This document shows positions 1 through 50,225 of a stretch of 50,225 nucleotides of DNA, in pieces. The stretch's first letter is position 1. Each line of letters opens with the position of its first letter. Made by a program: the position numbers and the translations under genes. Source of the stretch: Alphaproteobacteria bacterium (GTDB taxonomy: Bacteria > Pseudomonadota > Alphaproteobacteria > Rs-D84 > CACZYB01); NCBI GenBank assembly GCA_017938435.1, contig JAGBBO010000001.1:1-50225 (forward strand), given 5' to 3'. The notes beneath the pieces are model-generated. The model had not been told where the DNA came from. It was given only the letters and a program-made list of their open reading frames with translations, and did no database searches.

Positions 1-197
1 GATGAACCGACACTTGATGCATATTTTCCAGCAGGACAATTTGTGCAACTTGATGAACCGGTACTTGATGCATATTTTCCAGCAGGACAATTTGTGCAAC
101 TTGATGAACCGGTACTTGATGCATATTTTCCAGCAGGACAATTTGTGCAACTTGATGAACCGACACTTGATGCATATTTACCAGCCGGGCAATCGAT
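1..197 (-). repeat. 51-bp tandem repeats, in frame in a secreted protein gene
   Basis: Units start at 1, 52, 103 and 154. The first three are full length and differ only at two adjacent bases (gacactt versus ggtactt), which switches Val and Thr. The fourth diverges after about 30 bases. The array continues off the left edge. Period 51 equals 17 codons, so copy-number change keeps the frame. Confidence 0.95.
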
Positions 198-320
198 ACA
201 GGATTTTCCATCGCCGTAAGTGCCAGGTTGACAAGCTTCACAGAAGTAAATTGAATCTGCATATGCAGGACTTGGCAATAATATAACCGTTGTTGCAAGT
301 GTTAAATTTCGTAGTTTCAT
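1..320 (-). CDS. Secreted Cys-rich repeat protein (GCC2/GCC3, ephrin-receptor-like repeats), 3' end outside window
   Basis: The reading frame opens at an ATG (318-320) preceded by GGGAG (327-331) and stays open to the window edge, giving at least 106 residues. Residues 1-21 form a signal peptide ending AYA|DS. A short Cys-containing linker follows, then at least three tandem 17-residue units of the form CPAGKYASSTGSSSCTN. This spacing of Cys, Pro-Ala-Gly and Ser/Thr matches the GCC2/GCC3 (ephrin-receptor-like) repeat known mostly from eukaryotic extracellular proteins. Thr/Val in the unit alternates. It lies 15 nt downstream of another secreted Cys-rich gene and is probably cotranscribed with it. 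Likely exported and disulfide-bonded; function unknown. The repeat family assignment is from memory of the consensus. Confidence 0.75.
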   Translation of the reverse strand, partial: MKLRNLTLATTVILLPSPAYADSIYFCEACQPGTYGDGKSCIDCPAGKYASSVGSSSCTNCPAGKYASSTGSSSCTNCPAGKYASSTGSSSCTNCPAGKYASSVGS

Positions 321-335
321 TTTTTTCTCCCTTTT

Positions 336-677
336 TTACCTTTTTATTTCAACTGTTTTCTTTCCAGCACCACAGCCTGTAACTTGTTTAACCTGTTTCC
401 CGGCACCACATTTCGGTTTACATCTGCGAAGTGATGCGTCGTAAACTAAATAGTTATTATCATAGCAAGTGCAAAATGTTCCGTCAGTTTCGGATTTGGA
501 ACGGCTTGTATATTTTCCTTCAAGAACAGAATCACAGGTTGTTCTTGACCTTTTGTATGGATAATCGTTTGGTTTTGGAACACAGTATTTTGCGAGTGCG
601 TTTATGATTTGTGTTGTGGTTGCAGCGTAAACCTGTCCACTTGCCACGACAAGCGCAATTAGTAGTAGTTTCTTCAT
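336..677 (-). CDS. Small secreted Cys-rich protein, function unknown
   Basis: The product is 113 residues. I place the start at the ATG at 675-677, because AGGAGGGAG (679-687) sits just before it and it begins a clear signal peptide (MKKLLLIALVVASGQVYA); an ATG 36 nt further upstream has neither. The mature part carries seven cysteines, including a CTC pair and two CGAGK motifs near the C-terminus (KCGAGKQVKQ and GCGAGKKTVE). I do not recognise a family. The next gene downstream is also a secreted Cys-rich protein, so the two probably form one operon of periplasmic or surface proteins that need disulfide formation. The upstream gap (678-878) is AT-rich, and I could not settle on one promoter in it. 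Confidence 0.7.
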   Translation of the reverse strand: MKKLLLIALVVASGQVYAATTTQIINALAKYCVPKPNDYPYKRSRTTCDSVLEGKYTSRSKSETDGTFCTCYDNNYLVYDASLRRCKPKCGAGKQVKQVTGCGAGKKTVEIKR

Positions 678-878
678 TCTCCCTCCTTTTATTACAATCA
701 AATGGTTTCCCAAAACGAATCGTAATAAAATTCTTTTTATTAAAACGCAATCAACGAATTTGGAAACAAAACTATAAAAGAATAAAAGCCTTACAATTCC
801 TACATCCTATGAATGCTATGACATATTAAAAATATATCACTAATATAGAATTTAATTCATATTATAAATTTTGTAAAG

Positions 879-1517
879 TTATTTCTTTATATGTTTATCA
901 AGATATGAATTTATAATATTAAATAAATCCTTTAATTTCCCTTCGTAATGTTTATCTGCATTAGGAATCGATTTGTATGTTGTTTGAGCAAAATTTTGTT
1001 TGTTTATAAAATTTGTTAAGCCCTTTAATACATCATCAGGAATAGAAGAATCTGCTCCTGCTCCTACAATCAACCCCTCACATGGTGCAGGATTAAAGAA
1101 TCCAAAATCATATTTTTTGGGAGATGGAGAAACGGCAATGTAACCGGAAACTTCTATTCTTCGCATTAAAATTTGCATTGCAACCCATGAACCAAAACCA
1201 ACACCAGCAAGCCAAAAATCACTTGCTTCTTCGTTTTGTTCTTGTATCCAATCAACAACAGTAGATGCGTCAGTAAGTTCGCCCTCACCTGCTTCGAAAA
1301 CACCTTCGGTGCCACCTATTCCACGAAAATTGAAACGAATCACAGAAAAACCCTTCTGTAAAAATGAATAGAATATAGTATAATTAACCTTTTCATTCAT
1401 ACTTCCACCATTGGATGGGGCATCATGAAAAACAACGGCAATAGGTGCCTTTGGATTTGGGTTTTTATAATAACTTGCCTGTATTCGGCCATTTGCTCCT
1501 GATAAAATTATATCCAT
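879..1517 (-). CDS. Alpha/beta hydrolase-fold protein (COG2945-like) lacking the serine nucleophile
   Basis: The product is 212 residues. The N-terminal half has the alpha/beta-hydrolase core: a VVFHDAP strand-turn (28-34), the FNFRGIGGTEG segment (62-72) typical of small COG2945-type hydrolases, and the nucleophile-elbow region at 103-111. Where the family normally reads GFSFG, this protein reads GVGFG (105-109), so the expected catalytic Ser107 is Gly. A candidate acid (Asp156) and His (His190 in NADKH) remain. Active enzymes of this group act on small esters, but without the nucleophile this copy may be a non-catalytic binding protein or may use another mechanism. It is a single gene with its own likely promoter at 1547-1576. 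Confidence 0.75.
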   Translation of the reverse strand: MDIILSGANGRIQASYYKNPNPKAPIAVVFHDAPSNGGSMNEKVNYTIFYSFLQKGFSVIRFNFRGIGGTEGVFEAGEGELTDASTVVDWIQEQNEEASDFWLAGVGFGSWVAMQILMRRIEVSGYIAVSPSPKKYDFGFFNPAPCEGLIVGAGADSSIPDDVLKGLTNFINKQNFAQTTYKSIPNADKHYEGKLKDLFNIINSYLDKHIKK

Positions 1518-1546
1518 ATTTTCTCTTCCTTTTATGATAATTTTCT

Positions 1547-1576
1547 ATTTTACATTAAATAGATATCAAAATGCAA
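1547..1576 (-). promoter_or_regulatory. Putative sigma70-type promoter of the hydrolase-like gene
   Basis: On the minus strand a -35 TTGCAT (1571-1576) is separated by 18 bp from a -10 TAAAAT (1547-1552), about 30 nt before the start codon of the gene at 879-1517. Confidence 0.4.
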
Positions 1577-1673
1577 TAAAAAGAATTTATTTTCATTTTT
1601 TTTAATTTCATTATGGACTTTTAGATTCAACAATGCTATTAAATATAGTTGTCACTGAATAAAAGGAGAGATT

Positions 1674-2630
1674 ATGTATAAAAAACTTCTTAAACTTTGT
1701 ATCGTTTGTTCATTACTTTTTGTTTCAACAGGTGTTACTGCATCTATGTGGGATGCGTGGACAGATGAGGATGAAGAATTTAATATGATGGGAACTGCAC
1801 CCCAAATTGGTTCTTGGAAAAATAGTAATAGAAAAAAATCAAACAAAACTAATGTTAAAAAATCTGCTTATCAGGCGACATATACTTCTAGTTATCAAGA
1901 TAGTGAAGGAAGTATTGGATACGATTCACAATCCTTTTTTAATGTTGATAGTTTGAACAATCAAAAACCTATTGTTGTTTGCCGTCAAAAAGGTTGCACA
2001 CAACTTAATGATAAAATGACAAGAAATTATTTATTTAATGCTATTGCAAATCTTTTGTATGTAAATAATAAAACTAAAGTTTATTTGTGTGAAGCAAATA
2101 CAAGCACCAGAGCATGTATTTCAAATGGTTTGAAATATGCTGTGAATATTGGTGGAACTGCTGGTGTTATTTATATTCCATCAATAACTATTACTGATGT
2201 TTCTTTTTCTCAAAATTTAAAAAGAATCAGTTTTATGTTCTCGTATGATCTTTATGCAAATGGATTGAAATCTTTCTGTTCTTCTTCTCATAATACAATA
2301 GAAATATCTGAAGATAAACAGGCATTGATTAGAGATAATACTTATAAATGTCAACTTACATCTGATTTGCCATCTACATCATACAATATATATAATATTG
2401 ATTATCTTGATTTGGATTATGGTATAATTGGTGCTTATTATTCTACTGGTATGAGTGGGGCAAGTAATGGTGGACACGATGGATATGTTCTTATGAAATT
2501 CCAATACACAGATAAGAATACTGTAAGACCTGCATCTACTTGTAAGACTGGTATTTGTGATGATGAAAGTTATCGTATTGCACCAGGACAATATGAGATA
2601 ATTCCACTTGATAAAAACAAGGCAAAATAA
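1674..2630 (+). CDS. Secreted protein of unknown function, first gene of a two-component operon
   Basis: The product is 318 residues, starting at an ATG with AGGAG six bases upstream. Residues 1-23 are a signal peptide ending VTA|S. The mature protein starts with an acidic Trp-containing stretch (WDAWTDEDEE) and a basic Lys/Asn/Ser linker. A larger domain of about 220 residues follows with several cysteines, among them CRQKGC, two further Cys around 119-130 and a late CKTGIC pair. The beta-rich, Gly-containing middle suggests a folded periplasmic domain. I do not recognise the family. Its stop codon overlaps the start of the response-regulator gene by one base (TAATG), so translation is probably coupled. 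An obvious inference is that it senses or modulates the same signal as the kinase. Confidence 0.7.
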   Translation: MYKKLLKLCIVCSLLFVSTGVTASMWDAWTDEDEEFNMMGTAPQIGSWKNSNRKKSNKTNVKKSAYQATYTSSYQDSEGSIGYDSQSFFNVDSLNNQKPIVVCRQKGCTQLNDKMTRNYLFNAIANLLYVNNKTKVYLCEANTSTRACISNGLKYAVNIGGTAGVIYIPSITITDVSFSQNLKRISFMFSYDLYANGLKSFCSSSHNTIEISEDKQALIRDNTYKCQLTSDLPSTSYNIYNIDYLDLDYGIIGAYYSTGMSGASNGGHDGYVLMKFQYTDKNTVRPASTCKTGICDDESYRIAPGQYEIIPLDKNKAK

Positions 2631-3310
2631 TGAATATAAAGACTTCGAATTTTTTAGCACATCTTCTTGTTGTTGATGATGATGATAGGATAAGAAGTCT
2701 TTTACAAAAATATTTATTTGAAAATAATTATTTAATAACTGTTGCAAAAGATGCAATAGATGCTGAGTTACTTCTTAAAAATATAAAATATGATCTTATT
2801 ATCACTGATAAAATGATGCCGGAAAAAGATGGTGTCGAATTTGTAAAAGATATAAGAAATCTTAATAACAATACTCCTGTTATTATGTTAACAGCAATGG
2901 GTGATATTGAAAATAAAATCCAAGGTTTTGAAAATGGTGTTGATGATTATATTGCAAAACCATTTGAACCAAAAGAACTTTTATTTAGAATCGCTAATAT
3001 TCTTAAACGAACAAAACAAATTGTATCTGATACAATAAAGTTCGGAGATTTTAGTTTTAATAAAAAATCAGAAGTCTTGAAAAAAAATGATATGGTTGTA
3101 AAATTAACTACCGAACAACAAAAAATTATGAACTTTTTTATGGATAATATTGATAAAGTTATAACAAGAGAAGAGTTTGTAAAAATACTTGATTCATCAG
3201 ATGAAAGAAGTATTGATGTTGCGATAACTAGACTTAGAAAAAAAATTGAAACTGAAAACAATAAATACATTATAACTGTTAGAAATGTTGGATATAAATT
3301 TTCAATTTAG
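2630..3310 (+). CDS. OmpR/PhoB-family response regulator
   Basis: The product is 226 residues. Residues 11-125 are a receiver domain with the acidic pocket (Asp16-Asp19), phosphoacceptor Asp60 in LIITDKMMP, Thr88 in MLTA and Lys110 in the KPF motif. Residues 130-226 are a winged-helix OmpR-type DNA-binding domain ending in TVRNVGYKFSI, the usual wing sequence. It should bind DNA after phosphorylation by the histidine kinase encoded just downstream. The start overlaps the stop of the upstream secreted-protein gene, and the kinase start follows the stop by 10 nt. Targets cannot be read from the sequence. Confidence 0.93.
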   Translation: MNIKTSNFLAHLLVVDDDDRIRSLLQKYLFENNYLITVAKDAIDAELLLKNIKYDLIITDKMMPEKDGVEFVKDIRNLNNNTPVIMLTAMGDIENKIQGFENGVDDYIAKPFEPKELLFRIANILKRTKQIVSDTIKFGDFSFNKKSEVLKKNDMVVKLTTEQQKIMNFFMDNIDKVITREEFVKILDSSDERSIDVAITRLRKKIETENNKYIITVRNVGYKFSI

Positions 3311-3320
3311 TGAGGTAAAA

Positions 3321-4655
3321 ATGTATAAAAATATAAAAAAATTTTTTGAAATAAGAACTTATTTTCCAAAGGGTATTACTGCAAGAGTGCTTATTCTTAT
3401 AATACTACCAATTTTTCTTTCACAATTACTTACTGGATACATATTTTACAAAAGACATTGGAAAACAATATCAAATCAAAATGCGATAACTTTTGCAGGA
3501 AATGTTTTAACTATTATAGATTTGAAAAAGACTGAAAAATTTACAGATGTTCAACAAATGGCAAAGAAAAACTTTGTTATGGATGTTGATTGGGAAAGTG
3601 GTGCAACAATAAAAAAACACCGAAATTCAAAACGATTAGAAAAACTTTCATTGAAATATGTTTATAAATTTTTAAATCAAAATTTAAAGTTTCCTTACTC
3701 ACTTTCTGCTGATGAAAACAAGAACAGTTTGGAAATAAAAATTCAATATCCAGATGGGGTTCTTTCTATTTCTTCATCTTTAAGATCTGTATTTTCAAAA
3801 ACATTTTATGTATTCTTTTTATGGATGATTGGAAGTTGTGTTGTTTTTGTTGCTATTGCAATTCCATTTGCAAAAAGTCAAGTTAATGCAATTAAAAATT
3901 TAACCAGAGTAATTGGGCTTGCTGGTCGTGGCGATGATATAACAGGTTTTGTTCCATCAGGACCAATACAAATAAGACAGGCTGGCTCTGCATTTTTAAA
4001 AACTTACACTCGAATTCATAGATATATCCAATCGAGAACAAGTATGCTTTCTGGGATATCTCACGATTTGAAGACACCACTTACAAGAATGAAATTAGAG
4101 TTGGAATTTTGTGATGATAAAAACCTTCAATTTGCTTTACTTAATGATATAGAAGATATGGAAAAGATGATTGATTCTTATTTGAATTTTGCAAAAGGAA
4201 TTAGTCCTGAAAATTCTGAAAGAGTTAATATCACAAAAATGATTCAAAATTTAATAAGAAAATTAAATAAGGGAAAGTTTGATATTTCTTTTGAATCAAA
4301 GAAAGAATATTTTGCAACAATCAGACCGTTGGCATTTGAACGTGCAATCAGTAATGTGATTATGAATGCCATAAGGTATGGAAAGAAAAAAATTTCTGTT
4401 AGTGTTACCAAAAATTCTGATAGTTTATCTATATTTGTTGAAGATAATGGAAACGGAATTCCAAAGGAAAAACGAGAAGAAATGTTTAAACCATTTGCAA
4501 GACTTGATAAATCAAGAAATAACAAAACCGGTGGCGTCGGTCTTGGGTTATCTATTGTTCAAGAAATAATTCATCAACATGGGGGTGAAATACGACTTGA
4601 AGAAAGTGAAAAATTGGGTGGATTGAAAGTAAAAATAGATTTACCACTTAAGTAA
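3321..4655 (+). CDS. Membrane sensor histidine kinase, EnvZ-like
   Basis: The product is 444 residues from the ATG at 3321, chosen because GAGG precedes it at a normal distance; the in-frame start 36 nt upstream would overlap the response regulator. It has a first membrane helix (about 22-43), a periplasmic segment (about 44-160), a second helix (about 161-184) and a HAMP-like linker. The dimerisation/phosphoacceptor site is SHDLKTPL with His248. The ATPase domain shows the N box (NVIMNAIRYG, Asn349), the G1 box DNGNGI (375-380) and the G2 box GGVGLGLS (404-411). It should autophosphorylate and pass phosphate to the adjacent OmpR-type regulator. The signal is unknown, but the periplasmic domain and the cotranscribed secreted protein point to an envelope cue. 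Confidence 0.92.
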   Translation: MYKNIKKFFEIRTYFPKGITARVLILIILPIFLSQLLTGYIFYKRHWKTISNQNAITFAGNVLTIIDLKKTEKFTDVQQMAKKNFVMDVDWESGATIKKHRNSKRLEKLSLKYVYKFLNQNLKFPYSLSADENKNSLEIKIQYPDGVLSISSSLRSVFSKTFYVFFLWMIGSCVVFVAIAIPFAKSQVNAIKNLTRVIGLAGRGDDITGFVPSGPIQIRQAGSAFLKTYTRIHRYIQSRTSMLSGISHDLKTPLTRMKLELEFCDDKNLQFALLNDIEDMEKMIDSYLNFAKGISPENSERVNITKMIQNLIRKLNKGKFDISFESKKEYFATIRPLAFERAISNVIMNAIRYGKKKISVSVTKNSDSLSIFVEDNGNGIPKEKREEMFKPFARLDKSRNNKTGGVGLGLSIVQEIIHQHGGEIRLEESEKLGGLKVKIDLPLK

Positions 4656-4661
4656 AAATTT

Positions 4662-4687
4662 AAGCCCCTTAGTCGGGGCTTTTTTTA
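4662..4687 (+). terminator. Rho-independent terminator of the two-component operon
   Basis: The stem AAGCCCC (4662-4668) pairs with GGGGCTT (4675-4681) around a 6-nt loop and is followed by a T run (4680-4687). It may also end the convergent gene at 4685-5044, since the other strand has a shorter T tract. Confidence 0.9.
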
Positions 4688-5044
4688 TTTATCATAAACT
4701 GATTTCCAAACGGCAAGTAATGAATTCGCATCAGAGATTTTTCCATACTTTTGATTTTTCATTTTTTCCAACGCTTTTTTACCCTCTGATTCATCAAGAA
4801 TTTCATTACCTAATAAGCCCCTGTAAAATGATTTTTGTGCATCACTAATTGCTTTATTTTTTTCTAAATTTTCAACAACACTTTTTGAATAATCAATGGC
4901 AAGAAAACTTTCTAATCCATAGACACCGCCTATAAAAAAGCCACCACCTACTAACCATGGCAATGTATGAATCGCAAAATCAGACCCTGATTTTACTCGG
5001 TCAACATCTATATTTAAAAGAAATTTTTCAAAACGTTTTCCCAT
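4685..5044 (-). CDS. Hypothetical protein with one hydrophobic segment
   Basis: The product is 119 residues. The start is the ATG at 5042-5044, supported by CAGGAG (5051-5056); an ATG 21 nt upstream has no ribosome-binding site. Residues 28-50 (LPWLVGGGFFIGGVYGLESFLAI) are Gly-rich and hydrophobic and could cross the membrane once. The remainder is helical and charged, with a Lys-rich C-terminal half. No known domain is recognised. It is convergent with the two-component operon and divergent from aroK, with its own promoter at 5073-5101. Function unknown. Confidence 0.6.
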   Translation of the reverse strand: MGKRFEKFLLNIDVDRVKSGSDFAIHTLPWLVGGGFFIGGVYGLESFLAIDYSKSVVENLEKNKAISDAQKSFYRGLLGNEILDESEGKKALEKMKNQKYGKISDANSLLAVWKSVYDK

Positions 5045-5072
5045 ACAAAACTCCTGTTTTAACATATTTAAA

Positions 5073-5101
5073 ATATTAGCACAAAAAAATATTTTTGTAA
5101 A
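5073..5101 (-). promoter_or_regulatory. Putative promoter of the hypothetical gene at 4685-5044
   Basis: On the minus strand a -35 TTTACA (5096-5101) is followed after 17 bp by a -10 TAATAT (5073-5078), about 30 nt upstream of the start codon. Confidence 0.5.
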
Positions 5102-5134
5102 TCTTTATTTTATTTGATAAAAAATACAATTTTT

Positions 5135-5157
5135 TGTTTTAAAACACATTTTATAAT
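5135..5157 (+). promoter_or_regulatory. Probable aroK -10 element with an upstream palindrome
   Basis: A perfect -10 TATAAT lies at 5152-5157, 35 nt before the aroK ATG. No good -35 is present at 17 bp. The 12-bp palindrome TGTTTTAAAACA (5135-5146) sits just upstream, where a regulator could bind; this role is inference. Confidence 0.4.
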
Positions 5158-5191
5158 GCTATAAATAAAAGAAAAAATATTAGGATTGATT

Positions 5192-5752
5192 ATGATTTTG
5201 GATTTAAAGGAAAAATTGAAAAAACCTATTGTAATTGTCGGACTGATGGGGGCTGGAAAAACTTCTGTTGGAAAGATGATTGCAAAAAAACTTAATCTGA
5301 CATTTATTGACTCGGACAGCGAGATTGTAAAATCTGCGGGATGTTCTGTTGTTGATATTTTTTCTATATACGGGGAAAAAGAATTCCGTCGTGTTGAAGA
5401 TAGAGTTATTGAAAGAATTTTATCTGATAATAAAATAAAAGTTCTTTCTACTGGAGAAGGGGCTTTTATTATTGATAATGTTAGAAAACTTACAAAAGAA
5501 AAAGCTATTACTATATGGCTTAAAGCTGATTTAAAACTACTTGTGAAAAGGACAAGTTTTAAAGATACAAGACCATTACTTTTGAATTATGATTCAACAA
5601 AAATATTGCAAAAACTTATTGATGAAAGATATCCTATTTATGCAAATGCTGATATTACTGTTGAAACAAAGGATGAGCCTACATATAAAACTGCACAAAA
5701 TGTTTTAAAGGCATTATATAATTATCTTTTGAATGAGGAAAAAAATGTTTAA
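5192..5752 (+). CDS. aroK: Shikimate kinase
   Basis: The product is 186 residues from the ATG at 5192 (TAGGAT upstream); an in-frame TTG six bases earlier is less likely. It phosphorylates shikimate with ATP in the chorismate pathway. Visible signatures are the P-loop GLMGAGKTSVG, the DSD metal/shikimate motif, the FRRVE segment (substrate-binding Arg and Glu) and the lid Arg in TRPLL. The usual Gly-Gly-Gly shikimate-binding motif reads TGEGAF here, with Glu in the middle position, which is unusual. The gene heads a plus-strand run with lptE, holA and rluB; its last 8 nt overlap lptE. Confidence 0.9.
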   Translation: MILDLKEKLKKPIVIVGLMGAGKTSVGKMIAKKLNLTFIDSDSEIVKSAGCSVVDIFSIYGEKEFRRVEDRVIERILSDNKIKVLSTGEGAFIIDNVRKLTKEKAITIWLKADLKLLVKRTSFKDTRPLLLNYDSTKILQKLIDERYPIYANADITVETKDEPTYKTAQNVLKALYNYLLNEEKNV

Positions 5753-6239
5753 AAAAATATGTTTATTCTTATTTCTTGCTTCATGTGGGTTTAGACCTAT
5801 GTATAAGCAAACTCCATATAATGATTTATCAAAAAAAACTTCGGAAATTTCAATTCCTCCTGTTCAAGTTTTCGATGGTCAATATGGTGTTGAATTAAGA
5901 AATAATTTACTTAATAAACTTACACCTTTTGGAAAACCAGAAAATCCTGTATATATTCTTGATATTTCATTATCATCACCTAAGATTGATGATTACACAA
6001 TTAAAACAAATGGTATTGCATCATCACGAATTGTAAGGATGTCCGCGAAATATACTTTCAAGAAAAAAGGTGATGCAAAAGTTTTGTTTACCAAAACAGC
6101 AACGGCTACATCTCCGTATAATCTTTTGAACAATCAATTTTCAACTGAAATGCTTAAAAATGAGGCAGTAAAACTTTCAATAGAAGATATTTCTAATCAA
6201 ATTTATTTTGCAATAATAACTTATTTTACAGAGAAGTAA
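5745..6239 (+). CDS. lptE: LPS-assembly lipoprotein LptE (LptE-like)
   Basis: The product is 164 residues. The ATG at 5745 is preferred over one at 5733, because GAGGAAAAA stands directly before it. It begins with a lipoprotein signal (MFKKICLFLFLASC, Cys14 in the lipobox), then GFRPMY, which matches the CGFRP(L/M)Y start characteristic of alphaproteobacterial LptE. LptE plugs the LptD barrel in the outer membrane and helps deliver LPS to the surface. It sits next to holA, the usual neighbour in alphaproteobacteria. The gene overlaps aroK by 8 nt and ends one base before holA. Sequence conservation beyond the N-terminus is low, so the call rests mainly on signal, size and position. Confidence 0.8.
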   Translation: MFKKICLFLFLASCGFRPMYKQTPYNDLSKKTSEISIPPVQVFDGQYGVELRNNLLNKLTPFGKPENPVYILDISLSSPKIDDYTIKTNGIASSRIVRMSAKYTFKKKGDAKVLFTKTATATSPYNLLNNQFSTEMLKNEAVKLSIEDISNQIYFAIITYFTEK

Positions 6240-6240
6240 T

Positions 6241-7275
6241 ATGACAAAACTTAAACTTTCTGACTTTAATAATGCAAAACGAAATAAATTTTCTGATTTT
6301 GATGGAATATTGTTTTATGGTCCGGACAGAGGGCAAGTATTAGAAAATTTTAATATTGCACTTGAAACCGTTGTCCCTGAAACTGATGATGGATTTTCAG
6401 TATTTGAATTTTCGAGTAGTGATATAAAAGCAGATGCCTCAAAACTTATTGATGAAGCAACTGCTATTTCATTTTTAGGAACAAGAAAAGTTATAAAAAT
6501 AAAAGATGCAACTGATGATGTCGCGGATACTATAAAAACATTACTTAAAAATTATGAAAAGTTAGAAGCGTTTATTCTTCTTTCTGCGGATGAACTTTCC
6601 CCTAGTTCAAGGTTAAGGTCATTGTTTGAAACAAATAAACGACTTGCAATTCTTCCAAATTATATTGATGATGGAGAGAATCTTTCACAAATTATTCGAC
6701 AAACTTTACAAAAAGCCGGCATTAAAAGAATTCCGGATGAAGTTCTTTTGTTTTTAAGGTCACATCTTGGTGAAAACAGGGCAACGACAAGAATGGAATT
6801 GGAAAAAATTTCGCTTTATCTTTATGGCAAAAATGAAATTACTATTGATGATGCAGAAAAATGTGTGATGGATTCATCAAGTTTGAATTTACAAGATTTG
6901 CCTTTGGCTGTGGCAGAAGGAAATTACAAAAAACTTTCATTGATTTTGCCACGACTTTTATCAGAAGGAAATTATCCTGTTCAACTTTTAAAAATTGTTC
7001 TTAATCACTTTAAAAATCTTTACTATATGGCAAGTGAGTTTGAAAGTGGGAAAAGCATTTCCGAAGTTATTGAAAATTCCCGACCACCGATATTTTATAA
7101 ACTTAAACCTAGTTATGAAAGACAACTTAGATTTTGGACTACGGAAAAAATTATAAAAATTATTTCTGAAATGAACGATGCTGATATTCGTTGTAAATCA
7201 GCAAATGCTCCACAGGAAACAATTTTATCTCAGCTTATGTTTATGATTTGCTCGGTTGTAAATAAAAGGATTTAA
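6241..7275 (+). CDS. holA: DNA polymerase III delta subunit
   Basis: The product is 344 residues, the usual length. Delta opens the beta clamp as part of the clamp loader. The N-terminal AAA-like domain shows FDGILFYGPDRGQVLEN (a degenerate, non-ATP-binding P-loop region), then FLGTRKVIKIKDA and LLSADELSPSSRLRSLFE, which match the family pattern, followed by the helical collar region with LRSHLGENRATTRMELEKISLY. It begins one base after the lptE stop and is followed by rluB after 3 nt, so it is in the same operon. Confidence 0.9.
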   Translation: MTKLKLSDFNNAKRNKFSDFDGILFYGPDRGQVLENFNIALETVVPETDDGFSVFEFSSSDIKADASKLIDEATAISFLGTRKVIKIKDATDDVADTIKTLLKNYEKLEAFILLSADELSPSSRLRSLFETNKRLAILPNYIDDGENLSQIIRQTLQKAGIKRIPDEVLLFLRSHLGENRATTRMELEKISLYLYGKNEITIDDAEKCVMDSSSLNLQDLPLAVAEGNYKKLSLILPRLLSEGNYPVQLLKIVLNHFKNLYYMASEFESGKSISEVIENSRPPIFYKLKPSYERQLRFWTTEKIIKIISEMNDADIRCKSANAPQETILSQLMFMICSVVNKRI

Positions 7276-7278
7276 TTT

Positions 7279-8022
7279 ATGGAAAAAGAATCGAATCGTA
7301 TTGCAAAAGTAATTGCAAGGAGTGGCATTTGTTCTCGCCGTGATGCTGAACGAAAAATTTTGGCAGGTTTGGTGTCGGTTAATGGGAAAATTATTGAAAG
7401 CCCTGCTCTTAATGTTTCTGATAATGATGAAATTATTGTGGAGGGAAAACGAATCGATAAACCTGAAGAAACGAAACTTTTCATATACTATAAACCGAAC
7501 GGTCTTATTACTTCGCATAAGGATGGTCAGGGACGAAAAACGGTGTTCGAATCGTTGCCAAAGGAATATGGGCGACTTCTTTCTGTTGGTCGATTGGACC
7601 TAAATTCCGAGGGGTTATTGCTTCTTACAAATGATGGGGAATTTCAAAGATTTATGGAAAGTCCAGCAAATGAATTTGAAAGAGTTTATCGCGTGCGAAT
7701 CCGTGGAATTATTACCAAAGAGGACATTCAAAAACTTAAATATGGAATCACTGTTGATGGGGTGCATTATAAACGAATCGATGTGATACCAGAAAAAAAT
7801 CAGACTTCAAATTCGTGGGTTATTGTAAAACTTCACGAGGGAAAGAATCGCGAAATTCGTAAAACTATGGAAAGCCTTGGGTATCAGGTGAACCGACTTA
7901 TCCGAATTTCATACGCAGGGTTGGAGTTAAGAAATCTTGGGATTGGAGAGATTTACGAAGTAAAAATTCCGAAAAAAATCCTTGAAAAATTTAATGAATA
8001 CAAAACAAAATCCCAGAAATAA
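7279..8022 (+). CDS. rluB: Ribosomal large subunit pseudouridine synthase B
   Basis: The product is 247 residues. An N-terminal S4 RNA-binding domain (about 5-62, with ARSGICSRRDAERKI) precedes an RsuA-family catalytic domain with GRLDLNSEGLLLLTND, in which Asp107 is the catalytic aspartate. HEGKNREIRK near the C-terminus is also typical. It should isomerise a uridine in 23S rRNA; RluB is the best guess, with RluE/F-type paralogs less likely. Arg codons here are mostly CGA, unlike the ribosomal genes of the window, and the word CGAATCG occurs four times. It ends in a hairpin that overlaps the stop codon. Confidence 0.87.
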   Translation: MEKESNRIAKVIARSGICSRRDAERKILAGLVSVNGKIIESPALNVSDNDEIIVEGKRIDKPEETKLFIYYKPNGLITSHKDGQGRKTVFESLPKEYGRLLSVGRLDLNSEGLLLLTNDGEFQRFMESPANEFERVYRVRIRGIITKEDIQKLKYGITVDGVHYKRIDVIPEKNQTSNSWVIVKLHEGKNREIRKTMESLGYQVNRLIRISYAGLELRNLGIGEIYEVKIPKKILEKFNEYKTKSQK

Positions 8023-8034
8023 AATCTGGGATTT
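8008..8034 (+). terminator. Terminator-like hairpin overlapping the rluB stop codon
   Basis: AAATCCCAGA (8008-8017) pairs with TCTGGGATTT (8025-8034). The following T tract is weak (TTTATT), so termination may be incomplete. Confidence 0.6.
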
Positions 8035-8049
8035 ATTCGTTCACACATA

Positions 8050-8106
8050 AAATTCAAACAAGCGTTTGAATTTCATGCTTGACAATTTATTTTTTTTGTT
8101 TATATT
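8050..8106 (+). promoter_or_regulatory. Promoter of the gene at 8139 with a 10-bp inverted repeat abutting the -35
   Basis: AAATTCAAAC (8050-8059) and GTTTGAATTT (8064-8073) form a perfect inverted repeat around a 4-nt centre. Five bases on is a consensus -35 TTGACA (8079-8084), then 16 bp, then TATATT (8101-8106). The repeat could be an operator or a second rluB terminator without T tract. Confidence 0.6.
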
Positions 8107-8138
8107 AATACTTAATTAAACTAAAAAAAGGATAAATT

Positions 8139-8567
8139 ATGAAAAATATAAAATTAAAAAATGATTTTTTAATTACAACAAAAAGAAAAACTGGTTTTTA
8201 TTTTTTGGAAGATAAAGATGTTGAAAAAATAACTAGTAAAGTATTAAATGATGCTGGAATTGAACGTGCAAAAACTATAAAAAATGCTATACACAAAGAA
8301 AATGTTCTTTTCTATAGTAAAAAAGAAAGAAATGATTATGTTAAGAGAGTAATGAATCTTAATTATAATGCTTTATGTCCACTTGCAATTGATTCAAATA
8401 TTACAGATGTGGAGAGAAATAATGCTATGAAAACTATTAATTGCAAAGGTTGTTCTTCTGAATGCATGAATAAAAAGGAAAGTTGTTGGAGTAGATTTCT
8501 TCAAAGTGGAAGAATAATTTTAAAGAAAAACGAAATTGTTGAAAATATAATTTGTAATTCTAAATAA
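8139..8567 (+). CDS. Hypothetical protein with a C-terminal Cys cluster
   Basis: The product is 142 residues, starting at an ATG preceded by AAAAAGGATAAATT. The N-terminal two thirds are Lys-rich and probably helical. The C-terminal part carries Cys80, Cys102, Cys105, Cys109, Cys116 and Cys139; the CxxCxxxC run followed by a sixth-spaced Cys-Trp (CKGCSSECMN...SCW) could bind zinc or an iron-sulfur cluster, but I do not recognise a family. It has its own strong promoter and its own terminator, so it is a single-gene unit set between rluB and pyrG. Cytosolic; no signal peptide. Confidence 0.6.
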   Translation: MKNIKLKNDFLITTKRKTGFYFLEDKDVEKITSKVLNDAGIERAKTIKNAIHKENVLFYSKKERNDYVKRVMNLNYNALCPLAIDSNITDVERNNAMKTINCKGCSSECMNKKESCWSRFLQSGRIILKKNEIVENIICNSK

Positions 8568-8577
8568 GCTAAAAAAC

Positions 8578-8607
8578 CTCCCCACCGTTTTGATGGGGAG
8601 TTTTTTT
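8578..8607 (+). terminator. Strong Rho-independent terminator
   Basis: CTCCCCA (8578-8584) pairs with TGGGGAG (8594-8600), followed by seven T (8601-8607). It ends the gene at 8139-8567. An A run before the stem lets it also act on the convergent pyrG transcript. Confidence 0.92.
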
Positions 8608-8626
8608 GCGAATCGTTAGATTTTCT

Positions 8627-10255
8627 TTAATCCAAGCAAACCTTTACCAATGCATCAAACAATGGTGCGGCAGCAAATGGACGAGATTTGAATTCCGGAT
8701 GGAATTGTCCTGCGATAAAGAATTTATGTGCAGGAATTTCAATAATTTCTGGCAATGTTCCGTCAGGCGATTTACCACTGATTATCACACCCTTTTCCTT
8801 TAATGCTTCCTCAAACTTTATATCCATTTCGTAACGATGTCTGTGGCGTTCAAAAATCTCGGTTGCTCCACCATAAATCTTGCTTGCAAGAGAATTAGGT
8901 GCCAAAACAGATTTATATGCACCCAAACGAAGTGTGCCACCCTTTCCTGTGTTTTCATCACGAACTTCTTTTTTACCATCCTTTTCCCATTCGGTAATAA
9001 GGGAAATTATTGGTGTGCAATCTTTTGTAAACTCAGTCGAATTTGCATTTTCAATACCCAATAAATGACGAGCCATTTCAATAACGGCAACCTGCATACC
9101 TAAACAAATTCCAAGGTATGGAAGATTGTGTGTTCGTGCATATTCGGCAGCCTTTATTTTACCCTCTACCCCACGATGGCCAAATCCACCAGGAACGATA
9201 ATTCCGTTCACATCAGAAAATGTTTCAGCAATTTGCGAATCGTTCATTGCTTCCAAATCTTCGGCATTTATCCATTTTATATTTACCTTTGTTTCATTGG
9301 CAATTCCTGCGTGTTGAACCGCTTCGTTCAAAGATTTATACGCATCAGGAAAACCACAATATTTTGCAACAATACCGATTATAATATTATGTTTCCAATT
9401 ACCAAGGACATTTTTTATCTTATCCCATTTTGAAAAATCAGGTTTATTTGCAGTTGAAAGTATGCCGAAATAATTTAAAATCCTGTCATCTAAACCTTCG
9501 TTATGATATACTAATGGAATCTTATAAATATTATCAGTATCAGGAGCAGAAATTACATCCTCTGGTCTAACATTACAGAACATTGCAATTTTTCTTTTCT
9601 CGTTATCAGGGATAAGCGAATCGCTTCGACACATAATAATGTTTGGAGAAAGTCCCATTTCCAAAAGTTTACGAACTGATTGTTGTGTTGGTTTTGTTTT
9701 TACTTCGGATGCAGTCTTTATATAAGGAACCAAAGTCAAATGAATAAGCAAAACATTTTCACGACCAACTTCGTTCATAAATTGGCGAACACCCTCTAAA
9801 AATAAAACACCTTCCATATCACCAACAGTTCCACCAATTTCGTAAATAACAAAATCTTCACCATGTAAATCAGACTTAATAAAGTTTTGAACTTCGTTTG
9901 TTATATGAGGAATCGCCTGAACCGTTGCACCAAGATATTCCCCTTGTCTTTCCTTGGTTAAAACATTCCAATAAATACGACCACCTGAAATACTATCGCT
10001 TTGATGACAAGACGAATCGGTGAAACGCTCATAATGCCCCAAATCTAAATCAGTTTCTGCACCATCATCTGTCACAAAAACTTCACCGTGTTGAAAAGGT
10101 GACATAGTGCCAGGATCAACATTCAAATATGGATCCATCTTCCTTTGGCGAATCGTAAAACCACGAGCTTGTAAAAGTGAACCAATCGCCGCAGATGCGA
10201 TACCCTTTCCAAGTGATGATACAACCCCTCCTGTTATAAAAATATACTTTGTCAT
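8627..10255 (-). CDS. pyrG: CTP synthase
   Basis: The product is 542 residues, full length. It makes CTP from UTP, ATP and glutamine. The N-terminal amidoligase domain starts with TKYIFITGGVVSSLGKG (P-loop 9-18) and has the YLNVDPGTMSPFQHGEVFV segment. The C-terminal class I glutaminase domain has the nucleophile Cys384 in LGICLGMQ, plus His519 and Glu521 in QFHPEF. AAGGAG lies ahead of the ATG. The gene stands alone between small hypothetical genes rather than next to secG or eno, its common partners. Its promoter holds a perfect palindrome. Confidence 0.97.
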   Translation of the reverse strand: MTKYIFITGGVVSSLGKGIASAAIGSLLQARGFTIRQRKMDPYLNVDPGTMSPFQHGEVFVTDDGAETDLDLGHYERFTDSSCHQSDSISGGRIYWNVLTKERQGEYLGATVQAIPHITNEVQNFIKSDLHGEDFVIYEIGGTVGDMEGVLFLEGVRQFMNEVGRENVLLIHLTLVPYIKTASEVKTKPTQQSVRKLLEMGLSPNIIMCRSDSLIPDNEKRKIAMFCNVRPEDVISAPDTDNIYKIPLVYHNEGLDDRILNYFGILSTANKPDFSKWDKIKNVLGNWKHNIIIGIVAKYCGFPDAYKSLNEAVQHAGIANETKVNIKWINAEDLEAMNDSQIAETFSDVNGIIVPGGFGHRGVEGKIKAAEYARTHNLPYLGICLGMQVAVIEMARHLLGIENANSTEFTKDCTPIISLITEWEKDGKKEVRDENTGKGGTLRLGAYKSVLAPNSLASKIYGGATEIFERHRHRYEMDIKFEEALKEKGVIISGKSPDGTLPEIIEIPAHKFFIAGQFHPEFKSRPFAAAPLFDALVKVCLD

Positions 10256-10284
10256 TTGCTACTCCTTTTCTACCTTTCTAGGAT

Positions 10285-10313
10285 ATATTACCTATATAAA
10301 ATTTTATATGCAA
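10285..10313 (-). promoter_or_regulatory. pyrG promoter with a 16-bp palindrome in the spacer
   Basis: On the minus strand, -35 TTGCAT (10308-10313), 17 bp, -10 TAATAT (10285-10290), 30 nt before the pyrG start. The spacer contains the perfect palindrome ATATAAAATTTTATAT (10294-10309), a possible operator. Confidence 0.6.
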
Positions 10314-10325
10314 GAAAACTTTTTA

Positions 10326-10781
10326 TTAAAGCATATTTATATTATCTTTTGCCAAAACATTTTTTAGCATATTTAATTGTTTTGTTTTATTTCTAAATTT
10401 TGCATTTGTTTTATTTTGGGTATTTGGTAACTCAACAGACAATTTTATCACTGTACTTACAGCAAGAACTAACATATCATTTTTTAGATTTTCCATCACA
10501 ACAGGATCTGTGCAAACTTCTTCTGATTGAGCATTTTTTATTTTATCAAAATTTCGAGAAAGAATAAAAATCTTATTTTTATCAAGCATATCTATTCTTG
10601 AAATATTAACACCATAATTTGTTATCAAAACATTTCTCGCGAATCGAATTTCCGTATCTAATTCAATAATCTTACACTTGATTTGTGGGTTATTAGAAAA
10701 AATATTTTCTATTTGATTAACATCATCTGAAAAGATAAAACATTTGTATCTTTGTATCATTAAATTATCATGTATATTCAT
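10326..10781 (-). CDS. Hypothetical protein between pyrG and rplQ
   Basis: The product is 151 residues. AAGGA stands a normal distance before the ATG at 10779-10781. The sequence starts with a mixed alpha/beta region (YKCFIFSDDVNQIENIF, then KCKIIELDTEIRFARNVLI), suggestive of a small Rossmann-like or receiver-like fold, and ends in a Lys/Asn-rich tail. No catalytic motif is visible and I do not recognise a family. It lies 3' of the ribosomal-operon terminator and 5' of pyrG, same strand. It could be transcribed by readthrough past the rplQ terminator or from a promoter I could not identify. Confidence 0.55.
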   Translation of the reverse strand: MNIHDNLMIQRYKCFIFSDDVNQIENIFSNNPQIKCKIIELDTEIRFARNVLITNYGVNISRIDMLDKNKIFILSRNFDKIKNAQSEEVCTDPVVMENLKNDMLVLAVSTVIKLSVELPNTQNKTNAKFRNKTKQLNMLKNVLAKDNINML

Positions 10782-10806
10782 TTTATTTTTTCCTTTCCCC
10801 TTTAAG

Positions 10807-10832
10807 AAAAAAGCCCCCGAAGTTTCGAGGGC
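10807..10832 (-). terminator. Terminator of the S10-spc-alpha operon, after rplQ
   Basis: On the minus strand GCCCTCGAA pairs with TTCGGGGGC (10813-10832, one G-T wobble), followed by TTTTTT (complement of 10807-10812). It lies 10 nt after the rplQ stop. Confidence 0.92.
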
Positions 10833-10842
10833 GTTTCATTCT

Positions 10843-11394
10843 TTATTTTCCGATGACTTTTCTGTGAGCAGCAGCTTTTGGAGTTGCGCTGGTCTTTTTA
10901 GCTTTTACATCGGTGGATTTTACATCCTTAGTTTTTTTTGTTTCAGTTTTTACCGCTTCTTTTTTTTCAACAGGTTCTTTTTCAACTTGCTTTTTAGAAG
11001 CTACATCTTGTTTTTGACGAAGACCTTTTGCCTTTACATCTCTATCAACAAGTTCAATTATAGCCATAGGAGCGCAATCTCCATGACGCAAACCATTTTT
11101 AAGAACACGAGTATAACCACCGTTTCTTTTTTCATATCTTTTTGCTAAAACATCAAAAAGTTTTGTTACAACTTCTTCTGAACGAAGGAATGATAATGCT
11201 TGTCTTCTTGCAGCTAAAGTGTTCTTTTTTGCAACTGTAATCATTTTATCTGCAAATGAACGAAGATCTTTTGCCTTTGGAAGTGTTGTTGATATTTGTT
11301 CATGTTCAACAAGTGAACATACTAAGTTAGAAAATAATGCTTTTCTATGTGATTTTGTTCTATTAAGTTTTCTACCACTCATATTATGTCTCAT
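10843..11394 (-). CDS. rplQ: 50S ribosomal protein L17 with a long basic tail
   Basis: The product is 183 residues. Residues 1-115 are a standard L17 ([24 protein letters not shown], then the [19 protein letters not shown] end). The remaining 60-odd residues are Lys/Ala/Thr/Val-rich low complexity, far beyond the usual 120-140-residue length. L17 sits near the tunnel exit of the large subunit. GAGGT precedes the start. It is the last gene of the alpha operon, separated from the preceding gene by 79 nt that hold a small hairpin. Confidence 0.95.
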
Positions 11395-11415
11395 TTTAGA
11401 CCTCTTTAGCTTGTA

Positions 11416-11432
11416 GTGTTGACTGGCAACAC
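11416..11432 (-). other. Short hairpin in the leader between the 63-residue gene and rplQ
   Basis: GTGTTG and CAACAC (11416-11421 and 11427-11432) pair perfectly around a 5-nt loop, directly upstream of the rplQ ribosome-binding site. No T tract follows. It could tune rplQ translation; this is inference. Confidence 0.35.
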
Positions 11433-11473
11433 GGATTAAATTTTATATTATCGAATCGCTTCTAATAATACTT

Positions 11474-11665
11474 TTACTTTTTACTTGCACCCTCTTTTAA
11501 CATATCGGCACTAAGTAAGGCATGAGTTCCACCGATTGCTTTATCAGCCAAAGATTTCGCACCTGCCATAAAGTAACCATTCATAACAGCAGCAAGAAGC
11601 AAACATGCGAATATAACTTTTAATATAGTCCACCAAATGCTTGCTTCTTTTTTCTTTTCTGCCAT
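11474..11665 (-). CDS. Small single-pass membrane protein in the alpha operon, function unknown
   Basis: The product is 63 residues. After a charged start (MAEKKKEAS), residues 10-35 (IWWTILKVIFACLLLAAVMNGYFMAG) form one membrane helix, followed by a short soluble tail ending in Lys. It is placed 13 nt after rpoA and before rplQ, where these two genes are normally adjacent. TAGGTAG is a weak ribosome-binding site. It does not look like SecE or another known small Sec component. The tight spacing and the Ala/Lys-rich composition, like that of neighbouring genes, argue that it is a real cotranscribed gene. Confidence 0.65.
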   Translation of the reverse strand: MAEKKKEASIWWTILKVIFACLLLAAVMNGYFMAGAKSLADKAIGGTHALLSADMLKEGASKK

Positions 11666-11678
11666 GAATAACTACCTA

Positions 11679-12698
11679 TTATTTATATGGATTTTCAAAT
11701 TTCTTTGAAAGTTCCTCAATGTTCTCTGGTGGCCAACCTTGAACATCCATGCCAAGGTAAAGTCCCATAAGACCAAGTTGTTCTTTTATTTCATTTAAAG
11801 ACTTTCTACCAAAGTTTGGTGTCTTTAACATATCATTTTCTGTCTTTTGAACAAGTTCACCAATATATGTAATATTGTCGTTCTTTAAACAATTATTTGC
11901 ACGAACAGAAAGTTCAAGTTCATCAACCTTTTTAAGTAATACTTTGTTGAATGGAAGTTCTTCTTCAACTTCTTCTTTCTTAACAACTTCTGGATCTTCA
12001 AAGTTAATGAATAGACCAAGTTGATCAACCAAAATTCTTGCGGATAATGCAAGAGCATCTTCTGGTTTAACAGAACCATCTGTCTTGATTGTCATCAAAA
12101 GTTTATCATAATCAGTTTTTTGACCAACACGAGCTTGTTCAACATTTGAAGCTACATTAAGAACTGGAGAGAAAATAGAATCAACAGCGATGTAACCAAT
12201 TGGCATATCAGGTTTTTTATTTTCTTCAGCGGTTCTATAACCTTTTCCATTTTCAACAAAAAGTTCCATATCCAAGTTTGCTGTGCTATCAAGATGACAT
12301 AATACCAAATCCTTATTGATAACTTCAACATCACCAGCTGTTTCAATCATACCAGCAGTTACGACTTGAGCACCAGAAACTTTTAATGTCATTTTCTTTG
12401 GATGTTCAACTTCTGATTTTAACACAATTTGTTTTATATTTAAAACCAAATCAATAACATCTTCCTTTACACCTGGAATAGAACCAAATTCATGCAAAAC
12501 ACCATCAATTTTGATCCCAACAACAGCAGTTCCTTGGAGAGAAGATAAAAGAACACGACGAAGTGCAGTTCCCAATGTCAAACCAAAACCTTTTTCCAAA
12601 GGTTCAGCAACAAGAGTTGCAACATTTTTATTAGCATCTTCTTTTTCTATTACAACTTTTTCTGGTTTTATAAGTTCTAGCCAATTATTTTGTATCAA
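11679..12698 (-). CDS. rpoA: RNA polymerase alpha subunit
   Basis: The product is 339 residues. The frame has no ATG at its head. A GTG at 12710 is possible, but the TTG at 12696-12698 gives [14 protein letters not shown], the usual alphaproteobacterial N-terminus, and has GGGGG (12703-12707) about five bases before it; I choose the TTG. The assembly domain (to about residue 235) includes [20 protein letters not shown]. The C-terminal domain has the [24 protein letters not shown]/regulator-binding helix, then [14 protein letters not shown]. It scaffolds RNA polymerase assembly and contacts UP elements and activators. Confidence 0.96.
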
Positions 12699-12737
12699 TT
12701 TTGCCCCCACTTCATATGGTTAAAATTTAATTAAAGA

Positions 12738-13124
12738 CTATACACGTCTTGGTTTCTTTGCACGACATCCGTTGTGTGGAATCTTTGTAATATCAGTAAT
12801 ACCGTTAATTGTAATACCCAATGATTGCAATGTTCTTACTGCTGATTCACGACCAGAACCAGGACCTTCTAATTTAACATCAAGATAACGGATTCCGTTT
12901 TCCATTGCTTTTCTTCCCGCATTTTCAGCTGTTACTTGTGCAGCATATGGTGTTGATTTTTTTGCACCATTAAAATTATTTGCACCAGCAGTTGACCAAG
13001 AAATAACATTACCTTGCATATCTGTAATTGTGATTCTTGTGTTATTAAAAGTAGCAAGAATATAAGCAATACCATTAGAGATATTCTTTTTTTCTTTTTT
13101 CTTTGTTGAAACAATATTAGCCAT
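12738..13124 (-). CDS. rpsK: 30S ribosomal protein S11
   Basis: The product is 128 residues, standard length. [18 protein letters not shown], then [14 protein letters not shown] and the basic end [12 protein letters not shown] are the S11 signatures. It binds 16S rRNA in the platform near the E site. In the alpha operon, 16 nt after rpsM and upstream of rpoA. Confidence 0.97.
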
Positions 13125-13140
13125 TTTTAATTTCCTTTAA

Positions 13141-13518
13141 TTATTTTGTAACTTTTTTCTTTCCTGCAACAGGAATTGCCTTACCTTTTCTTGTTCTGGC
13201 ATTAGTTTTTGTTCTTTGTCCATGAACAGGAAGTTTTTTGGTATGACGAATACCTCTATAACATCTCATATCTTGAAGTCTTTTTATATTCATAGAAACT
13301 TCACGACGTTTATCACCTTCTACAGAGAAATTTTTATCAATGTATTCGCGAATTTTAAATACTTCATCATCTGTAAGTTGATGAACACGAACACTTGGTT
13401 TAATTTTTAATGCAGTACAGATTTTTTCTGCAGTTGCTGGACCTATTCCATAGATATAAGTCAAAGCAATATTAACACATTTTTCGGTGGGTATATTAAC
13501 ACCTGCTATACGAGCCAA
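13141..13518 (-). CDS. rpsM: 30S ribosomal protein S13
   Basis: The product is 125 residues. [26 protein letters not shown] and the C-terminal [25 protein letters not shown] are diagnostic. S13 lies in the small-subunit head and contacts the P-site tRNA and the 50S bridge. It follows adk after a 96-nt gap with its own promoter, so it starts a second transcription unit inside the cluster. AAGGAGAATT is the ribosome-binding site. Confidence 0.97.
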
Positions 13519-13578
13519 AGTAATTCTCCTTGTTTATATTTTCTTTGTTATTGTTCATTTTACATCAAAAGATGTATA

Positions 13579-13607
13579 TATATTAAGCATATTTTTCAAT
13601 ATGTCAA
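13579..13607 (-). promoter_or_regulatory. Internal promoter for rpsM-rpsK-rpoA-rplQ
   Basis: On the minus strand, consensus -35 TTGACA (13602-13607) and -10 AATATA (13579-13584) at 17 bp, or TAATAT at 16 bp, in the 96-nt gap after adk. Confidence 0.65.
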
Positions 13608-13614
13608 TATTTTT

Positions 13615-14268
13615 TTAAAATAAAGCCTCCTCTAATTTCTTAGTTACCTCTTCTATTGAAAGGTCGGTTGCATTTATTTCTAAAAACTTATTTTCTTTTT
13701 TATAAAACTCAACTATAGGTTCAACTTCAGAATAATAATGTTGAAGTCTTGTTTTAATAATTTCAGGTTTATCATCATTTCTTCTTATAAAATCATGAGA
13801 ACCACAATTATCACAAACACCCTCTACTTTCGTTTTATTAAATTCGTCATGATAGTTTTGTCCACACTTTGCACAAGTAAAACGGCCAGAAATACGACGA
13901 ATAATAGCCTCTTCTGGAATTTCTATCATAACAGCATCATCAAGTTCGATACCTAATTCTGACAATATATCATTCAAAGCATAAACCTGATTGATTGTTC
14001 GTGGATAACCATCCAAAATAAATCCATTTGATAAATCAATTTTTCCAAGCATATCCTTAACAATTTCATTTGTTAAAGTATCAGGAACAAGAAATCCGCT
14101 ATCTATAATATTTTTTACTTTTATACCAAGTTCACTTCCAGAACTTATCGCATCACGGAAAATTTGACCAGTCGAAAGGTGGAGCAAACCATACTTCTTT
14201 GAAATTATTTCAGCTTGAGTTCCTTTTCCTGCGGCAATTGGACCAATAAATGTGAAATACTTTTTCAT
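13615..14268 (-). CDS. adk: Adenylate kinase, long type with zinc-binding LID
   Basis: The product is 217 residues. It interconverts AMP, ADP and ATP. The P-loop is GPIAAGKGT (9-17), slightly off the usual GPPGAGKGT. DGYPRT (86-91) binds AMP. The LID domain carries Cys132, Cys135, Cys152 and Cys155, a four-Cys zinc site. Gene order secY-adk-rpsM is the standard one. The start lies 3 nt after the secY stop, with GAGGTAG overlapping the secY end. Confidence 0.96.
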   Translation of the reverse strand: MKKYFTFIGPIAAGKGTQAEIISKKYGLLHLSTGQIFRDAISSGSELGIKVKNIIDSGFLVPDTLTNEIVKDMLGKIDLSNGFILDGYPRTINQVYALNDILSELGIELDDAVMIEIPEEAIIRRISGRFTCAKCGQNYHDEFNKTKVEGVCDNCGSHDFIRRNDDKPEIIKTRLQHYYSEVEPIVEFYKKENKFLEINATDLSIEEVTKKLEEALF

Positions 14269-14271
14269 AAA

Positions 14272-15624
14272 CTACCTCACAAATCTTCTTTTCATTTTAC
14301 CAGAAGTATTTTTCAAAATACCCTGATATTGATTTGAAATTAAATATGATTGAATTTGAGCAACTGTTTCTGTAATAACATTACATACAATTAACAATGT
14401 TGTTCCACCAAGATAAAATGGCACATTAAATTTATTTATTAAGAAATCAGGTAGCAAACACAATACAACCAAATAAATAGATCCAATAACAGTAATTCTT
14501 GTTAAAACATAATCCAAATATTCAGCAGTTGCCCTTCCTGGTCTTATACCTGGAATAAATCCACCATAATTCTTTAAATTTTCAGCTGTTTCTTCAGGAT
14601 TGAATTGAATAGCTGTATAGAAGAATGAGAAAAACACAATAAGTGCAGCATATATAACAAAGTAAACTGGACTTTGTCTATTAAGTTGAGCCGCAATAAA
14701 TTGCAACCATTCTGGAGATTTATCAGAAATAAACGATGCAAGCATTGCAGGAATTGCCAAAATTGAACCAGCAAAAATTGGAGGAATAACACCAGCTGTA
14801 TTTAATTTTAAAGGCAAGTGTGAAGATGATGCAGATGACATCATTGCAGTTTGCTTTGGATAATGAATCATTATTCTTCTTTGTGCTTGTTCCATAAAAA
14901 CAACAAACAAAATAACAGCAGCTAATAATATAAGTAAAATAACCATAACCAATGGTTGAATTTGACCAACTTTACCAAGTTCAATAGTTTTTACAACAGC
15001 AGATGGTAAATTTGCAATAATACCAACAAAAATGATAAGAGAAGTTCCTTGACCAACACCACGAGATGTGATTTGTTCACCAAACCACATAACAAGCATT
15101 GTTCCCCCAAGAAGACTTACCATCGTAGAAAATCTAAAAAACATTCCTGGATTTATAACGGCAGAAACACCATCACTTCCCGATAAATGTTCAAGACCAA
15201 CAGCTATACCATAAGCCTGTATCATACAAATAAACACTGTTAAATAACGAGTGTATTGATTCATTTTTTCATAACCACTCTCACCTTCTTTTTTAAGTTC
15301 CATCATTGATGGTGTAATACTTGCAAGAAGCGAAATTATAATAGATGCAGAAATGTATGGCATAATATTCAATGCAAAAATAGTCATTCTTGAAAGAGAA
15401 CCACCAGTAAATACATCGAACATACTTAAAATACCACCATTAGACTGACTGTTGAAAAATGATTTTACAACAGAAGCATCAATCCCAGGAAGTGGAATAA
15501 ATGAACCCAATCTGTAAATAACAAGAATAAGTAGGGTGAAAAACAACCTGTGTTTTAAATCTGTTGCCTTCTTAAAATCATCAAAAGTAATATTTGATGC
15601 AAGTTTTTCTGCCAAAGATACCAT
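14272..15624 (-). CDS. secY: Preprotein translocase subunit SecY
   Basis: The product is 450 residues. I start at the ATG at 15622-15624 (AAGGGG upstream); a GTG two codons earlier is part of the ribosome-binding region. Ten membrane helices form the Sec channel. Visible landmarks are the plug region LPGIDAS, GIMPYISASIIISLLAS-type TM2 (here NIMPYISASI), and the cytosolic loop GIRPGRATAEYLDYVLTRIT. It exports and inserts proteins with SecE/SecG. Last gene of the spc part, followed by adk. Confidence 0.97.
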   Translation of the reverse strand: MVSLAEKLASNITFDDFKKATDLKHRLFFTLLILVIYRLGSFIPLPGIDASVVKSFFNSQSNGGILSMFDVFTGGSLSRMTIFALNIMPYISASIIISLLASITPSMMELKKEGESGYEKMNQYTRYLTVFICMIQAYGIAVGLEHLSGSDGVSAVINPGMFFRFSTMVSLLGGTMLVMWFGEQITSRGVGQGTSLIIFVGIIANLPSAVVKTIELGKVGQIQPLVMVILLILLAAVILFVVFMEQAQRRIMIHYPKQTAMMSSASSSHLPLKLNTAGVIPPIFAGSILAIPAMLASFISDKSPEWLQFIAAQLNRQSPVYFVIYAALIVFFSFFYTAIQFNPEETAENLKNYGGFIPGIRPGRATAEYLDYVLTRITVIGSIYLVVLCLLPDFLINKFNVPFYLGGTTLLIVCNVITETVAQIQSYLISNQYQGILKNTSGKMKRRFVR

Positions 15625-15650
15625 AGTCACCCCTTACTTATTCTTTATAA

Positions 15651-16205
15651 TTATTTTGCCTTTTTAGCAGCTAATTTTTTAGCTATTCTTGTTGTCTTAG
15701 GTGCTTTTTCAGATTTTGTCTTTTTACCCTTAGGAGCAACTTCTTTAGCTACAGATACAGCTTTTCCACCAACTTTTTCAATAGCAGCTTTTGCTGTTTC
15801 AGAAAATGCTACAGCTTCTATTGTAATAGCTGACTTCAATTCACCTTTTGCCAAAACTTTTAGACCATCTTTTATATTATTGATAATGTGCAAGTCCTTT
15901 AAAATTTCAGCATTTACAGTATCTTTTACTAATTTAGCATCAACCAAAGATTGAATATCTCCTAGATTGATAACTGCAAAAGTTTTTGTAAAGTTAGCGT
16001 TATTGAAACCTCTTTTTGGAAGTCTTCTGTAAATAGGAGTTTGACCTCCTTCAAAACCCTTACCTTTAATAGCAACACCAGAACGTGATTTTTGACCTTT
16101 GTTTCCACGACCAGCAGTTTTACCTTTACCAGAGCCAATACCACGACCAACTCTTAAAAGAGATTTTCTAGCGCCTTTATTATCTCTAATTGTATTTAGT
16201 TCCAT
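15651..16205 (-). CDS. rplO: 50S ribosomal protein L15 with C-terminal extension
   Basis: The product is 184 residues against about 145-160 in relatives. The N-terminal GRGIGSGKGKTAGRGNKGQKSR and KGFEGGQTPIYRRLPKRGF are diagnostic. The last 30-odd residues are Lys/Ala-rich (APKGKKTKSEKAPKTTRIAK and on), an extra basic tail. L15 is a late-assembly large-subunit protein. Located between rpmD and secY. Confidence 0.96.
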   Translation of the reverse strand: MELNTIRDNKGARKSLLRVGRGIGSGKGKTAGRGNKGQKSRSGVAIKGKGFEGGQTPIYRRLPKRGFNNANFTKTFAVINLGDIQSLVDAKLVKDTVNAEILKDLHIINNIKDGLKVLAKGELKSAITIEAVAFSETAKAAIEKVGGKAVSVAKEVAPKGKKTKSEKAPKTTRIAKKLAAKKAK

Positions 16206-16220
16206 TTTAACCCTACCTTA

Positions 16221-16409
16221 TTAGTCTTCTATTATTTTTACTAAATGAGATACTTTGTTAATCATACCTCTGATTTCAGGAGTATCAATCAAAACCTTTT
16301 CTTTGTTTACTTTACCAAGTCCAAGACCTTTTAAAGTAGCAATTTGAGCTTTCAAATGACCACATCCACTTGCAATTTGTCTTACTTTTATTGTTTTATT
16401 TGTTGCCAT
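16221..16409 (-). CDS. rpmD: 50S ribosomal protein L30
   Basis: The product is 62 residues. KTIKVRQIASGCGHLKAQIATLKGLGLGKVNKEKVL follows the L30 ferredoxin-like pattern, ending in VSHLVKIIED. Usual place between rpsE and rplO, with gaps of 9 and 15 nt. Confidence 0.95.
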   Translation of the reverse strand: MATNKTIKVRQIASGCGHLKAQIATLKGLGLGKVNKEKVLIDTPEIRGMINKVSHLVKIIED

Positions 16410-16418
16410 TTACATCAC

Positions 16419-16988
16419 CTATTCAGCTTCTGTTGTTTCTGTATCAATAGATCCACCGATTTTTAAATCACGACGACCTACAATTTCACCAATCTTTAAA
16501 CCACGACGATTTGCAACGAGTTTTGGAGAAGAAAGTTCTTCAAAAGCCTTAAATGTTGCTTTTAACATATTGTGTGGATTTGATGAGCCTTGAGATTTTG
16601 AAACGATATCTTGAATTCCCAAAACTTCAAAAATTGCACGCATAGGACCACCAGCAATAATACCTGTACCGGCAGGTGCTGAACGAAGAACAACCTTACC
16701 AGAACCAAATCTTGTAATAACATCGTGATGGATAGTTCTTCCTTCTTTCAAAGGAACACGAATCATATTACGTTTTGCTTGTTCTGTTGCTTTTCTTACT
16801 GCATCAGGAACTTCTTTTGCTTTTCCTGTACCATAACCGATACGACCTTTACCATCACCAACAACAACGATAGCAGCAAGAGAGAAGTTTTTACCTCCCT
16901 TAACAACCTTTGTTACGCGGTTTACATGAATAAGTCTATCTACTAAACCTTCATCTTTTTCTTTTGTTTTAACTTTAGGATTTACCAT
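16419..16988 (-). CDS. rpsE: 30S ribosomal protein S5
   Basis: The product is 189 residues. It has the double-stranded-RNA-binding N-terminal domain ([35 protein letters not shown]) and the C-terminal domain with [38 protein letters not shown]5 shapes the mRNA entry site and affects decoding accuracy. A short acidic C-terminal end follows the family core. Confidence 0.97.
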
Positions 16989-17013
16989 TTTTATTTTCCC
17001 TATTTATTTCTAA

Positions 17014-17373
17014 TTAAAAATTAAGTCCAGCTTTTCTTGCACCATCTGCTAATGCTTTTACACGACCATGATAATAATAAGCACCACGATCAAAAACAAC
17101 ATCTTTTACATTTTTAGCAAGTGCAAGTTTAGCAATTTCTGCGCCAACAGCTTCTGCTGCTTCTACTGTTGAAGTTTTAGCACCTTTGAAATCTTTACTT
17201 TGTGTAGAAAATGCACAAATTGTAATACCTTTCAAATCATCAATAATTTGAGCAGAAATATGAGTATTTGTGCGATAAACAGAAAGTCTTGGTCTATCAG
17301 ATTTATTAACTTCTTTTAGATTCCATCTGTTTCTTTCTTTTCTTTGTAAAGACAATTTTATTAATCTATCCAT
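17014..17373 (-). CDS. rplR: 50S ribosomal protein L18
   Basis: The product is 119 residues. [20 protein letters not shown] and the [26 protein letters not shown] end identify L18, which binds 5S rRNA in the central protuberance. Between rplF and rpsE. Confidence 0.97.
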
Positions 17374-17395
17374 TTTTAAAAGCCCTTCTTATTTA

Positions 17396-17932
17396 TTATT
17401 TTTTCTTACCTTCTTTTCTACGTACATATTCATCAGAATATCTAATACCTTTACCTTTGTATGGTTCAGGAACACGGAAAGAACGAATCTCTGAAGCTAC
17501 TAAGCCAAGCAATTCCTTGTTTGCAGATGTAAGTTTCAATTCTGTAGGAGAAACAACTTCTGCTTTTACTTCTGCTGGTAAATCATATTCAACATTATGA
17601 GAAAAACCGATAACCATATCAAGTTTACTACCTTTTAATGCGATTTTATAACCAACACCTTTAAATTCCAAAGTTTTTGTGAAACCAACTGAAGCTCCTA
17701 CAACAGCGTTATTTATAAGAGCACGCATAGTTCCCCACATAACACGAGAATTATTATCTTCCATATTTTTTGGAGCAACTTTGATTTCTTTTCCTTCTAT
17801 TGTTACATCAATAAGATCAGAAAGTTTCACACGAGCTTCACCAATCTTACCTTTTGCAATAAGTTGACCTTCTTTTATTTCTACAGATACTCCGTCAACT
17901 ATTTCAACTGGATGTTTTCCAACTCTTGACAT
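17396..17932 (-). CDS. rplF: 50S ribosomal protein L6
   Basis: The product is 178 residues with two related domains. MSRVGKHPVEI at the start and VPEPYKGKGIRYSDEYVRRKEGKKK at the end are standard. L6 lies near the sarcin-ricin loop and the factor-binding site. Between rpsH and rplR. Confidence 0.97.
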   Translation of the reverse strand: MSRVGKHPVEIVDGVSVEIKEGQLIAKGKIGEARVKLSDLIDVTIEGKEIKVAPKNMEDNNSRVMWGTMRALINNAVVGASVGFTKTLEFKGVGYKIALKGSKLDMVIGFSHNVEYDLPAEVKAEVVSPTELKLTSANKELLGLVASEIRSFRVPEPYKGKGIRYSDEYVRRKEGKKK

Positions 17933-17960
17933 TTTATTTTCCTTTTACTTACTTTTTATA

Positions 17961-18359
17961 TTAGAATACATAGCACAATACTTCACCGCCAACATTTTTC
18001 TTTCTTGCTTCGTAATCTGCAAGAACACCAACAGATGTTGAAAGTATTGCTATACCAAGTCCATTTTTAACCTTTGGAATATCAACAGTTTTAGAATAAT
18101 TTCTTCTTCCTGGTGTTGACACCCTTTTGATTTCTTTTATAGCACCTTGACCTTCAAAATATTTAAGATCAATTCTAATTTCTTTTACACCCTTTCTTAT
18201 TTCTGAAGTTTCATATCCTTTGATATAACCTTCATTTTTAAGAACTTCTAATACTCCTTCACGAAGAATAGAAGCAGGACATTTAACAGAAGCAAGACCA
18301 GCCTTTTGACCGTTTCTGATTCTTGTTATCATATCTCCGATTGTATCTGAAAAACTCAT
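17961..18359 (-). CDS. rpsH: 30S ribosomal protein S8
   Basis: The product is 132 residues. DTIGDMITRIRNGQKAG at the start and GLGIAILSTSVGVLADYEARKKNVGGEVLCYVF at the end are diagnostic. S8 nucleates the central domain of 16S rRNA and in many bacteria represses spc translation; no such mRNA site was looked for in detail here. Confidence 0.97.
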   Translation of the reverse strand: MSFSDTIGDMITRIRNGQKAGLASVKCPASILREGVLEVLKNEGYIKGYETSEIRKGVKEIRIDLKYFEGQGAIKEIKRVSTPGRRNYSKTVDIPKVKNGLGIAILSTSVGVLADYEARKKNVGGEVLCYVF

Positions 18360-18384
18360 TTTATTACCCTTCTTTAGTTTTGTA

Positions 18385-18690
18385 TTACCAACTTGATTTT
18401 CTTACGCCAGGAAGTTTTCCTTCACTTGCCAATTCTCTTAGCGCGATACGGCTAACATCGAATTTTCTATAGTATCCACGAGGACGTCCACTTAGAGCGC
18501 ATCTATTTCTAACACGAACAACCGCAGAATTTCTTGGAAGTTTTGCAAGTTTAAGATTTGCTTCAAAAATATCTTCTGGATTAGCATTTCTATCTCTTGC
18601 AATATCAAGGAGTTTTTGTCTTTTGTTATTCAAACTCTTTGACATTCTTATTCTTTTTTTATTTCTTTCAATCAAACTAACTTTTGACAT
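18385..18690 (-). CDS. rpsN: 30S ribosomal protein S14, zinc-free long form
   Basis: The product is 101 residues, the long form without the CxxC zinc sites. [35 protein letters not shown] is the S14 core. It binds the 3' domain of 16S rRNA in the head. Between rplE and rpsH. Confidence 0.96.
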
Positions 18691-18705
18691 TATATAAATT
18701 CCTTT

Positions 18706-19248
18706 CTAGTTATAAAATGGGAAGTTGAAAGCAGCAAGTAATGCTTTTGCATCCTTATCATTATTTGCTGTTGTGCAAATTATAATATCCATACCACGAA
18801 TATTATCAATTTTATCAAAATCGATTTCTGGGAAAATGATTTGTTCTTTGATACCAAAAGCATAATTTCCTTTTCCATCAAAAGATTTACCATTTAAACC
18901 ACGGAAATCACGAATTCTTGGCATTGCAACATTGATAAGTCTATCAAGGAAGTCATACATTCTATCTCTTCTCAATGTAACCTTACAACCAATTTGCATA
19001 CCTTCTTTAAGTTTGAAGTTTGCAAGAGATTTTTTAGCTTTTGTAATAACAACCTTTTGTCCTGCAATAGCTGTCATATCTTTTACAGCAGCTTCTAATT
19101 TCTTTTTATCAGTAGCAGCTTCACCAACACCCATATTAAGAACTATTTTTTCAAGTTTTGGAAGTTGCATATCATTTTTATAACCAAGCTGTTTTTTAAG
19201 TTCAGCACGGATTTTTGTATCATATAATTCTTTTAATCTACTTGCCAT
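18706..19248 (-). CDS. rplE: 50S ribosomal protein L5
   Basis: The product is 180 residues. [13 protein letters not shown], the [23 protein letters not shown] block and the [25 protein letters not shown] end match L5, a 5S rRNA-binding protein that touches P-site tRNA. Between rplX and rpsN. Confidence 0.97.
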
Positions 19249-19265
19249 TTTATAACCTTTTTAAT

Positions 19266-19583
19266 TTATAATGTTTCACCGCTTTTTTTAGCGAATCTTA
19301 CTTTTTTACCATCAGATGTTAATTTTACACCAACTTTTGTTGCTTTTCCAGTCTTTGGATCAACAATAGCAACATTTGATACATCTATTGGCAAATTTTT
19401 TGTTACAACACCAGCTTTATTACCCATAGCATCAGCTTTTCTGTGTCTTTGTACTTGGTTTACACCAGCAACAATAACTTTATGTTCTTTTGGCATCGCA
19501 GTAATAACTTTACCTGTTTTACCTTTATCTTTACCTGTAAGAACTATAACTTCATCATTTTTCTTTATTTTCATTTTAGGCAT
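19266..19583 (-). CDS. rplX: 50S ribosomal protein L24
   Basis: The product is 105 residues. It begins with a KOW motif (KKNDEVIVLTGKDKGKTGKV) and continues with VIVAGVNQVQRHRK. L24 starts large-subunit assembly at the 5' domain of 23S rRNA. Between rplN and rplE. Confidence 0.97.
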   Translation of the reverse strand: MPKMKIKKNDEVIVLTGKDKGKTGKVITAMPKEHKVIVAGVNQVQRHRKADAMGNKAGVVTKNLPIDVSNVAIVDPKTGKATKVGVKLTSDGKKVRFAKKSGETL

Positions 19584-19598
19584 AATATAACTCCTTAT

Positions 19599-19967
19599 TT
19601 ATAGCACTTCTGGTGCAAGTGATACAATTTTCATAAAATCTTTTGCGCGAAGTTCGCGGGCTACTGGGCCAAAGATACGAGTTCCGATAGGTTCTTTATT
19701 AGCACCAATAAGAACAGCAGCATTAGAATCAAAGCGAATAACACTTCCATCTGCTCTTTTAATATCTTTTTTAGTTCTAACGATAACAGCCTTGTAAACT
19801 TTACCTTTTTGAACTTTACCTTTTGGCATTGCTTCTTTTACAGAAACAACAATAATATCACCAACACTTGCAGTTCTAATATGTGAGCCACCAAGCACTT
19901 TTATACATTGGATTTTCTTAGCTCCACTATTATCCGCAGCATCAAGAATAGATTGCATTTGTATCAT
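19599..19967 (-). CDS. rplN: 50S ribosomal protein L14
   Basis: The product is 122 residues, the standard length. [27 protein letters not shown] and [29 protein letters not shown] are diagnostic. L14 contacts 16S rRNA helix 44 and is the RsfS binding site. Between rpsQ and rplX. Confidence 0.97.
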
Positions 19968-19989
19968 TTTATTTAATCCTTATACCTTA

Positions 19990-20232
19990 TTAATCTTTGT
20001 TTGTTTCAGTGTAAACTTCCCATGTAACAGTTTTTGACATAGGTTTTGTTTCACGGATTTTTACAGTATCACCTACTTTAACTGAAGCATCCTCGTTATG
20101 AGCATGATACTTTTTTGTTGTTCTTAAAAACTTCTTGTATAAAGGGTGCATAAACTTTCTTTCAACCTCTACTACAATGGTTTTATCCATTTTAGTGCTT
20201 ACAACAATACCTTCTAATATTCTTTTTGGCAT
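19990..20232 (-). CDS. rpsQ: 30S ribosomal protein S17
   Basis: The product is 80 residues. [28 protein letters not shown] and [19 protein letters not shown] form the S17 OB fold, a primary 16S rRNA binder. Between rpmC and rplN. Confidence 0.97.
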
Positions 20233-20243
20233 CTTTAACCCTC

Positions 20244-20459
20244 TTATTTCTTTGTTTTAACATCAACATTATTAGTTAAAAAACTTTTTAATGTTGCGAT
20301 TGCTTTTTTAGTTTTTCTTAATAAAGATGAATCTTTCAAACTACCTGTTGTGTGTTGAAAACGAAGATTCATTAACTCCTTTTTCAAATCCAAAATTTTA
20401 GATGAAACTTCTTCTTTACTTGCAGTTCTTAATTTTAAAATATCTTGTTTGCTTTTCAT
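20244..20459 (-). CDS. rpmC: 50S ribosomal protein L29
   Basis: The product is 71 residues, two helices. [19 protein letters not shown] is the L29 signature. It lies at the tunnel exit near the SRP and trigger-factor site. Between rplP and rpsQ, with gaps of 9 and 11 nt. Confidence 0.95.
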
Positions 20460-20468
20460 AATTTCACC

Positions 20469-20885
20469 CTATTCTACTTCTTTTCTTGTTATAAATTTTG
20501 TTTTAACAGGAAGTTTGAATGCAGCCAATGAAAGAGCTTCTCTTGCTAATTCTTCGGAAATACCATCAACTTCAAACATTACGCGACCTGGTTTAACACG
20601 AACTACCCAGTATTCCACAGCACCTTTACCTTTTCCCATACGAACTTCGGCAGGTTTTTTAGATACAGGAACATCAGGGAAAATTCTAATCCAAACACGA
20701 CCTTGTCTTTTCATAGCTCTTGTCATTGCACGACGAGCAGCTTCGATTTGTCTTGCTGTAACACGTTCAGGTGTTAAAGCTTTTAAACCGTATGAACCAA
20801 AATCGAGTTCTGTTGCTCCCTTTGATTCGCCATGAATTCTTCCTTTGTGAGCTTTCTTAAACTTTGTTTTTTTAGGCATTAACAT
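20469..20885 (-). CDS. rplP: 50S ribosomal protein L16
   Basis: The product is 138 residues. The ATG at 20885 is better spaced from AAGGA than the one two codons on. [72 protein letters not shown] are diagnostic. L16 is a late-assembling protein that organises the A site and binds 5S rRNA's neighbourhood. Between rpsC and rpmC. Confidence 0.97.
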
Positions 20886-20911
20886 TTTTAATTTTCCTTT
20901 TTACTTTTATA

Positions 20912-21598
20912 TTAGTTTGCTGCTTTATCATTTGCAGTTGAACTTGATTTTCTTGATGTTGCAATAGCTTCTTTACCAACAACATCACCACGGTAAATCC
21001 ATACACGAACACCGATAACACCATAAGTTGTTTCAGCACGTGCGTAACCGTAATCTATATCAGCACGGAGTGTGTGTAATGGAACACGACCTTCACGATA
21101 CCACTCTTCACGAGCAATTTCAGCACCATTCAAACGACCAGCACAGCTAACTCTGATACCTTTTGCACCACTACGCAATGCATTTTGAACTGCTTTTTTC
21201 ATTGCCTTTTTGAAAGAAATACGTCTTTCTATTTGAGAAGCAATAGATTTTGCAGTAATAACAGCATCAACATCAGCTCTTCTAACTTCAACGATATTTA
21301 CATTTACATCAGATTTAGTCATTCTAGCGAGCTTTTTCTTTAAATTATCGATATCAGCACCTTTTTTACCGATAATTAAACCTGGTTGAGAAGAAAAAAT
21401 AACAACATTAACTTTATTTGCTACTCTTTCAATAACAATACGGCTTACACTAGCTTTCTTTAATTCTTTATCAAGGAAAGCACGGATTTTCAAATCTTCA
21501 AGAAGTTGACCTGCATAATTTTTATCAGCAAACCATCTTGAATCCCAAGTTTTATTTACATTTAATCTTAAACCTACTGGATTTACCTTTTGTCCCAT
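20912..21598 (-). CDS. rpsC: 30S ribosomal protein S3
   Basis: The product is 228 residues. [22 protein letters not shown] at the start, a KH domain with [19 protein letters not shown], and a C-terminal domain with [32 protein letters not shown]3 forms part of the mRNA entry tunnel. The ATG follows the rplV stop directly with no spacer, so the two are likely coupled. Confidence 0.97.
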
Positions 21599-22024
21599 TT
21601 ATTTTGCCTCTTTCTTTTCTGTTTTAGGTTTAGAGTTTTTAACTTCTTTTTTTGCAGGTGCTACACGTTCAGCAACAACAACTGTCATATTTGAAAATGG
21701 TTTCAAAATAGCAGCGCCACGACCACGAGCACGAGCATGGAATCTTTTCATTACAAGAGCCTTACCAACATAAGCTTCTTTAACATAAAGTTTATCAATA
21801 TCAAGCTTATAATTATGTTCAGCATTACTTACAGCAGAAAGAACCAATTTTTTTACATCCAAAGCAACTCTCTTTTTAGAGAAAGTCAATTGTTCAATAG
21901 CTTTATCAGCAGAAAGTCCGCGAATAGATTGAGCTACAAGATTTAACTTTTGAGGTGAGCCTTTTACCATTCTTAAAAAAGCTCTTGCTTCATTATCTTT
22001 TATACCATATCTTTTTTCAACCAT
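21599..22024 (-). CDS. rplV: 50S ribosomal protein L22 with basic C-terminal tail
   Basis: The product is 141 residues against about 110 in E. coli; the last 25-30 residues are Lys/Glu/Pro-rich ([21 protein letters not shown] region). The core with [21 protein letters not shown] and [24 protein letters not shown] is standard, including the beta-hairpin that lines the exit tunnel. Its TAA touches the rpsC ATG. Confidence 0.96.
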
Positions 22025-22035
22025 TTTCTAATCCT

Positions 22036-22317
22036 TTACTTTGCAGCTCTCTTATCAGCTTCTTTTTTATGACCTTTGAAAGTTCTTGTCAACGCAAATT
22101 CACCAAGTTTATGGCCAATCATTTCTTCTGCAACCAAAACTGGAATAAACTTACTTCCGTTATGAACAGCAAAAGTCAAACCTACCATAGTTGGTAAAAT
22201 TGTTGAAGATCTTGACCAAGTTTTAATTGGCTTTCTATCGTTATTTTGGTTAGCCAACTCTACTTTCTTAAGAAGAGATGGATGTATATATGGACCTTTC
22301 CAAATAGATCTTGTCAA
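22036..22317 (-). CDS. rpsS: 30S ribosomal protein S19
   Basis: The product is 93 residues. [48 protein letters not shown] and [18 protein letters not shown] are diagnostic. S19 lies in the 30S head and contacts the A-site tRNA finger region. Between rplB and rplV. Confidence 0.97.
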
Positions 22318-22330
22318 TTTAACTTACTCC

Positions 22331-23164
22331 TTATTTTTTCTTATTTAAATGTCTACTTTTCAAGATAAACTTATCAGTAAACTTATTTGTTCTTGTTTTA
22401 TAACCCTTAGTTGGTTGACCTGTTGGTGAAACTGGATGTTTACCAAAGTTTCTACCTTCACCACCACCATGTGGGTGATCTACTGGGTTCATAGCTGTTC
22501 CACGAACATGTGGACGACGACCGAGCCAACTATTTCTACCTGCTTTACCGAGATTTACATTTCGTTGATCAGGATTTGAAACAGCACCAATACTTGCATA
22601 ACATTCACAACTTACAAGTCTTAATTCACCAGAATTTAATTTAATCTGAGCGAAACCAGCATCTTTACCTGCAAGTTGACCATAACAACCAGCAGAACGA
22701 GCAAGCTGACCACCATGACCAGGTTTTGTTTCTATATTATGGATAATTGTTCCCATTGGAATATTTTTCAATGGAAGAGCATTACCTACTTGAATATCAA
22801 CATTATCTCCAGCAACAACTTTTGCACCAACAGCAAGTCTTTGTGGAGCCAAAATATAAGCCAATTCACCATCTTCGTATTTAATCAAAGCGATGAAAGC
22901 TGTTCTGTTTGGATCATATTCAAGTCTTTCAACTGTAGCAACTATATTACGCTTTGCACGTTTGAAATCGATAAATCTATATCTTTGTTTATGTCCACCA
23001 CCCATATTTCTATTGGTTTCGTGTCCAAAATTGTTTCTTCCACCTGTTTTTCTTTTACCTTCTGTTAAATGTTTAACAGGTTTACCCTTATAAAGTTCAC
23101 TCCTATCAACCAAAGTCAATGATCTTTGGGAAGGTGTAGTTGGATTAAATAATTTCAAAGCCAT
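22331..23164 (-). CDS. rplB: 50S ribosomal protein L2
   Basis: The product is 277 residues, full length. [22 protein letters not shown], the [15 protein letters not shown] segment, and [18 protein letters not shown], which holds the conserved His needed for peptidyl transferase assembly. Between rplW and rpsS. Confidence 0.98.
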
Positions 23165-23177
23165 TTTCGTTTATCCT

Positions 23178-23498
23178 TTATTTCAAACCAGCCATAATGT
23201 CAATATTATGACCTTCTTCTAATGTTACATAAGCCTTTTTTACAGATGAAGTAGAACCTAAAATACCTCTAAATCTTTTTGTTTTTCCAGGTTTAACTGT
23301 AATATTTACAGATTTTACTTTCACATTGTAAAGTTTTTCAACAGCTTGTTTTATTTCTGTTTTTGTTGCATCATCTTTTACACCAAAAACAATTTTACCT
23401 TGTTCTGCAACTAAAGTTGTTTTTTCTGTAATGATAGGCTTCAATAGTATATCATACATCTTTTCTGTTAATTTTACATCTTTTTTTTGATCTACCAT
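23178..23498 (-). CDS. rplW: 50S ribosomal protein L23
   Basis: The product is 106 residues. [14 protein letters not shown], then [33 protein letters not shown] are standard. L23 is the docking site for trigger factor and SRP at the tunnel exit. Between rplD and rplB. Confidence 0.96.
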
Positions 23499-23509
23499 TT
23501 TCTTATCCT

Positions 23510-24133
23510 TTACTTTGACAATCTTTTAGTTAAATTTTCAACAGCATCTTTTGTTAGAACAAGTGTATCATGTTTCAAAATATCATAAACATTTGCACCT
23601 TGTGAAGGTAAAGCATCTGAATTTATGATATTTTTCAAAGCAAGCATAAAGTTGTTATCAAGTGTTTCACCACCAACAAACAACACTTTTTTCCAACCAA
23701 AAGCATCAAGTTTTGCTTTTAATTCTTTTGTTTTTGGAGTAGATGACTTTTCTGTATCAATAACAAAAAGTTTTTTATCTTCCAATTTAGAAGACAAAGC
23801 CATCTTTAAACCCAAAGCACGAACTTTCTTAAGCAAAGAAAAACCATGATCACGAACAACTGGACCAAACAATGTTGCACCACCACGCATTTGTGGAGAA
23901 CGAAGTGAACCTTGTCTTGCACGACCAGTTCCTTTTTGAGCAAAAGGTTTCTTTGTTGTACCACTTACTTCAGAAATAACCTTTGTAGAGTGAGTACCAG
24001 CACGTCTTTTAGCTAATTGCCAATTAACAACACGGAACAATATATCTTTTCTTGGAGCAACACCAAAAATATCTTGAGATAATTCAATTTGTTCTTTTAC
24101 TTTATTATCTAATGTAATAACATCAACTTTCAT
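23510..24133 (-). CDS. rplD: 50S ribosomal protein L4
   Basis: The product is 207 residues. [43 protein letters not shown] is the tunnel loop. In E. coli L4 represses its own operon; a matching leader was not identified here. It starts 3 nt after rplC ends. Confidence 0.97.
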
Positions 24134-24136
24134 TTT

Positions 24137-24877
24137 TTACTCCTTTGATTCTACTGTTTCAGCAGTTGTTTCAACTTTTTCTTCAGCTGGAGCTTCTACT
24201 TTAGCCGATTTTTTAAGGCTTGCAGGAACAGGAGCATCAGCAGGAAGCGCACGTTTTACAGCATCATAAATGCAAACAACAGATCCTGTAGCACCTGGAA
24301 CAGCACCACGAACTAAAATATATCCGTTTTCATCATCTGTGTCAACAACAACAAGATTTTGAACAGTAACATTCACATCACCAAGATGTCCAGGCATTTT
24401 TTTACCTTTGAAAACACGACCTGGATCTTGACATTGACCTGTTGAACCAACAGAACGATGAGATACTGAAACACCATGGCTATCTTCAAGACCACGGAAA
24501 TTCCATCTTTTCATACCACCAGCATATCCTTTACCGATTGTTCTTCCTGAAACATCAACAAATTGTCCCTTTACAAAATGTGAAGGAAGAATTTCATCTC
24601 CGATGTTTAATAAACAATCTTCAGATACACGGAATTCACGAATTTCTCTTGAAAGAGCACCTGACTTTGCAAGATGTCCTTTTAAAGATTTTGAAATTTT
24701 ACTTTCTTTTCTTAAACCTGCACCAAGTTGAACAGAAGTGTAACCATCTCTATCCATTGTCTTTACATCAATAACTTTACAGTTATCAATTTTAAGAACA
24801 GTGACTGGAACATGTTTATTATTTTCATCAAATACGCGGGTCATACCCATTTTATAAGCTATTAAACCAGTTCTCAT
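24137..24877 (-). CDS. rplC: 50S ribosomal protein L3 with acidic C-terminal tail
   Basis: The product is 246 residues from the ATG at 24875-24877, preceded by GTAAGGGTGA; a GTG three codons upstream lies within that ribosome-binding region. The core (RTGLIAYKMGMTRVFDE, WNFRGLEDSHGVSVSHRSVGSTGQ, KKMPGHLGDVNVT) is standard. About 35 residues of Ala/Glu/Val-rich sequence extend the C-terminus. L3 organises the peptidyl transferase centre. Confidence 0.96.
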   Translation of the reverse strand: MRTGLIAYKMGMTRVFDENNKHVPVTVLKIDNCKVIDVKTMDRDGYTSVQLGAGLRKESKISKSLKGHLAKSGALSREIREFRVSEDCLLNIGDEILPSHFVKGQFVDVSGRTIGKGYAGGMKRWNFRGLEDSHGVSVSHRSVGSTGQCQDPGRVFKGKKMPGHLGDVNVTVQNLVVVDTDDENGYILVRGAVPGATGSVVCIYDAVKRALPADAPVPASLKKSAKVEAPAEEKVETTAETVESKE

Positions 24878-24888
24878 AATATTCACCC

Positions 24889-25197
24889 TTACAATTCAAC
24901 CTTTACATCAACACCAACAGACAAATTTAAGCTCATTAAAGCATCAACTGTTTGTGGAGTTGGATTTATAATATCCAAAACTCTTTTATGAGTTCTTATT
25001 TCAAACTGCTCACGTGATTTTTTATTAACATGTGTTGAGCGGTTTACAGTAAATCTTTCTATTTTTGTAGGCAAAGGAATCGGACCAATAACTTCGGCAC
25101 CAGTTCTTTTTGCAGTACTTACAATTTCATGCACAGATTCATCAAGAACCTGATTATCAAAGGCTTTTAGCCTAATTCTTATATTAGAATTTATCAT
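24889..25197 (-). CDS. rpsJ: 30S ribosomal protein S10
   Basis: The product is 102 residues. [22 protein letters not shown] and [35 protein letters not shown] are diagnostic. S10 also partners NusB in antitermination; nusB is present at 37534-37995. First gene of the S10 operon, behind a 148-nt gap with the fusA terminator and a promoter. Confidence 0.97.
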
Positions 25198-25243
25198 TTT
25201 TTATTCCTTATTAACTTTATAAACAGCATAAAAGTGTTTTAAG

Positions 25244-25272
25244 ATACTAAATGAAATGAAAGAAAAAATCAA
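25244..25272 (-). promoter_or_regulatory. Putative promoter of the S10 operon
   Basis: On the minus strand, -35 TTGATT (25267-25272), 17 bp, -10 TAGTAT (25244-25249), about 47 nt before rpsJ. Confidence 0.55.
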
Positions 25273-25310
25273 GTATTTTTTTCTTTTTTCTTTCATTTTT
25301 GTATCATTTT

Positions 25311-25340
25311 ATAAAAAACAAAGCAACACAAGACTTTGTT
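25311..25340 (-). terminator. Putative terminator after fusA
   Basis: On the minus strand ACAAAG and CTTTGT (25334-25339 and 25318-25323) pair around a 10-nt loop and run into TTTTTT. It separates the str genes from the S10 operon, taking the place where tuf would usually be. Confidence 0.65.
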
Positions 25341-25345
25341 AATTA

Positions 25346-27427
25346 TTATTTGGTTCCTGCTTTTGCACGAATTTCTTCAGCAACATTAGATGGAACATCA
25401 GCATAGTGATCAAATACCATAGTGTATTGAGCACGACCTTGTGACATAGATCTTAATGTATTAACATAACCAAACATATTTGCAAGTGGAACCATAGCTG
25501 TAATAACACGAGCATTACCTTGTGTATCCATATTTCCAACTTGACCACGACGAGAGTTAACATCGCCAATAATATCACCCATATAATCTTCTGGTGTAAC
25601 GATTTCAACCTTCATAATAGGTTCCATAATCTTTGGACCTGCTTGTGGAATACCTTCACGGAATGCAGCACGAGCAGCGATTTCGAAAGCAAGAACAGAA
25701 GAATCAACATCATGGTAAGCACCATCAATCAAAGTAGCTTTGAAATCAGTACATGGATAGCCTGCCAAAACTCCAGTTTCTTTTGCAAGTTCGAAACCTT
25801 TTTCAACACCAGGAACATACTCTTTTGGAACATTACCACCAACAATCTTACTTTCGAATTGGAAACCTTCACCAGGTTTTAATGGTTCAAGTAAAACTTT
25901 AATCTTAGCGAATTGACCAGAACCACCAGTCTGTTTTTTATGAGTATATTCAACAGTATATGGTTTAGAAATTGTTTCACGGTATGCTACTTGTGGAGCA
26001 CCAATATTTGCTTCAACTTTAAATTCTCTCTTCATTCTATCAACAATAATATCAAGATGAAGTTCGCCCATACCTTTAATAATTGTTTGACCAGTTTCTT
26101 GATCTGTTGAAACCTTAAATGAAGGATCTTCTACAGCTAATTTTTGAAGAGCAATACCCATTTTTTCAACATCAGCTTTTGTTTTTGGTTCAACAGCAAC
26201 TTCAATAACTGGATCTGGGAAATCCATTTTTTCAAGAATTATTGGTTTTGATTCATCACAAAGTGTATCACCAGTTGCAGTATCTTTCAAGCCAACAAGA
26301 GCAATAATATCACCCGCATATGCTTCTTTAATTTCTTGACGATTATTAGAGTGCATCAAAATCATACGACCGATACGTTCCTTTTTATCTTTTACTGAAT
26401 TATAAACATATGAACCAGCTTCTAATTTACCAGAATAAATACGAGCAAATGTAAGAGATCCAACAAATGGGTCATTCATAATTTTAAACGCTAATGCTGA
26501 GAAAGGAGCAGCATCACTTGGTTGTCTTTCATCTTCTGCATCAGTTTTTGGATTGATACCTTTAATAGCAGGAACATCTGCTGGAGATGGAAGATAATCA
26601 ACAACACAATCAAGTAAATATTGAACACCTTTATTTTTAAATGAAGAACCACAAAATACAGGGAAAATCTTCATTGCTAATGTACCTTTTCTAATACATT
26701 TTTTAAGAGTTTCAACATCTGGTTCTTTACCTTCAAGATATTCTTCCATTGCTTTATCATCAAATTCAACAACAGCATCAAGAAGTTCAGAACGTGCTTT
26801 TTCAGCTTTATCTTTTAATTCAGCAGGAATATCCATAACATCGTAAGAAGCACCCATATCTTCAGAATGCCATACTAAAGCCTTCATAGTTACCAAATCA
26901 ACGATACCTTTGAAATCAGCTTCTGCACCAATAGCCAAACAAAGAGAAACTGCATTTGCACCAAGTCTATCACGAATTGTTCCTACGCAATATTCATAAT
27001 TTGCACCAATACGATCCATTTTGTTAATGAAACAAATACGAGGAACACCATATTTATCAGCTTGTCTCCAAACTGTTTCAGATTGTGGTTGAACACCAGC
27101 AACACCTTCGAAAACAGCAACAGCACCATCAAGCACACGAAGTGAACGTTCAACTTCAACTGTAAAATCAACGTGCCCCGGTGTGTCAATAAGATTTATT
27201 CTGTGTTCTTTCCAATAGCAAGTTGTTGCTGCTGATGTAATTGTAATACCACGTTCTTGTTCTTGTTCCATCCAATCCATGGTAGCGCCACCTTCATGAA
27301 CTTCACCAATTTTATGTGTTTTACCAGTATAGAATAAAATACGTTCTGATGTAGTTGTTTTACCAGCATCAATATGAGCCATAATACCGATATTTCTATA
27401 TAATTCTAAAGCAGTTGTTCTTGCCAT
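25346..27427 (-). CDS. fusA: Translation elongation factor G
   Basis: The product is 693 residues, full length. GTPase motifs are [15 protein letters not shown] (G1), DTPGHVDFT (G3) and NKMD (G4). Domain IV has the [11 protein letters not shown] segment. It moves tRNAs and mRNA through the ribosome after peptide transfer. It follows rpsG in the str operon. The partner tuf gene does not follow it in this window. Confidence 0.98.
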
Positions 27428-27449
27428 AATAATATCCTTTTCCTTTTAA

Positions 27450-27920
27450 TTACCATCTGAAATGTGAGAAAGCCTTATTAGCTTCTGCCATTTTATGAAC
27501 ATCAGATTTTTTCTTTAATGAAGCACCGTTTCCAGCAAGAATATCCATAAATTCACCAGAAAGTCTTTCTGCCATTGTTTTTTCACCGCGTTTTCTTGCA
27601 GCTTCAATAATCCAACGAATAGCCAAAGCTTCACGTCTTGCAGGACGAACTTCTGTTGGAACCTGGTAAGTAGCACCACCAACACGACGAGAACGAACTT
27701 CCAATGATGGTTTTACTTTATCAACTAATTCTAAGAATTGTTCAAGTTCATCTTTTTTAGTTTTTGCTTTAACTGTATCCAAAGCTTCATACATAATACC
27801 GCTTGCAACAGTTCTTTTTCCATCTACCATTAAGTAGTTCATGAATTTTGAAACCAAAAGATTTGCATATTTTGGATCTGGATTGATAATACGTTTATCC
27901 GCTTTCTTTCTTCTTGACAT
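27450..27920 (-). CDS. rpsG: 30S ribosomal protein S7
   Basis: The product is 156 residues. [47 protein letters not shown] and [12 protein letters not shown] are diagnostic. S7 nucleates the 16S 3' domain. Between rpsL and fusA. Confidence 0.97.
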
Positions 27921-27934
27921 ATTAACTCCTTACA

Positions 27935-28306
27935 TTATTTAGGTCTTTTAGCACCGTATAGAGAACGTGCTTGTTTTCTGTTTGCAACACCTTGAGTATC
28001 AAGAACACCACGAATAATGTGATATCTAACACCAGGCAAGTCCTTTACCCTTCCACCACGAATCATAACAACAGAGTGTTCCTGTAAGTTATGACCAACA
28101 CCTGGAATGTATGCAGTAACTTCGTATCCGTTAACTAATTTAACCCTAGCAACCTTACGCAAAGCAGAGTTAGGTTTTTTAGGGGTTGTTGTATAAACCC
28201 TTGTGCAAACGCCACGTTTTTGTGGATTTTGTTGCATTGCAGGAACCTTAGATTTTTTAACCTTATCAGTTCTTGGATGTTTTATCAACTGATTTATAGT
28301 TGGCAT
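27935..28306 (-). CDS. rpsL: 30S ribosomal protein S12
   Basis: The product is 123 residues. [12 protein letters not shown] at the start, [17 protein letters not shown] in the decoding loop and [15 protein letters not shown]. Lys43/Lys44 and Lys88 are present, the wild-type, streptomycin-sensitive state; Asp89 is the usual methylthiolation site. First gene of the str operon, with promoter at 28381-28409. Confidence 0.98.
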
Positions 28307-28380
28307 ATTTTTTTCCTTTTTTTAGTTTTTACAATATGTTAAACAATAGATTTTAGAATCTATTAAATTAAAGTGGAATT

Positions 28381-28409
28381 ATATTAAACTTAAAAAACAC
28401 AAGAGTCAA
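28381..28409 (-). promoter_or_regulatory. Promoter of the str operon (rpsL-rpsG-fusA)
   Basis: On the minus strand, -35 TTGACT (28404-28409), 17 bp, -10 TAATAT (28381-28386), followed by AAT. About 75 nt of untranslated leader precede rpsL. Confidence 0.6.
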
Positions 28410-28497
28410 TCAAATTTTAGAGTTTTTATCAAAAAAAATCTTTTTATACATAAATATATAAATAAAATTTATTAAAAATTTTCTCAATAATAAAACC

Positions 28498-28526
28498 TTG
28501 AATATTTTTTCTTTAAATAATAATAT
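28498..28526 (+). promoter_or_regulatory. Promoter of the nucleosidase-like gene
   Basis: TTGAAT (28498-28503), 17 bp, TAATAT (28521-28526), 30 nt before the ATG at 28556. Confidence 0.6.
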
Positions 28527-28555
28527 GTATAAAAACCAAATTTGGGAGAATAATT

Positions 28556-29146
28556 ATGCAAAAAACTGTTTTTATTGTTGCCTTTAATGATGAAATTGAA
28601 AATATTAAAGATTTTTTTGATATGAGAAAAACAAATAACGAGCATTACTATGTTTCAAATACACTCCCTAACCTATCTATGGTGGTAACTGGCGTGGGTT
28701 TAACAAATGTTTTAATCTCCTTAACTGATTGTATTAACAAAAATTTATTTAGTTTTGATGATAATTTTATCAATATAGGTTTTGTTGGTTCTCCTTTATA
28801 TAATATAGGAGATATTGTGCAAATAAAAAATGTAAAAAGGCTTTTTGAACCTAAAAAAGTTAGTGGGTTAAATAAAAATTTTGAAACAAATATATTGTTT
28901 AATGATAAATACAAGACAACTACATTATATACTGCTGATGATTTTGTTGAAAATCAAGATTTGCCGGAACAGGACTGTGTCGTAGATATGGAAGGATATT
29001 ATATTACCTGTATGTTTAATAATATCAAAATAATAAAAATTGTGTCTGATAATTTATGTATGAAAGATTGCGATAATGCAAACAGGTCTGATATAATTCG
29101 CAAATCATGGAATAAAATTTTAAAAGATATAAAAAATTCGTTGTAA
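28556..29146 (+). CDS. Nucleoside phosphorylase-superfamily protein, MTA/SAH nucleosidase-like
   Basis: The product is 196 residues, somewhat shorter than typical MTA/SAH nucleosidases (about 230). GGGAG lies before the ATG. It shows the superfamily plan: an acidic pair after strand 1 (AFNDEIEN), VVTGVGLTNV (43-52), NIGFVGSPLYNIGDIV (73-88), the ribose-binding DMEGYY (144-149) and VSDN (163-166), whose Asp would be the general acid. It probably cleaves or binds a purine nucleoside; the substrate cannot be told from sequence. It stands alone downstream of the divergent str operon. Confidence 0.65.
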   Translation: MQKTVFIVAFNDEIENIKDFFDMRKTNNEHYYVSNTLPNLSMVVTGVGLTNVLISLTDCINKNLFSFDDNFINIGFVGSPLYNIGDIVQIKNVKRLFEPKKVSGLNKNFETNILFNDKYKTTTLYTADDFVENQDLPEQDCVVDMEGYYITCMFNNIKIIKIVSDNLCMKDCDNANRSDIIRKSWNKILKDIKNSL

Positions 29147-29158
29147 TATAACATTTAC

Positions 29159-29186
29159 TTGACAAATATAATTTGTTGTATAACAT
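29159..29186 (+). promoter_or_regulatory. Promoter of the hypothetical gene at 29221
   Basis: Consensus -35 TTGACA (29159-29164) with TAACAT (29181-29186) 16 bp on; TATAAC at 29179 is an alternative at a short spacing. AAAGGA precedes the ATG. Confidence 0.5.
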
Positions 29187-29220
29187 TTCTTTCAATTTTT
29201 AATGAAAGGAATTTGTAAAA

Positions 29221-29559
29221 ATGAGAAATATAGAATTTGCAATCGCGATTGGAAAACTTGATTTATTGGATAGCAAAATTGCTTTTACAGAAGATAGATT
29301 AAGTGAAAAAGAAGATTATTTATTATCTATGAATTTTATTGCTATTCAATTTTTAAAATTGCTTGATGAATTTTTCCTTGATCCAATTATATTTAATGAA
29401 ATTATAAAATTTTCAGAAAATTTTTATAACAAAAATAAAAAGCAATATTATATAAATTCATTGGATTATATCCAACTTGAACAATCTAATATTAGATATA
29501 AGAAAAGATTTAATAAAATTGCAGATCAACTTGAATTCTTAGATACAAAACAAAGATAA
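29221..29559 (+). CDS. Hypothetical small helical protein
   Basis: The product is 112 residues, no signal peptide, no cysteines. It is predominantly helical by composition, with an Ile/Leu/Phe-rich centre (MNFIAIQFLKLLDEFFLDPIIFNEIIKF) and Lys/Asn/Tyr-rich ends. I do not recognise a family. It is a single-gene unit with its own promoter and terminator, like the genes at 8139 and 31369. Confidence 0.55.
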   Translation: MRNIEFAIAIGKLDLLDSKIAFTEDRLSEKEDYLLSMNFIAIQFLKLLDEFFLDPIIFNEIIKFSENFYNKNKKQYYINSLDYIQLEQSNIRYKKRFNKIADQLEFLDTKQR

Positions 29560-29566
29560 ATACACT

Positions 29567-29591
29567 CTCCTCAACTTAGAGGAGTTTTTTT
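29567..29591 (+). terminator. Rho-independent terminator
   Basis: CTCCTC (29567-29572) pairs with GAGGAG (29579-29584), then seven T (29585-29591). Ends the gene at 29221-29559. Confidence 0.85.
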
Positions 29592-30048
29592 ATTGTTGTA
29601 TATCCTTTAATTTATCAAGCCAAAATTCAGGAACACGACTTGGTTTATGAGAACCGTCCGGCATAACCTTTACAAACACAAGTTTAAATTCAACACTTAC
29701 CAACTTTTCATCATCACGGTAAATATCTTGGGTAAGCGTAAGATGAACTTTGCCAATTTCTTTTAAACTTGAAACAACAACCAAATCATCATTTAGGACT
29801 GCGGACTTCAAATACTCGGCATTACAGGAACGAACAACAAAATCACCAATGGTTTGCAAAGCCTTGTGCCCTTCCTTATCCCTGTTTCCAAGCATATTGA
29901 AAAGGGCGACTCTGGCTTCCTCTGTCATTCTTAAATAATTTGCAAAATAAACAATTCTTCCTGCATCAGTATGATTGTAAAATACATGAACTGGATAATA
30001 ATGTTTTTTATCTTTTATAATTCCAACGGATGCTTTTATATTTTCCAT
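29590..30048 (-). CDS. ybgC: YbgC-family acyl-CoA thioesterase (hotdog fold)
   Basis: The product is 152 residues. FYNHTDAGRIVYFANYLRMTEEAR is the family signature with the catalytic Asp28 (and His26) of the YxxTDAxGxVY type motif. YbgC hydrolyses acyl-CoA or acyl-ACP near the envelope and usually precedes tolQRAB-pal; none of the tol genes are here. Its ATG follows the ruvB stop with no gap, so it is translationally coupled to ruvB. Confidence 0.88.
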   Translation of the reverse strand: MENIKASVGIIKDKKHYYPVHVFYNHTDAGRIVYFANYLRMTEEARVALFNMLGNRDKEGHKALQTIGDFVVRSCNAEYLKSAVLNDDLVVVSSLKEIGKVHLTLTQDIYRDDEKLVSVEFKLVFVKVMPDGSHKPSRVPEFWLDKLKDIQQ

Positions 30049-31059
30049 TTATGAATCCTTTTTAATAAGATTTTCAAGTCCAAGATGTTTATATGCCTTT
30101 TCAGTTACAACTCTACCTCTTGGAGTTCGTTGTAAAAATCCAATTTGCAAAAGATATGGTTCAATAACATCTTCGATTGTATCACTTTCTTCGCTTAGCA
30201 ATGCAGATAAAGTTTCAATTCCGATTGGGCCACCAGCATAATTTTCAATAACTAATGTTAAATACCTTCTATCTAAATTATCTAAACCATATTCATCAAC
30301 AGAAAGTTTTTGAAGTGAAATTTTTGCTTCTTGTTCGTCAATTTCTGTTTTACCATCAACGACTGCAAAATCACGAACTCGTTTTAAAAGTCTGTTTGCA
30401 ACACGAGGTGTCCCACGAGAACGTTTTGCAATTTCATTTGCTCCACTATCAGAAAGAGAAATATTTAAAATATGCCCTGCTCGTTTTACAATATTTGCCA
30501 AATCATCATCAGTATAAAATTCAAATGCTAATGGAATACCGAATCTTTCACGAAGCGGTGTTGAAAGAAGTCCGGTTCTTGTTGTTGCACCAATCAAAGT
30601 GAATGGTGGAATATCAATACGAACTGAACGTGCCGCAGGCCCCTCTCCAATAATCAAATCAAGTTTAAAATCTTCCATCGCAGAATATAAAACCTCTTCA
30701 ACCGATGGCGAAAGTCTATGAATTTCATCAATAAATAAAACATCGTTTGGTTGAAGGTTTGTAAGTATTGCAGCCAAATCTCCGGTCTTTGTAATCATAG
30801 GTGCAGATGTTGCACGAAAACCAACACCAAGTTCTATTGCAATAATGTTTGCCAAAGTTGTTTTTCCAAGACCAGGGGGACCATAAAGCAAGCAATGATC
30901 AAGTGCGATTTTACGACTTTTCGCAGATTGAATAAAAACCTTTAGATTTTCCTTTATTCCACTCTGCCCAATAAAATCATCAATACAAAGTGGTCGGATA
31001 TTTTCATCACGACTAACATCTTCTATAATTTCTTTTCTATCTATAAGTCTTTCTTCCAT
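30049..31059 (-). CDS. ruvB: Holliday junction DNA helicase RuvB
   Basis: The product is 336 residues. [22 protein letters not shown], Walker A GPPGLGKT (60-67), Walker B DEIHRLSP (111-118), sensor region [19 protein letters not shown], and a C-terminal winged helix ([17 protein letters not shown]). It drives branch migration with RuvA. ruvC and ruvA, its usual upstream partners, are absent; a frameshifted small gene is directly upstream instead. Confidence 0.97.
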
Positions 31060-31071
31060 AATAAAATTTCC

Positions 31072-31220
31072 TTATCTTTGATAAAATTCATTTAATTTAG
31101 CTTCTATGAAAGCAATAGCTTCGTAACATTTCTTAAGTTTTTTTTGATTTTTTTCTGTGCTTTTGGACGCTTCCACTTAATTGCGTCTTTATACTCAGGA
31201 ATATAACTTTTTTTATTCAT
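31072..31220 (-). pseudogene. Frameshifted small gene, or a gene read by -1 frameshifting, upstream of ruvB
   Basis: An ATG at 31218-31220, with GGTAGGAA before it, opens a 38-codon frame (MNKKSYIPEYKDAIKWKRPK..., stop at 31104). The -1 frame carries on without a stop to 31072 and reads LKKCYEAIAFIEAKLNEFYQR, which looks like the natural end of one 49-50-residue protein. The frame switch falls in two A runs. One contains the in-frame heptamer A AAA AAC, a classic -1 slippery sequence. It may be a pseudogene, a homopolymer sequencing error or programmed frameshifting. The end lies 12 nt before ruvB. Confidence 0.5.
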
Positions 31221-31289
31221 TTCCTACCCTTTGCTTCCTAATGAATTGGAGTTTATTACACAAATTAACAAAAATCAAACATTTTAATA

Positions 31290-31316
31290 TTGACAAATAA
31301 ATATTTTGACTATAAA
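31290..31316 (+). promoter_or_regulatory. Promoter of the hypothetical gene at 31369
   Basis: TTGACA (31290-31295) and TATAAA (31311-31316), spaced by 15 bp. AAGGGAT lies before the ATG. Confidence 0.5.
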
Positions 31317-31368
31317 TTCTTTGCAAGAGAAAATAAGTAGGGTATTTTAAACTATAAGGGATAAAAAA

Positions 31369-31593
31369 ATGAAAGTTACAGAAAAAAGCTCTACATCTGA
31401 TAAAAATGAAGTTTGTTTATATAGAAATTATAAAAATAAAAAATTAAAATCTCAAAGGGAAAATATAGATAAATACAATAAACTTCTTGCAAAAGCAGAA
31501 GACTTAGGTGTTATTGCTATAGAATTTGATCATGATTTTTCATACAACAAAAGAATTAAAATCCTTAAAAAAATAATAGAAAGACAAAAATAA
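31369..31593 (+). CDS. Hypothetical small basic protein
   Basis: The product is 74 residues, Lys/Asn-rich, with one Cys and helical C-terminal half (NKLLAKAEDLGVIAIEFDHDFSYNKRIKIL). No signal peptide, no known family. It has its own promoter and terminator and lies between ruvB (divergent) and the surface lipoprotein gene (convergent). Confidence 0.5.
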   Translation: MKVTEKSSTSDKNEVCLYRNYKNKKLKSQRENIDKYNKLLAKAEDLGVIAIEFDHDFSYNKRIKILKKIIERQK

Positions 31594-31615
31594 TTAAAAA
31601 AATTATTAAAAATCG

Positions 31616-31647
31616 AAACTCCCCTTATTTATGGGGAGTTTTTTTAT
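31616..31647 (+). terminator. Bidirectional Rho-independent terminator
   Basis: AAACTCCCC (31616-31624) pairs with GGGGAGTTT (31633-31641), then a T run to 31645. On the other strand the stem runs into CGATTTTT, so it can end the lipoprotein transcript too. Confidence 0.9.
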
Positions 31648-31769
31648 TTTTTAGCACCGTAGGTTAGTGTGAGGTGGGTGGAGTGCGGATCTATGTATTC
31701 TAATATACCTACGCTCTCTAATCCTTCTTCTCCTTTATAATATTCTACCTCTCTTATCTTGCCTTGACC
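31639..31769. repeat. 131-bp exact duplicate of 50095-50225 (lipoprotein 3' end), copy 1
   Basis: Every base from the terminator T run through 31769 matches 50095-50225. Identity may go on beyond the window edge in the second copy. The first copy encodes the last 41 residues of the lipoprotein at 31644-33227. Confidence 0.97.
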
Positions 31770-33227
31770 TTCTTCTCCCGATATCAACACATCCCCTTTA
31801 AAATCTTCTCCTTCTTTAAACTTCCAATCCGAACTTTCTTCTCCTCCTTTTATTTCTATTTCATACCAATCTTTTATCTTCGCTTTAAACTCTTTCTCTT
31901 CCCCTAATCTATACTCTATTTCTCCGGATTTACTCTTACTGCTTTTATTCAATTCCTTTATATTCGCTATTACTTTTCCTTTAAATACTACATCTTCTCT
32001 TATATCCTTTTCTTCTATCTTTTTACTTGCAAAACCTCCTATAAATGGTATTGCATAATCTTTTATCAATTCCCCTTCTTCATTGACTACTTCTTCTTCC
32101 CAATACCCATAGTCTGCATAACTTAACCCTACTCCTTTACCTAAAAAGTGTAGTTTTAAATAGGCTTCTTTTATCTCTTCTACTTTTATATCTTCTGATA
32201 ATTTTACTTCATTTACATCTGTGGATATTTCATTTAATGGATCTGATAGTTTTAATAATTCTAATGATCTATAATTCACTATTTCATTCCCAAACTTATA
32301 TGTAAATTTAATTCCATCATATTCTAAATTACTGAACTTTCCATTCTCTATTTCTTTTAATTCATCTAAACTATATTCTTCATCTTTGTATATAAATAAT
32401 GGTTGAGCATTTTCATCGTCTTCTCCTAAATATTCCAGCTCTTTTAACAACTCCACTTTATTTTGTAATCTTTCAAAAAATTTACTACTTATCGGCGAAA
32501 TCTCTCTTTGCTTTCCATATAATTTATATGGTGTCATTTCTGATTTATATTCATAGATCGTTTCATTTTCTTTCTCTTCTTTCCCTATAAATTCATATTT
32601 ATCTAACAAATATTCTTTATAATTTTTAAAATATTTTTCGGCATCTTCTTTCGTTTCAAATTTATATGTGTATTTTTCGTTAAAATCTTCTATATCTTCT
32701 ACTTCATTTAAGTCTGAATACATTTGATTAAATAAATCTGATAAGTCTATTGATATGTTATAACCGTCCGATGTTGATATTATTTCAATAGATTTTTGAG
32801 AAAGATTTTTACCTTCGAATGAGCCTTCTCTGGCTCCTAAACTTTCTAACATTATTCCATTGTAAATTGGATATTCAGTTGGGTTTTGTGAATTGCTTTT
32901 TGATATTTTATTTGGCGTTGAATTTAGAATTGGTGTTTCTTCATCTGATGGAGTTTCTGTTGTTTCAATAGGTTCAGAATTTTCTTCTGTAGTTGGTGGA
33001 AGTTCGGAGGTTTCAGCCTCATCTTTTGCATCATCTTCTTCATCAATCGGTAAAAATATTTCTATACTCCCCGATGTCGGAAGTGTAAGTTCTTCGGATT
33101 CAGAAGAACCTTGTTTAACTGGAACATCAGTTGGCAAGATAACTGAAGCTATTTCAACAGAATGTCCATGACATGAACACAAAATAATTAACAAACTAAT
33201 AACTAAAATATTGTGTAGTTTTATCAT
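31644..33227 (-). CDS. Large surface lipoprotein, possibly TbpB-like beta-barrel
   Basis: The product is 527 residues. A lipoprotein signal ends LCSC (Cys19 most likely lipidated). Residues 25-115 are acidic, Ser/Thr/Pro/Glu-rich low complexity, a flexible stalk. The middle is Glu/Lys/Tyr-rich. The last 180 residues (YADYGYWEE, IPFIGGFASKK, VVFKGKVIANIKE, GEIEYRLG, ending LTLTYGAKK) have alternating strands and Gly pairs like the C-terminal barrels of transferrin-binding-protein-like surface lipoproteins; this match is by eye and uncertain. The 3' 126 bp are identical to a second gene starting at 50100, so it belongs to a family sharing its C-terminus. Confidence 0.7.
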   Translation of the reverse strand: MIKLHNILVISLLIILCSCHGHSVEIASVILPTDVPVKQGSSESEELTLPTSGSIEIFLPIDEEDDAKDEAETSELPPTTEENSEPIETTETPSDEETPILNSTPNKISKSNSQNPTEYPIYNGIMLESLGAREGSFEGKNLSQKSIEIISTSDGYNISIDLSDLFNQMYSDLNEVEDIEDFNEKYTYKFETKEDAEKYFKNYKEYLLDKYEFIGKEEKENETIYEYKSEMTPYKLYGKQREISPISSKFFERLQNKVELLKELEYLGEDDENAQPLFIYKDEEYSLDELKEIENGKFSNLEYDGIKFTYKFGNEIVNYRSLELLKLSDPLNEISTDVNEVKLSEDIKVEEIKEAYLKLHFLGKGVGLSYADYGYWEEEVVNEEGELIKDYAIPFIGGFASKKIEEKDIREDVVFKGKVIANIKELNKSSKSKSGEIEYRLGEEKEFKAKIKDWYEIEIKGGEESSDWKFKEGEDFKGDVLISGEEGQGKIREVEYYKGEEGLESVGILEYIDPHSTHLTLTYGAKK

Positions 33228-33261
33228 TAGGAATCCTTTTTATAAAAATTTGATGAAAAAA

Positions 33262-33289
33262 AATTTAATTATTTTATTTTTATTGTCAA
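33262..33289 (-). promoter_or_regulatory. Putative promoter of the lipoprotein gene
   Basis: On the minus strand, consensus -35 TTGACA (33284-33289), 16 bp, -10 TAAATT (33262-33267), 35 nt before the ATG at 33227; AAGGA follows. Confidence 0.5.
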
Positions 33290-33308
33290 TCAACTTTTAG
33301 TTAAAAAA

Positions 33309-33344
33309 TAGGAATAATCTAATATTTATATACAAATATTCCTA
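33309..33344. other. Inverted repeat upstream of the lipoprotein promoter
   Basis: TAGGAATA (33309-33316) and TATTCCTA (33337-33344) are inverted, with an inner pair AATATTT/AAATATT. It lies about 20 bp upstream of the -35 in a very AT-rich 270-bp gap and could be an operator; AT-rich chance structure is possible. Confidence 0.35.
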
Positions 33345-33445
33345 TAAATATAGAAAATCTGTATATATAAATTTGTAAAATTTATTATTGTATAATCTAA
33401 AAAAATTCTTATTTATTATAAATTAAAATATTACATTAGCGAATC

Positions 33446-33474
33446 AAAAAAAATCCCCACCAAAAATGATGGGG
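33446..33474 (-). terminator. Rho-independent terminator of pfkA
   Basis: On the minus strand CCCCA and TGGGG (33470-33474 and 33455-33459) pair around a 10-nt loop, then a run of eight T (33446-33453). Confidence 0.85.
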
Positions 33475-33497
33475 AAAACGAATCGAGGTTTAATTAT

Positions 33498-34622
33498 TTA
33501 CTTTTTTATTTTTTCACCAATGTAAATGCCAAGATTTTTTGCAGTTTTTACAATAGGTGAAGAAAGATTTAAACCACGAGTTTCTTTTTTACATACATTT
33601 TTAAGTAATACCTTTGCTGGTTTACCATCCTTCATTCCAGCCATAACAGCAGTATGACCTTCGGCCATTAAATCAACAGCCAAAACACCAAGTTCTGCGG
33701 CAAGCATTCTGTCATATCCATTTGGTAGTCCACCTCTTTGAATATAACCAAGATTATCAGCACGCGCTTCTATACCTGCTTTATCCAAAGCCTTTGCAAT
33801 ATACTCAGCAACAGTATAGTCTGCATTTTTAGGAAGTGGTTTTCCCTTCTCCAAACCGGCACCTTCGGCAACAACAATTACTGCATAATCTCTTTTTTCA
33901 AGAGTTTTTAAAGATTTTACTTTCTTAATAACACCACTTAAAGTATATGGAATTTCTGGTGTTAAAATAACATCAGCACAAGATGCAACACCAGAGTGCA
34001 TTGCAAGATGCCCTGTGTTTCTTCCCATAACTTGTGTAACGATAGCACGACGATGTCCCTTGGCTGTCCAGAAAATACTATCCAAAGCATTTACGCACGC
34101 ATCAACAGAACTTGAAAATCCAATAGAAATTTCAGTCCCTGGTGTATCATTATCAATAGTTTTTGGAATACCAACAAATGGAATTTTTACCTTTTCACAC
34201 AAAAAGTTTAACATAAACATTGTGCCATCACCACCTGTTGCAATCATTCCATCTATATTCAATTCTTTTATGTGCTTCTTAAAGAATGGAAACATAACTT
34301 CAACCAATTCTTCATCACTTTTTACATCTTTAAATTTTTTAGTTTTAAGTTTACGGAAAGAACCTAAAAATGTTCCACCTTGACGAACATATTCAGAAAA
34401 TGAAAATGATGGTGTAAATGGAATTATATCTGCATCATCGCCATCAAATTTTATTTCATCAAGAAGTCCATTTAAGGCATTTTTAACGCCCATAACTTCC
34501 CAACCGTATTTATTCATTGCATATTGAGAAACAGCCTTTATCGCCATATTAAGCCCAGGACAATCACCACCACCAGTTAATATTGCGATGCGTTTTTTCT
34601 TATTTGATTTTTTTCTAAGCAT
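33498..34622 (-). CDS. pfkA: 6-phosphofructokinase, mixed ATP/PPi-type active site
   Basis: The product is 374 residues. It phosphorylates fructose 6-phosphate. Residues 11-25 give the nucleotide loop ILTGGGDCPGLN. GGDGT (130-134) has Gly133 where PPi enzymes have Asp (ATP-type), while PKTIDND (153-159) has Lys154 where ATP enzymes have Gly (PPi-type); catalytic Asp157 is present. Such Gly/Lys mixtures occur in group III enzymes, some using ATP. MGRNTGHLA and GYIQRGG are standard substrate motifs. GAGGGA precedes the start. Transcribed alone, divergent from map. The donor must be tested. Confidence 0.93.
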   Translation of the reverse strand: MLRKKSNKKKRIAILTGGGDCPGLNMAIKAVSQYAMNKYGWEVMGVKNALNGLLDEIKFDGDDADIIPFTPSFSFSEYVRQGGTFLGSFRKLKTKKFKDVKSDEELVEVMFPFFKKHIKELNIDGMIATGGDGTMFMLNFLCEKVKIPFVGIPKTIDNDTPGTEISIGFSSSVDACVNALDSIFWTAKGHRRAIVTQVMGRNTGHLAMHSGVASCADVILTPEIPYTLSGVIKKVKSLKTLEKRDYAVIVVAEGAGLEKGKPLPKNADYTVAEYIAKALDKAGIEARADNLGYIQRGGLPNGYDRMLAAELGVLAVDLMAEGHTAVMAGMKDGKPAKVLLKNVCKKETRGLNLSSPIVKTAKNLGIYIGEKIKK

Positions 34623-34653
34623 TTTAATTTTCCCTCTTATTAAACCTTTGGTA

Positions 34654-34682
34654 AGTATAACATTTAAAAAGGTGCAAGTAAA
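34654..34682 (-). promoter_or_regulatory. Putative pfkA promoter
   Basis: On the minus strand, -35 TTTACT (34677-34682), 17 bp, -10 TATACT (34654-34659), about 32 nt before pfkA. Confidence 0.5.
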
Positions 34683-34695
34683 GGTATTTTTACTC

Positions 34696-34724
34696 TTTAT
34701 TTTTTAATTTAATGTGTTTATAAT
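34696..34724 (+). promoter_or_regulatory. Putative promoter of the map operon
   Basis: A perfect -10 TATAAT (34719-34724) with a weak -35 (TTTATT, 34696-34701) at 17 bp, 35 nt before the map ATG. Confidence 0.5.
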
Positions 34725-34759
34725 AGCCACATAGTTTGATAAAAATAAAAGGGATAATT

Positions 34760-35545
34760 ATGATTTATAGTAAAGAAGATTTTGAAGGCTTAAGAGTTGC
34801 TGGTCGTGCTGCGGCTGAAACTTTGGATTTTATAACTGATTATGTTTGTGCTGGAATTTCAACTTATGATTTAGATAAACTTGTTGCTGAACATACAAAA
34901 AAACAAGGTGGAATTTGTGCTCCACTTAATTATTGCGGATATCCAAAACATTGTTGTATTTCAGTTAATGATGTTATTTGTCATGGTATTCCAAATAAAA
35001 ATGAACATCTTAATGATGGAGATATTGTAAATATTGATGTTACAACAATTATTGATGGATATTATGGAGATACAAGTAGAACTTACCTTGTTGGAAATGT
35101 TTCGGATAGAGCAAAAGAACTTGTCGATGTTACATACGAATCTATGATGAAAGCAATTTCAATTTGTCGTCCAGGACAAAAACTTTCTGAAATAGGAAAA
35201 GTTATTCAAGAAATGGGAGAAGCTCATGGTTTTTCTATCGTTCGTGATTTTTGTGGTCACGGAACTGGAAAAATTTTCCACGATGCTCCTAATGTTTTAC
35301 ATTATTATGAACCAAAAGATGATAAAGTTATTTTAAAGGAAGGTATGGTCTTTACTATTGAACCTATGATAAACACAGGAACATGGGAAATGTATATTGA
35401 AGAAAATGATTGGACCGCAAGAACTGCTGATGGTGGACTTTCTGCACAATTTGAACATACTCTTGGTATTACAAAAAATGGTGTAGAAATATTTACAAAA
35501 TCACATATGGGTTATACAAAACCTCCTTATAATAAAAAGAAATGA
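34760..35545 (+). CDS. map: Methionine aminopeptidase, type I
   Basis: The product is 261 residues from the ATG at 34760 (AAAAGGGAT upstream); an in-frame TTG eight codons earlier is unlikely. It removes N-terminal Met. Metal ligands visible are Asp93, Asp104, His167 (CGHGTG), Glu201 (IEPM) and Glu232 (FEHT); His75 (CHGIP) is the usual substrate-site His. First gene of a four-gene plus-strand operon ending in ppaC. Confidence 0.96.
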   Translation: MIYSKEDFEGLRVAGRAAAETLDFITDYVCAGISTYDLDKLVAEHTKKQGGICAPLNYCGYPKHCCISVNDVICHGIPNKNEHLNDGDIVNIDVTTIIDGYYGDTSRTYLVGNVSDRAKELVDVTYESMMKAISICRPGQKLSEIGKVIQEMGEAHGFSIVRDFCGHGTGKIFHDAPNVLHYYEPKDDKVILKEGMVFTIEPMINTGTWEMYIEENDWTARTADGGLSAQFEHTLGITKNGVEIFTKSHMGYTKPPYNKKK

Positions 35546-35554
35546 GGTGATATT

Positions 35555-36034
35555 ATGAATTCAAAATTTAATTTTACAAAAGAAGAGCAAAAAGTATATG
35601 ATGATCTTGTTTCATTGTTAACTGAAGCTATAGAACCTGAGATTGAAAAGGAAGAAAAAAGAAGACTTGAGCAAGAAAGACAAGAAAAAATAAAACGAGA
35701 AATTCAAAGACAAAAATATCTTGAATCATTGACTCCTATTTCATTAAATGAGTTTATAAGACGGTTGAAAATCGTTGCAGAAAAATATAGAAAGTTTATT
35801 GAATTTAGGAAAAATGACAATGTTTTATTTTGTTCTTTGAATATAAACTTTCCAAACATCATTAGACAGGCACAAATGACTGATAATGGTTTGGCTCTTG
35901 CTGAATTGATAGATAAGGTTGAAAAAACTATGGATGATATGGAAGTTATCAAAAATATGGTTGAAATGAATAACGAAGTTATTCACAAAAAGATTGAGGA
36001 AATAAAAAAACAAAAATCAATACAAGAAAGGTAA
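35555..36034 (+). CDS. Hypothetical coiled-coil protein
   Basis: The product is 159 residues. GAGGTGATATT precedes the ATG. Residues 25-60 are a highly charged helix (EIEKEEKRRLEQERQEKIKR), then a more globular part (LNEFIRRLKIVAEKYRKFIEF, LNINFPNIIRQ), then a second helix (ELIDKVEKTMDDMEVIKNMVEMNNEV). No signal peptide. No family recognised. It lies 9 nt after map and 2 nt before the next coiled-coil gene, so the two are likely partners. Confidence 0.65.
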   Translation: MNSKFNFTKEEQKVYDDLVSLLTEAIEPEIEKEEKRRLEQERQEKIKREIQRQKYLESLTPISLNEFIRRLKIVAEKYRKFIEFRKNDNVLFCSLNINFPNIIRQAQMTDNGLALAELIDKVEKTMDDMEVIKNMVEMNNEVIHKKIEEIKKQKSIQER

Positions 36035-36036
36035 TT

Positions 36037-36537
36037 ATGACTGAAATTCATAAAATCTATATGGAAAAAGATGCTTTTGATGAAATGTTGAAAAATCTTC
36101 AAAGTGAGCCTGTTTTTATAAATACAGCACCTAAAGATGAAAAAGTATCAAAAAATCTAATTTCATCTGAAAATCCAAGTGTTGAAGAATTGCAAGCTAG
36201 GGTAAAATCACTTAAAACAAGATTTGAAAATTTTAAAATTGCACAAAAAAAACTTGGTATAGAAAAAATTAGTTTTGATTATCAATCGTTTGACAAGCAG
36301 TTGGAAAATTTAAACCCTACACAAAAAGATTTTAAAAATCTTATTGAAAATGCAGAAAAGACTATGCAACAATTAGAAAGTGATGTAAATTTAATCAATG
36401 GTTTCATAAATCCCAAAGAAGTAGGATCAAATGAAATGAAAGATTACATAAAACAAGTTTTTTCTGCTTTGGATAATGATACAAAAAAACAAGTAAAAGC
36501 TCTTGTTATGAAACAAATTAAACAAATTGAAAAATAA
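36037..36537 (+). CDS. Hypothetical helical protein, probable partner of the preceding gene
   Basis: The product is 166 residues. AAAGGTAATT precedes the ATG. It has a short N-terminal region, then several amphipathic helices rich in Lys/Glu/Asn (VEELQARVKSLKTRFENFKI, NLIENAEKTMQQLESDVNLI) and a Lys-rich C-terminus (KKQVKALVMKQIKQIEK). No known domain is recognised. Two nt separate it from the upstream coiled-coil gene; ppaC follows after 18 nt. Confidence 0.65.
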   Translation: MTEIHKIYMEKDAFDEMLKNLQSEPVFINTAPKDEKVSKNLISSENPSVEELQARVKSLKTRFENFKIAQKKLGIEKISFDYQSFDKQLENLNPTQKDFKNLIENAEKTMQQLESDVNLINGFINPKEVGSNEMKDYIKQVFSALDNDTKKQVKALVMKQIKQIEK

Positions 36538-36555
36538 AAACGAAAGGAAATATAA

Positions 36556-37479
36556 ATGACTGTATATGTATTTGGACATACTAACCCTGATAGTGATGCA
36601 ATTATTTCTGCGATTGCTGGGGCTGAACTTTTAAAAGCTCGTGGCATTGAAGCTGTCGCATGCAAACAAGGGGATGTAAATCCTGAAACTAAATTTATTC
36701 TTGAAAAATTTGGTTTGGAAATTCCTGAAACAATTACATCAGTTGAAGGAAAAAATGTTGCTTTGGTTGATACAACCGAACCTACACAACTTCCATCAGA
36801 TATTGAAAAAGCAAATATCGTTTTTGTTGCTGATCATCATAAACTTGCTGGACTTAGAACTGCTACTCCACTTGAATTTTATGGTCAACCAGTTGGTTCA
36901 AGTGCAACTATAATTACAAACATTTTCAAAACAGACGGCAAAAGCATTCCTGCAAATGTTGCTGGTGCAATGCTTTGTGCTGTTCTTTCAGATACTGTGC
37001 TTTTTAAATCTCCAACAACAACAGATTGGGATAAAAAGGCAGTTGAAGAACTTGCAAAAATCGCCGGCATTGAAAAACCTTTGGATTTAGGTCTTGAAAT
37101 GTTAAAAGTAAAATCATCTATTGAAAATGATTCTGCTTTGGATTTAATCAACAGAGATTTTAAAGATTTTAATATTCACGGTAAAAAGTTTGGTATAGGT
37201 CAAATTGAACTTATTGATGGTTCAATGGCAGAAAGTAAGAAACCTGCAATTTTGGAAGAAATGAAAAAACTTCACAAAGAAGGTGGTTATAACACTCTAC
37301 TTCTTTTGATTACAGATATTATGAAGGAAGGTTCAGAAATGCTTGTTGTTTCAGATGATATTCCTGCAATAGAAAATGTATTTGGAATTAAATGTGATGA
37401 ACAACATTGTGCATGGGTTGATGGAATGATGAGCCGTAAAAAACAAGTTGTTCCACCACTTGAAACAAAACTTTCTTAA
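36556..37479 (+). CDS. ppaC: Manganese-dependent inorganic pyrophosphatase (DHH family)
   Basis: The product is 307 residues. It splits PPi to phosphate. The DHH domain has HTNPDSDA (His8, Asp12, Asp14), Asp72, the DHH triad at 93-95 and Asp146 (LSDTVLFKSPT). The DHHA2 domain ends with SRKKQVVPPL, the substrate-binding Arg/Lys motif. This family II enzyme differs from the soluble Ppa usual in proteobacteria. It ends the map operon in front of a strong terminator. Confidence 0.95.
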   Translation: MTVYVFGHTNPDSDAIISAIAGAELLKARGIEAVACKQGDVNPETKFILEKFGLEIPETITSVEGKNVALVDTTEPTQLPSDIEKANIVFVADHHKLAGLRTATPLEFYGQPVGSSATIITNIFKTDGKSIPANVAGAMLCAVLSDTVLFKSPTTTDWDKKAVEELAKIAGIEKPLDLGLEMLKVKSSIENDSALDLINRDFKDFNIHGKKFGIGQIELIDGSMAESKKPAILEEMKKLHKEGGYNTLLLLITDIMKEGSEMLVVSDDIPAIENVFGIKCDEQHCAWVDGMMSRKKQVVPPLETKLS

Positions 37480-37498
37480 TAAAATAGATAAAAATTTT

Positions 37499-37524
37499 CC
37501 CCGTCAAATGGCGGGGATTTTTTT
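37499..37524 (+). terminator. Rho-independent terminator of the map-ppaC operon
   Basis: CCCCGTC (37499-37505) pairs with GGCGGGG (37510-37516, one G-T), then ATTTTTTT. An A-rich run on the other side makes it usable for nusB as well. Confidence 0.9.
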
Positions 37525-37533
37525 ATTATAATT

Positions 37534-37995
37534 CTATTTTGCTTCGACCTTTGATTTCGCAATTTTATCAAGGACAGCATTGACAAGGGCAGTCTTTTTT
37601 TCTGGATAAAACTTGTTGGCAATCTTTGTATATTCGGAAACAATAATAGGTGCAGGTGTATTTTCACGGAACAAAAGTTCAAATGTTCCGGCACGAATTA
37701 TTGAAACAATAAGACTATCATTTTTTGAAAGCTCTATTTTAAGATGTTTTGAAATTTCAGTATCCAAAGTTTCGTGATTTCTTATAATACCTTTTACAAG
37801 ATATGCAAAAAGTTTTTCATTTACTTCAATAGTTTTATCATCAACAGTATCTTGCTCTGATAAAAAAGACTTTGTTTTAAAATATTTCATTGTTTTTGAT
37901 GTTAATTTTTCACCCATAAATAACACAGAATACGAGCATTGAACCGCAGCAATTCTTGTATTAAGGGTTATTGCTTCTATTTTTAAATCTTTCAT
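37534..37995 (-). CDS. nusB: Transcription antitermination factor NusB
   Basis: The product is 153 residues. RIAAVQCSYSVLFM near the start and the helical C-terminal half with SIIRAGTFELLFRENTPAPIIVSEYTKIANKFYPEKKTALVNAVLDKI match NusB. With S10 it binds boxA RNA for rRNA antitermination. It stands alone, without ribH upstream, its common neighbour. AAAGGATTTATT precedes the ATG. Confidence 0.93.
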   Translation of the reverse strand: MKDLKIEAITLNTRIAAVQCSYSVLFMGEKLTSKTMKYFKTKSFLSEQDTVDDKTIEVNEKLFAYLVKGIIRNHETLDTEISKHLKIELSKNDSLIVSIIRAGTFELLFRENTPAPIIVSEYTKIANKFYPEKKTALVNAVLDKIAKSKVEAK

Positions 37996-38066
37996 AATAA
38001 ATCCTTTTATTTAGTGTGCTTCATAATATATAATATTTTTTATAAAAATGAAAGTATAAAGTTTTA

Positions 38067-38095
38067 TTGCAAATATTTTTTCTTTGTTTTATATT
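38067..38095 (+). promoter_or_regulatory. Promoter of sspB
   Basis: TTGCAA (38067-38072), 17 bp, TATATT (38090-38095), 29 nt before the ATG. AAGGAG follows. Confidence 0.55.
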
Positions 38096-38123
38096 TATTT
38101 ACAGATAAAAAGGAGATATTAAA

Positions 38124-38600
38124 ATGAAAAATAATGACTATCTTAATTATAACAATATGCTTGATAAAGCCCTACTTTCCGTTGTAAAAAGTGCGTTGAC
38201 ACAGGCTTCGACAGATGGGCTTTTGGATGGACATTATTTTTACCTTACATTTAAAACTAATGCTTGGGGAGTTGTGGTGCCAGAGTTTTTGAAAAAGCAA
38301 TATCCTGAAACTTTGACAATTATTATACAACATGAATATTCGAATCTTTCTGTTTCGGAAAAAGAATTTGGCGTAACACTTTCATTCAATAATCATAATT
38401 ATCATATAATTGTTCCGTTTACTTCTTTGATTGCATTCTCTGATCCAGAAGTAAACTTTTCACTTTCATTCAATCCAACTGATGTAATTCCTGAAGAAGA
38501 GGATGAACCGGAACTTTCATATTCAGATGATAACAGCAATATTATTTCTATGTCGGATTTTATGAAGAAAAATTCGCCAAATGACGATGATGTTGCATAG
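38124..38600 (+). CDS. sspB: ClpXP adaptor SspB, alphaproteobacterial type
   Basis: The product is 158 residues. The core GHYFYLTFKTNAWGVVVPEFLKKQYPETLTIIIQHEYSNLSVSEKEFGVTLSF and IIVPFTSLIAFSDPEVNFSLSF fits the alphaproteobacterial SspB fold. An acidic linker follows, then IISMSDFMKKN, which corresponds to the short C-terminal ClpX-docking peptide. It delivers ssrA-tagged proteins to ClpXP. The 3' end overlaps the convergent exchanger gene by 41 bp. Confidence 0.85.
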   Translation: MKNNDYLNYNNMLDKALLSVVKSALTQASTDGLLDGHYFYLTFKTNAWGVVVPEFLKKQYPETLTIIIQHEYSNLSVSEKEFGVTLSFNNHNYHIIVPFTSLIAFSDPEVNFSLSFNPTDVIPEEEDEPELSYSDDNSNIISMSDFMKKNSPNDDDVA

Positions 38601-39699
38601 TATCATTTGGAATTGTTTGAAAATTATCAATTTCAAGTCCTACATACACTAAAAATAAAATATATGTAAGAAGTAAAATAAAACTTCGAAATATCCATTT
38701 CGACTTTCCAATAATAAATGTTGCAACAACAAGTATAACTAAAAATATGCTTATATTTTTAAGATTATTTATACTTTCAACCGAATTATACCCAAGAAAT
38801 AAATCACTTTTATAAATTATATTGTAAATTAAAATTGGAAAACCAATACAAAAACTTATATTAAAAATATTTGAACCAAAAGCATTAGTAATTGCATCAT
38901 CAAATTCCCCTACCTTTGCATCTTTTATCGAAAGAATTGTATCCGGAACAGAGGTTGCAAGTGCAGTAACAGTCATTGCCACAAAATAACTTGGGATATG
39001 CAAAATATCACTTATTGCATAACTACTGGAAACAAGGATATCACACATAAAATAAAAAACTATTATACTTAAAGACAAAACAATAAATGAATTTAGTGTA
39101 TTTTGTTTCTGAGATTTTGAAAAAAATATTCTAAATAAATCAACATCTTTTAACGCTTTTATAATATGCTTTGAATTTTCCAACAAAAAATCATAATGAA
39201 TTTTTTCGGTGTTTTTAATTTTTTTAGGATAATTAAAAATTATAATCAAATACAAAATATAAAATGCAATCAATATAAGTGAATTCACAATGTTTATAAC
39301 ACCACTAGAAAGAACTAACATAAGATAAACTTGTGTCATTATTAAAAATATACTATCGCGGATAAGAATAACTTTATCAAACTTTAATTTATTTAATGTT
39401 TTAAATAAAAAACATGAAAATATAACGAAAAAAGGAATCATTGTTATATTATAAACGACACTACCTGTTGTATTACTTATTCCAAACATTGCACCGTCGT
39501 TTTTTGAATATTCAAATATTGCAATAAATGAAGTCATAAATTCAGGAAATGAACTTCCTATAGCATTGATTGTCGCACCCCTTGTCCCATTAGGCATATG
39601 TCGCCCTAAAAATCGAGAAGCCTGTTGAAACGAATCACAAACTTTCCATATTACATAAGAACTGAAAAATAATAAAAAAATGTGCCGTAGTATTTCCAT
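38560..39699 (-). CDS. Sodium/calcium exchanger-family (CaCA) cation antiporter
   Basis: The product is 379 residues with about ten membrane helices. The two inverted alpha repeats are GATINAIGSSFPEFMTSF (41-58, Glu53) and AMTVTALATSVPDTILSIKDAKVGEFDDAITNAFGSNIFN (241-280, Asp253 in place of Glu), the usual ion-binding signatures. A charged cytosolic loop (about 158-200) links the halves. It probably exchanges Ca2+, or another cation, for Na+ or H+ at the inner membrane. Its Shine-Dalgarno sequence lies in an inverted repeat. Confidence 0.87.
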   Translation of the reverse strand: MEILRHIFLLFFSSYVIWKVCDSFQQASRFLGRHMPNGTRGATINAIGSSFPEFMTSFIAIFEYSKNDGAMFGISNTTGSVVYNITMIPFFVIFSCFLFKTLNKLKFDKVILIRDSIFLIMTQVYLMLVLSSGVINIVNSLILIAFYILYLIIIFNYPKKIKNTEKIHYDFLLENSKHIIKALKDVDLFRIFFSKSQKQNTLNSFIVLSLSIIVFYFMCDILVSSSYAISDILHIPSYFVAMTVTALATSVPDTILSIKDAKVGEFDDAITNAFGSNIFNISFCIGFPILIYNIIYKSDLFLGYNSVESINNLKNISIFLVILVVATFIIGKSKWIFRSFILLLTYILFLVYVGLEIDNFQTIPNDTMQHHRHLANFSS

Positions 39700-39750
39700 A
39701 ACTCCTCCATATATAGGGAGTTATTATACATCTTGGCACAAAATTTGCAA
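39700..39750 (-). promoter_or_regulatory. Exchanger promoter with an inverted repeat covering the ribosome-binding site
   Basis: On the minus strand, -35 TTGCAA (39745-39750), 16 bp, -10 TATAAT (39723-39728). AACTCC (39717-39722) and GGAGTT (39700-39705) are inverted; the second arm holds the Shine-Dalgarno GGAGGAG, right before the ATG. As DNA it could be an operator; in readthrough RNA from ugd it could hide the ribosome-binding site. Confidence 0.5.
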
Positions 39751-39764
39751 TATGAATTTATACC

Positions 39765-41057
39765 CTATATTCCACTAAATTCGAAACCAAGTTTTAAAGC
39801 TTCATCTTTATCCAAAATATGACGAAGGTCAATTATTTTTGGTGTTCGCATAAGTTGTTTTACCTTTGCCAAATCCAACTCTTTAAAATCATTCCATTCG
39901 GTTAAAATTGCCAAACAATCTGTACCATCAATCGCATTATACATATCGTTTGCATATTCAACATCAATCCCAAGCAATTGTTTTGCACTTACCATTGCTT
40001 TTGGATCAAAAACTCTTAGCTTTGCTCCATTTTCGATTAAATGTTTAATTATTTCAATAGCTGGACTTTCACGACAATCGTCAGTTCCATCCTTGAAAGC
40101 TAATCCAAGAACAGCTATCTTTGCATTTTCAATATTCTTAACACTTTCCAAAATACGGTTGGCCATTTGTTTTTTTCTGTTTGCATTTCCAGCAATAACA
40201 GTTTCTATTAAATCAAAGTTCATTCCAATACTTCTTGCCATATATGCAAGAGCCATTGTATCTTTTGGGAAACAAGATCCTCCAAAACCTGGACCTGGAT
40301 TTAAAAATTTATTTCCAATACGACTATCAAGTCCCATTCCTTTTGCAACTTCAAATACATCGGCTCCTGTTTTTTCACAAAAATCAGCCATTTCATTTAT
40401 ATAATGTATTTTCATTGCAAGGAAAGAATTAGAAGCATACTTTATAACCTCACTTGAACGACGTTTTACAAACAACATCTGTGTTTTACCTTCAAATGGT
40501 TTGTAAAGTTCCTTTATAACATTACGGGCTTTTTCTGTATTTGCACCAACAACAATTCTGTCTGGATTAAAGAAATCGTGAACTGCAAAACCTTCACGTA
40601 AAAATTCAGGCAAAGATACTACATCAAAATCAGCATTTGGATTTTTCTTTCTAATCAAATTTTCGACATCATCGCCAGTTCCAACAGGCACAGTAGATTT
40701 TGTGGCAATAACTGTGTATCCCTGCAAATACTCTGCTAATTCAGTAGCAGCAGCATTAATATACTTCATATCTGCTTCGTGTGTCACAGGATGAGGAGGT
40801 GTGCCAACGGCAATAATCACCAAATCAGCATTTTCAACACCTTCCTTCATAGAAGTTGTAAATTTGATATGACCATTTGCAATATTTTTGTGAAAAAGGT
40901 CTTCTAACCCATCTTCGTAAAGAGTTATTTTACCAGCCTTTAAAGCATCAATTTTAGATTGTTCGCGGTCAATACAAATAACATCATTTCCAAGTTCAGC
41001 CAAACCGACACCTGTTGGTAAACCTACATAACCTGTTCCTATAATACCTACTTTCAT
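39765..41057 (-). CDS. ugd: UDP-glucose 6-dehydrogenase
   Basis: The product is 430 residues. It oxidises UDP-glucose to UDP-glucuronate with NAD+. GIIGTGYVGLPTG (4-16) binds NAD; VGTPP, STVPVGT and Lys206/Asn210 follow; GFGGSCFPKD (258-267) holds catalytic Cys262. The last gene of the surface-glycan operon; it supplies a nucleotide sugar, probably for the polymer made by the genes upstream. A UDP-N-acetyl-sugar dehydrogenase is a less likely alternative. Confidence 0.92.
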   Translation of the reverse strand: MKVGIIGTGYVGLPTGVGLAELGNDVICIDREQSKIDALKAGKITLYEDGLEDLFHKNIANGHIKFTTSMKEGVENADLVIIAVGTPPHPVTHEADMKYINAAATELAEYLQGYTVIATKSTVPVGTGDDVENLIRKKNPNADFDVVSLPEFLREGFAVHDFFNPDRIVVGANTEKARNVIKELYKPFEGKTQMLFVKRRSSEVIKYASNSFLAMKIHYINEMADFCEKTGADVFEVAKGMGLDSRIGNKFLNPGPGFGGSCFPKDTMALAYMARSIGMNFDLIETVIAGNANRKKQMANRILESVKNIENAKIAVLGLAFKDGTDDCRESPAIEIIKHLIENGAKLRVFDPKAMVSAKQLLGIDVEYANDMYNAIDGTDCLAILTEWNDFKELDLAKVKQLMRTPKIIDLRHILDKDEALKLGFEFSGI

Positions 41058-41070
41058 TTTTTAACCTTTC

Positions 41071-44000
41071 TTATTTAATTTCTTTAAATTCCTTTGTATC
41101 TAAATCATATATTTTAGATGGTAGTTTAATTAGAGAACCAAAATATTCATTTATTTTTTCATCACTCCATTTTGAAATTCCTGTCGCTGAAGTAAATGTC
41201 ATTTCTCCAAAATATAACTTTCCATCATTCATACGATAAAAATCTACACGAACATGATTAAAACCTTTTGAAAGTTTTTCTGCAAGTTTAATCATTTCAT
41301 CCAAATTGCTAGGTCTATCAATATTCTTTTCATCTAATGGATGACTTGTAGTAAAGCTCTGTTTTTTCCAATTTCTATCATAAAAGGCAACTTTTACACC
41401 ACTCAAATTACGCTCTGATAAAAATTCAATATAATAAACTTTACCATCAAAACACCAAAATTTATAATCATATAAATCATCAGTTCCAACATTTTCAATG
41501 TATTTTTCAATGATAATTTTTGGTTCTATATCACGATAATGAAGTTCATAACCTGCACGATAAGCAAAGTTTTCTCTCATCCATTTATCGATCTTATTTT
41601 TTGTATCAGCAAGGTTAAGTTGTGATTTATCTTTTACTATAATATTATAACCAGAACCGTGATTACACTTTATAACAAACTTATTTGGAAGTTTATCAAA
41701 ATCTATTTCATCAAAATTATCATAAACACCCAAAAGTGGTATCAAATATTCCTCACCAATTTTTTCTTTTATCCAATCACGCACCAAATACTTATCAGCA
41801 AGACGTGTTTTTATTGGTGTTGAATCGTAAAGTTTCAACCATTGTATCTTTTCGTTAAAATTTTTAGGGTTATCAAGAGCTAGCCTATGACCAGTTTTTG
41901 ACCTATACCATACTTCAAGTGCTCTTTTAAAATCAACGACAGAAAGTAAACGCTCGTTGATAACCCCAAAATTATTATTCATATCCGAACGAACAGAACT
42001 TAAAGTTTTTTCCATAGACTTAAGCGCTATATTCTGCTTATCAATAGAGTCTGTCTTCACGCTCGACAAACCTTCTTCCGTACTCGCCCTTAGTCTTTTT
42101 TCGACTTCCTTTAGGTCTGTCTTCACGCTCGACAAACCTTCTTCCGTACTCGCCCTTAGTCTTTTTTCGACTTCCTTTAGGTCTGTCTTCACGCTCGACT
42201 GAAACGCGTGAAGTTGGAAAAGTAGATTTTTATATTTATTTGTGTGCTGAAATTTTATACCAAAAATCCAAACTCTGTATGTTGCACCAATATGTTCATA
42301 AGCAAATAAATATTTTTTTCTATTTATTTTTTTACTTATAGTTTTTGATAAAGAAGCAACCATCATTTTATTTCTATAAAAATCCATAAGAAAACCATAA
42401 CGATCAACAAATATTTTTCTATGTTTATTTTTTAATAACTTTACTTGTTCTGTCGAAAAACTTGCATGACGACGATGAAAAACCAATAAATTATTAATTA
42501 GAACTGTTTTATATCCTTTCATAAGAGCTTTTATAACCAAATCATCCTCTTCATAATATCCTTTTTCCCATATCTCGTCAAAATAATTTAACTCTTTTGC
42601 CACAGTATTTCTTATACAAAAACAAAATCCCTCAGGAGTAAATGAAGGATACTTTTCTTTAAATTTTAATCTTCTATTTAAATAATTAATATCTAAATTT
42701 TCATTTATTGAAAATAATCCCGAATTCGAAGCTATAGGTGAAGCAATAGCTATTTTTTTATCATATTTAAAACAATCTATAATTTTTCTATCAAAAAATT
42801 CTGGAACTTTTGTATCACTATTTAACAGACATATAATATCTGCATTAGACATCTTCATTGCCTTATTGCAGGTTTGCCCAAACCCTAAATTCAAAGAATT
42901 TCTAATTAATTTTATAAAGGGATACTTTTTAACAAATTTACACAACCAATCATAAGTTTCTTTATTTGAAAAATCATCAATCACTATAATTTCTGTATTA
43001 CTTTTTAATTTAGAATTTACAATACTGTTTAAACATATTTTTACATATTCCAATGCATTATAAACTGGAACTATTATAGATAAAGTTAAATTGTTATTAT
43101 CTTCAACTCTTTTTTCTGAATAAATGTTAGATTTATGATAATTATTCAACATATTTAATAAATTTTTTTCATAAACAGAAATAGCATTATTATCATTATA
43201 TGCCTTTCTTGCTGCATTTTCCATATCATATAATATTGATGGATTATCAATAATGTAAGTGATAATATTACTTAATTCATCAACATTATTTATATCAAAA
43301 ATAAATCCATTGTTTTTATTTATAAGATACTGAGCTCCTACTTTATTTGACATAATAACAGGTCTACCCATCATCATGGCTTCAATAGCTACACGAGATG
43401 TTGGCTCTAATCTAGAAGGAACAACTAAACATGAAATTTCTTCATAAAATTTCATCATTCTATCTAAATCAGTAATTTCATCTATAATTTTAATTAGATT
43501 GGATTCTTTTAAATTTTTGTATAAATTTTTATCATAATCCCTACCAACAACATAAAAATCTGCTTTTTTTCTATAATTTTCAGAAATATTTTTTATTGCT
43601 TCCAAAAAAAGATCTTGACCTTTTCTTTTATTAACAGTCCCAATAACTGCAAAAGAAATCCTATCATGAGATATATGCACACCATGATAACAATCTTCTA
43701 ATCCATGTTTTATAACACATATATTTTTATTGTATTTTAAATATTCATCCCTAGATAAATTTGACATTGTATATATATTTGATGCCATAATCACAGATTG
43801 TAACATACATGGTCTATTTTTTAAAGTATCGGCGGGTTCTCTTATCCACCAAAATACTCTTCTTCCTGCTTTATTTAAAACTGTATATTGAATATGAGGA
43901 ATAAGCGTATTAACCACTATATTATAATATAACGAAGAATAAAAATATGTTTTAGTTATATTCCTTGTAATTATCACAGAACCAATTTTTTTAAATTCCT

Positions 44001-44340
44001 CTTTTAAATTACCATCTTTAAGAGATATTGTTAATATTTTATATCCATTTTTCTTATATAATTGAGCAGCTTTTAGTAAAGATAATGGCGCTCCTGTATA
44101 AGTTAATTCGTGAGAAATTAAACAAATAGTTTTCTTTGAAACATATTTATGTATAATATCGGAAATATACTTAACAAAAAAATTAACCTTAACTTTTTTT
44201 GTATATCTAAAAATATTAAAAAGGAAATAAGTATTATACCAGTCAGTTTTCTTCTTTTTAAAAATAGTTAAATTAAATACTTTATATTTTGAAACTCTGG
44301 TATCAGCCTCTACTATCTTAATTTTATTAAATAATTTCAT
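41071..44340 (-). CDS. Three-domain glycan assembly protein: GT4 + GT2 + TupA-like ATP-grasp
   Basis: The product is 1089 residues. Residues 70-400 are a GT4 glycosyltransferase (SHELTYTGAPLSLLK, GTVNKRKGQDLFLEAI, PSRLEPTSRVAIEAMMMGRPVI). Residues 418-640 are a GT2 (LSIIVPVYNALEYV, IIVIDDFSN, LLNSDT, YYEEDDLVIKA). Residues 712-800 are a helical linker with a perfect 22-residue repeat. Residues 800-1080 match TupA-like ATP-grasp ligases (NFNEKIQWLKL, FVIKCNHGSGYNI, YDYKFWCFDGKVYYIEF, VRVDFYRMNDGKLYFGEMTFT). It likely transfers two sugars and ligates an amino acid or similar group to the glycan. It overlaps the upstream gene by 14 nt. Confidence 0.85.
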   Translation of the reverse strand: MKLFNKIKIVEADTRVSKYKVFNLTIFKKKKTDWYNTYFLFNIFRYTKKVKVNFFVKYISDIIHKYVSKKTICLISHELTYTGAPLSLLKAAQLYKKNGYKILTISLKDGNLKEEFKKIGSVIITRNITKTYFYSSLYYNIVVNTLIPHIQYTVLNKAGRRVFWWIREPADTLKNRPCMLQSVIMASNIYTMSNLSRDEYLKYNKNICVIKHGLEDCYHGVHISHDRISFAVIGTVNKRKGQDLFLEAIKNISENYRKKADFYVVGRDYDKNLYKNLKESNLIKIIDEITDLDRMMKFYEEISCLVVPSRLEPTSRVAIEAMMMGRPVIMSNKVGAQYLINKNNGFIFDINNVDELSNIITYIIDNPSILYDMENAARKAYNDNNAISVYEKNLLNMLNNYHKSNIYSEKRVEDNNNLTLSIIVPVYNALEYVKICLNSIVNSKLKSNTEIIVIDDFSNKETYDWLCKFVKKYPFIKLIRNSLNLGFGQTCNKAMKMSNADIICLLNSDTKVPEFFDRKIIDCFKYDKKIAIASPIASNSGLFSINENLDINYLNRRLKFKEKYPSFTPEGFCFCIRNTVAKELNYFDEIWEKGYYEEDDLVIKALMKGYKTVLINNLLVFHRRHASFSTEQVKLLKNKHRKIFVDRYGFLMDFYRNKMMVASLSKTISKKINRKKYLFAYEHIGATYRVWIFGIKFQHTNKYKNLLFQLHAFQSSVKTDLKEVEKRLRASTEEGLSSVKTDLKEVEKRLRASTEEGLSSVKTDSIDKQNIALKSMEKTLSSVRSDMNNNFGVINERLLSVVDFKRALEVWYRSKTGHRLALDNPKNFNEKIQWLKLYDSTPIKTRLADKYLVRDWIKEKIGEEYLIPLLGVYDNFDEIDFDKLPNKFVIKCNHGSGYNIIVKDKSQLNLADTKNKIDKWMRENFAYRAGYELHYRDIEPKIIIEKYIENVGTDDLYDYKFWCFDGKVYYIEFLSERNLSGVKVAFYDRNWKKQSFTTSHPLDEKNIDRPSNLDEMIKLAEKLSKGFNHVRVDFYRMNDGKLYFGEMTFTSATGISKWSDEKINEYFGSLIKLPSKIYDLDTKEFKEIK
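42049..42199 (-). repeat. Perfect 66-bp tandem repeat inside the glycosyltransferase gene
   Basis: Units at 42053-42118 and 42119-42184 are identical, with 15 more matching bases (42185-42199) and four before. Each unit encodes 22 residues of a coiled-coil-like helix (SSVKTDLKEVEKRLRASTEE...). GC is 31 of 66 (47%), much above the flanking DNA. Confidence 0.97.
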
Positions 44341-46663
44341 TTAAAACTCCTAACTTGTCATTTCTTGTCATTTTTTCATTAAAAAAAGGAAGCGTTCTTA
44401 AATATAAAATAAAATCTTTATAACTCTCAAATTTACTATCAGATGCTTTAGTTTTATCTCCATTTAGTAATATTTCTCCCATCACAGTATTATTACAATA
44501 CACACCGACCTTATCTTTTGGCGTCAAATAACTATGTAAAATACAAACTTCCTTATGAAAAGCTTCGTCAAAAATATTTTTTTGAAATTTATTAAAACAA
44601 GCATTTTTTGTTACATAAAATAATAATGATGAAGACAAATCTACATGAGAAAAACTAGTATGGATAACTCCATGACCTAAATCTTTATCTATAATTATCA
44701 GTGGAACTTTCTTATCTGCAATACTTCCATATTTTCTATATTCTTCGACAGAAACTGGCTGCATAACACGATGATCTCCAGTAATTATTAATACACCATT
44801 TTCAAAAAAATTAATACCATCTAATTTTAATATAAAATCATTTAAAACATTCTCTAGATAATTTAATGTACTATCAAAACTTCTAAATTTATTTCTAGGA
44901 TCAATAAATGGTGGATGCGTAGAGATTGTACTAATGACAAAAAGAAATGGATTATTTTTTTTATCCATAATTTCTTGATATACATTTGATAAAAGGTCAA
45001 AATCAGATACACCATTAAACAAAAAACGTTTTTTTCCATTATAAAAAACATCATTAGAATCACTTACTTGATAAAATCCAGCATTTTCAACTACATTTTT
45101 TAAATTTGATGAAAGATCAACACCTGTAAAATAAAAACTTTTATATCCACTATCTTTTAATAAATTAGGCAAAGAATTTATATAATAACCTTTATATGAA
45201 AAACTCCCTAATTTACTATAATCACTAACAATTGGAAATCCTGTTATAATATTAAAAACCCCTCCTGCTGTAAAAAAACTATTACTAACATAATTATCAT
45301 AAACAATCCCTCTCTGAGATATTTTATCCAACAAAGGCATTTTATCTTCAATTCCATTAAAGCTTTTAATTTTATATGAAGAAAGAGACTCTGCAATAAT
45401 AATAATAATATTTTTCTTAGTACCTCTACCAATAACACAATCTTGTTCTAATTTAAAATTTTTTCTTAAATCTAAAACAAAATTCTTTGTACATTTCTTC
45501 ATCTGATTATTTTTAAAATTTGCTTGAAAAACATTATAAAATTCACTATCATGAACATTTGTTTTGCGTGGTAATAATAAACAAAATATAAACAAAAAGA
45601 AAACTAATAAAATATACCTTATATCCCTTTTATTCTTAAATTTGTTCGGCAAATAAAAAGGTATAAACATTATCAATACACTTACCTTTCCTATATCTGT
45701 AGATAAATAAGATTTTAACATTTGCCAAGAAGCATCAAAAGTAACATCACCTTCAAAAATTTCCGAAAATATAAATCTAGATGACAAATTATACCAAACA
45801 ATATAGTCTATCAACACAATAGATAAAATAATAAAAATCAAAAACTTAACACTTTTTTGAAATCTCAATAATAATAAAAATGACAAAAATATCAAAATAG
45901 GTAATTCATAATAAAATACAGCAAATAATTCCTCGAAACCAATTTTACCATACCTTAAAAACATTCGATCATAAAAATTCAAATATTTAATAAAAAGAAG
46001 ACCAATAACCAAAACATAAAAATATAACATTTTATATTTTGCATCATAAGTACATAAATACATAACTAGAGCAAATATACAATAAAGCAAAAATCCATTT
46101 AATTCTATTCCTTTAGATTCTTTAAAATCATCATTAACATCAAATACAATATACGGATCATCCTGAGAAGAAAATACTTTTATCCAGCCATCTTCTACCA
46201 TAATTGAATCTACTTTATTCTTTTTTGATTTATCTATATTTAAATCTAAATTTGAATTTCCCAAAAGTTTTAAATTATTTATTAAAACATTATCACATTT
46301 AGGACTAAAATCTAACCTAATTTTTTTTATTTTTCCATGAAATGGAATTTTTATTAAAAACTTTTCATTCTCCTTAGATTGATCAACTTTTATTACTGCT
46401 TTAGATGTAAATCTATTTATATTGTCATCAATAAAAAAAACTTCAAAATTTTGAAAATCTTTACTATTAACAGAAAATTCCAGATATGCATAACTATAAA
46501 ATAATTTCATAAATCCAAAACAAAATATAATTATTGCTAAACATCTAAAAAATACATTTAAATTAAAAATTTTAATTTTATATTTATTCTGCAACAATCT
46601 TTTGAAAATACGACTCTTTATATTCTCAAATTTATCTTTCAAAATTTTAAAATTTTTTTTCAT
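44327..46663 (-). CDS. LTA synthase/alkaline-phosphatase-superfamily membrane phosphotransferase
   Basis: The product is 778 residues from the ATG at 46663, which overlaps the rfbB stop as ATGA; a GTG four codons upstream is less likely. After one N-terminal helix and a 130-residue extracytoplasmic insertion come several membrane helices (about 188-365). The C-terminal enzymatic domain has Glu425 (IIIAESLSSY), candidate nucleophile Thr465 (NSFFTAGG), STHPPF with His583 and GDHR (629-632), the LtaS/sulfatase metal-site pattern. It probably moves phosphoglycerol or phosphoethanolamine from a lipid to the surface glycan. In a rhamnose operon it is expected to modify that polymer. Confidence 0.85.
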   Translation of the reverse strand: MKKNFKILKDKFENIKSRIFKRLLQNKYKIKIFNLNVFFRCLAIIIFCFGFMKLFYSYAYLEFSVNSKDFQNFEVFFIDDNINRFTSKAVIKVDQSKENEKFLIKIPFHGKIKKIRLDFSPKCDNVLINNLKLLGNSNLDLNIDKSKKNKVDSIMVEDGWIKVFSSQDDPYIVFDVNDDFKESKGIELNGFLLYCIFALVMYLCTYDAKYKMLYFYVLVIGLLFIKYLNFYDRMFLRYGKIGFEELFAVFYYELPILIFLSFLLLLRFQKSVKFLIFIILSIVLIDYIVWYNLSSRFIFSEIFEGDVTFDASWQMLKSYLSTDIGKVSVLIMFIPFYLPNKFKNKRDIRYILLVFFLFIFCLLLPRKTNVHDSEFYNVFQANFKNNQMKKCTKNFVLDLRKNFKLEQDCVIGRGTKKNIIIIIAESLSSYKIKSFNGIEDKMPLLDKISQRGIVYDNYVSNSFFTAGGVFNIITGFPIVSDYSKLGSFSYKGYYINSLPNLLKDSGYKSFYFTGVDLSSNLKNVVENAGFYQVSDSNDVFYNGKKRFLFNGVSDFDLLSNVYQEIMDKKNNPFLFVISTISTHPPFIDPRNKFRSFDSTLNYLENVLNDFILKLDGINFFENGVLIITGDHRVMQPVSVEEYRKYGSIADKKVPLIIIDKDLGHGVIHTSFSHVDLSSSLLFYVTKNACFNKFQKNIFDEAFHKEVCILHSYLTPKDKVGVYCNNTVMGEILLNGDKTKASDSKFESYKDFILYLRTLPFFNEKMTRNDKLGVLNEII

Positions 46664-47667
46664 ATCAAATACCACTCAACAGTTTTTATAATTCCTGTAT
46701 CAAATGTTTCATCTGCATGCCAACCAAGTTCTGTTTCTAACTTTGTTGCATCTATTGCATAACGAAGATCATGACCTGCTCTATCTTGAACAAAAGTAAT
46801 CAAATCAGAATATTTTCCCTCTTTCCTTGGACATTTTTCATCTAAAATTTTACAGATAGTTTCAACAATAGTAATATTATTTCGTTCGTTTCGTCCACCA
46901 ATATTGTATGTTTCACCTGAAACTCCTTTGTGGAAAATTAAATCAATAGCCTTACAATGATCAAGAACATATAACCAATCGCGTATATTTTTACCATTAC
47001 CATACACTGGAATATTTTCACCAGCCAAACACTTTCTTATAATTGTAGGAATAAGTTTTTCACTATGCTGTTTTGGTCCATAATTATTCGAACAATTTGA
47101 TGTTGTTGTATTCATTCCAAATGTATGATGATATGCACGAACAATGAAATCAGAACTTGCTTTTGAAGCAGAATATGGCGAATTAGGAGCATAATGAGTT
47201 TTTTCAGTAAACATTTCATTATCAAAATCAAGTGTTCCATATACTTCATCTGTTGAAATATGATGGAAACGACAATCTTCATATCCGCTTTTTACCTTAT
47301 TTGGAGCTTCCATCCAATGATGATATGCGACATCAATCAATGTAAAAGTTCCTTCTATATTCGTTTGAATAAAAGCGAATGGATTCTTAATTGAATTATC
47401 AACATGAGATTCCGCAGCAAAATGTATTACACCTCGAATATCATATTTTTTAAACAATTCTTCAATAAGATTTCTATCACAAATATCACCCTTTACAAAA
47501 GTGTAATTATTCATACTTTCACATTCTTGAACATTTTCAAGATTACCTGCATAAGTAAGTTTATCTAAATTTATAATATGATATTCAGGATATTTTTTAC
47601 AAAAATAAGGCACAAAATTTGAACCAATAAATCCTGCACCGCCAGTTACTAAAATTGTTTTAGACAT
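46660..47667 (-). CDS. rfbB: dTDP-glucose 4,6-dehydratase
   Basis: The product is 335 residues from the ATG at 47667 (AAGGATTAG before it); the frame opens 21 nt earlier but without ribosome-binding site. Rossmann GGAGFIGS (9-16), catalytic Thr139-Asp140-Glu141 and Tyr165/Lys169 (YSASK). It converts dTDP-glucose to the 4-keto-6-deoxy sugar. It overlaps rfbD by 19 nt and is coupled to the LTA-synthase-like gene by ATGA. Confidence 0.97.
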   Translation of the reverse strand: MSKTILVTGGAGFIGSNFVPYFCKKYPEYHIINLDKLTYAGNLENVQECESMNNYTFVKGDICDRNLIEELFKKYDIRGVIHFAAESHVDNSIKNPFAFIQTNIEGTFTLIDVAYHHWMEAPNKVKSGYEDCRFHHISTDEVYGTLDFDNEMFTEKTHYAPNSPYSASKASSDFIVRAYHHTFGMNTTTSNCSNNYGPKQHSEKLIPTIIRKCLAGENIPVYGNGKNIRDWLYVLDHCKAIDLIFHKGVSGETYNIGGRNERNNITIVETICKILDEKCPRKEGKYSDLITFVQDRAGHDLRYAIDATKLETELGWHADETFDTGIIKTVEWYLI

Positions 47668-48470
47668 TTTTCTAATCCTTTCTTCCAATGTGATATTTCT
47701 ATTCCAAAAACTTTTTTTATTTTTGATTTATCAAGAACACTATAAAATGGTCTAGTTGCCTTTGTTGGATACGCAGAAGATGGAACCGGATTAACCCTAC
47801 ATTTTAATTTTGACTGTTCCATAATTTCAGTTGAAAAATCATACCACGAACAAACGCCTTCATTTGTAAAATGATAAATTCCACTATTTTCTTTTTTAAG
47901 TTGAGGAATTATTTGTTTAATTGCTTCAGCTAAATCTCCAGCATAAGTTGGAGTACCAATTTGATCACAAACAACATTTATACTTTCTTTTGTTTCTCCA
48001 AGCATACGCATAGTTTTTACAAAATTTTTACCATAAGGAGAATAAAGCCAAGCCGTTCTTATAATCACATAGATATTTGCATTTTCAATAACAGCTTTTT
48101 CTCCTGCAAGTTTTGTTTTACCATAAACAGAAATAGGATTTGTTTTATCCTCAGGAGTATATGGTTTACAACCCATTCCATCAAAAACATAATCTGTTGA
48201 AATGTGAATAAGTTTAGCACCAGTTTTTGCAAGGTTTTTAGGACCATCAACATTTACTTTTGTTGCAAGTTCTATATTATCTTCTGCATTATCAACAGCT
48301 GTATATGCTGCACAATTAACAATAGTATCAACATTATGAGACTTTACAAATTCCATAACTGCATTTTCATCTGTAATATCAAGTTCATTTGCATCAGTAA
48401 AAATTGCATCAGGCAAAAGTTTTGATAATTCTGTTCCTAATTGTCCATTACCACCTGTTACTAAAATCAT
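47649..48470 (-). CDS. rfbD: dTDP-4-dehydrorhamnose reductase
   Basis: The product is 273 residues. GGNGQLGTEL is the NADPH loop; ISTDYVFDG and SVYGKTKLAGE (Tyr/Lys) the active site. It makes dTDP-L-rhamnose in the last step. Two nt separate it from rfbC; rfbB overlaps its end. Confidence 0.96.
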   Translation of the reverse strand: MILVTGGNGQLGTELSKLLPDAIFTDANELDITDENAVMEFVKSHNVDTIVNCAAYTAVDNAEDNIELATKVNVDGPKNLAKTGAKLIHISTDYVFDGMGCKPYTPEDKTNPISVYGKTKLAGEKAVIENANIYVIIRTAWLYSPYGKNFVKTMRMLGETKESINVVCDQIGTPTYAGDLAEAIKQIIPQLKKENSGIYHFTNEGVCSWYDFSTEIMEQSKLKCRVNPVPSSAYPTKATRPFYSVLDKSKIKKVFGIEISHWKKGLEKCLKQF

Positions 48471-48472
48471 TT

Positions 48473-49030
48473 TTATTCCTTTTCATACATATCAAGAATA
48501 TCTTTAAGTTTATGTGCAAGATTATCTTTTTCAGAAGTAATAACTTTATCTAAAGGTATTTTCCAATCAATTCCAATTTCTGGGTCATCATACCGAATTC
48601 CAAATTCAGAATCCTTACAGTATAAATTATCACATTTATAAGCAAAAACAGCCGTATCACTTAATACTGAAAATCCATGCAAAAAACCACGAGGTATAAA
48701 AAGTTGTCTTTTGTTTTCAGCAGAAAGTTCAACTGCAACATGTTTTCCAAATGTTGGAGAATTTCTTCTTACATCGACAGCAACATCAAGAACTTTTCCT
48801 TCTAATACACGAACTAATTTTGCTTGAGCATGTTCACCAAGTTGACAATGAAGCCCTCTAATTACTCCAAAAGATGATTTTGATTGATTATCTTGAACAA
48901 ATTTATTTGTAATCCCATTTTTTACAAATTCATCTTCATTATAACTTTCAAAAAAGTAACCTCTAGCATCCTCAAATACACGAGGCTCTACTATTATAAC
49001 ACCATCAATATCTGTTTTAATAAAGTTCAT
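48473..49030 (-). CDS. rfbC: dTDP-4-dehydrorhamnose 3,5-epimerase
   Basis: The product is 185 residues. FEDARGYFFESYNEDEF, SKSSFGVIRGLHCQ with the catalytic His, DVAVDVRRNSPTFGKHV and IPRGFLHGFSVLSDTAVFAYKC are diagnostic. It overlaps the rfbA end by 14 nt. Confidence 0.96.
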   Translation of the reverse strand: MNFIKTDIDGVIIVEPRVFEDARGYFFESYNEDEFVKNGITNKFVQDNQSKSSFGVIRGLHCQLGEHAQAKLVRVLEGKVLDVAVDVRRNSPTFGKHVAVELSAENKRQLFIPRGFLHGFSVLSDTAVFAYKCDNLYCKDSEFGIRYDDPEIGIDWKIPLDKVITSEKDNLAHKLKDILDMYEKE

Positions 49031-49904
49031 GTTTCTCCCTATATACTTTCATCAAATAATATTTATATGTTCCTGATTTTAATTCATCTATTAATGCAAG
49101 CATCTGTTTATCATCAATAAAGCCACGACGATATGCAATTTCCTCGACACAAGCAATTTTTAAAGCCTGACGCTTTTCAATAATTTGAACAAATTGCCCA
49201 GCATCCATAAGGCTATCCGGAGTTCCAGCATCCAACCAAGCATTACCACGACGCATTGGAACAACAGACATTCTTTTTTCATCCAAATAAAGATTGTTCA
49301 AATCTGTAATTTCCAACTCTCCACGAGCTGATGGTTTCAAACTTTTTGCTTTTGCCACAACATCCCCTGGATAAAAATAAAGTCCAACAGACGCATAATT
49401 TGATTTTGGCTTTGATGGTTTTTCTTCAATAGAAAGAACATTAAAATCCTTATCAAATTCAACAACGCCAAAACGTTCAGGATCAGAAACATGATATGCA
49501 AATATCGTTGCTTTTTTACCCTTATTTTTTACAACTTCATCACGGAAAGAGTGGAATTGCTCTCCCATATAAAATATATTATCCCCAAGGATTAGGCAAA
49601 CATCATCGCCATCAATAAAATCTGCACCCAAAATAAATGCCTCTGCAATACCATTTGGTTTATCTTGAATTTTATATTCAATATTTAAACCTAACCTTGA
49701 ACCATCACCAAATAAATTTTTAATATTTGGAGTATCCTTTGGTGTTGAAATAATTAAAATATCTTTTATTCCAAATAACATCAAAGTTGATAATGGATAA
49801 TAAATCATTGGCTTATCATAAACAGGAAGTAACTGCTTTGACATAGTTTTAGTCAAAGGATATAACCTTGTTCCACTTCCACCAGCAAGTAAAATTCCTT
49901 TCAT
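49017..49904 (-). CDS. rfbA: Glucose-1-phosphate thymidylyltransferase
   Basis: The product is 295 residues, usual length. KGILLAGGSGTRLYPLTKTMSKQLLPVYDKP is the nucleotide loop; LGDNIFYMG the metal site; the C-terminal YRRGFID and GTYKYYLM follow. It makes dTDP-glucose from dTTP and glucose 1-phosphate. It is the first gene of the seven-gene operon; TTAC-free leader with GAGGTAAAG before the ATG. Confidence 0.97.
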   Translation of the reverse strand: MKGILLAGGSGTRLYPLTKTMSKQLLPVYDKPMIYYPLSTLMLFGIKDILIISTPKDTPNIKNLFGDGSRLGLNIEYKIQDKPNGIAEAFILGADFIDGDDVCLILGDNIFYMGEQFHSFRDEVVKNKGKKATIFAYHVSDPERFGVVEFDKDFNVLSIEEKPSKPKSNYASVGLYFYPGDVVAKAKSLKPSARGELEITDLNNLYLDEKRMSVVPMRRGNAWLDAGTPDSLMDAGQFVQIIEKRQALKIACVEEIAYRRGFIDDKQMLALIDELKSGTYKYYLMKVYREKHELY

Positions 49905-49940
49905 TATACTTTACCTCATAATTTAACAACAAGTTTTAGT

Positions 49941-49969
49941 ATTATAGGAAATATTACCTGTAAATTCAA
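49941..49969 (-). promoter_or_regulatory. Promoter of the rfb surface-glycan operon
   Basis: On the minus strand, -35 TTGAAT (49964-49969), 17 bp, -10 TATAAT (49941-49946), 36 nt before the rfbA start. Confidence 0.75.
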
Positions 49970-49982
49970 GGAAAAATTCAAC

Positions 49983-50099
49983 AAAAAAGACCGTTTATTT
50001 TAACACTTTAACAAAAGAGGATATAAACAAAATAACTATTTGTTTTTACAAACAAATCCTCTTTTAGAAAAATGCTGTAAATAAAAACGGTCGTTTTTT
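49983..50099 (-). terminator. Long nested inverted repeat downstream of the second lipoprotein gene
   Basis: Three stems are nested: GACCGTTT/AAACGGTC (49989-49996 with 50085-50092) flanked by A6 and T6; AAAAGAGGAT/ATCCTCTTTT (50013-50022 with 50056-50065); and ATTTGTTT/AAACAAAT (50038-50045 with 50050-50057, sharing two bases with the second). On the minus strand the outer stem runs into GGTCTTTTTT, a terminator. The size and layering are more than a terminator needs, so it may also be a structured RNA. Confidence 0.6.
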
Positions 50100-50225
50100 T
50101 TATTTTTTAGCACCGTAGGTTAGTGTGAGGTGGGTGGAGTGCGGATCTATGTATTCTAATATACCTACGCTCTCTAATCCTTCTTCTCCTTTATAATATT
50201 CTACCTCTCTTATCTTGCCTTGACC
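50095..50225. repeat. 131-bp exact duplicate of 31639-31769, copy 2
   Basis: Identical base for base to 31639-31769 up to the window edge; divergence is only seen on the left side, inside the T run. Confidence 0.97.
50100..50225 (-). CDS. Second surface lipoprotein gene, 3' end only
   Basis: Only the last 41 codons and TAA (50100-50102) are in the window. They are identical in DNA to the end of the lipoprotein gene at 31644-33227 (ending DPHSTHLTLTYGAKK). It is therefore a family member or a recent duplicate; how far the identity runs cannot be seen. Same strand as the rfb operon, whose promoter follows 130 nt downstream. Confidence 0.8.
   Translation of the reverse strand, partial: GQGKIREVEYYKGEEGLESVGILEYIDPHSTHLTLTYGAKK

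Follow-up and report, generated by a model that had tools for sequence, protein, structure and literature searches.

The cargo proteins of the Slam/T11SS export route consist of a variable N-terminal effector part and a C-terminal eight-stranded barrel, which is thought to guide the cargo to Slam (PMC5449769; PMC12282271). This route is best studied in animal pathogens, e.g. Neisseria, and the results presented here place it in uncultured, reduced-genome alphaproteobacteria of the gut. Candidatus Enterousia belongs to the order Rs-D84, the members of which have reduced genomes (PMC12306168); the draft genome analysed here (G000) represents another family of the same order. Like the Slam-dependent surface lipoproteins (SLPs) TbpB, fHbp, NHBA and PmSLP, the lipoprotein studied here (SLP1) possesses a lipobox, a variable N-terminal part and the same C-terminal barrel fold, and genes of its family adjoin Slam genes, as is described for T11SS cargo (PMC5449769; PMC12282271). 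Unlike the known cargo proteins, SLP1 has no significant match in Pfam or NCBIfam, is not itself encoded beside Slam and occurs in gut alphaproteobacteria with reduced genomes. In vls-type gene conversion, too, the surface lipoprotein (vlsE of Borrelia) combines a constant with a variable part.

The window, i.e. the whole stretch of DNA that was analysed (50,225 bp), is one entire contig (C3) of the draft genome, which comprises 1.107 Mb in 55 contigs. Two segments in direct orientation, 31639..31769 and 50095..50225 (both on the minus strand), are identical in 131 of 131 bases and lie 18,456 bp apart, as the original prediction had stated. The only other exact repeats of at least 40 bp within the window are tandem repeats, and chance is therefore excluded for this match. 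The first copy contains the 3' end of SLP1, the stop codon and an A/T run, and the second copy is cut by the contig end. It was also correctly predicted that the match starts in the T run of a terminator: the left 5-7 bp or so are a common T run (7 T in copy 1, 8 T in copy 2), so that the meaningful part of the match begins with the stop codon and ends where the contig ends. Its right border at position 50225 is set by the length of the contig, and 131 bp is thus the visible extent only. The genome was searched for more copies, as had been proposed with the prediction, and no third copy was found in the window or in the contigs of at least 3 kb of the draft genome. The rest of the second gene could be contained in the roughly 20 contigs below 3 kb. 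A 30-bp match is present at C37:120914.

SLP1 (31644..33227, minus strand) is an intact gene with an open frame for a lipoprotein of 527 amino acids. Its signal peptide and lipobox (residues 1-19, MIKLHNILVISLLIILCSC; 33171..33227, minus strand) end with the motif LCSC, and the lipobox cysteine, Cys19, is an invariant column in an alignment of 27 relatives. The gene is followed by a terminator hairpin at 31616..31641 (-14.9 kcal/mol, z -3.18), which is usable from the plus strand, too. Scans of SLP1 and eight relatives with Pfam and NCBIfam gave no convincing match (for SLP1 none up to E = 1), and a profile search of the PDB sequences gave none either; the identity of the family was reached through gene context and fold. 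Recognition by the existing barrel models (TbpBBD, lipoprotein C) is frequent among Slam-dependent SLPs but is no requirement. The C-terminal residues (approximately 170; 31647..32162, minus strand), presumed to be the part recognised by Slam, were modelled by AlphaFold2 as a barrel (pLDDT 88.2) with the fold of TbpB, fHbp, NHBA and PmSLP. Structure comparison matched this barrel with NHBA (Z 13.6), PmSLP (11.4), fHbp (11.3) and the C-lobe of TbpB (11.1), the top matches having Z scores of about 10-13.6. The best match, the C-terminal domain of NHBA of Neisseria (6cuj), had an rmsd of 2.5 over 137 residues, whereas only 16% of the sequence is identical. The N-terminal half was modelled with low confidence and is probably partly disordered. 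SLP1 fits the published layout of Slam/T11SS cargo. It is best read as a putative Slam-dependent SLP of a type that was missed here by Pfam and NCBIfam, and in this lineage the barrel presumably serves as the signal for Slam.

This assignment agrees with the distribution of the family. The C-terminal region of SLP1 was found in 21 of the 59 genomes of the order by a protein search of the relatives, and profile A1, built from this region, matched in 38 of them. The profile is a 24-row alignment; a 10-row alignment was used for one search across the genome contigs. In G000, profile A1 detected five places at E ≤ 1e-4 (SLP1, the fragment at copy 2 and three on contig C37) and a weak one. Slam (PF04575) is present in 34 of the 59 genomes and in none of 14 control genomes. 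In the relatives, an SLP domain lies within 3 kb of 29 of the 40 Slam genes (approximately 2% expected), and both co-occur across the 59 genomes (Fisher p 2e-8, a statistic that ignores shared ancestry). G000 itself has two Slam genes (C37:100667-101539 and C37:201229-202095). Both have an SLP domain match less than 2 kb away, which is weak in the case of the second gene. The linkage to Slam is thus seen at the level of the family; that SLP1 has no Slam gene next to it counts against the assignment, as does the missing recognition by Pfam and NCBIfam. Named matches came from uncultured Alphaproteobacteria and Candidatus Enterousia, and the Slam-linked lipoprotein families of the order of Enterousia escape the Pfam and NCBIfam models.

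At the contig end, an open-ended frame contains the last 41 codons and the stop codon of a probable second SLP gene (SLP2; 50100..50225, minus strand). The fragment is identical to residues 487-527 of SLP1 and matches the last 42 positions of profile A1. The original prediction of two lipoprotein genes therefore holds for SLP1, which is intact, while the second is seen as a C-terminal fragment with its lipobox out of view. Just 3' of the stop codon of SLP2 a long hairpin with a U run, probably a terminator, was identified (49983..50099, minus strand; -35.2 kcal/mol, z -4.96). Its stem continues into UUUUUU and it differs from the terminator after copy 1; owing to its long loop it was missed by a simple scan for terminators. 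That SLP2 has its own terminator-like hairpin supports a real gene end. The Rfam scan of the 30-50 kb region gave no match.

The repeat is real and marks a probable Slam-dependent surface lipoprotein whose 3' end has probably been copied recently. In the explanation considered likely here, SLP1 is a Slam-dependent lipoprotein of a small-genome gut alphaproteobacterium and consists of a lipobox signal peptide, an N-terminal half that would bind the ligand and a C-terminal barrel, by means of which Slam, a protein of the outer membrane, would flip SLP1 to the cell surface. The final 131 bp of the contig would belong to another SLP gene, located next to the glycan genes, and represent its 3' end. 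Both 3' ends would have become identical via segmental recombination (gene conversion) or duplication, one having been copied onto the other recently. SLP2 is presumably a full gene with an N-terminal half different from that of SLP1. Direct observations behind this explanation are, beside the lipobox, the fold, the Slam linkage of the family and the two Slam genes of G000, an identity of 3' ends at two loci of the relative G004 and a chimeric gene pair in the relative G052.

The position of copy 2 exactly at a contig end suggests a different origin, namely that the last 131 bp are SLP1 itself, attached by a misassembly or by a minority junction (50094 to 31639) arising from a duplication or circle with microhomology in the T run. 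Exact overlaps of 141 bp are found in five pairs of contig ends of G000, and 119 bp of one end recur at two others. Such exact overlaps are typically left by de Bruijn assembly at k values of 141 and 119, and MEGAHIT uses both values. Moreover, a C-terminal fragment in G048, which was considered as a cassette, is most likely the contig-end overlap (138 nt) of one gene, and this comparable match appears to be a graph overlap as well. The repeat of 131 bp fits neither value, however, and is therefore not a plain graph overlap; that it is unlike either of the overlaps at the other contig ends was also counted against the preferred explanation. The junction lies at most 8 bp from the stop codon and is followed by the terminator-like hairpin on the right strand, and the T run differs between the copies, so that an artefact is unlikely. 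A further argument against it comes from G004, which belongs to the same genus as G000 (RuvB approximately 98% identical) and has two distinct SLP loci. One of them, truncated by the end of its contig, is located beside ruvB, as is copy 1, and the second beside a glycosyltransferase gene and typA. Over the last 94 codons both loci encode the identical protein with 98.6% DNA identity and four synonymous differences. They use different stop codons, and it is right at the stop that they begin to diverge. The same 3' region is only approximately 71% identical on the DNA level between G004 and G000, and the SLP proteins of both genomes share 42-54% identity. The similarity of the 3' ends tracks the genome and not the locus, which indicates recent copying within each genome, and a real second gene at copy 2 is likely.

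A simple recent duplication of the entire SLP gene to the glycan locus, in which case the N-terminal halves would be identical too and no N-terminal part would have been exchanged, is a serious possibility, though short of probable. The match is perfect up to the last visible base and nothing in G000 marks its end, both copies are located on one contig, and the second copy of G004 is also identical on the protein level across its visible part. However, a full-length identical copy was not found among the contigs of at least 3 kb of the G000 assembly, and G052, the one relative in which both genes are complete, shares the barrel half only. Its neighbouring genes b and c are identical in 181 of 182 amino acids (99%) of the barrel halves and in 75 of 207 (36%) of the N-terminal halves, the closest relatives of which differ from each other. 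This pair is clearly a chimera. The predicted surface-lipoprotein family with exchangeable N-terminal parts is thus recognisable in the conserved C-terminal domain, the divergent N-terminal parts and the Slam-type nature of the SLPs, and in G052 an N-terminal half was exchanged on a common C-terminal half.

A homogenised C-terminus as a general rule, which had also been predicted, did not hold. The C-terminal domains of three other SLPs of G000 are only approximately 18-23% identical to that of SLP1. In three Enterousia-type pairs of relatives, orthology accounts for 317-371 sites and concerted evolution for no more than one, which rules out a general concerted evolution of SLP pairs. Long 3' identity was detected only in G000, G004 and G052 among the examined genomes with at least two SLP members. 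In G017, two SLP genes of opposite orientation have a 127-nt patch of 89% identity in common, whereas the remainder is approximately 55% alike (L179:5670-7980).

The same orthologous pattern (0-1 concerted sites per pair) bears on the most far-reaching part of the original prediction, the generation of antigenic or ligand variation by recombination. In a dedicated system of this kind the copies would recombine at a high rate and give rise to new surface variants, as described for vlsE. When close relatives are compared, SLPs have indeed diverged much faster than housekeeping genes, and both 3' and 5' tracts are common to paralogs. In contrast to Borrelia, a silent cassette array was looked for and not found in the contigs of at least 3 kb of G000, no recombinase was linked to the copies, and there is no sign of ongoing conversion. 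Such a system is therefore very improbable, and antigenic variation by the SLP copies is a guess.

Sharing at the 5' end was observed for other SLP genes. Three SLPs on C37, spread over approximately 130 kb, share an approximately 135-bp leader and the signal-peptide region, while their bodies are unrelated. A query with the leader of about 165 bp, which ends at the start codon, gave 98-99% identity and was matched over its whole length at these three genes and no others (L218:2260-2424, plus strand; L219 ~6297-6461 and L220 ~5645-5809, both minus strand). Within the leader, a T run comes after a 10-bp inverted repeat (GGTGGTTTAA/TTAAACCACC), so that a regulatory leader RNA is conceivable. Weaker 5' sharing among SLPs occurs in G005 and G048. 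Together with the shared 3' ends, this indicates that both ends of an SLP gene can be copied between paralogs; the sharing may reflect an exchange that is adaptive, or simply genes that were duplicated and have since diverged. One of the three genes (C37:194 kb) has a tmRNA gene on one side and a tRNA gene on the other (L220:2564-2901 and 5900-5986), surroundings that are typical of inserted DNA. In G005, three tandem SLP genes are 87-94% alike over the first 116 nt or so and have different bodies (L222, G005:C3:108000-121000).

Between both copies, cell-surface glycan genes are located (38560..49904, minus strand), which according to Pfam include UDP-sugar dehydrogenase, glycosyltransferase/TupA-like, sulfatase-fold and rmlBDCA-type genes. 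Copy 1 is flanked by ruvB (30049..31059, minus strand), which also adjoins an SLP copy in G004, and on the other side by a phosphofructokinase gene (PFK; 33498..34622, minus strand), which adjoins the KDO8P synthase gene in G002, G003 and G005. Copy 1 lies at a synteny breakpoint: the order in G000 is ruvB, a small ORF, SLP1, PFK, Map, ..., PPase and nusB, and in G001 ruvB and the small neighbouring ORF adjoin nusB. The PFK-Map-PPase block (33498-37479) has moved; it is found between ruvB and nusB here and at the KDO8P synthase gene in G002, G003 and G005. In a search performed without a positive control, rmlA was not found in G001-G005, so that the glycan genes look accessory. The breakpoint and the accessory glycan genes fit recombination at the SLP copies and do not prove it. 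A deletion or duplication of the glycan region via the copies, as had been proposed, was not seen.

More speculatively, the Slam-exported lipoproteins of this order might be three-part cassettes, in which recombination uses the shared 5' leader with the signal peptide and the shared 3' barrel as handles and swaps the ligand-binding middle, and the same repeats might rearrange the accessory glycan surroundings; this extension is rather doubtful. If barrel ends do act as handles, natural domain swaps such as that in G052 could be used to ask which part of an SLP is recognised by Slam; otherwise, SLP1 and SLP2 represent an ordinary duplicated surface gene. Of the tandem repeats in the window, a perfect 66-bp duplication (42049-42180) is located within the 1089-aa glycosyltransferase/TupA-like frame, and 51-bp repeats (17 aa) occupy the contig start (1-193).
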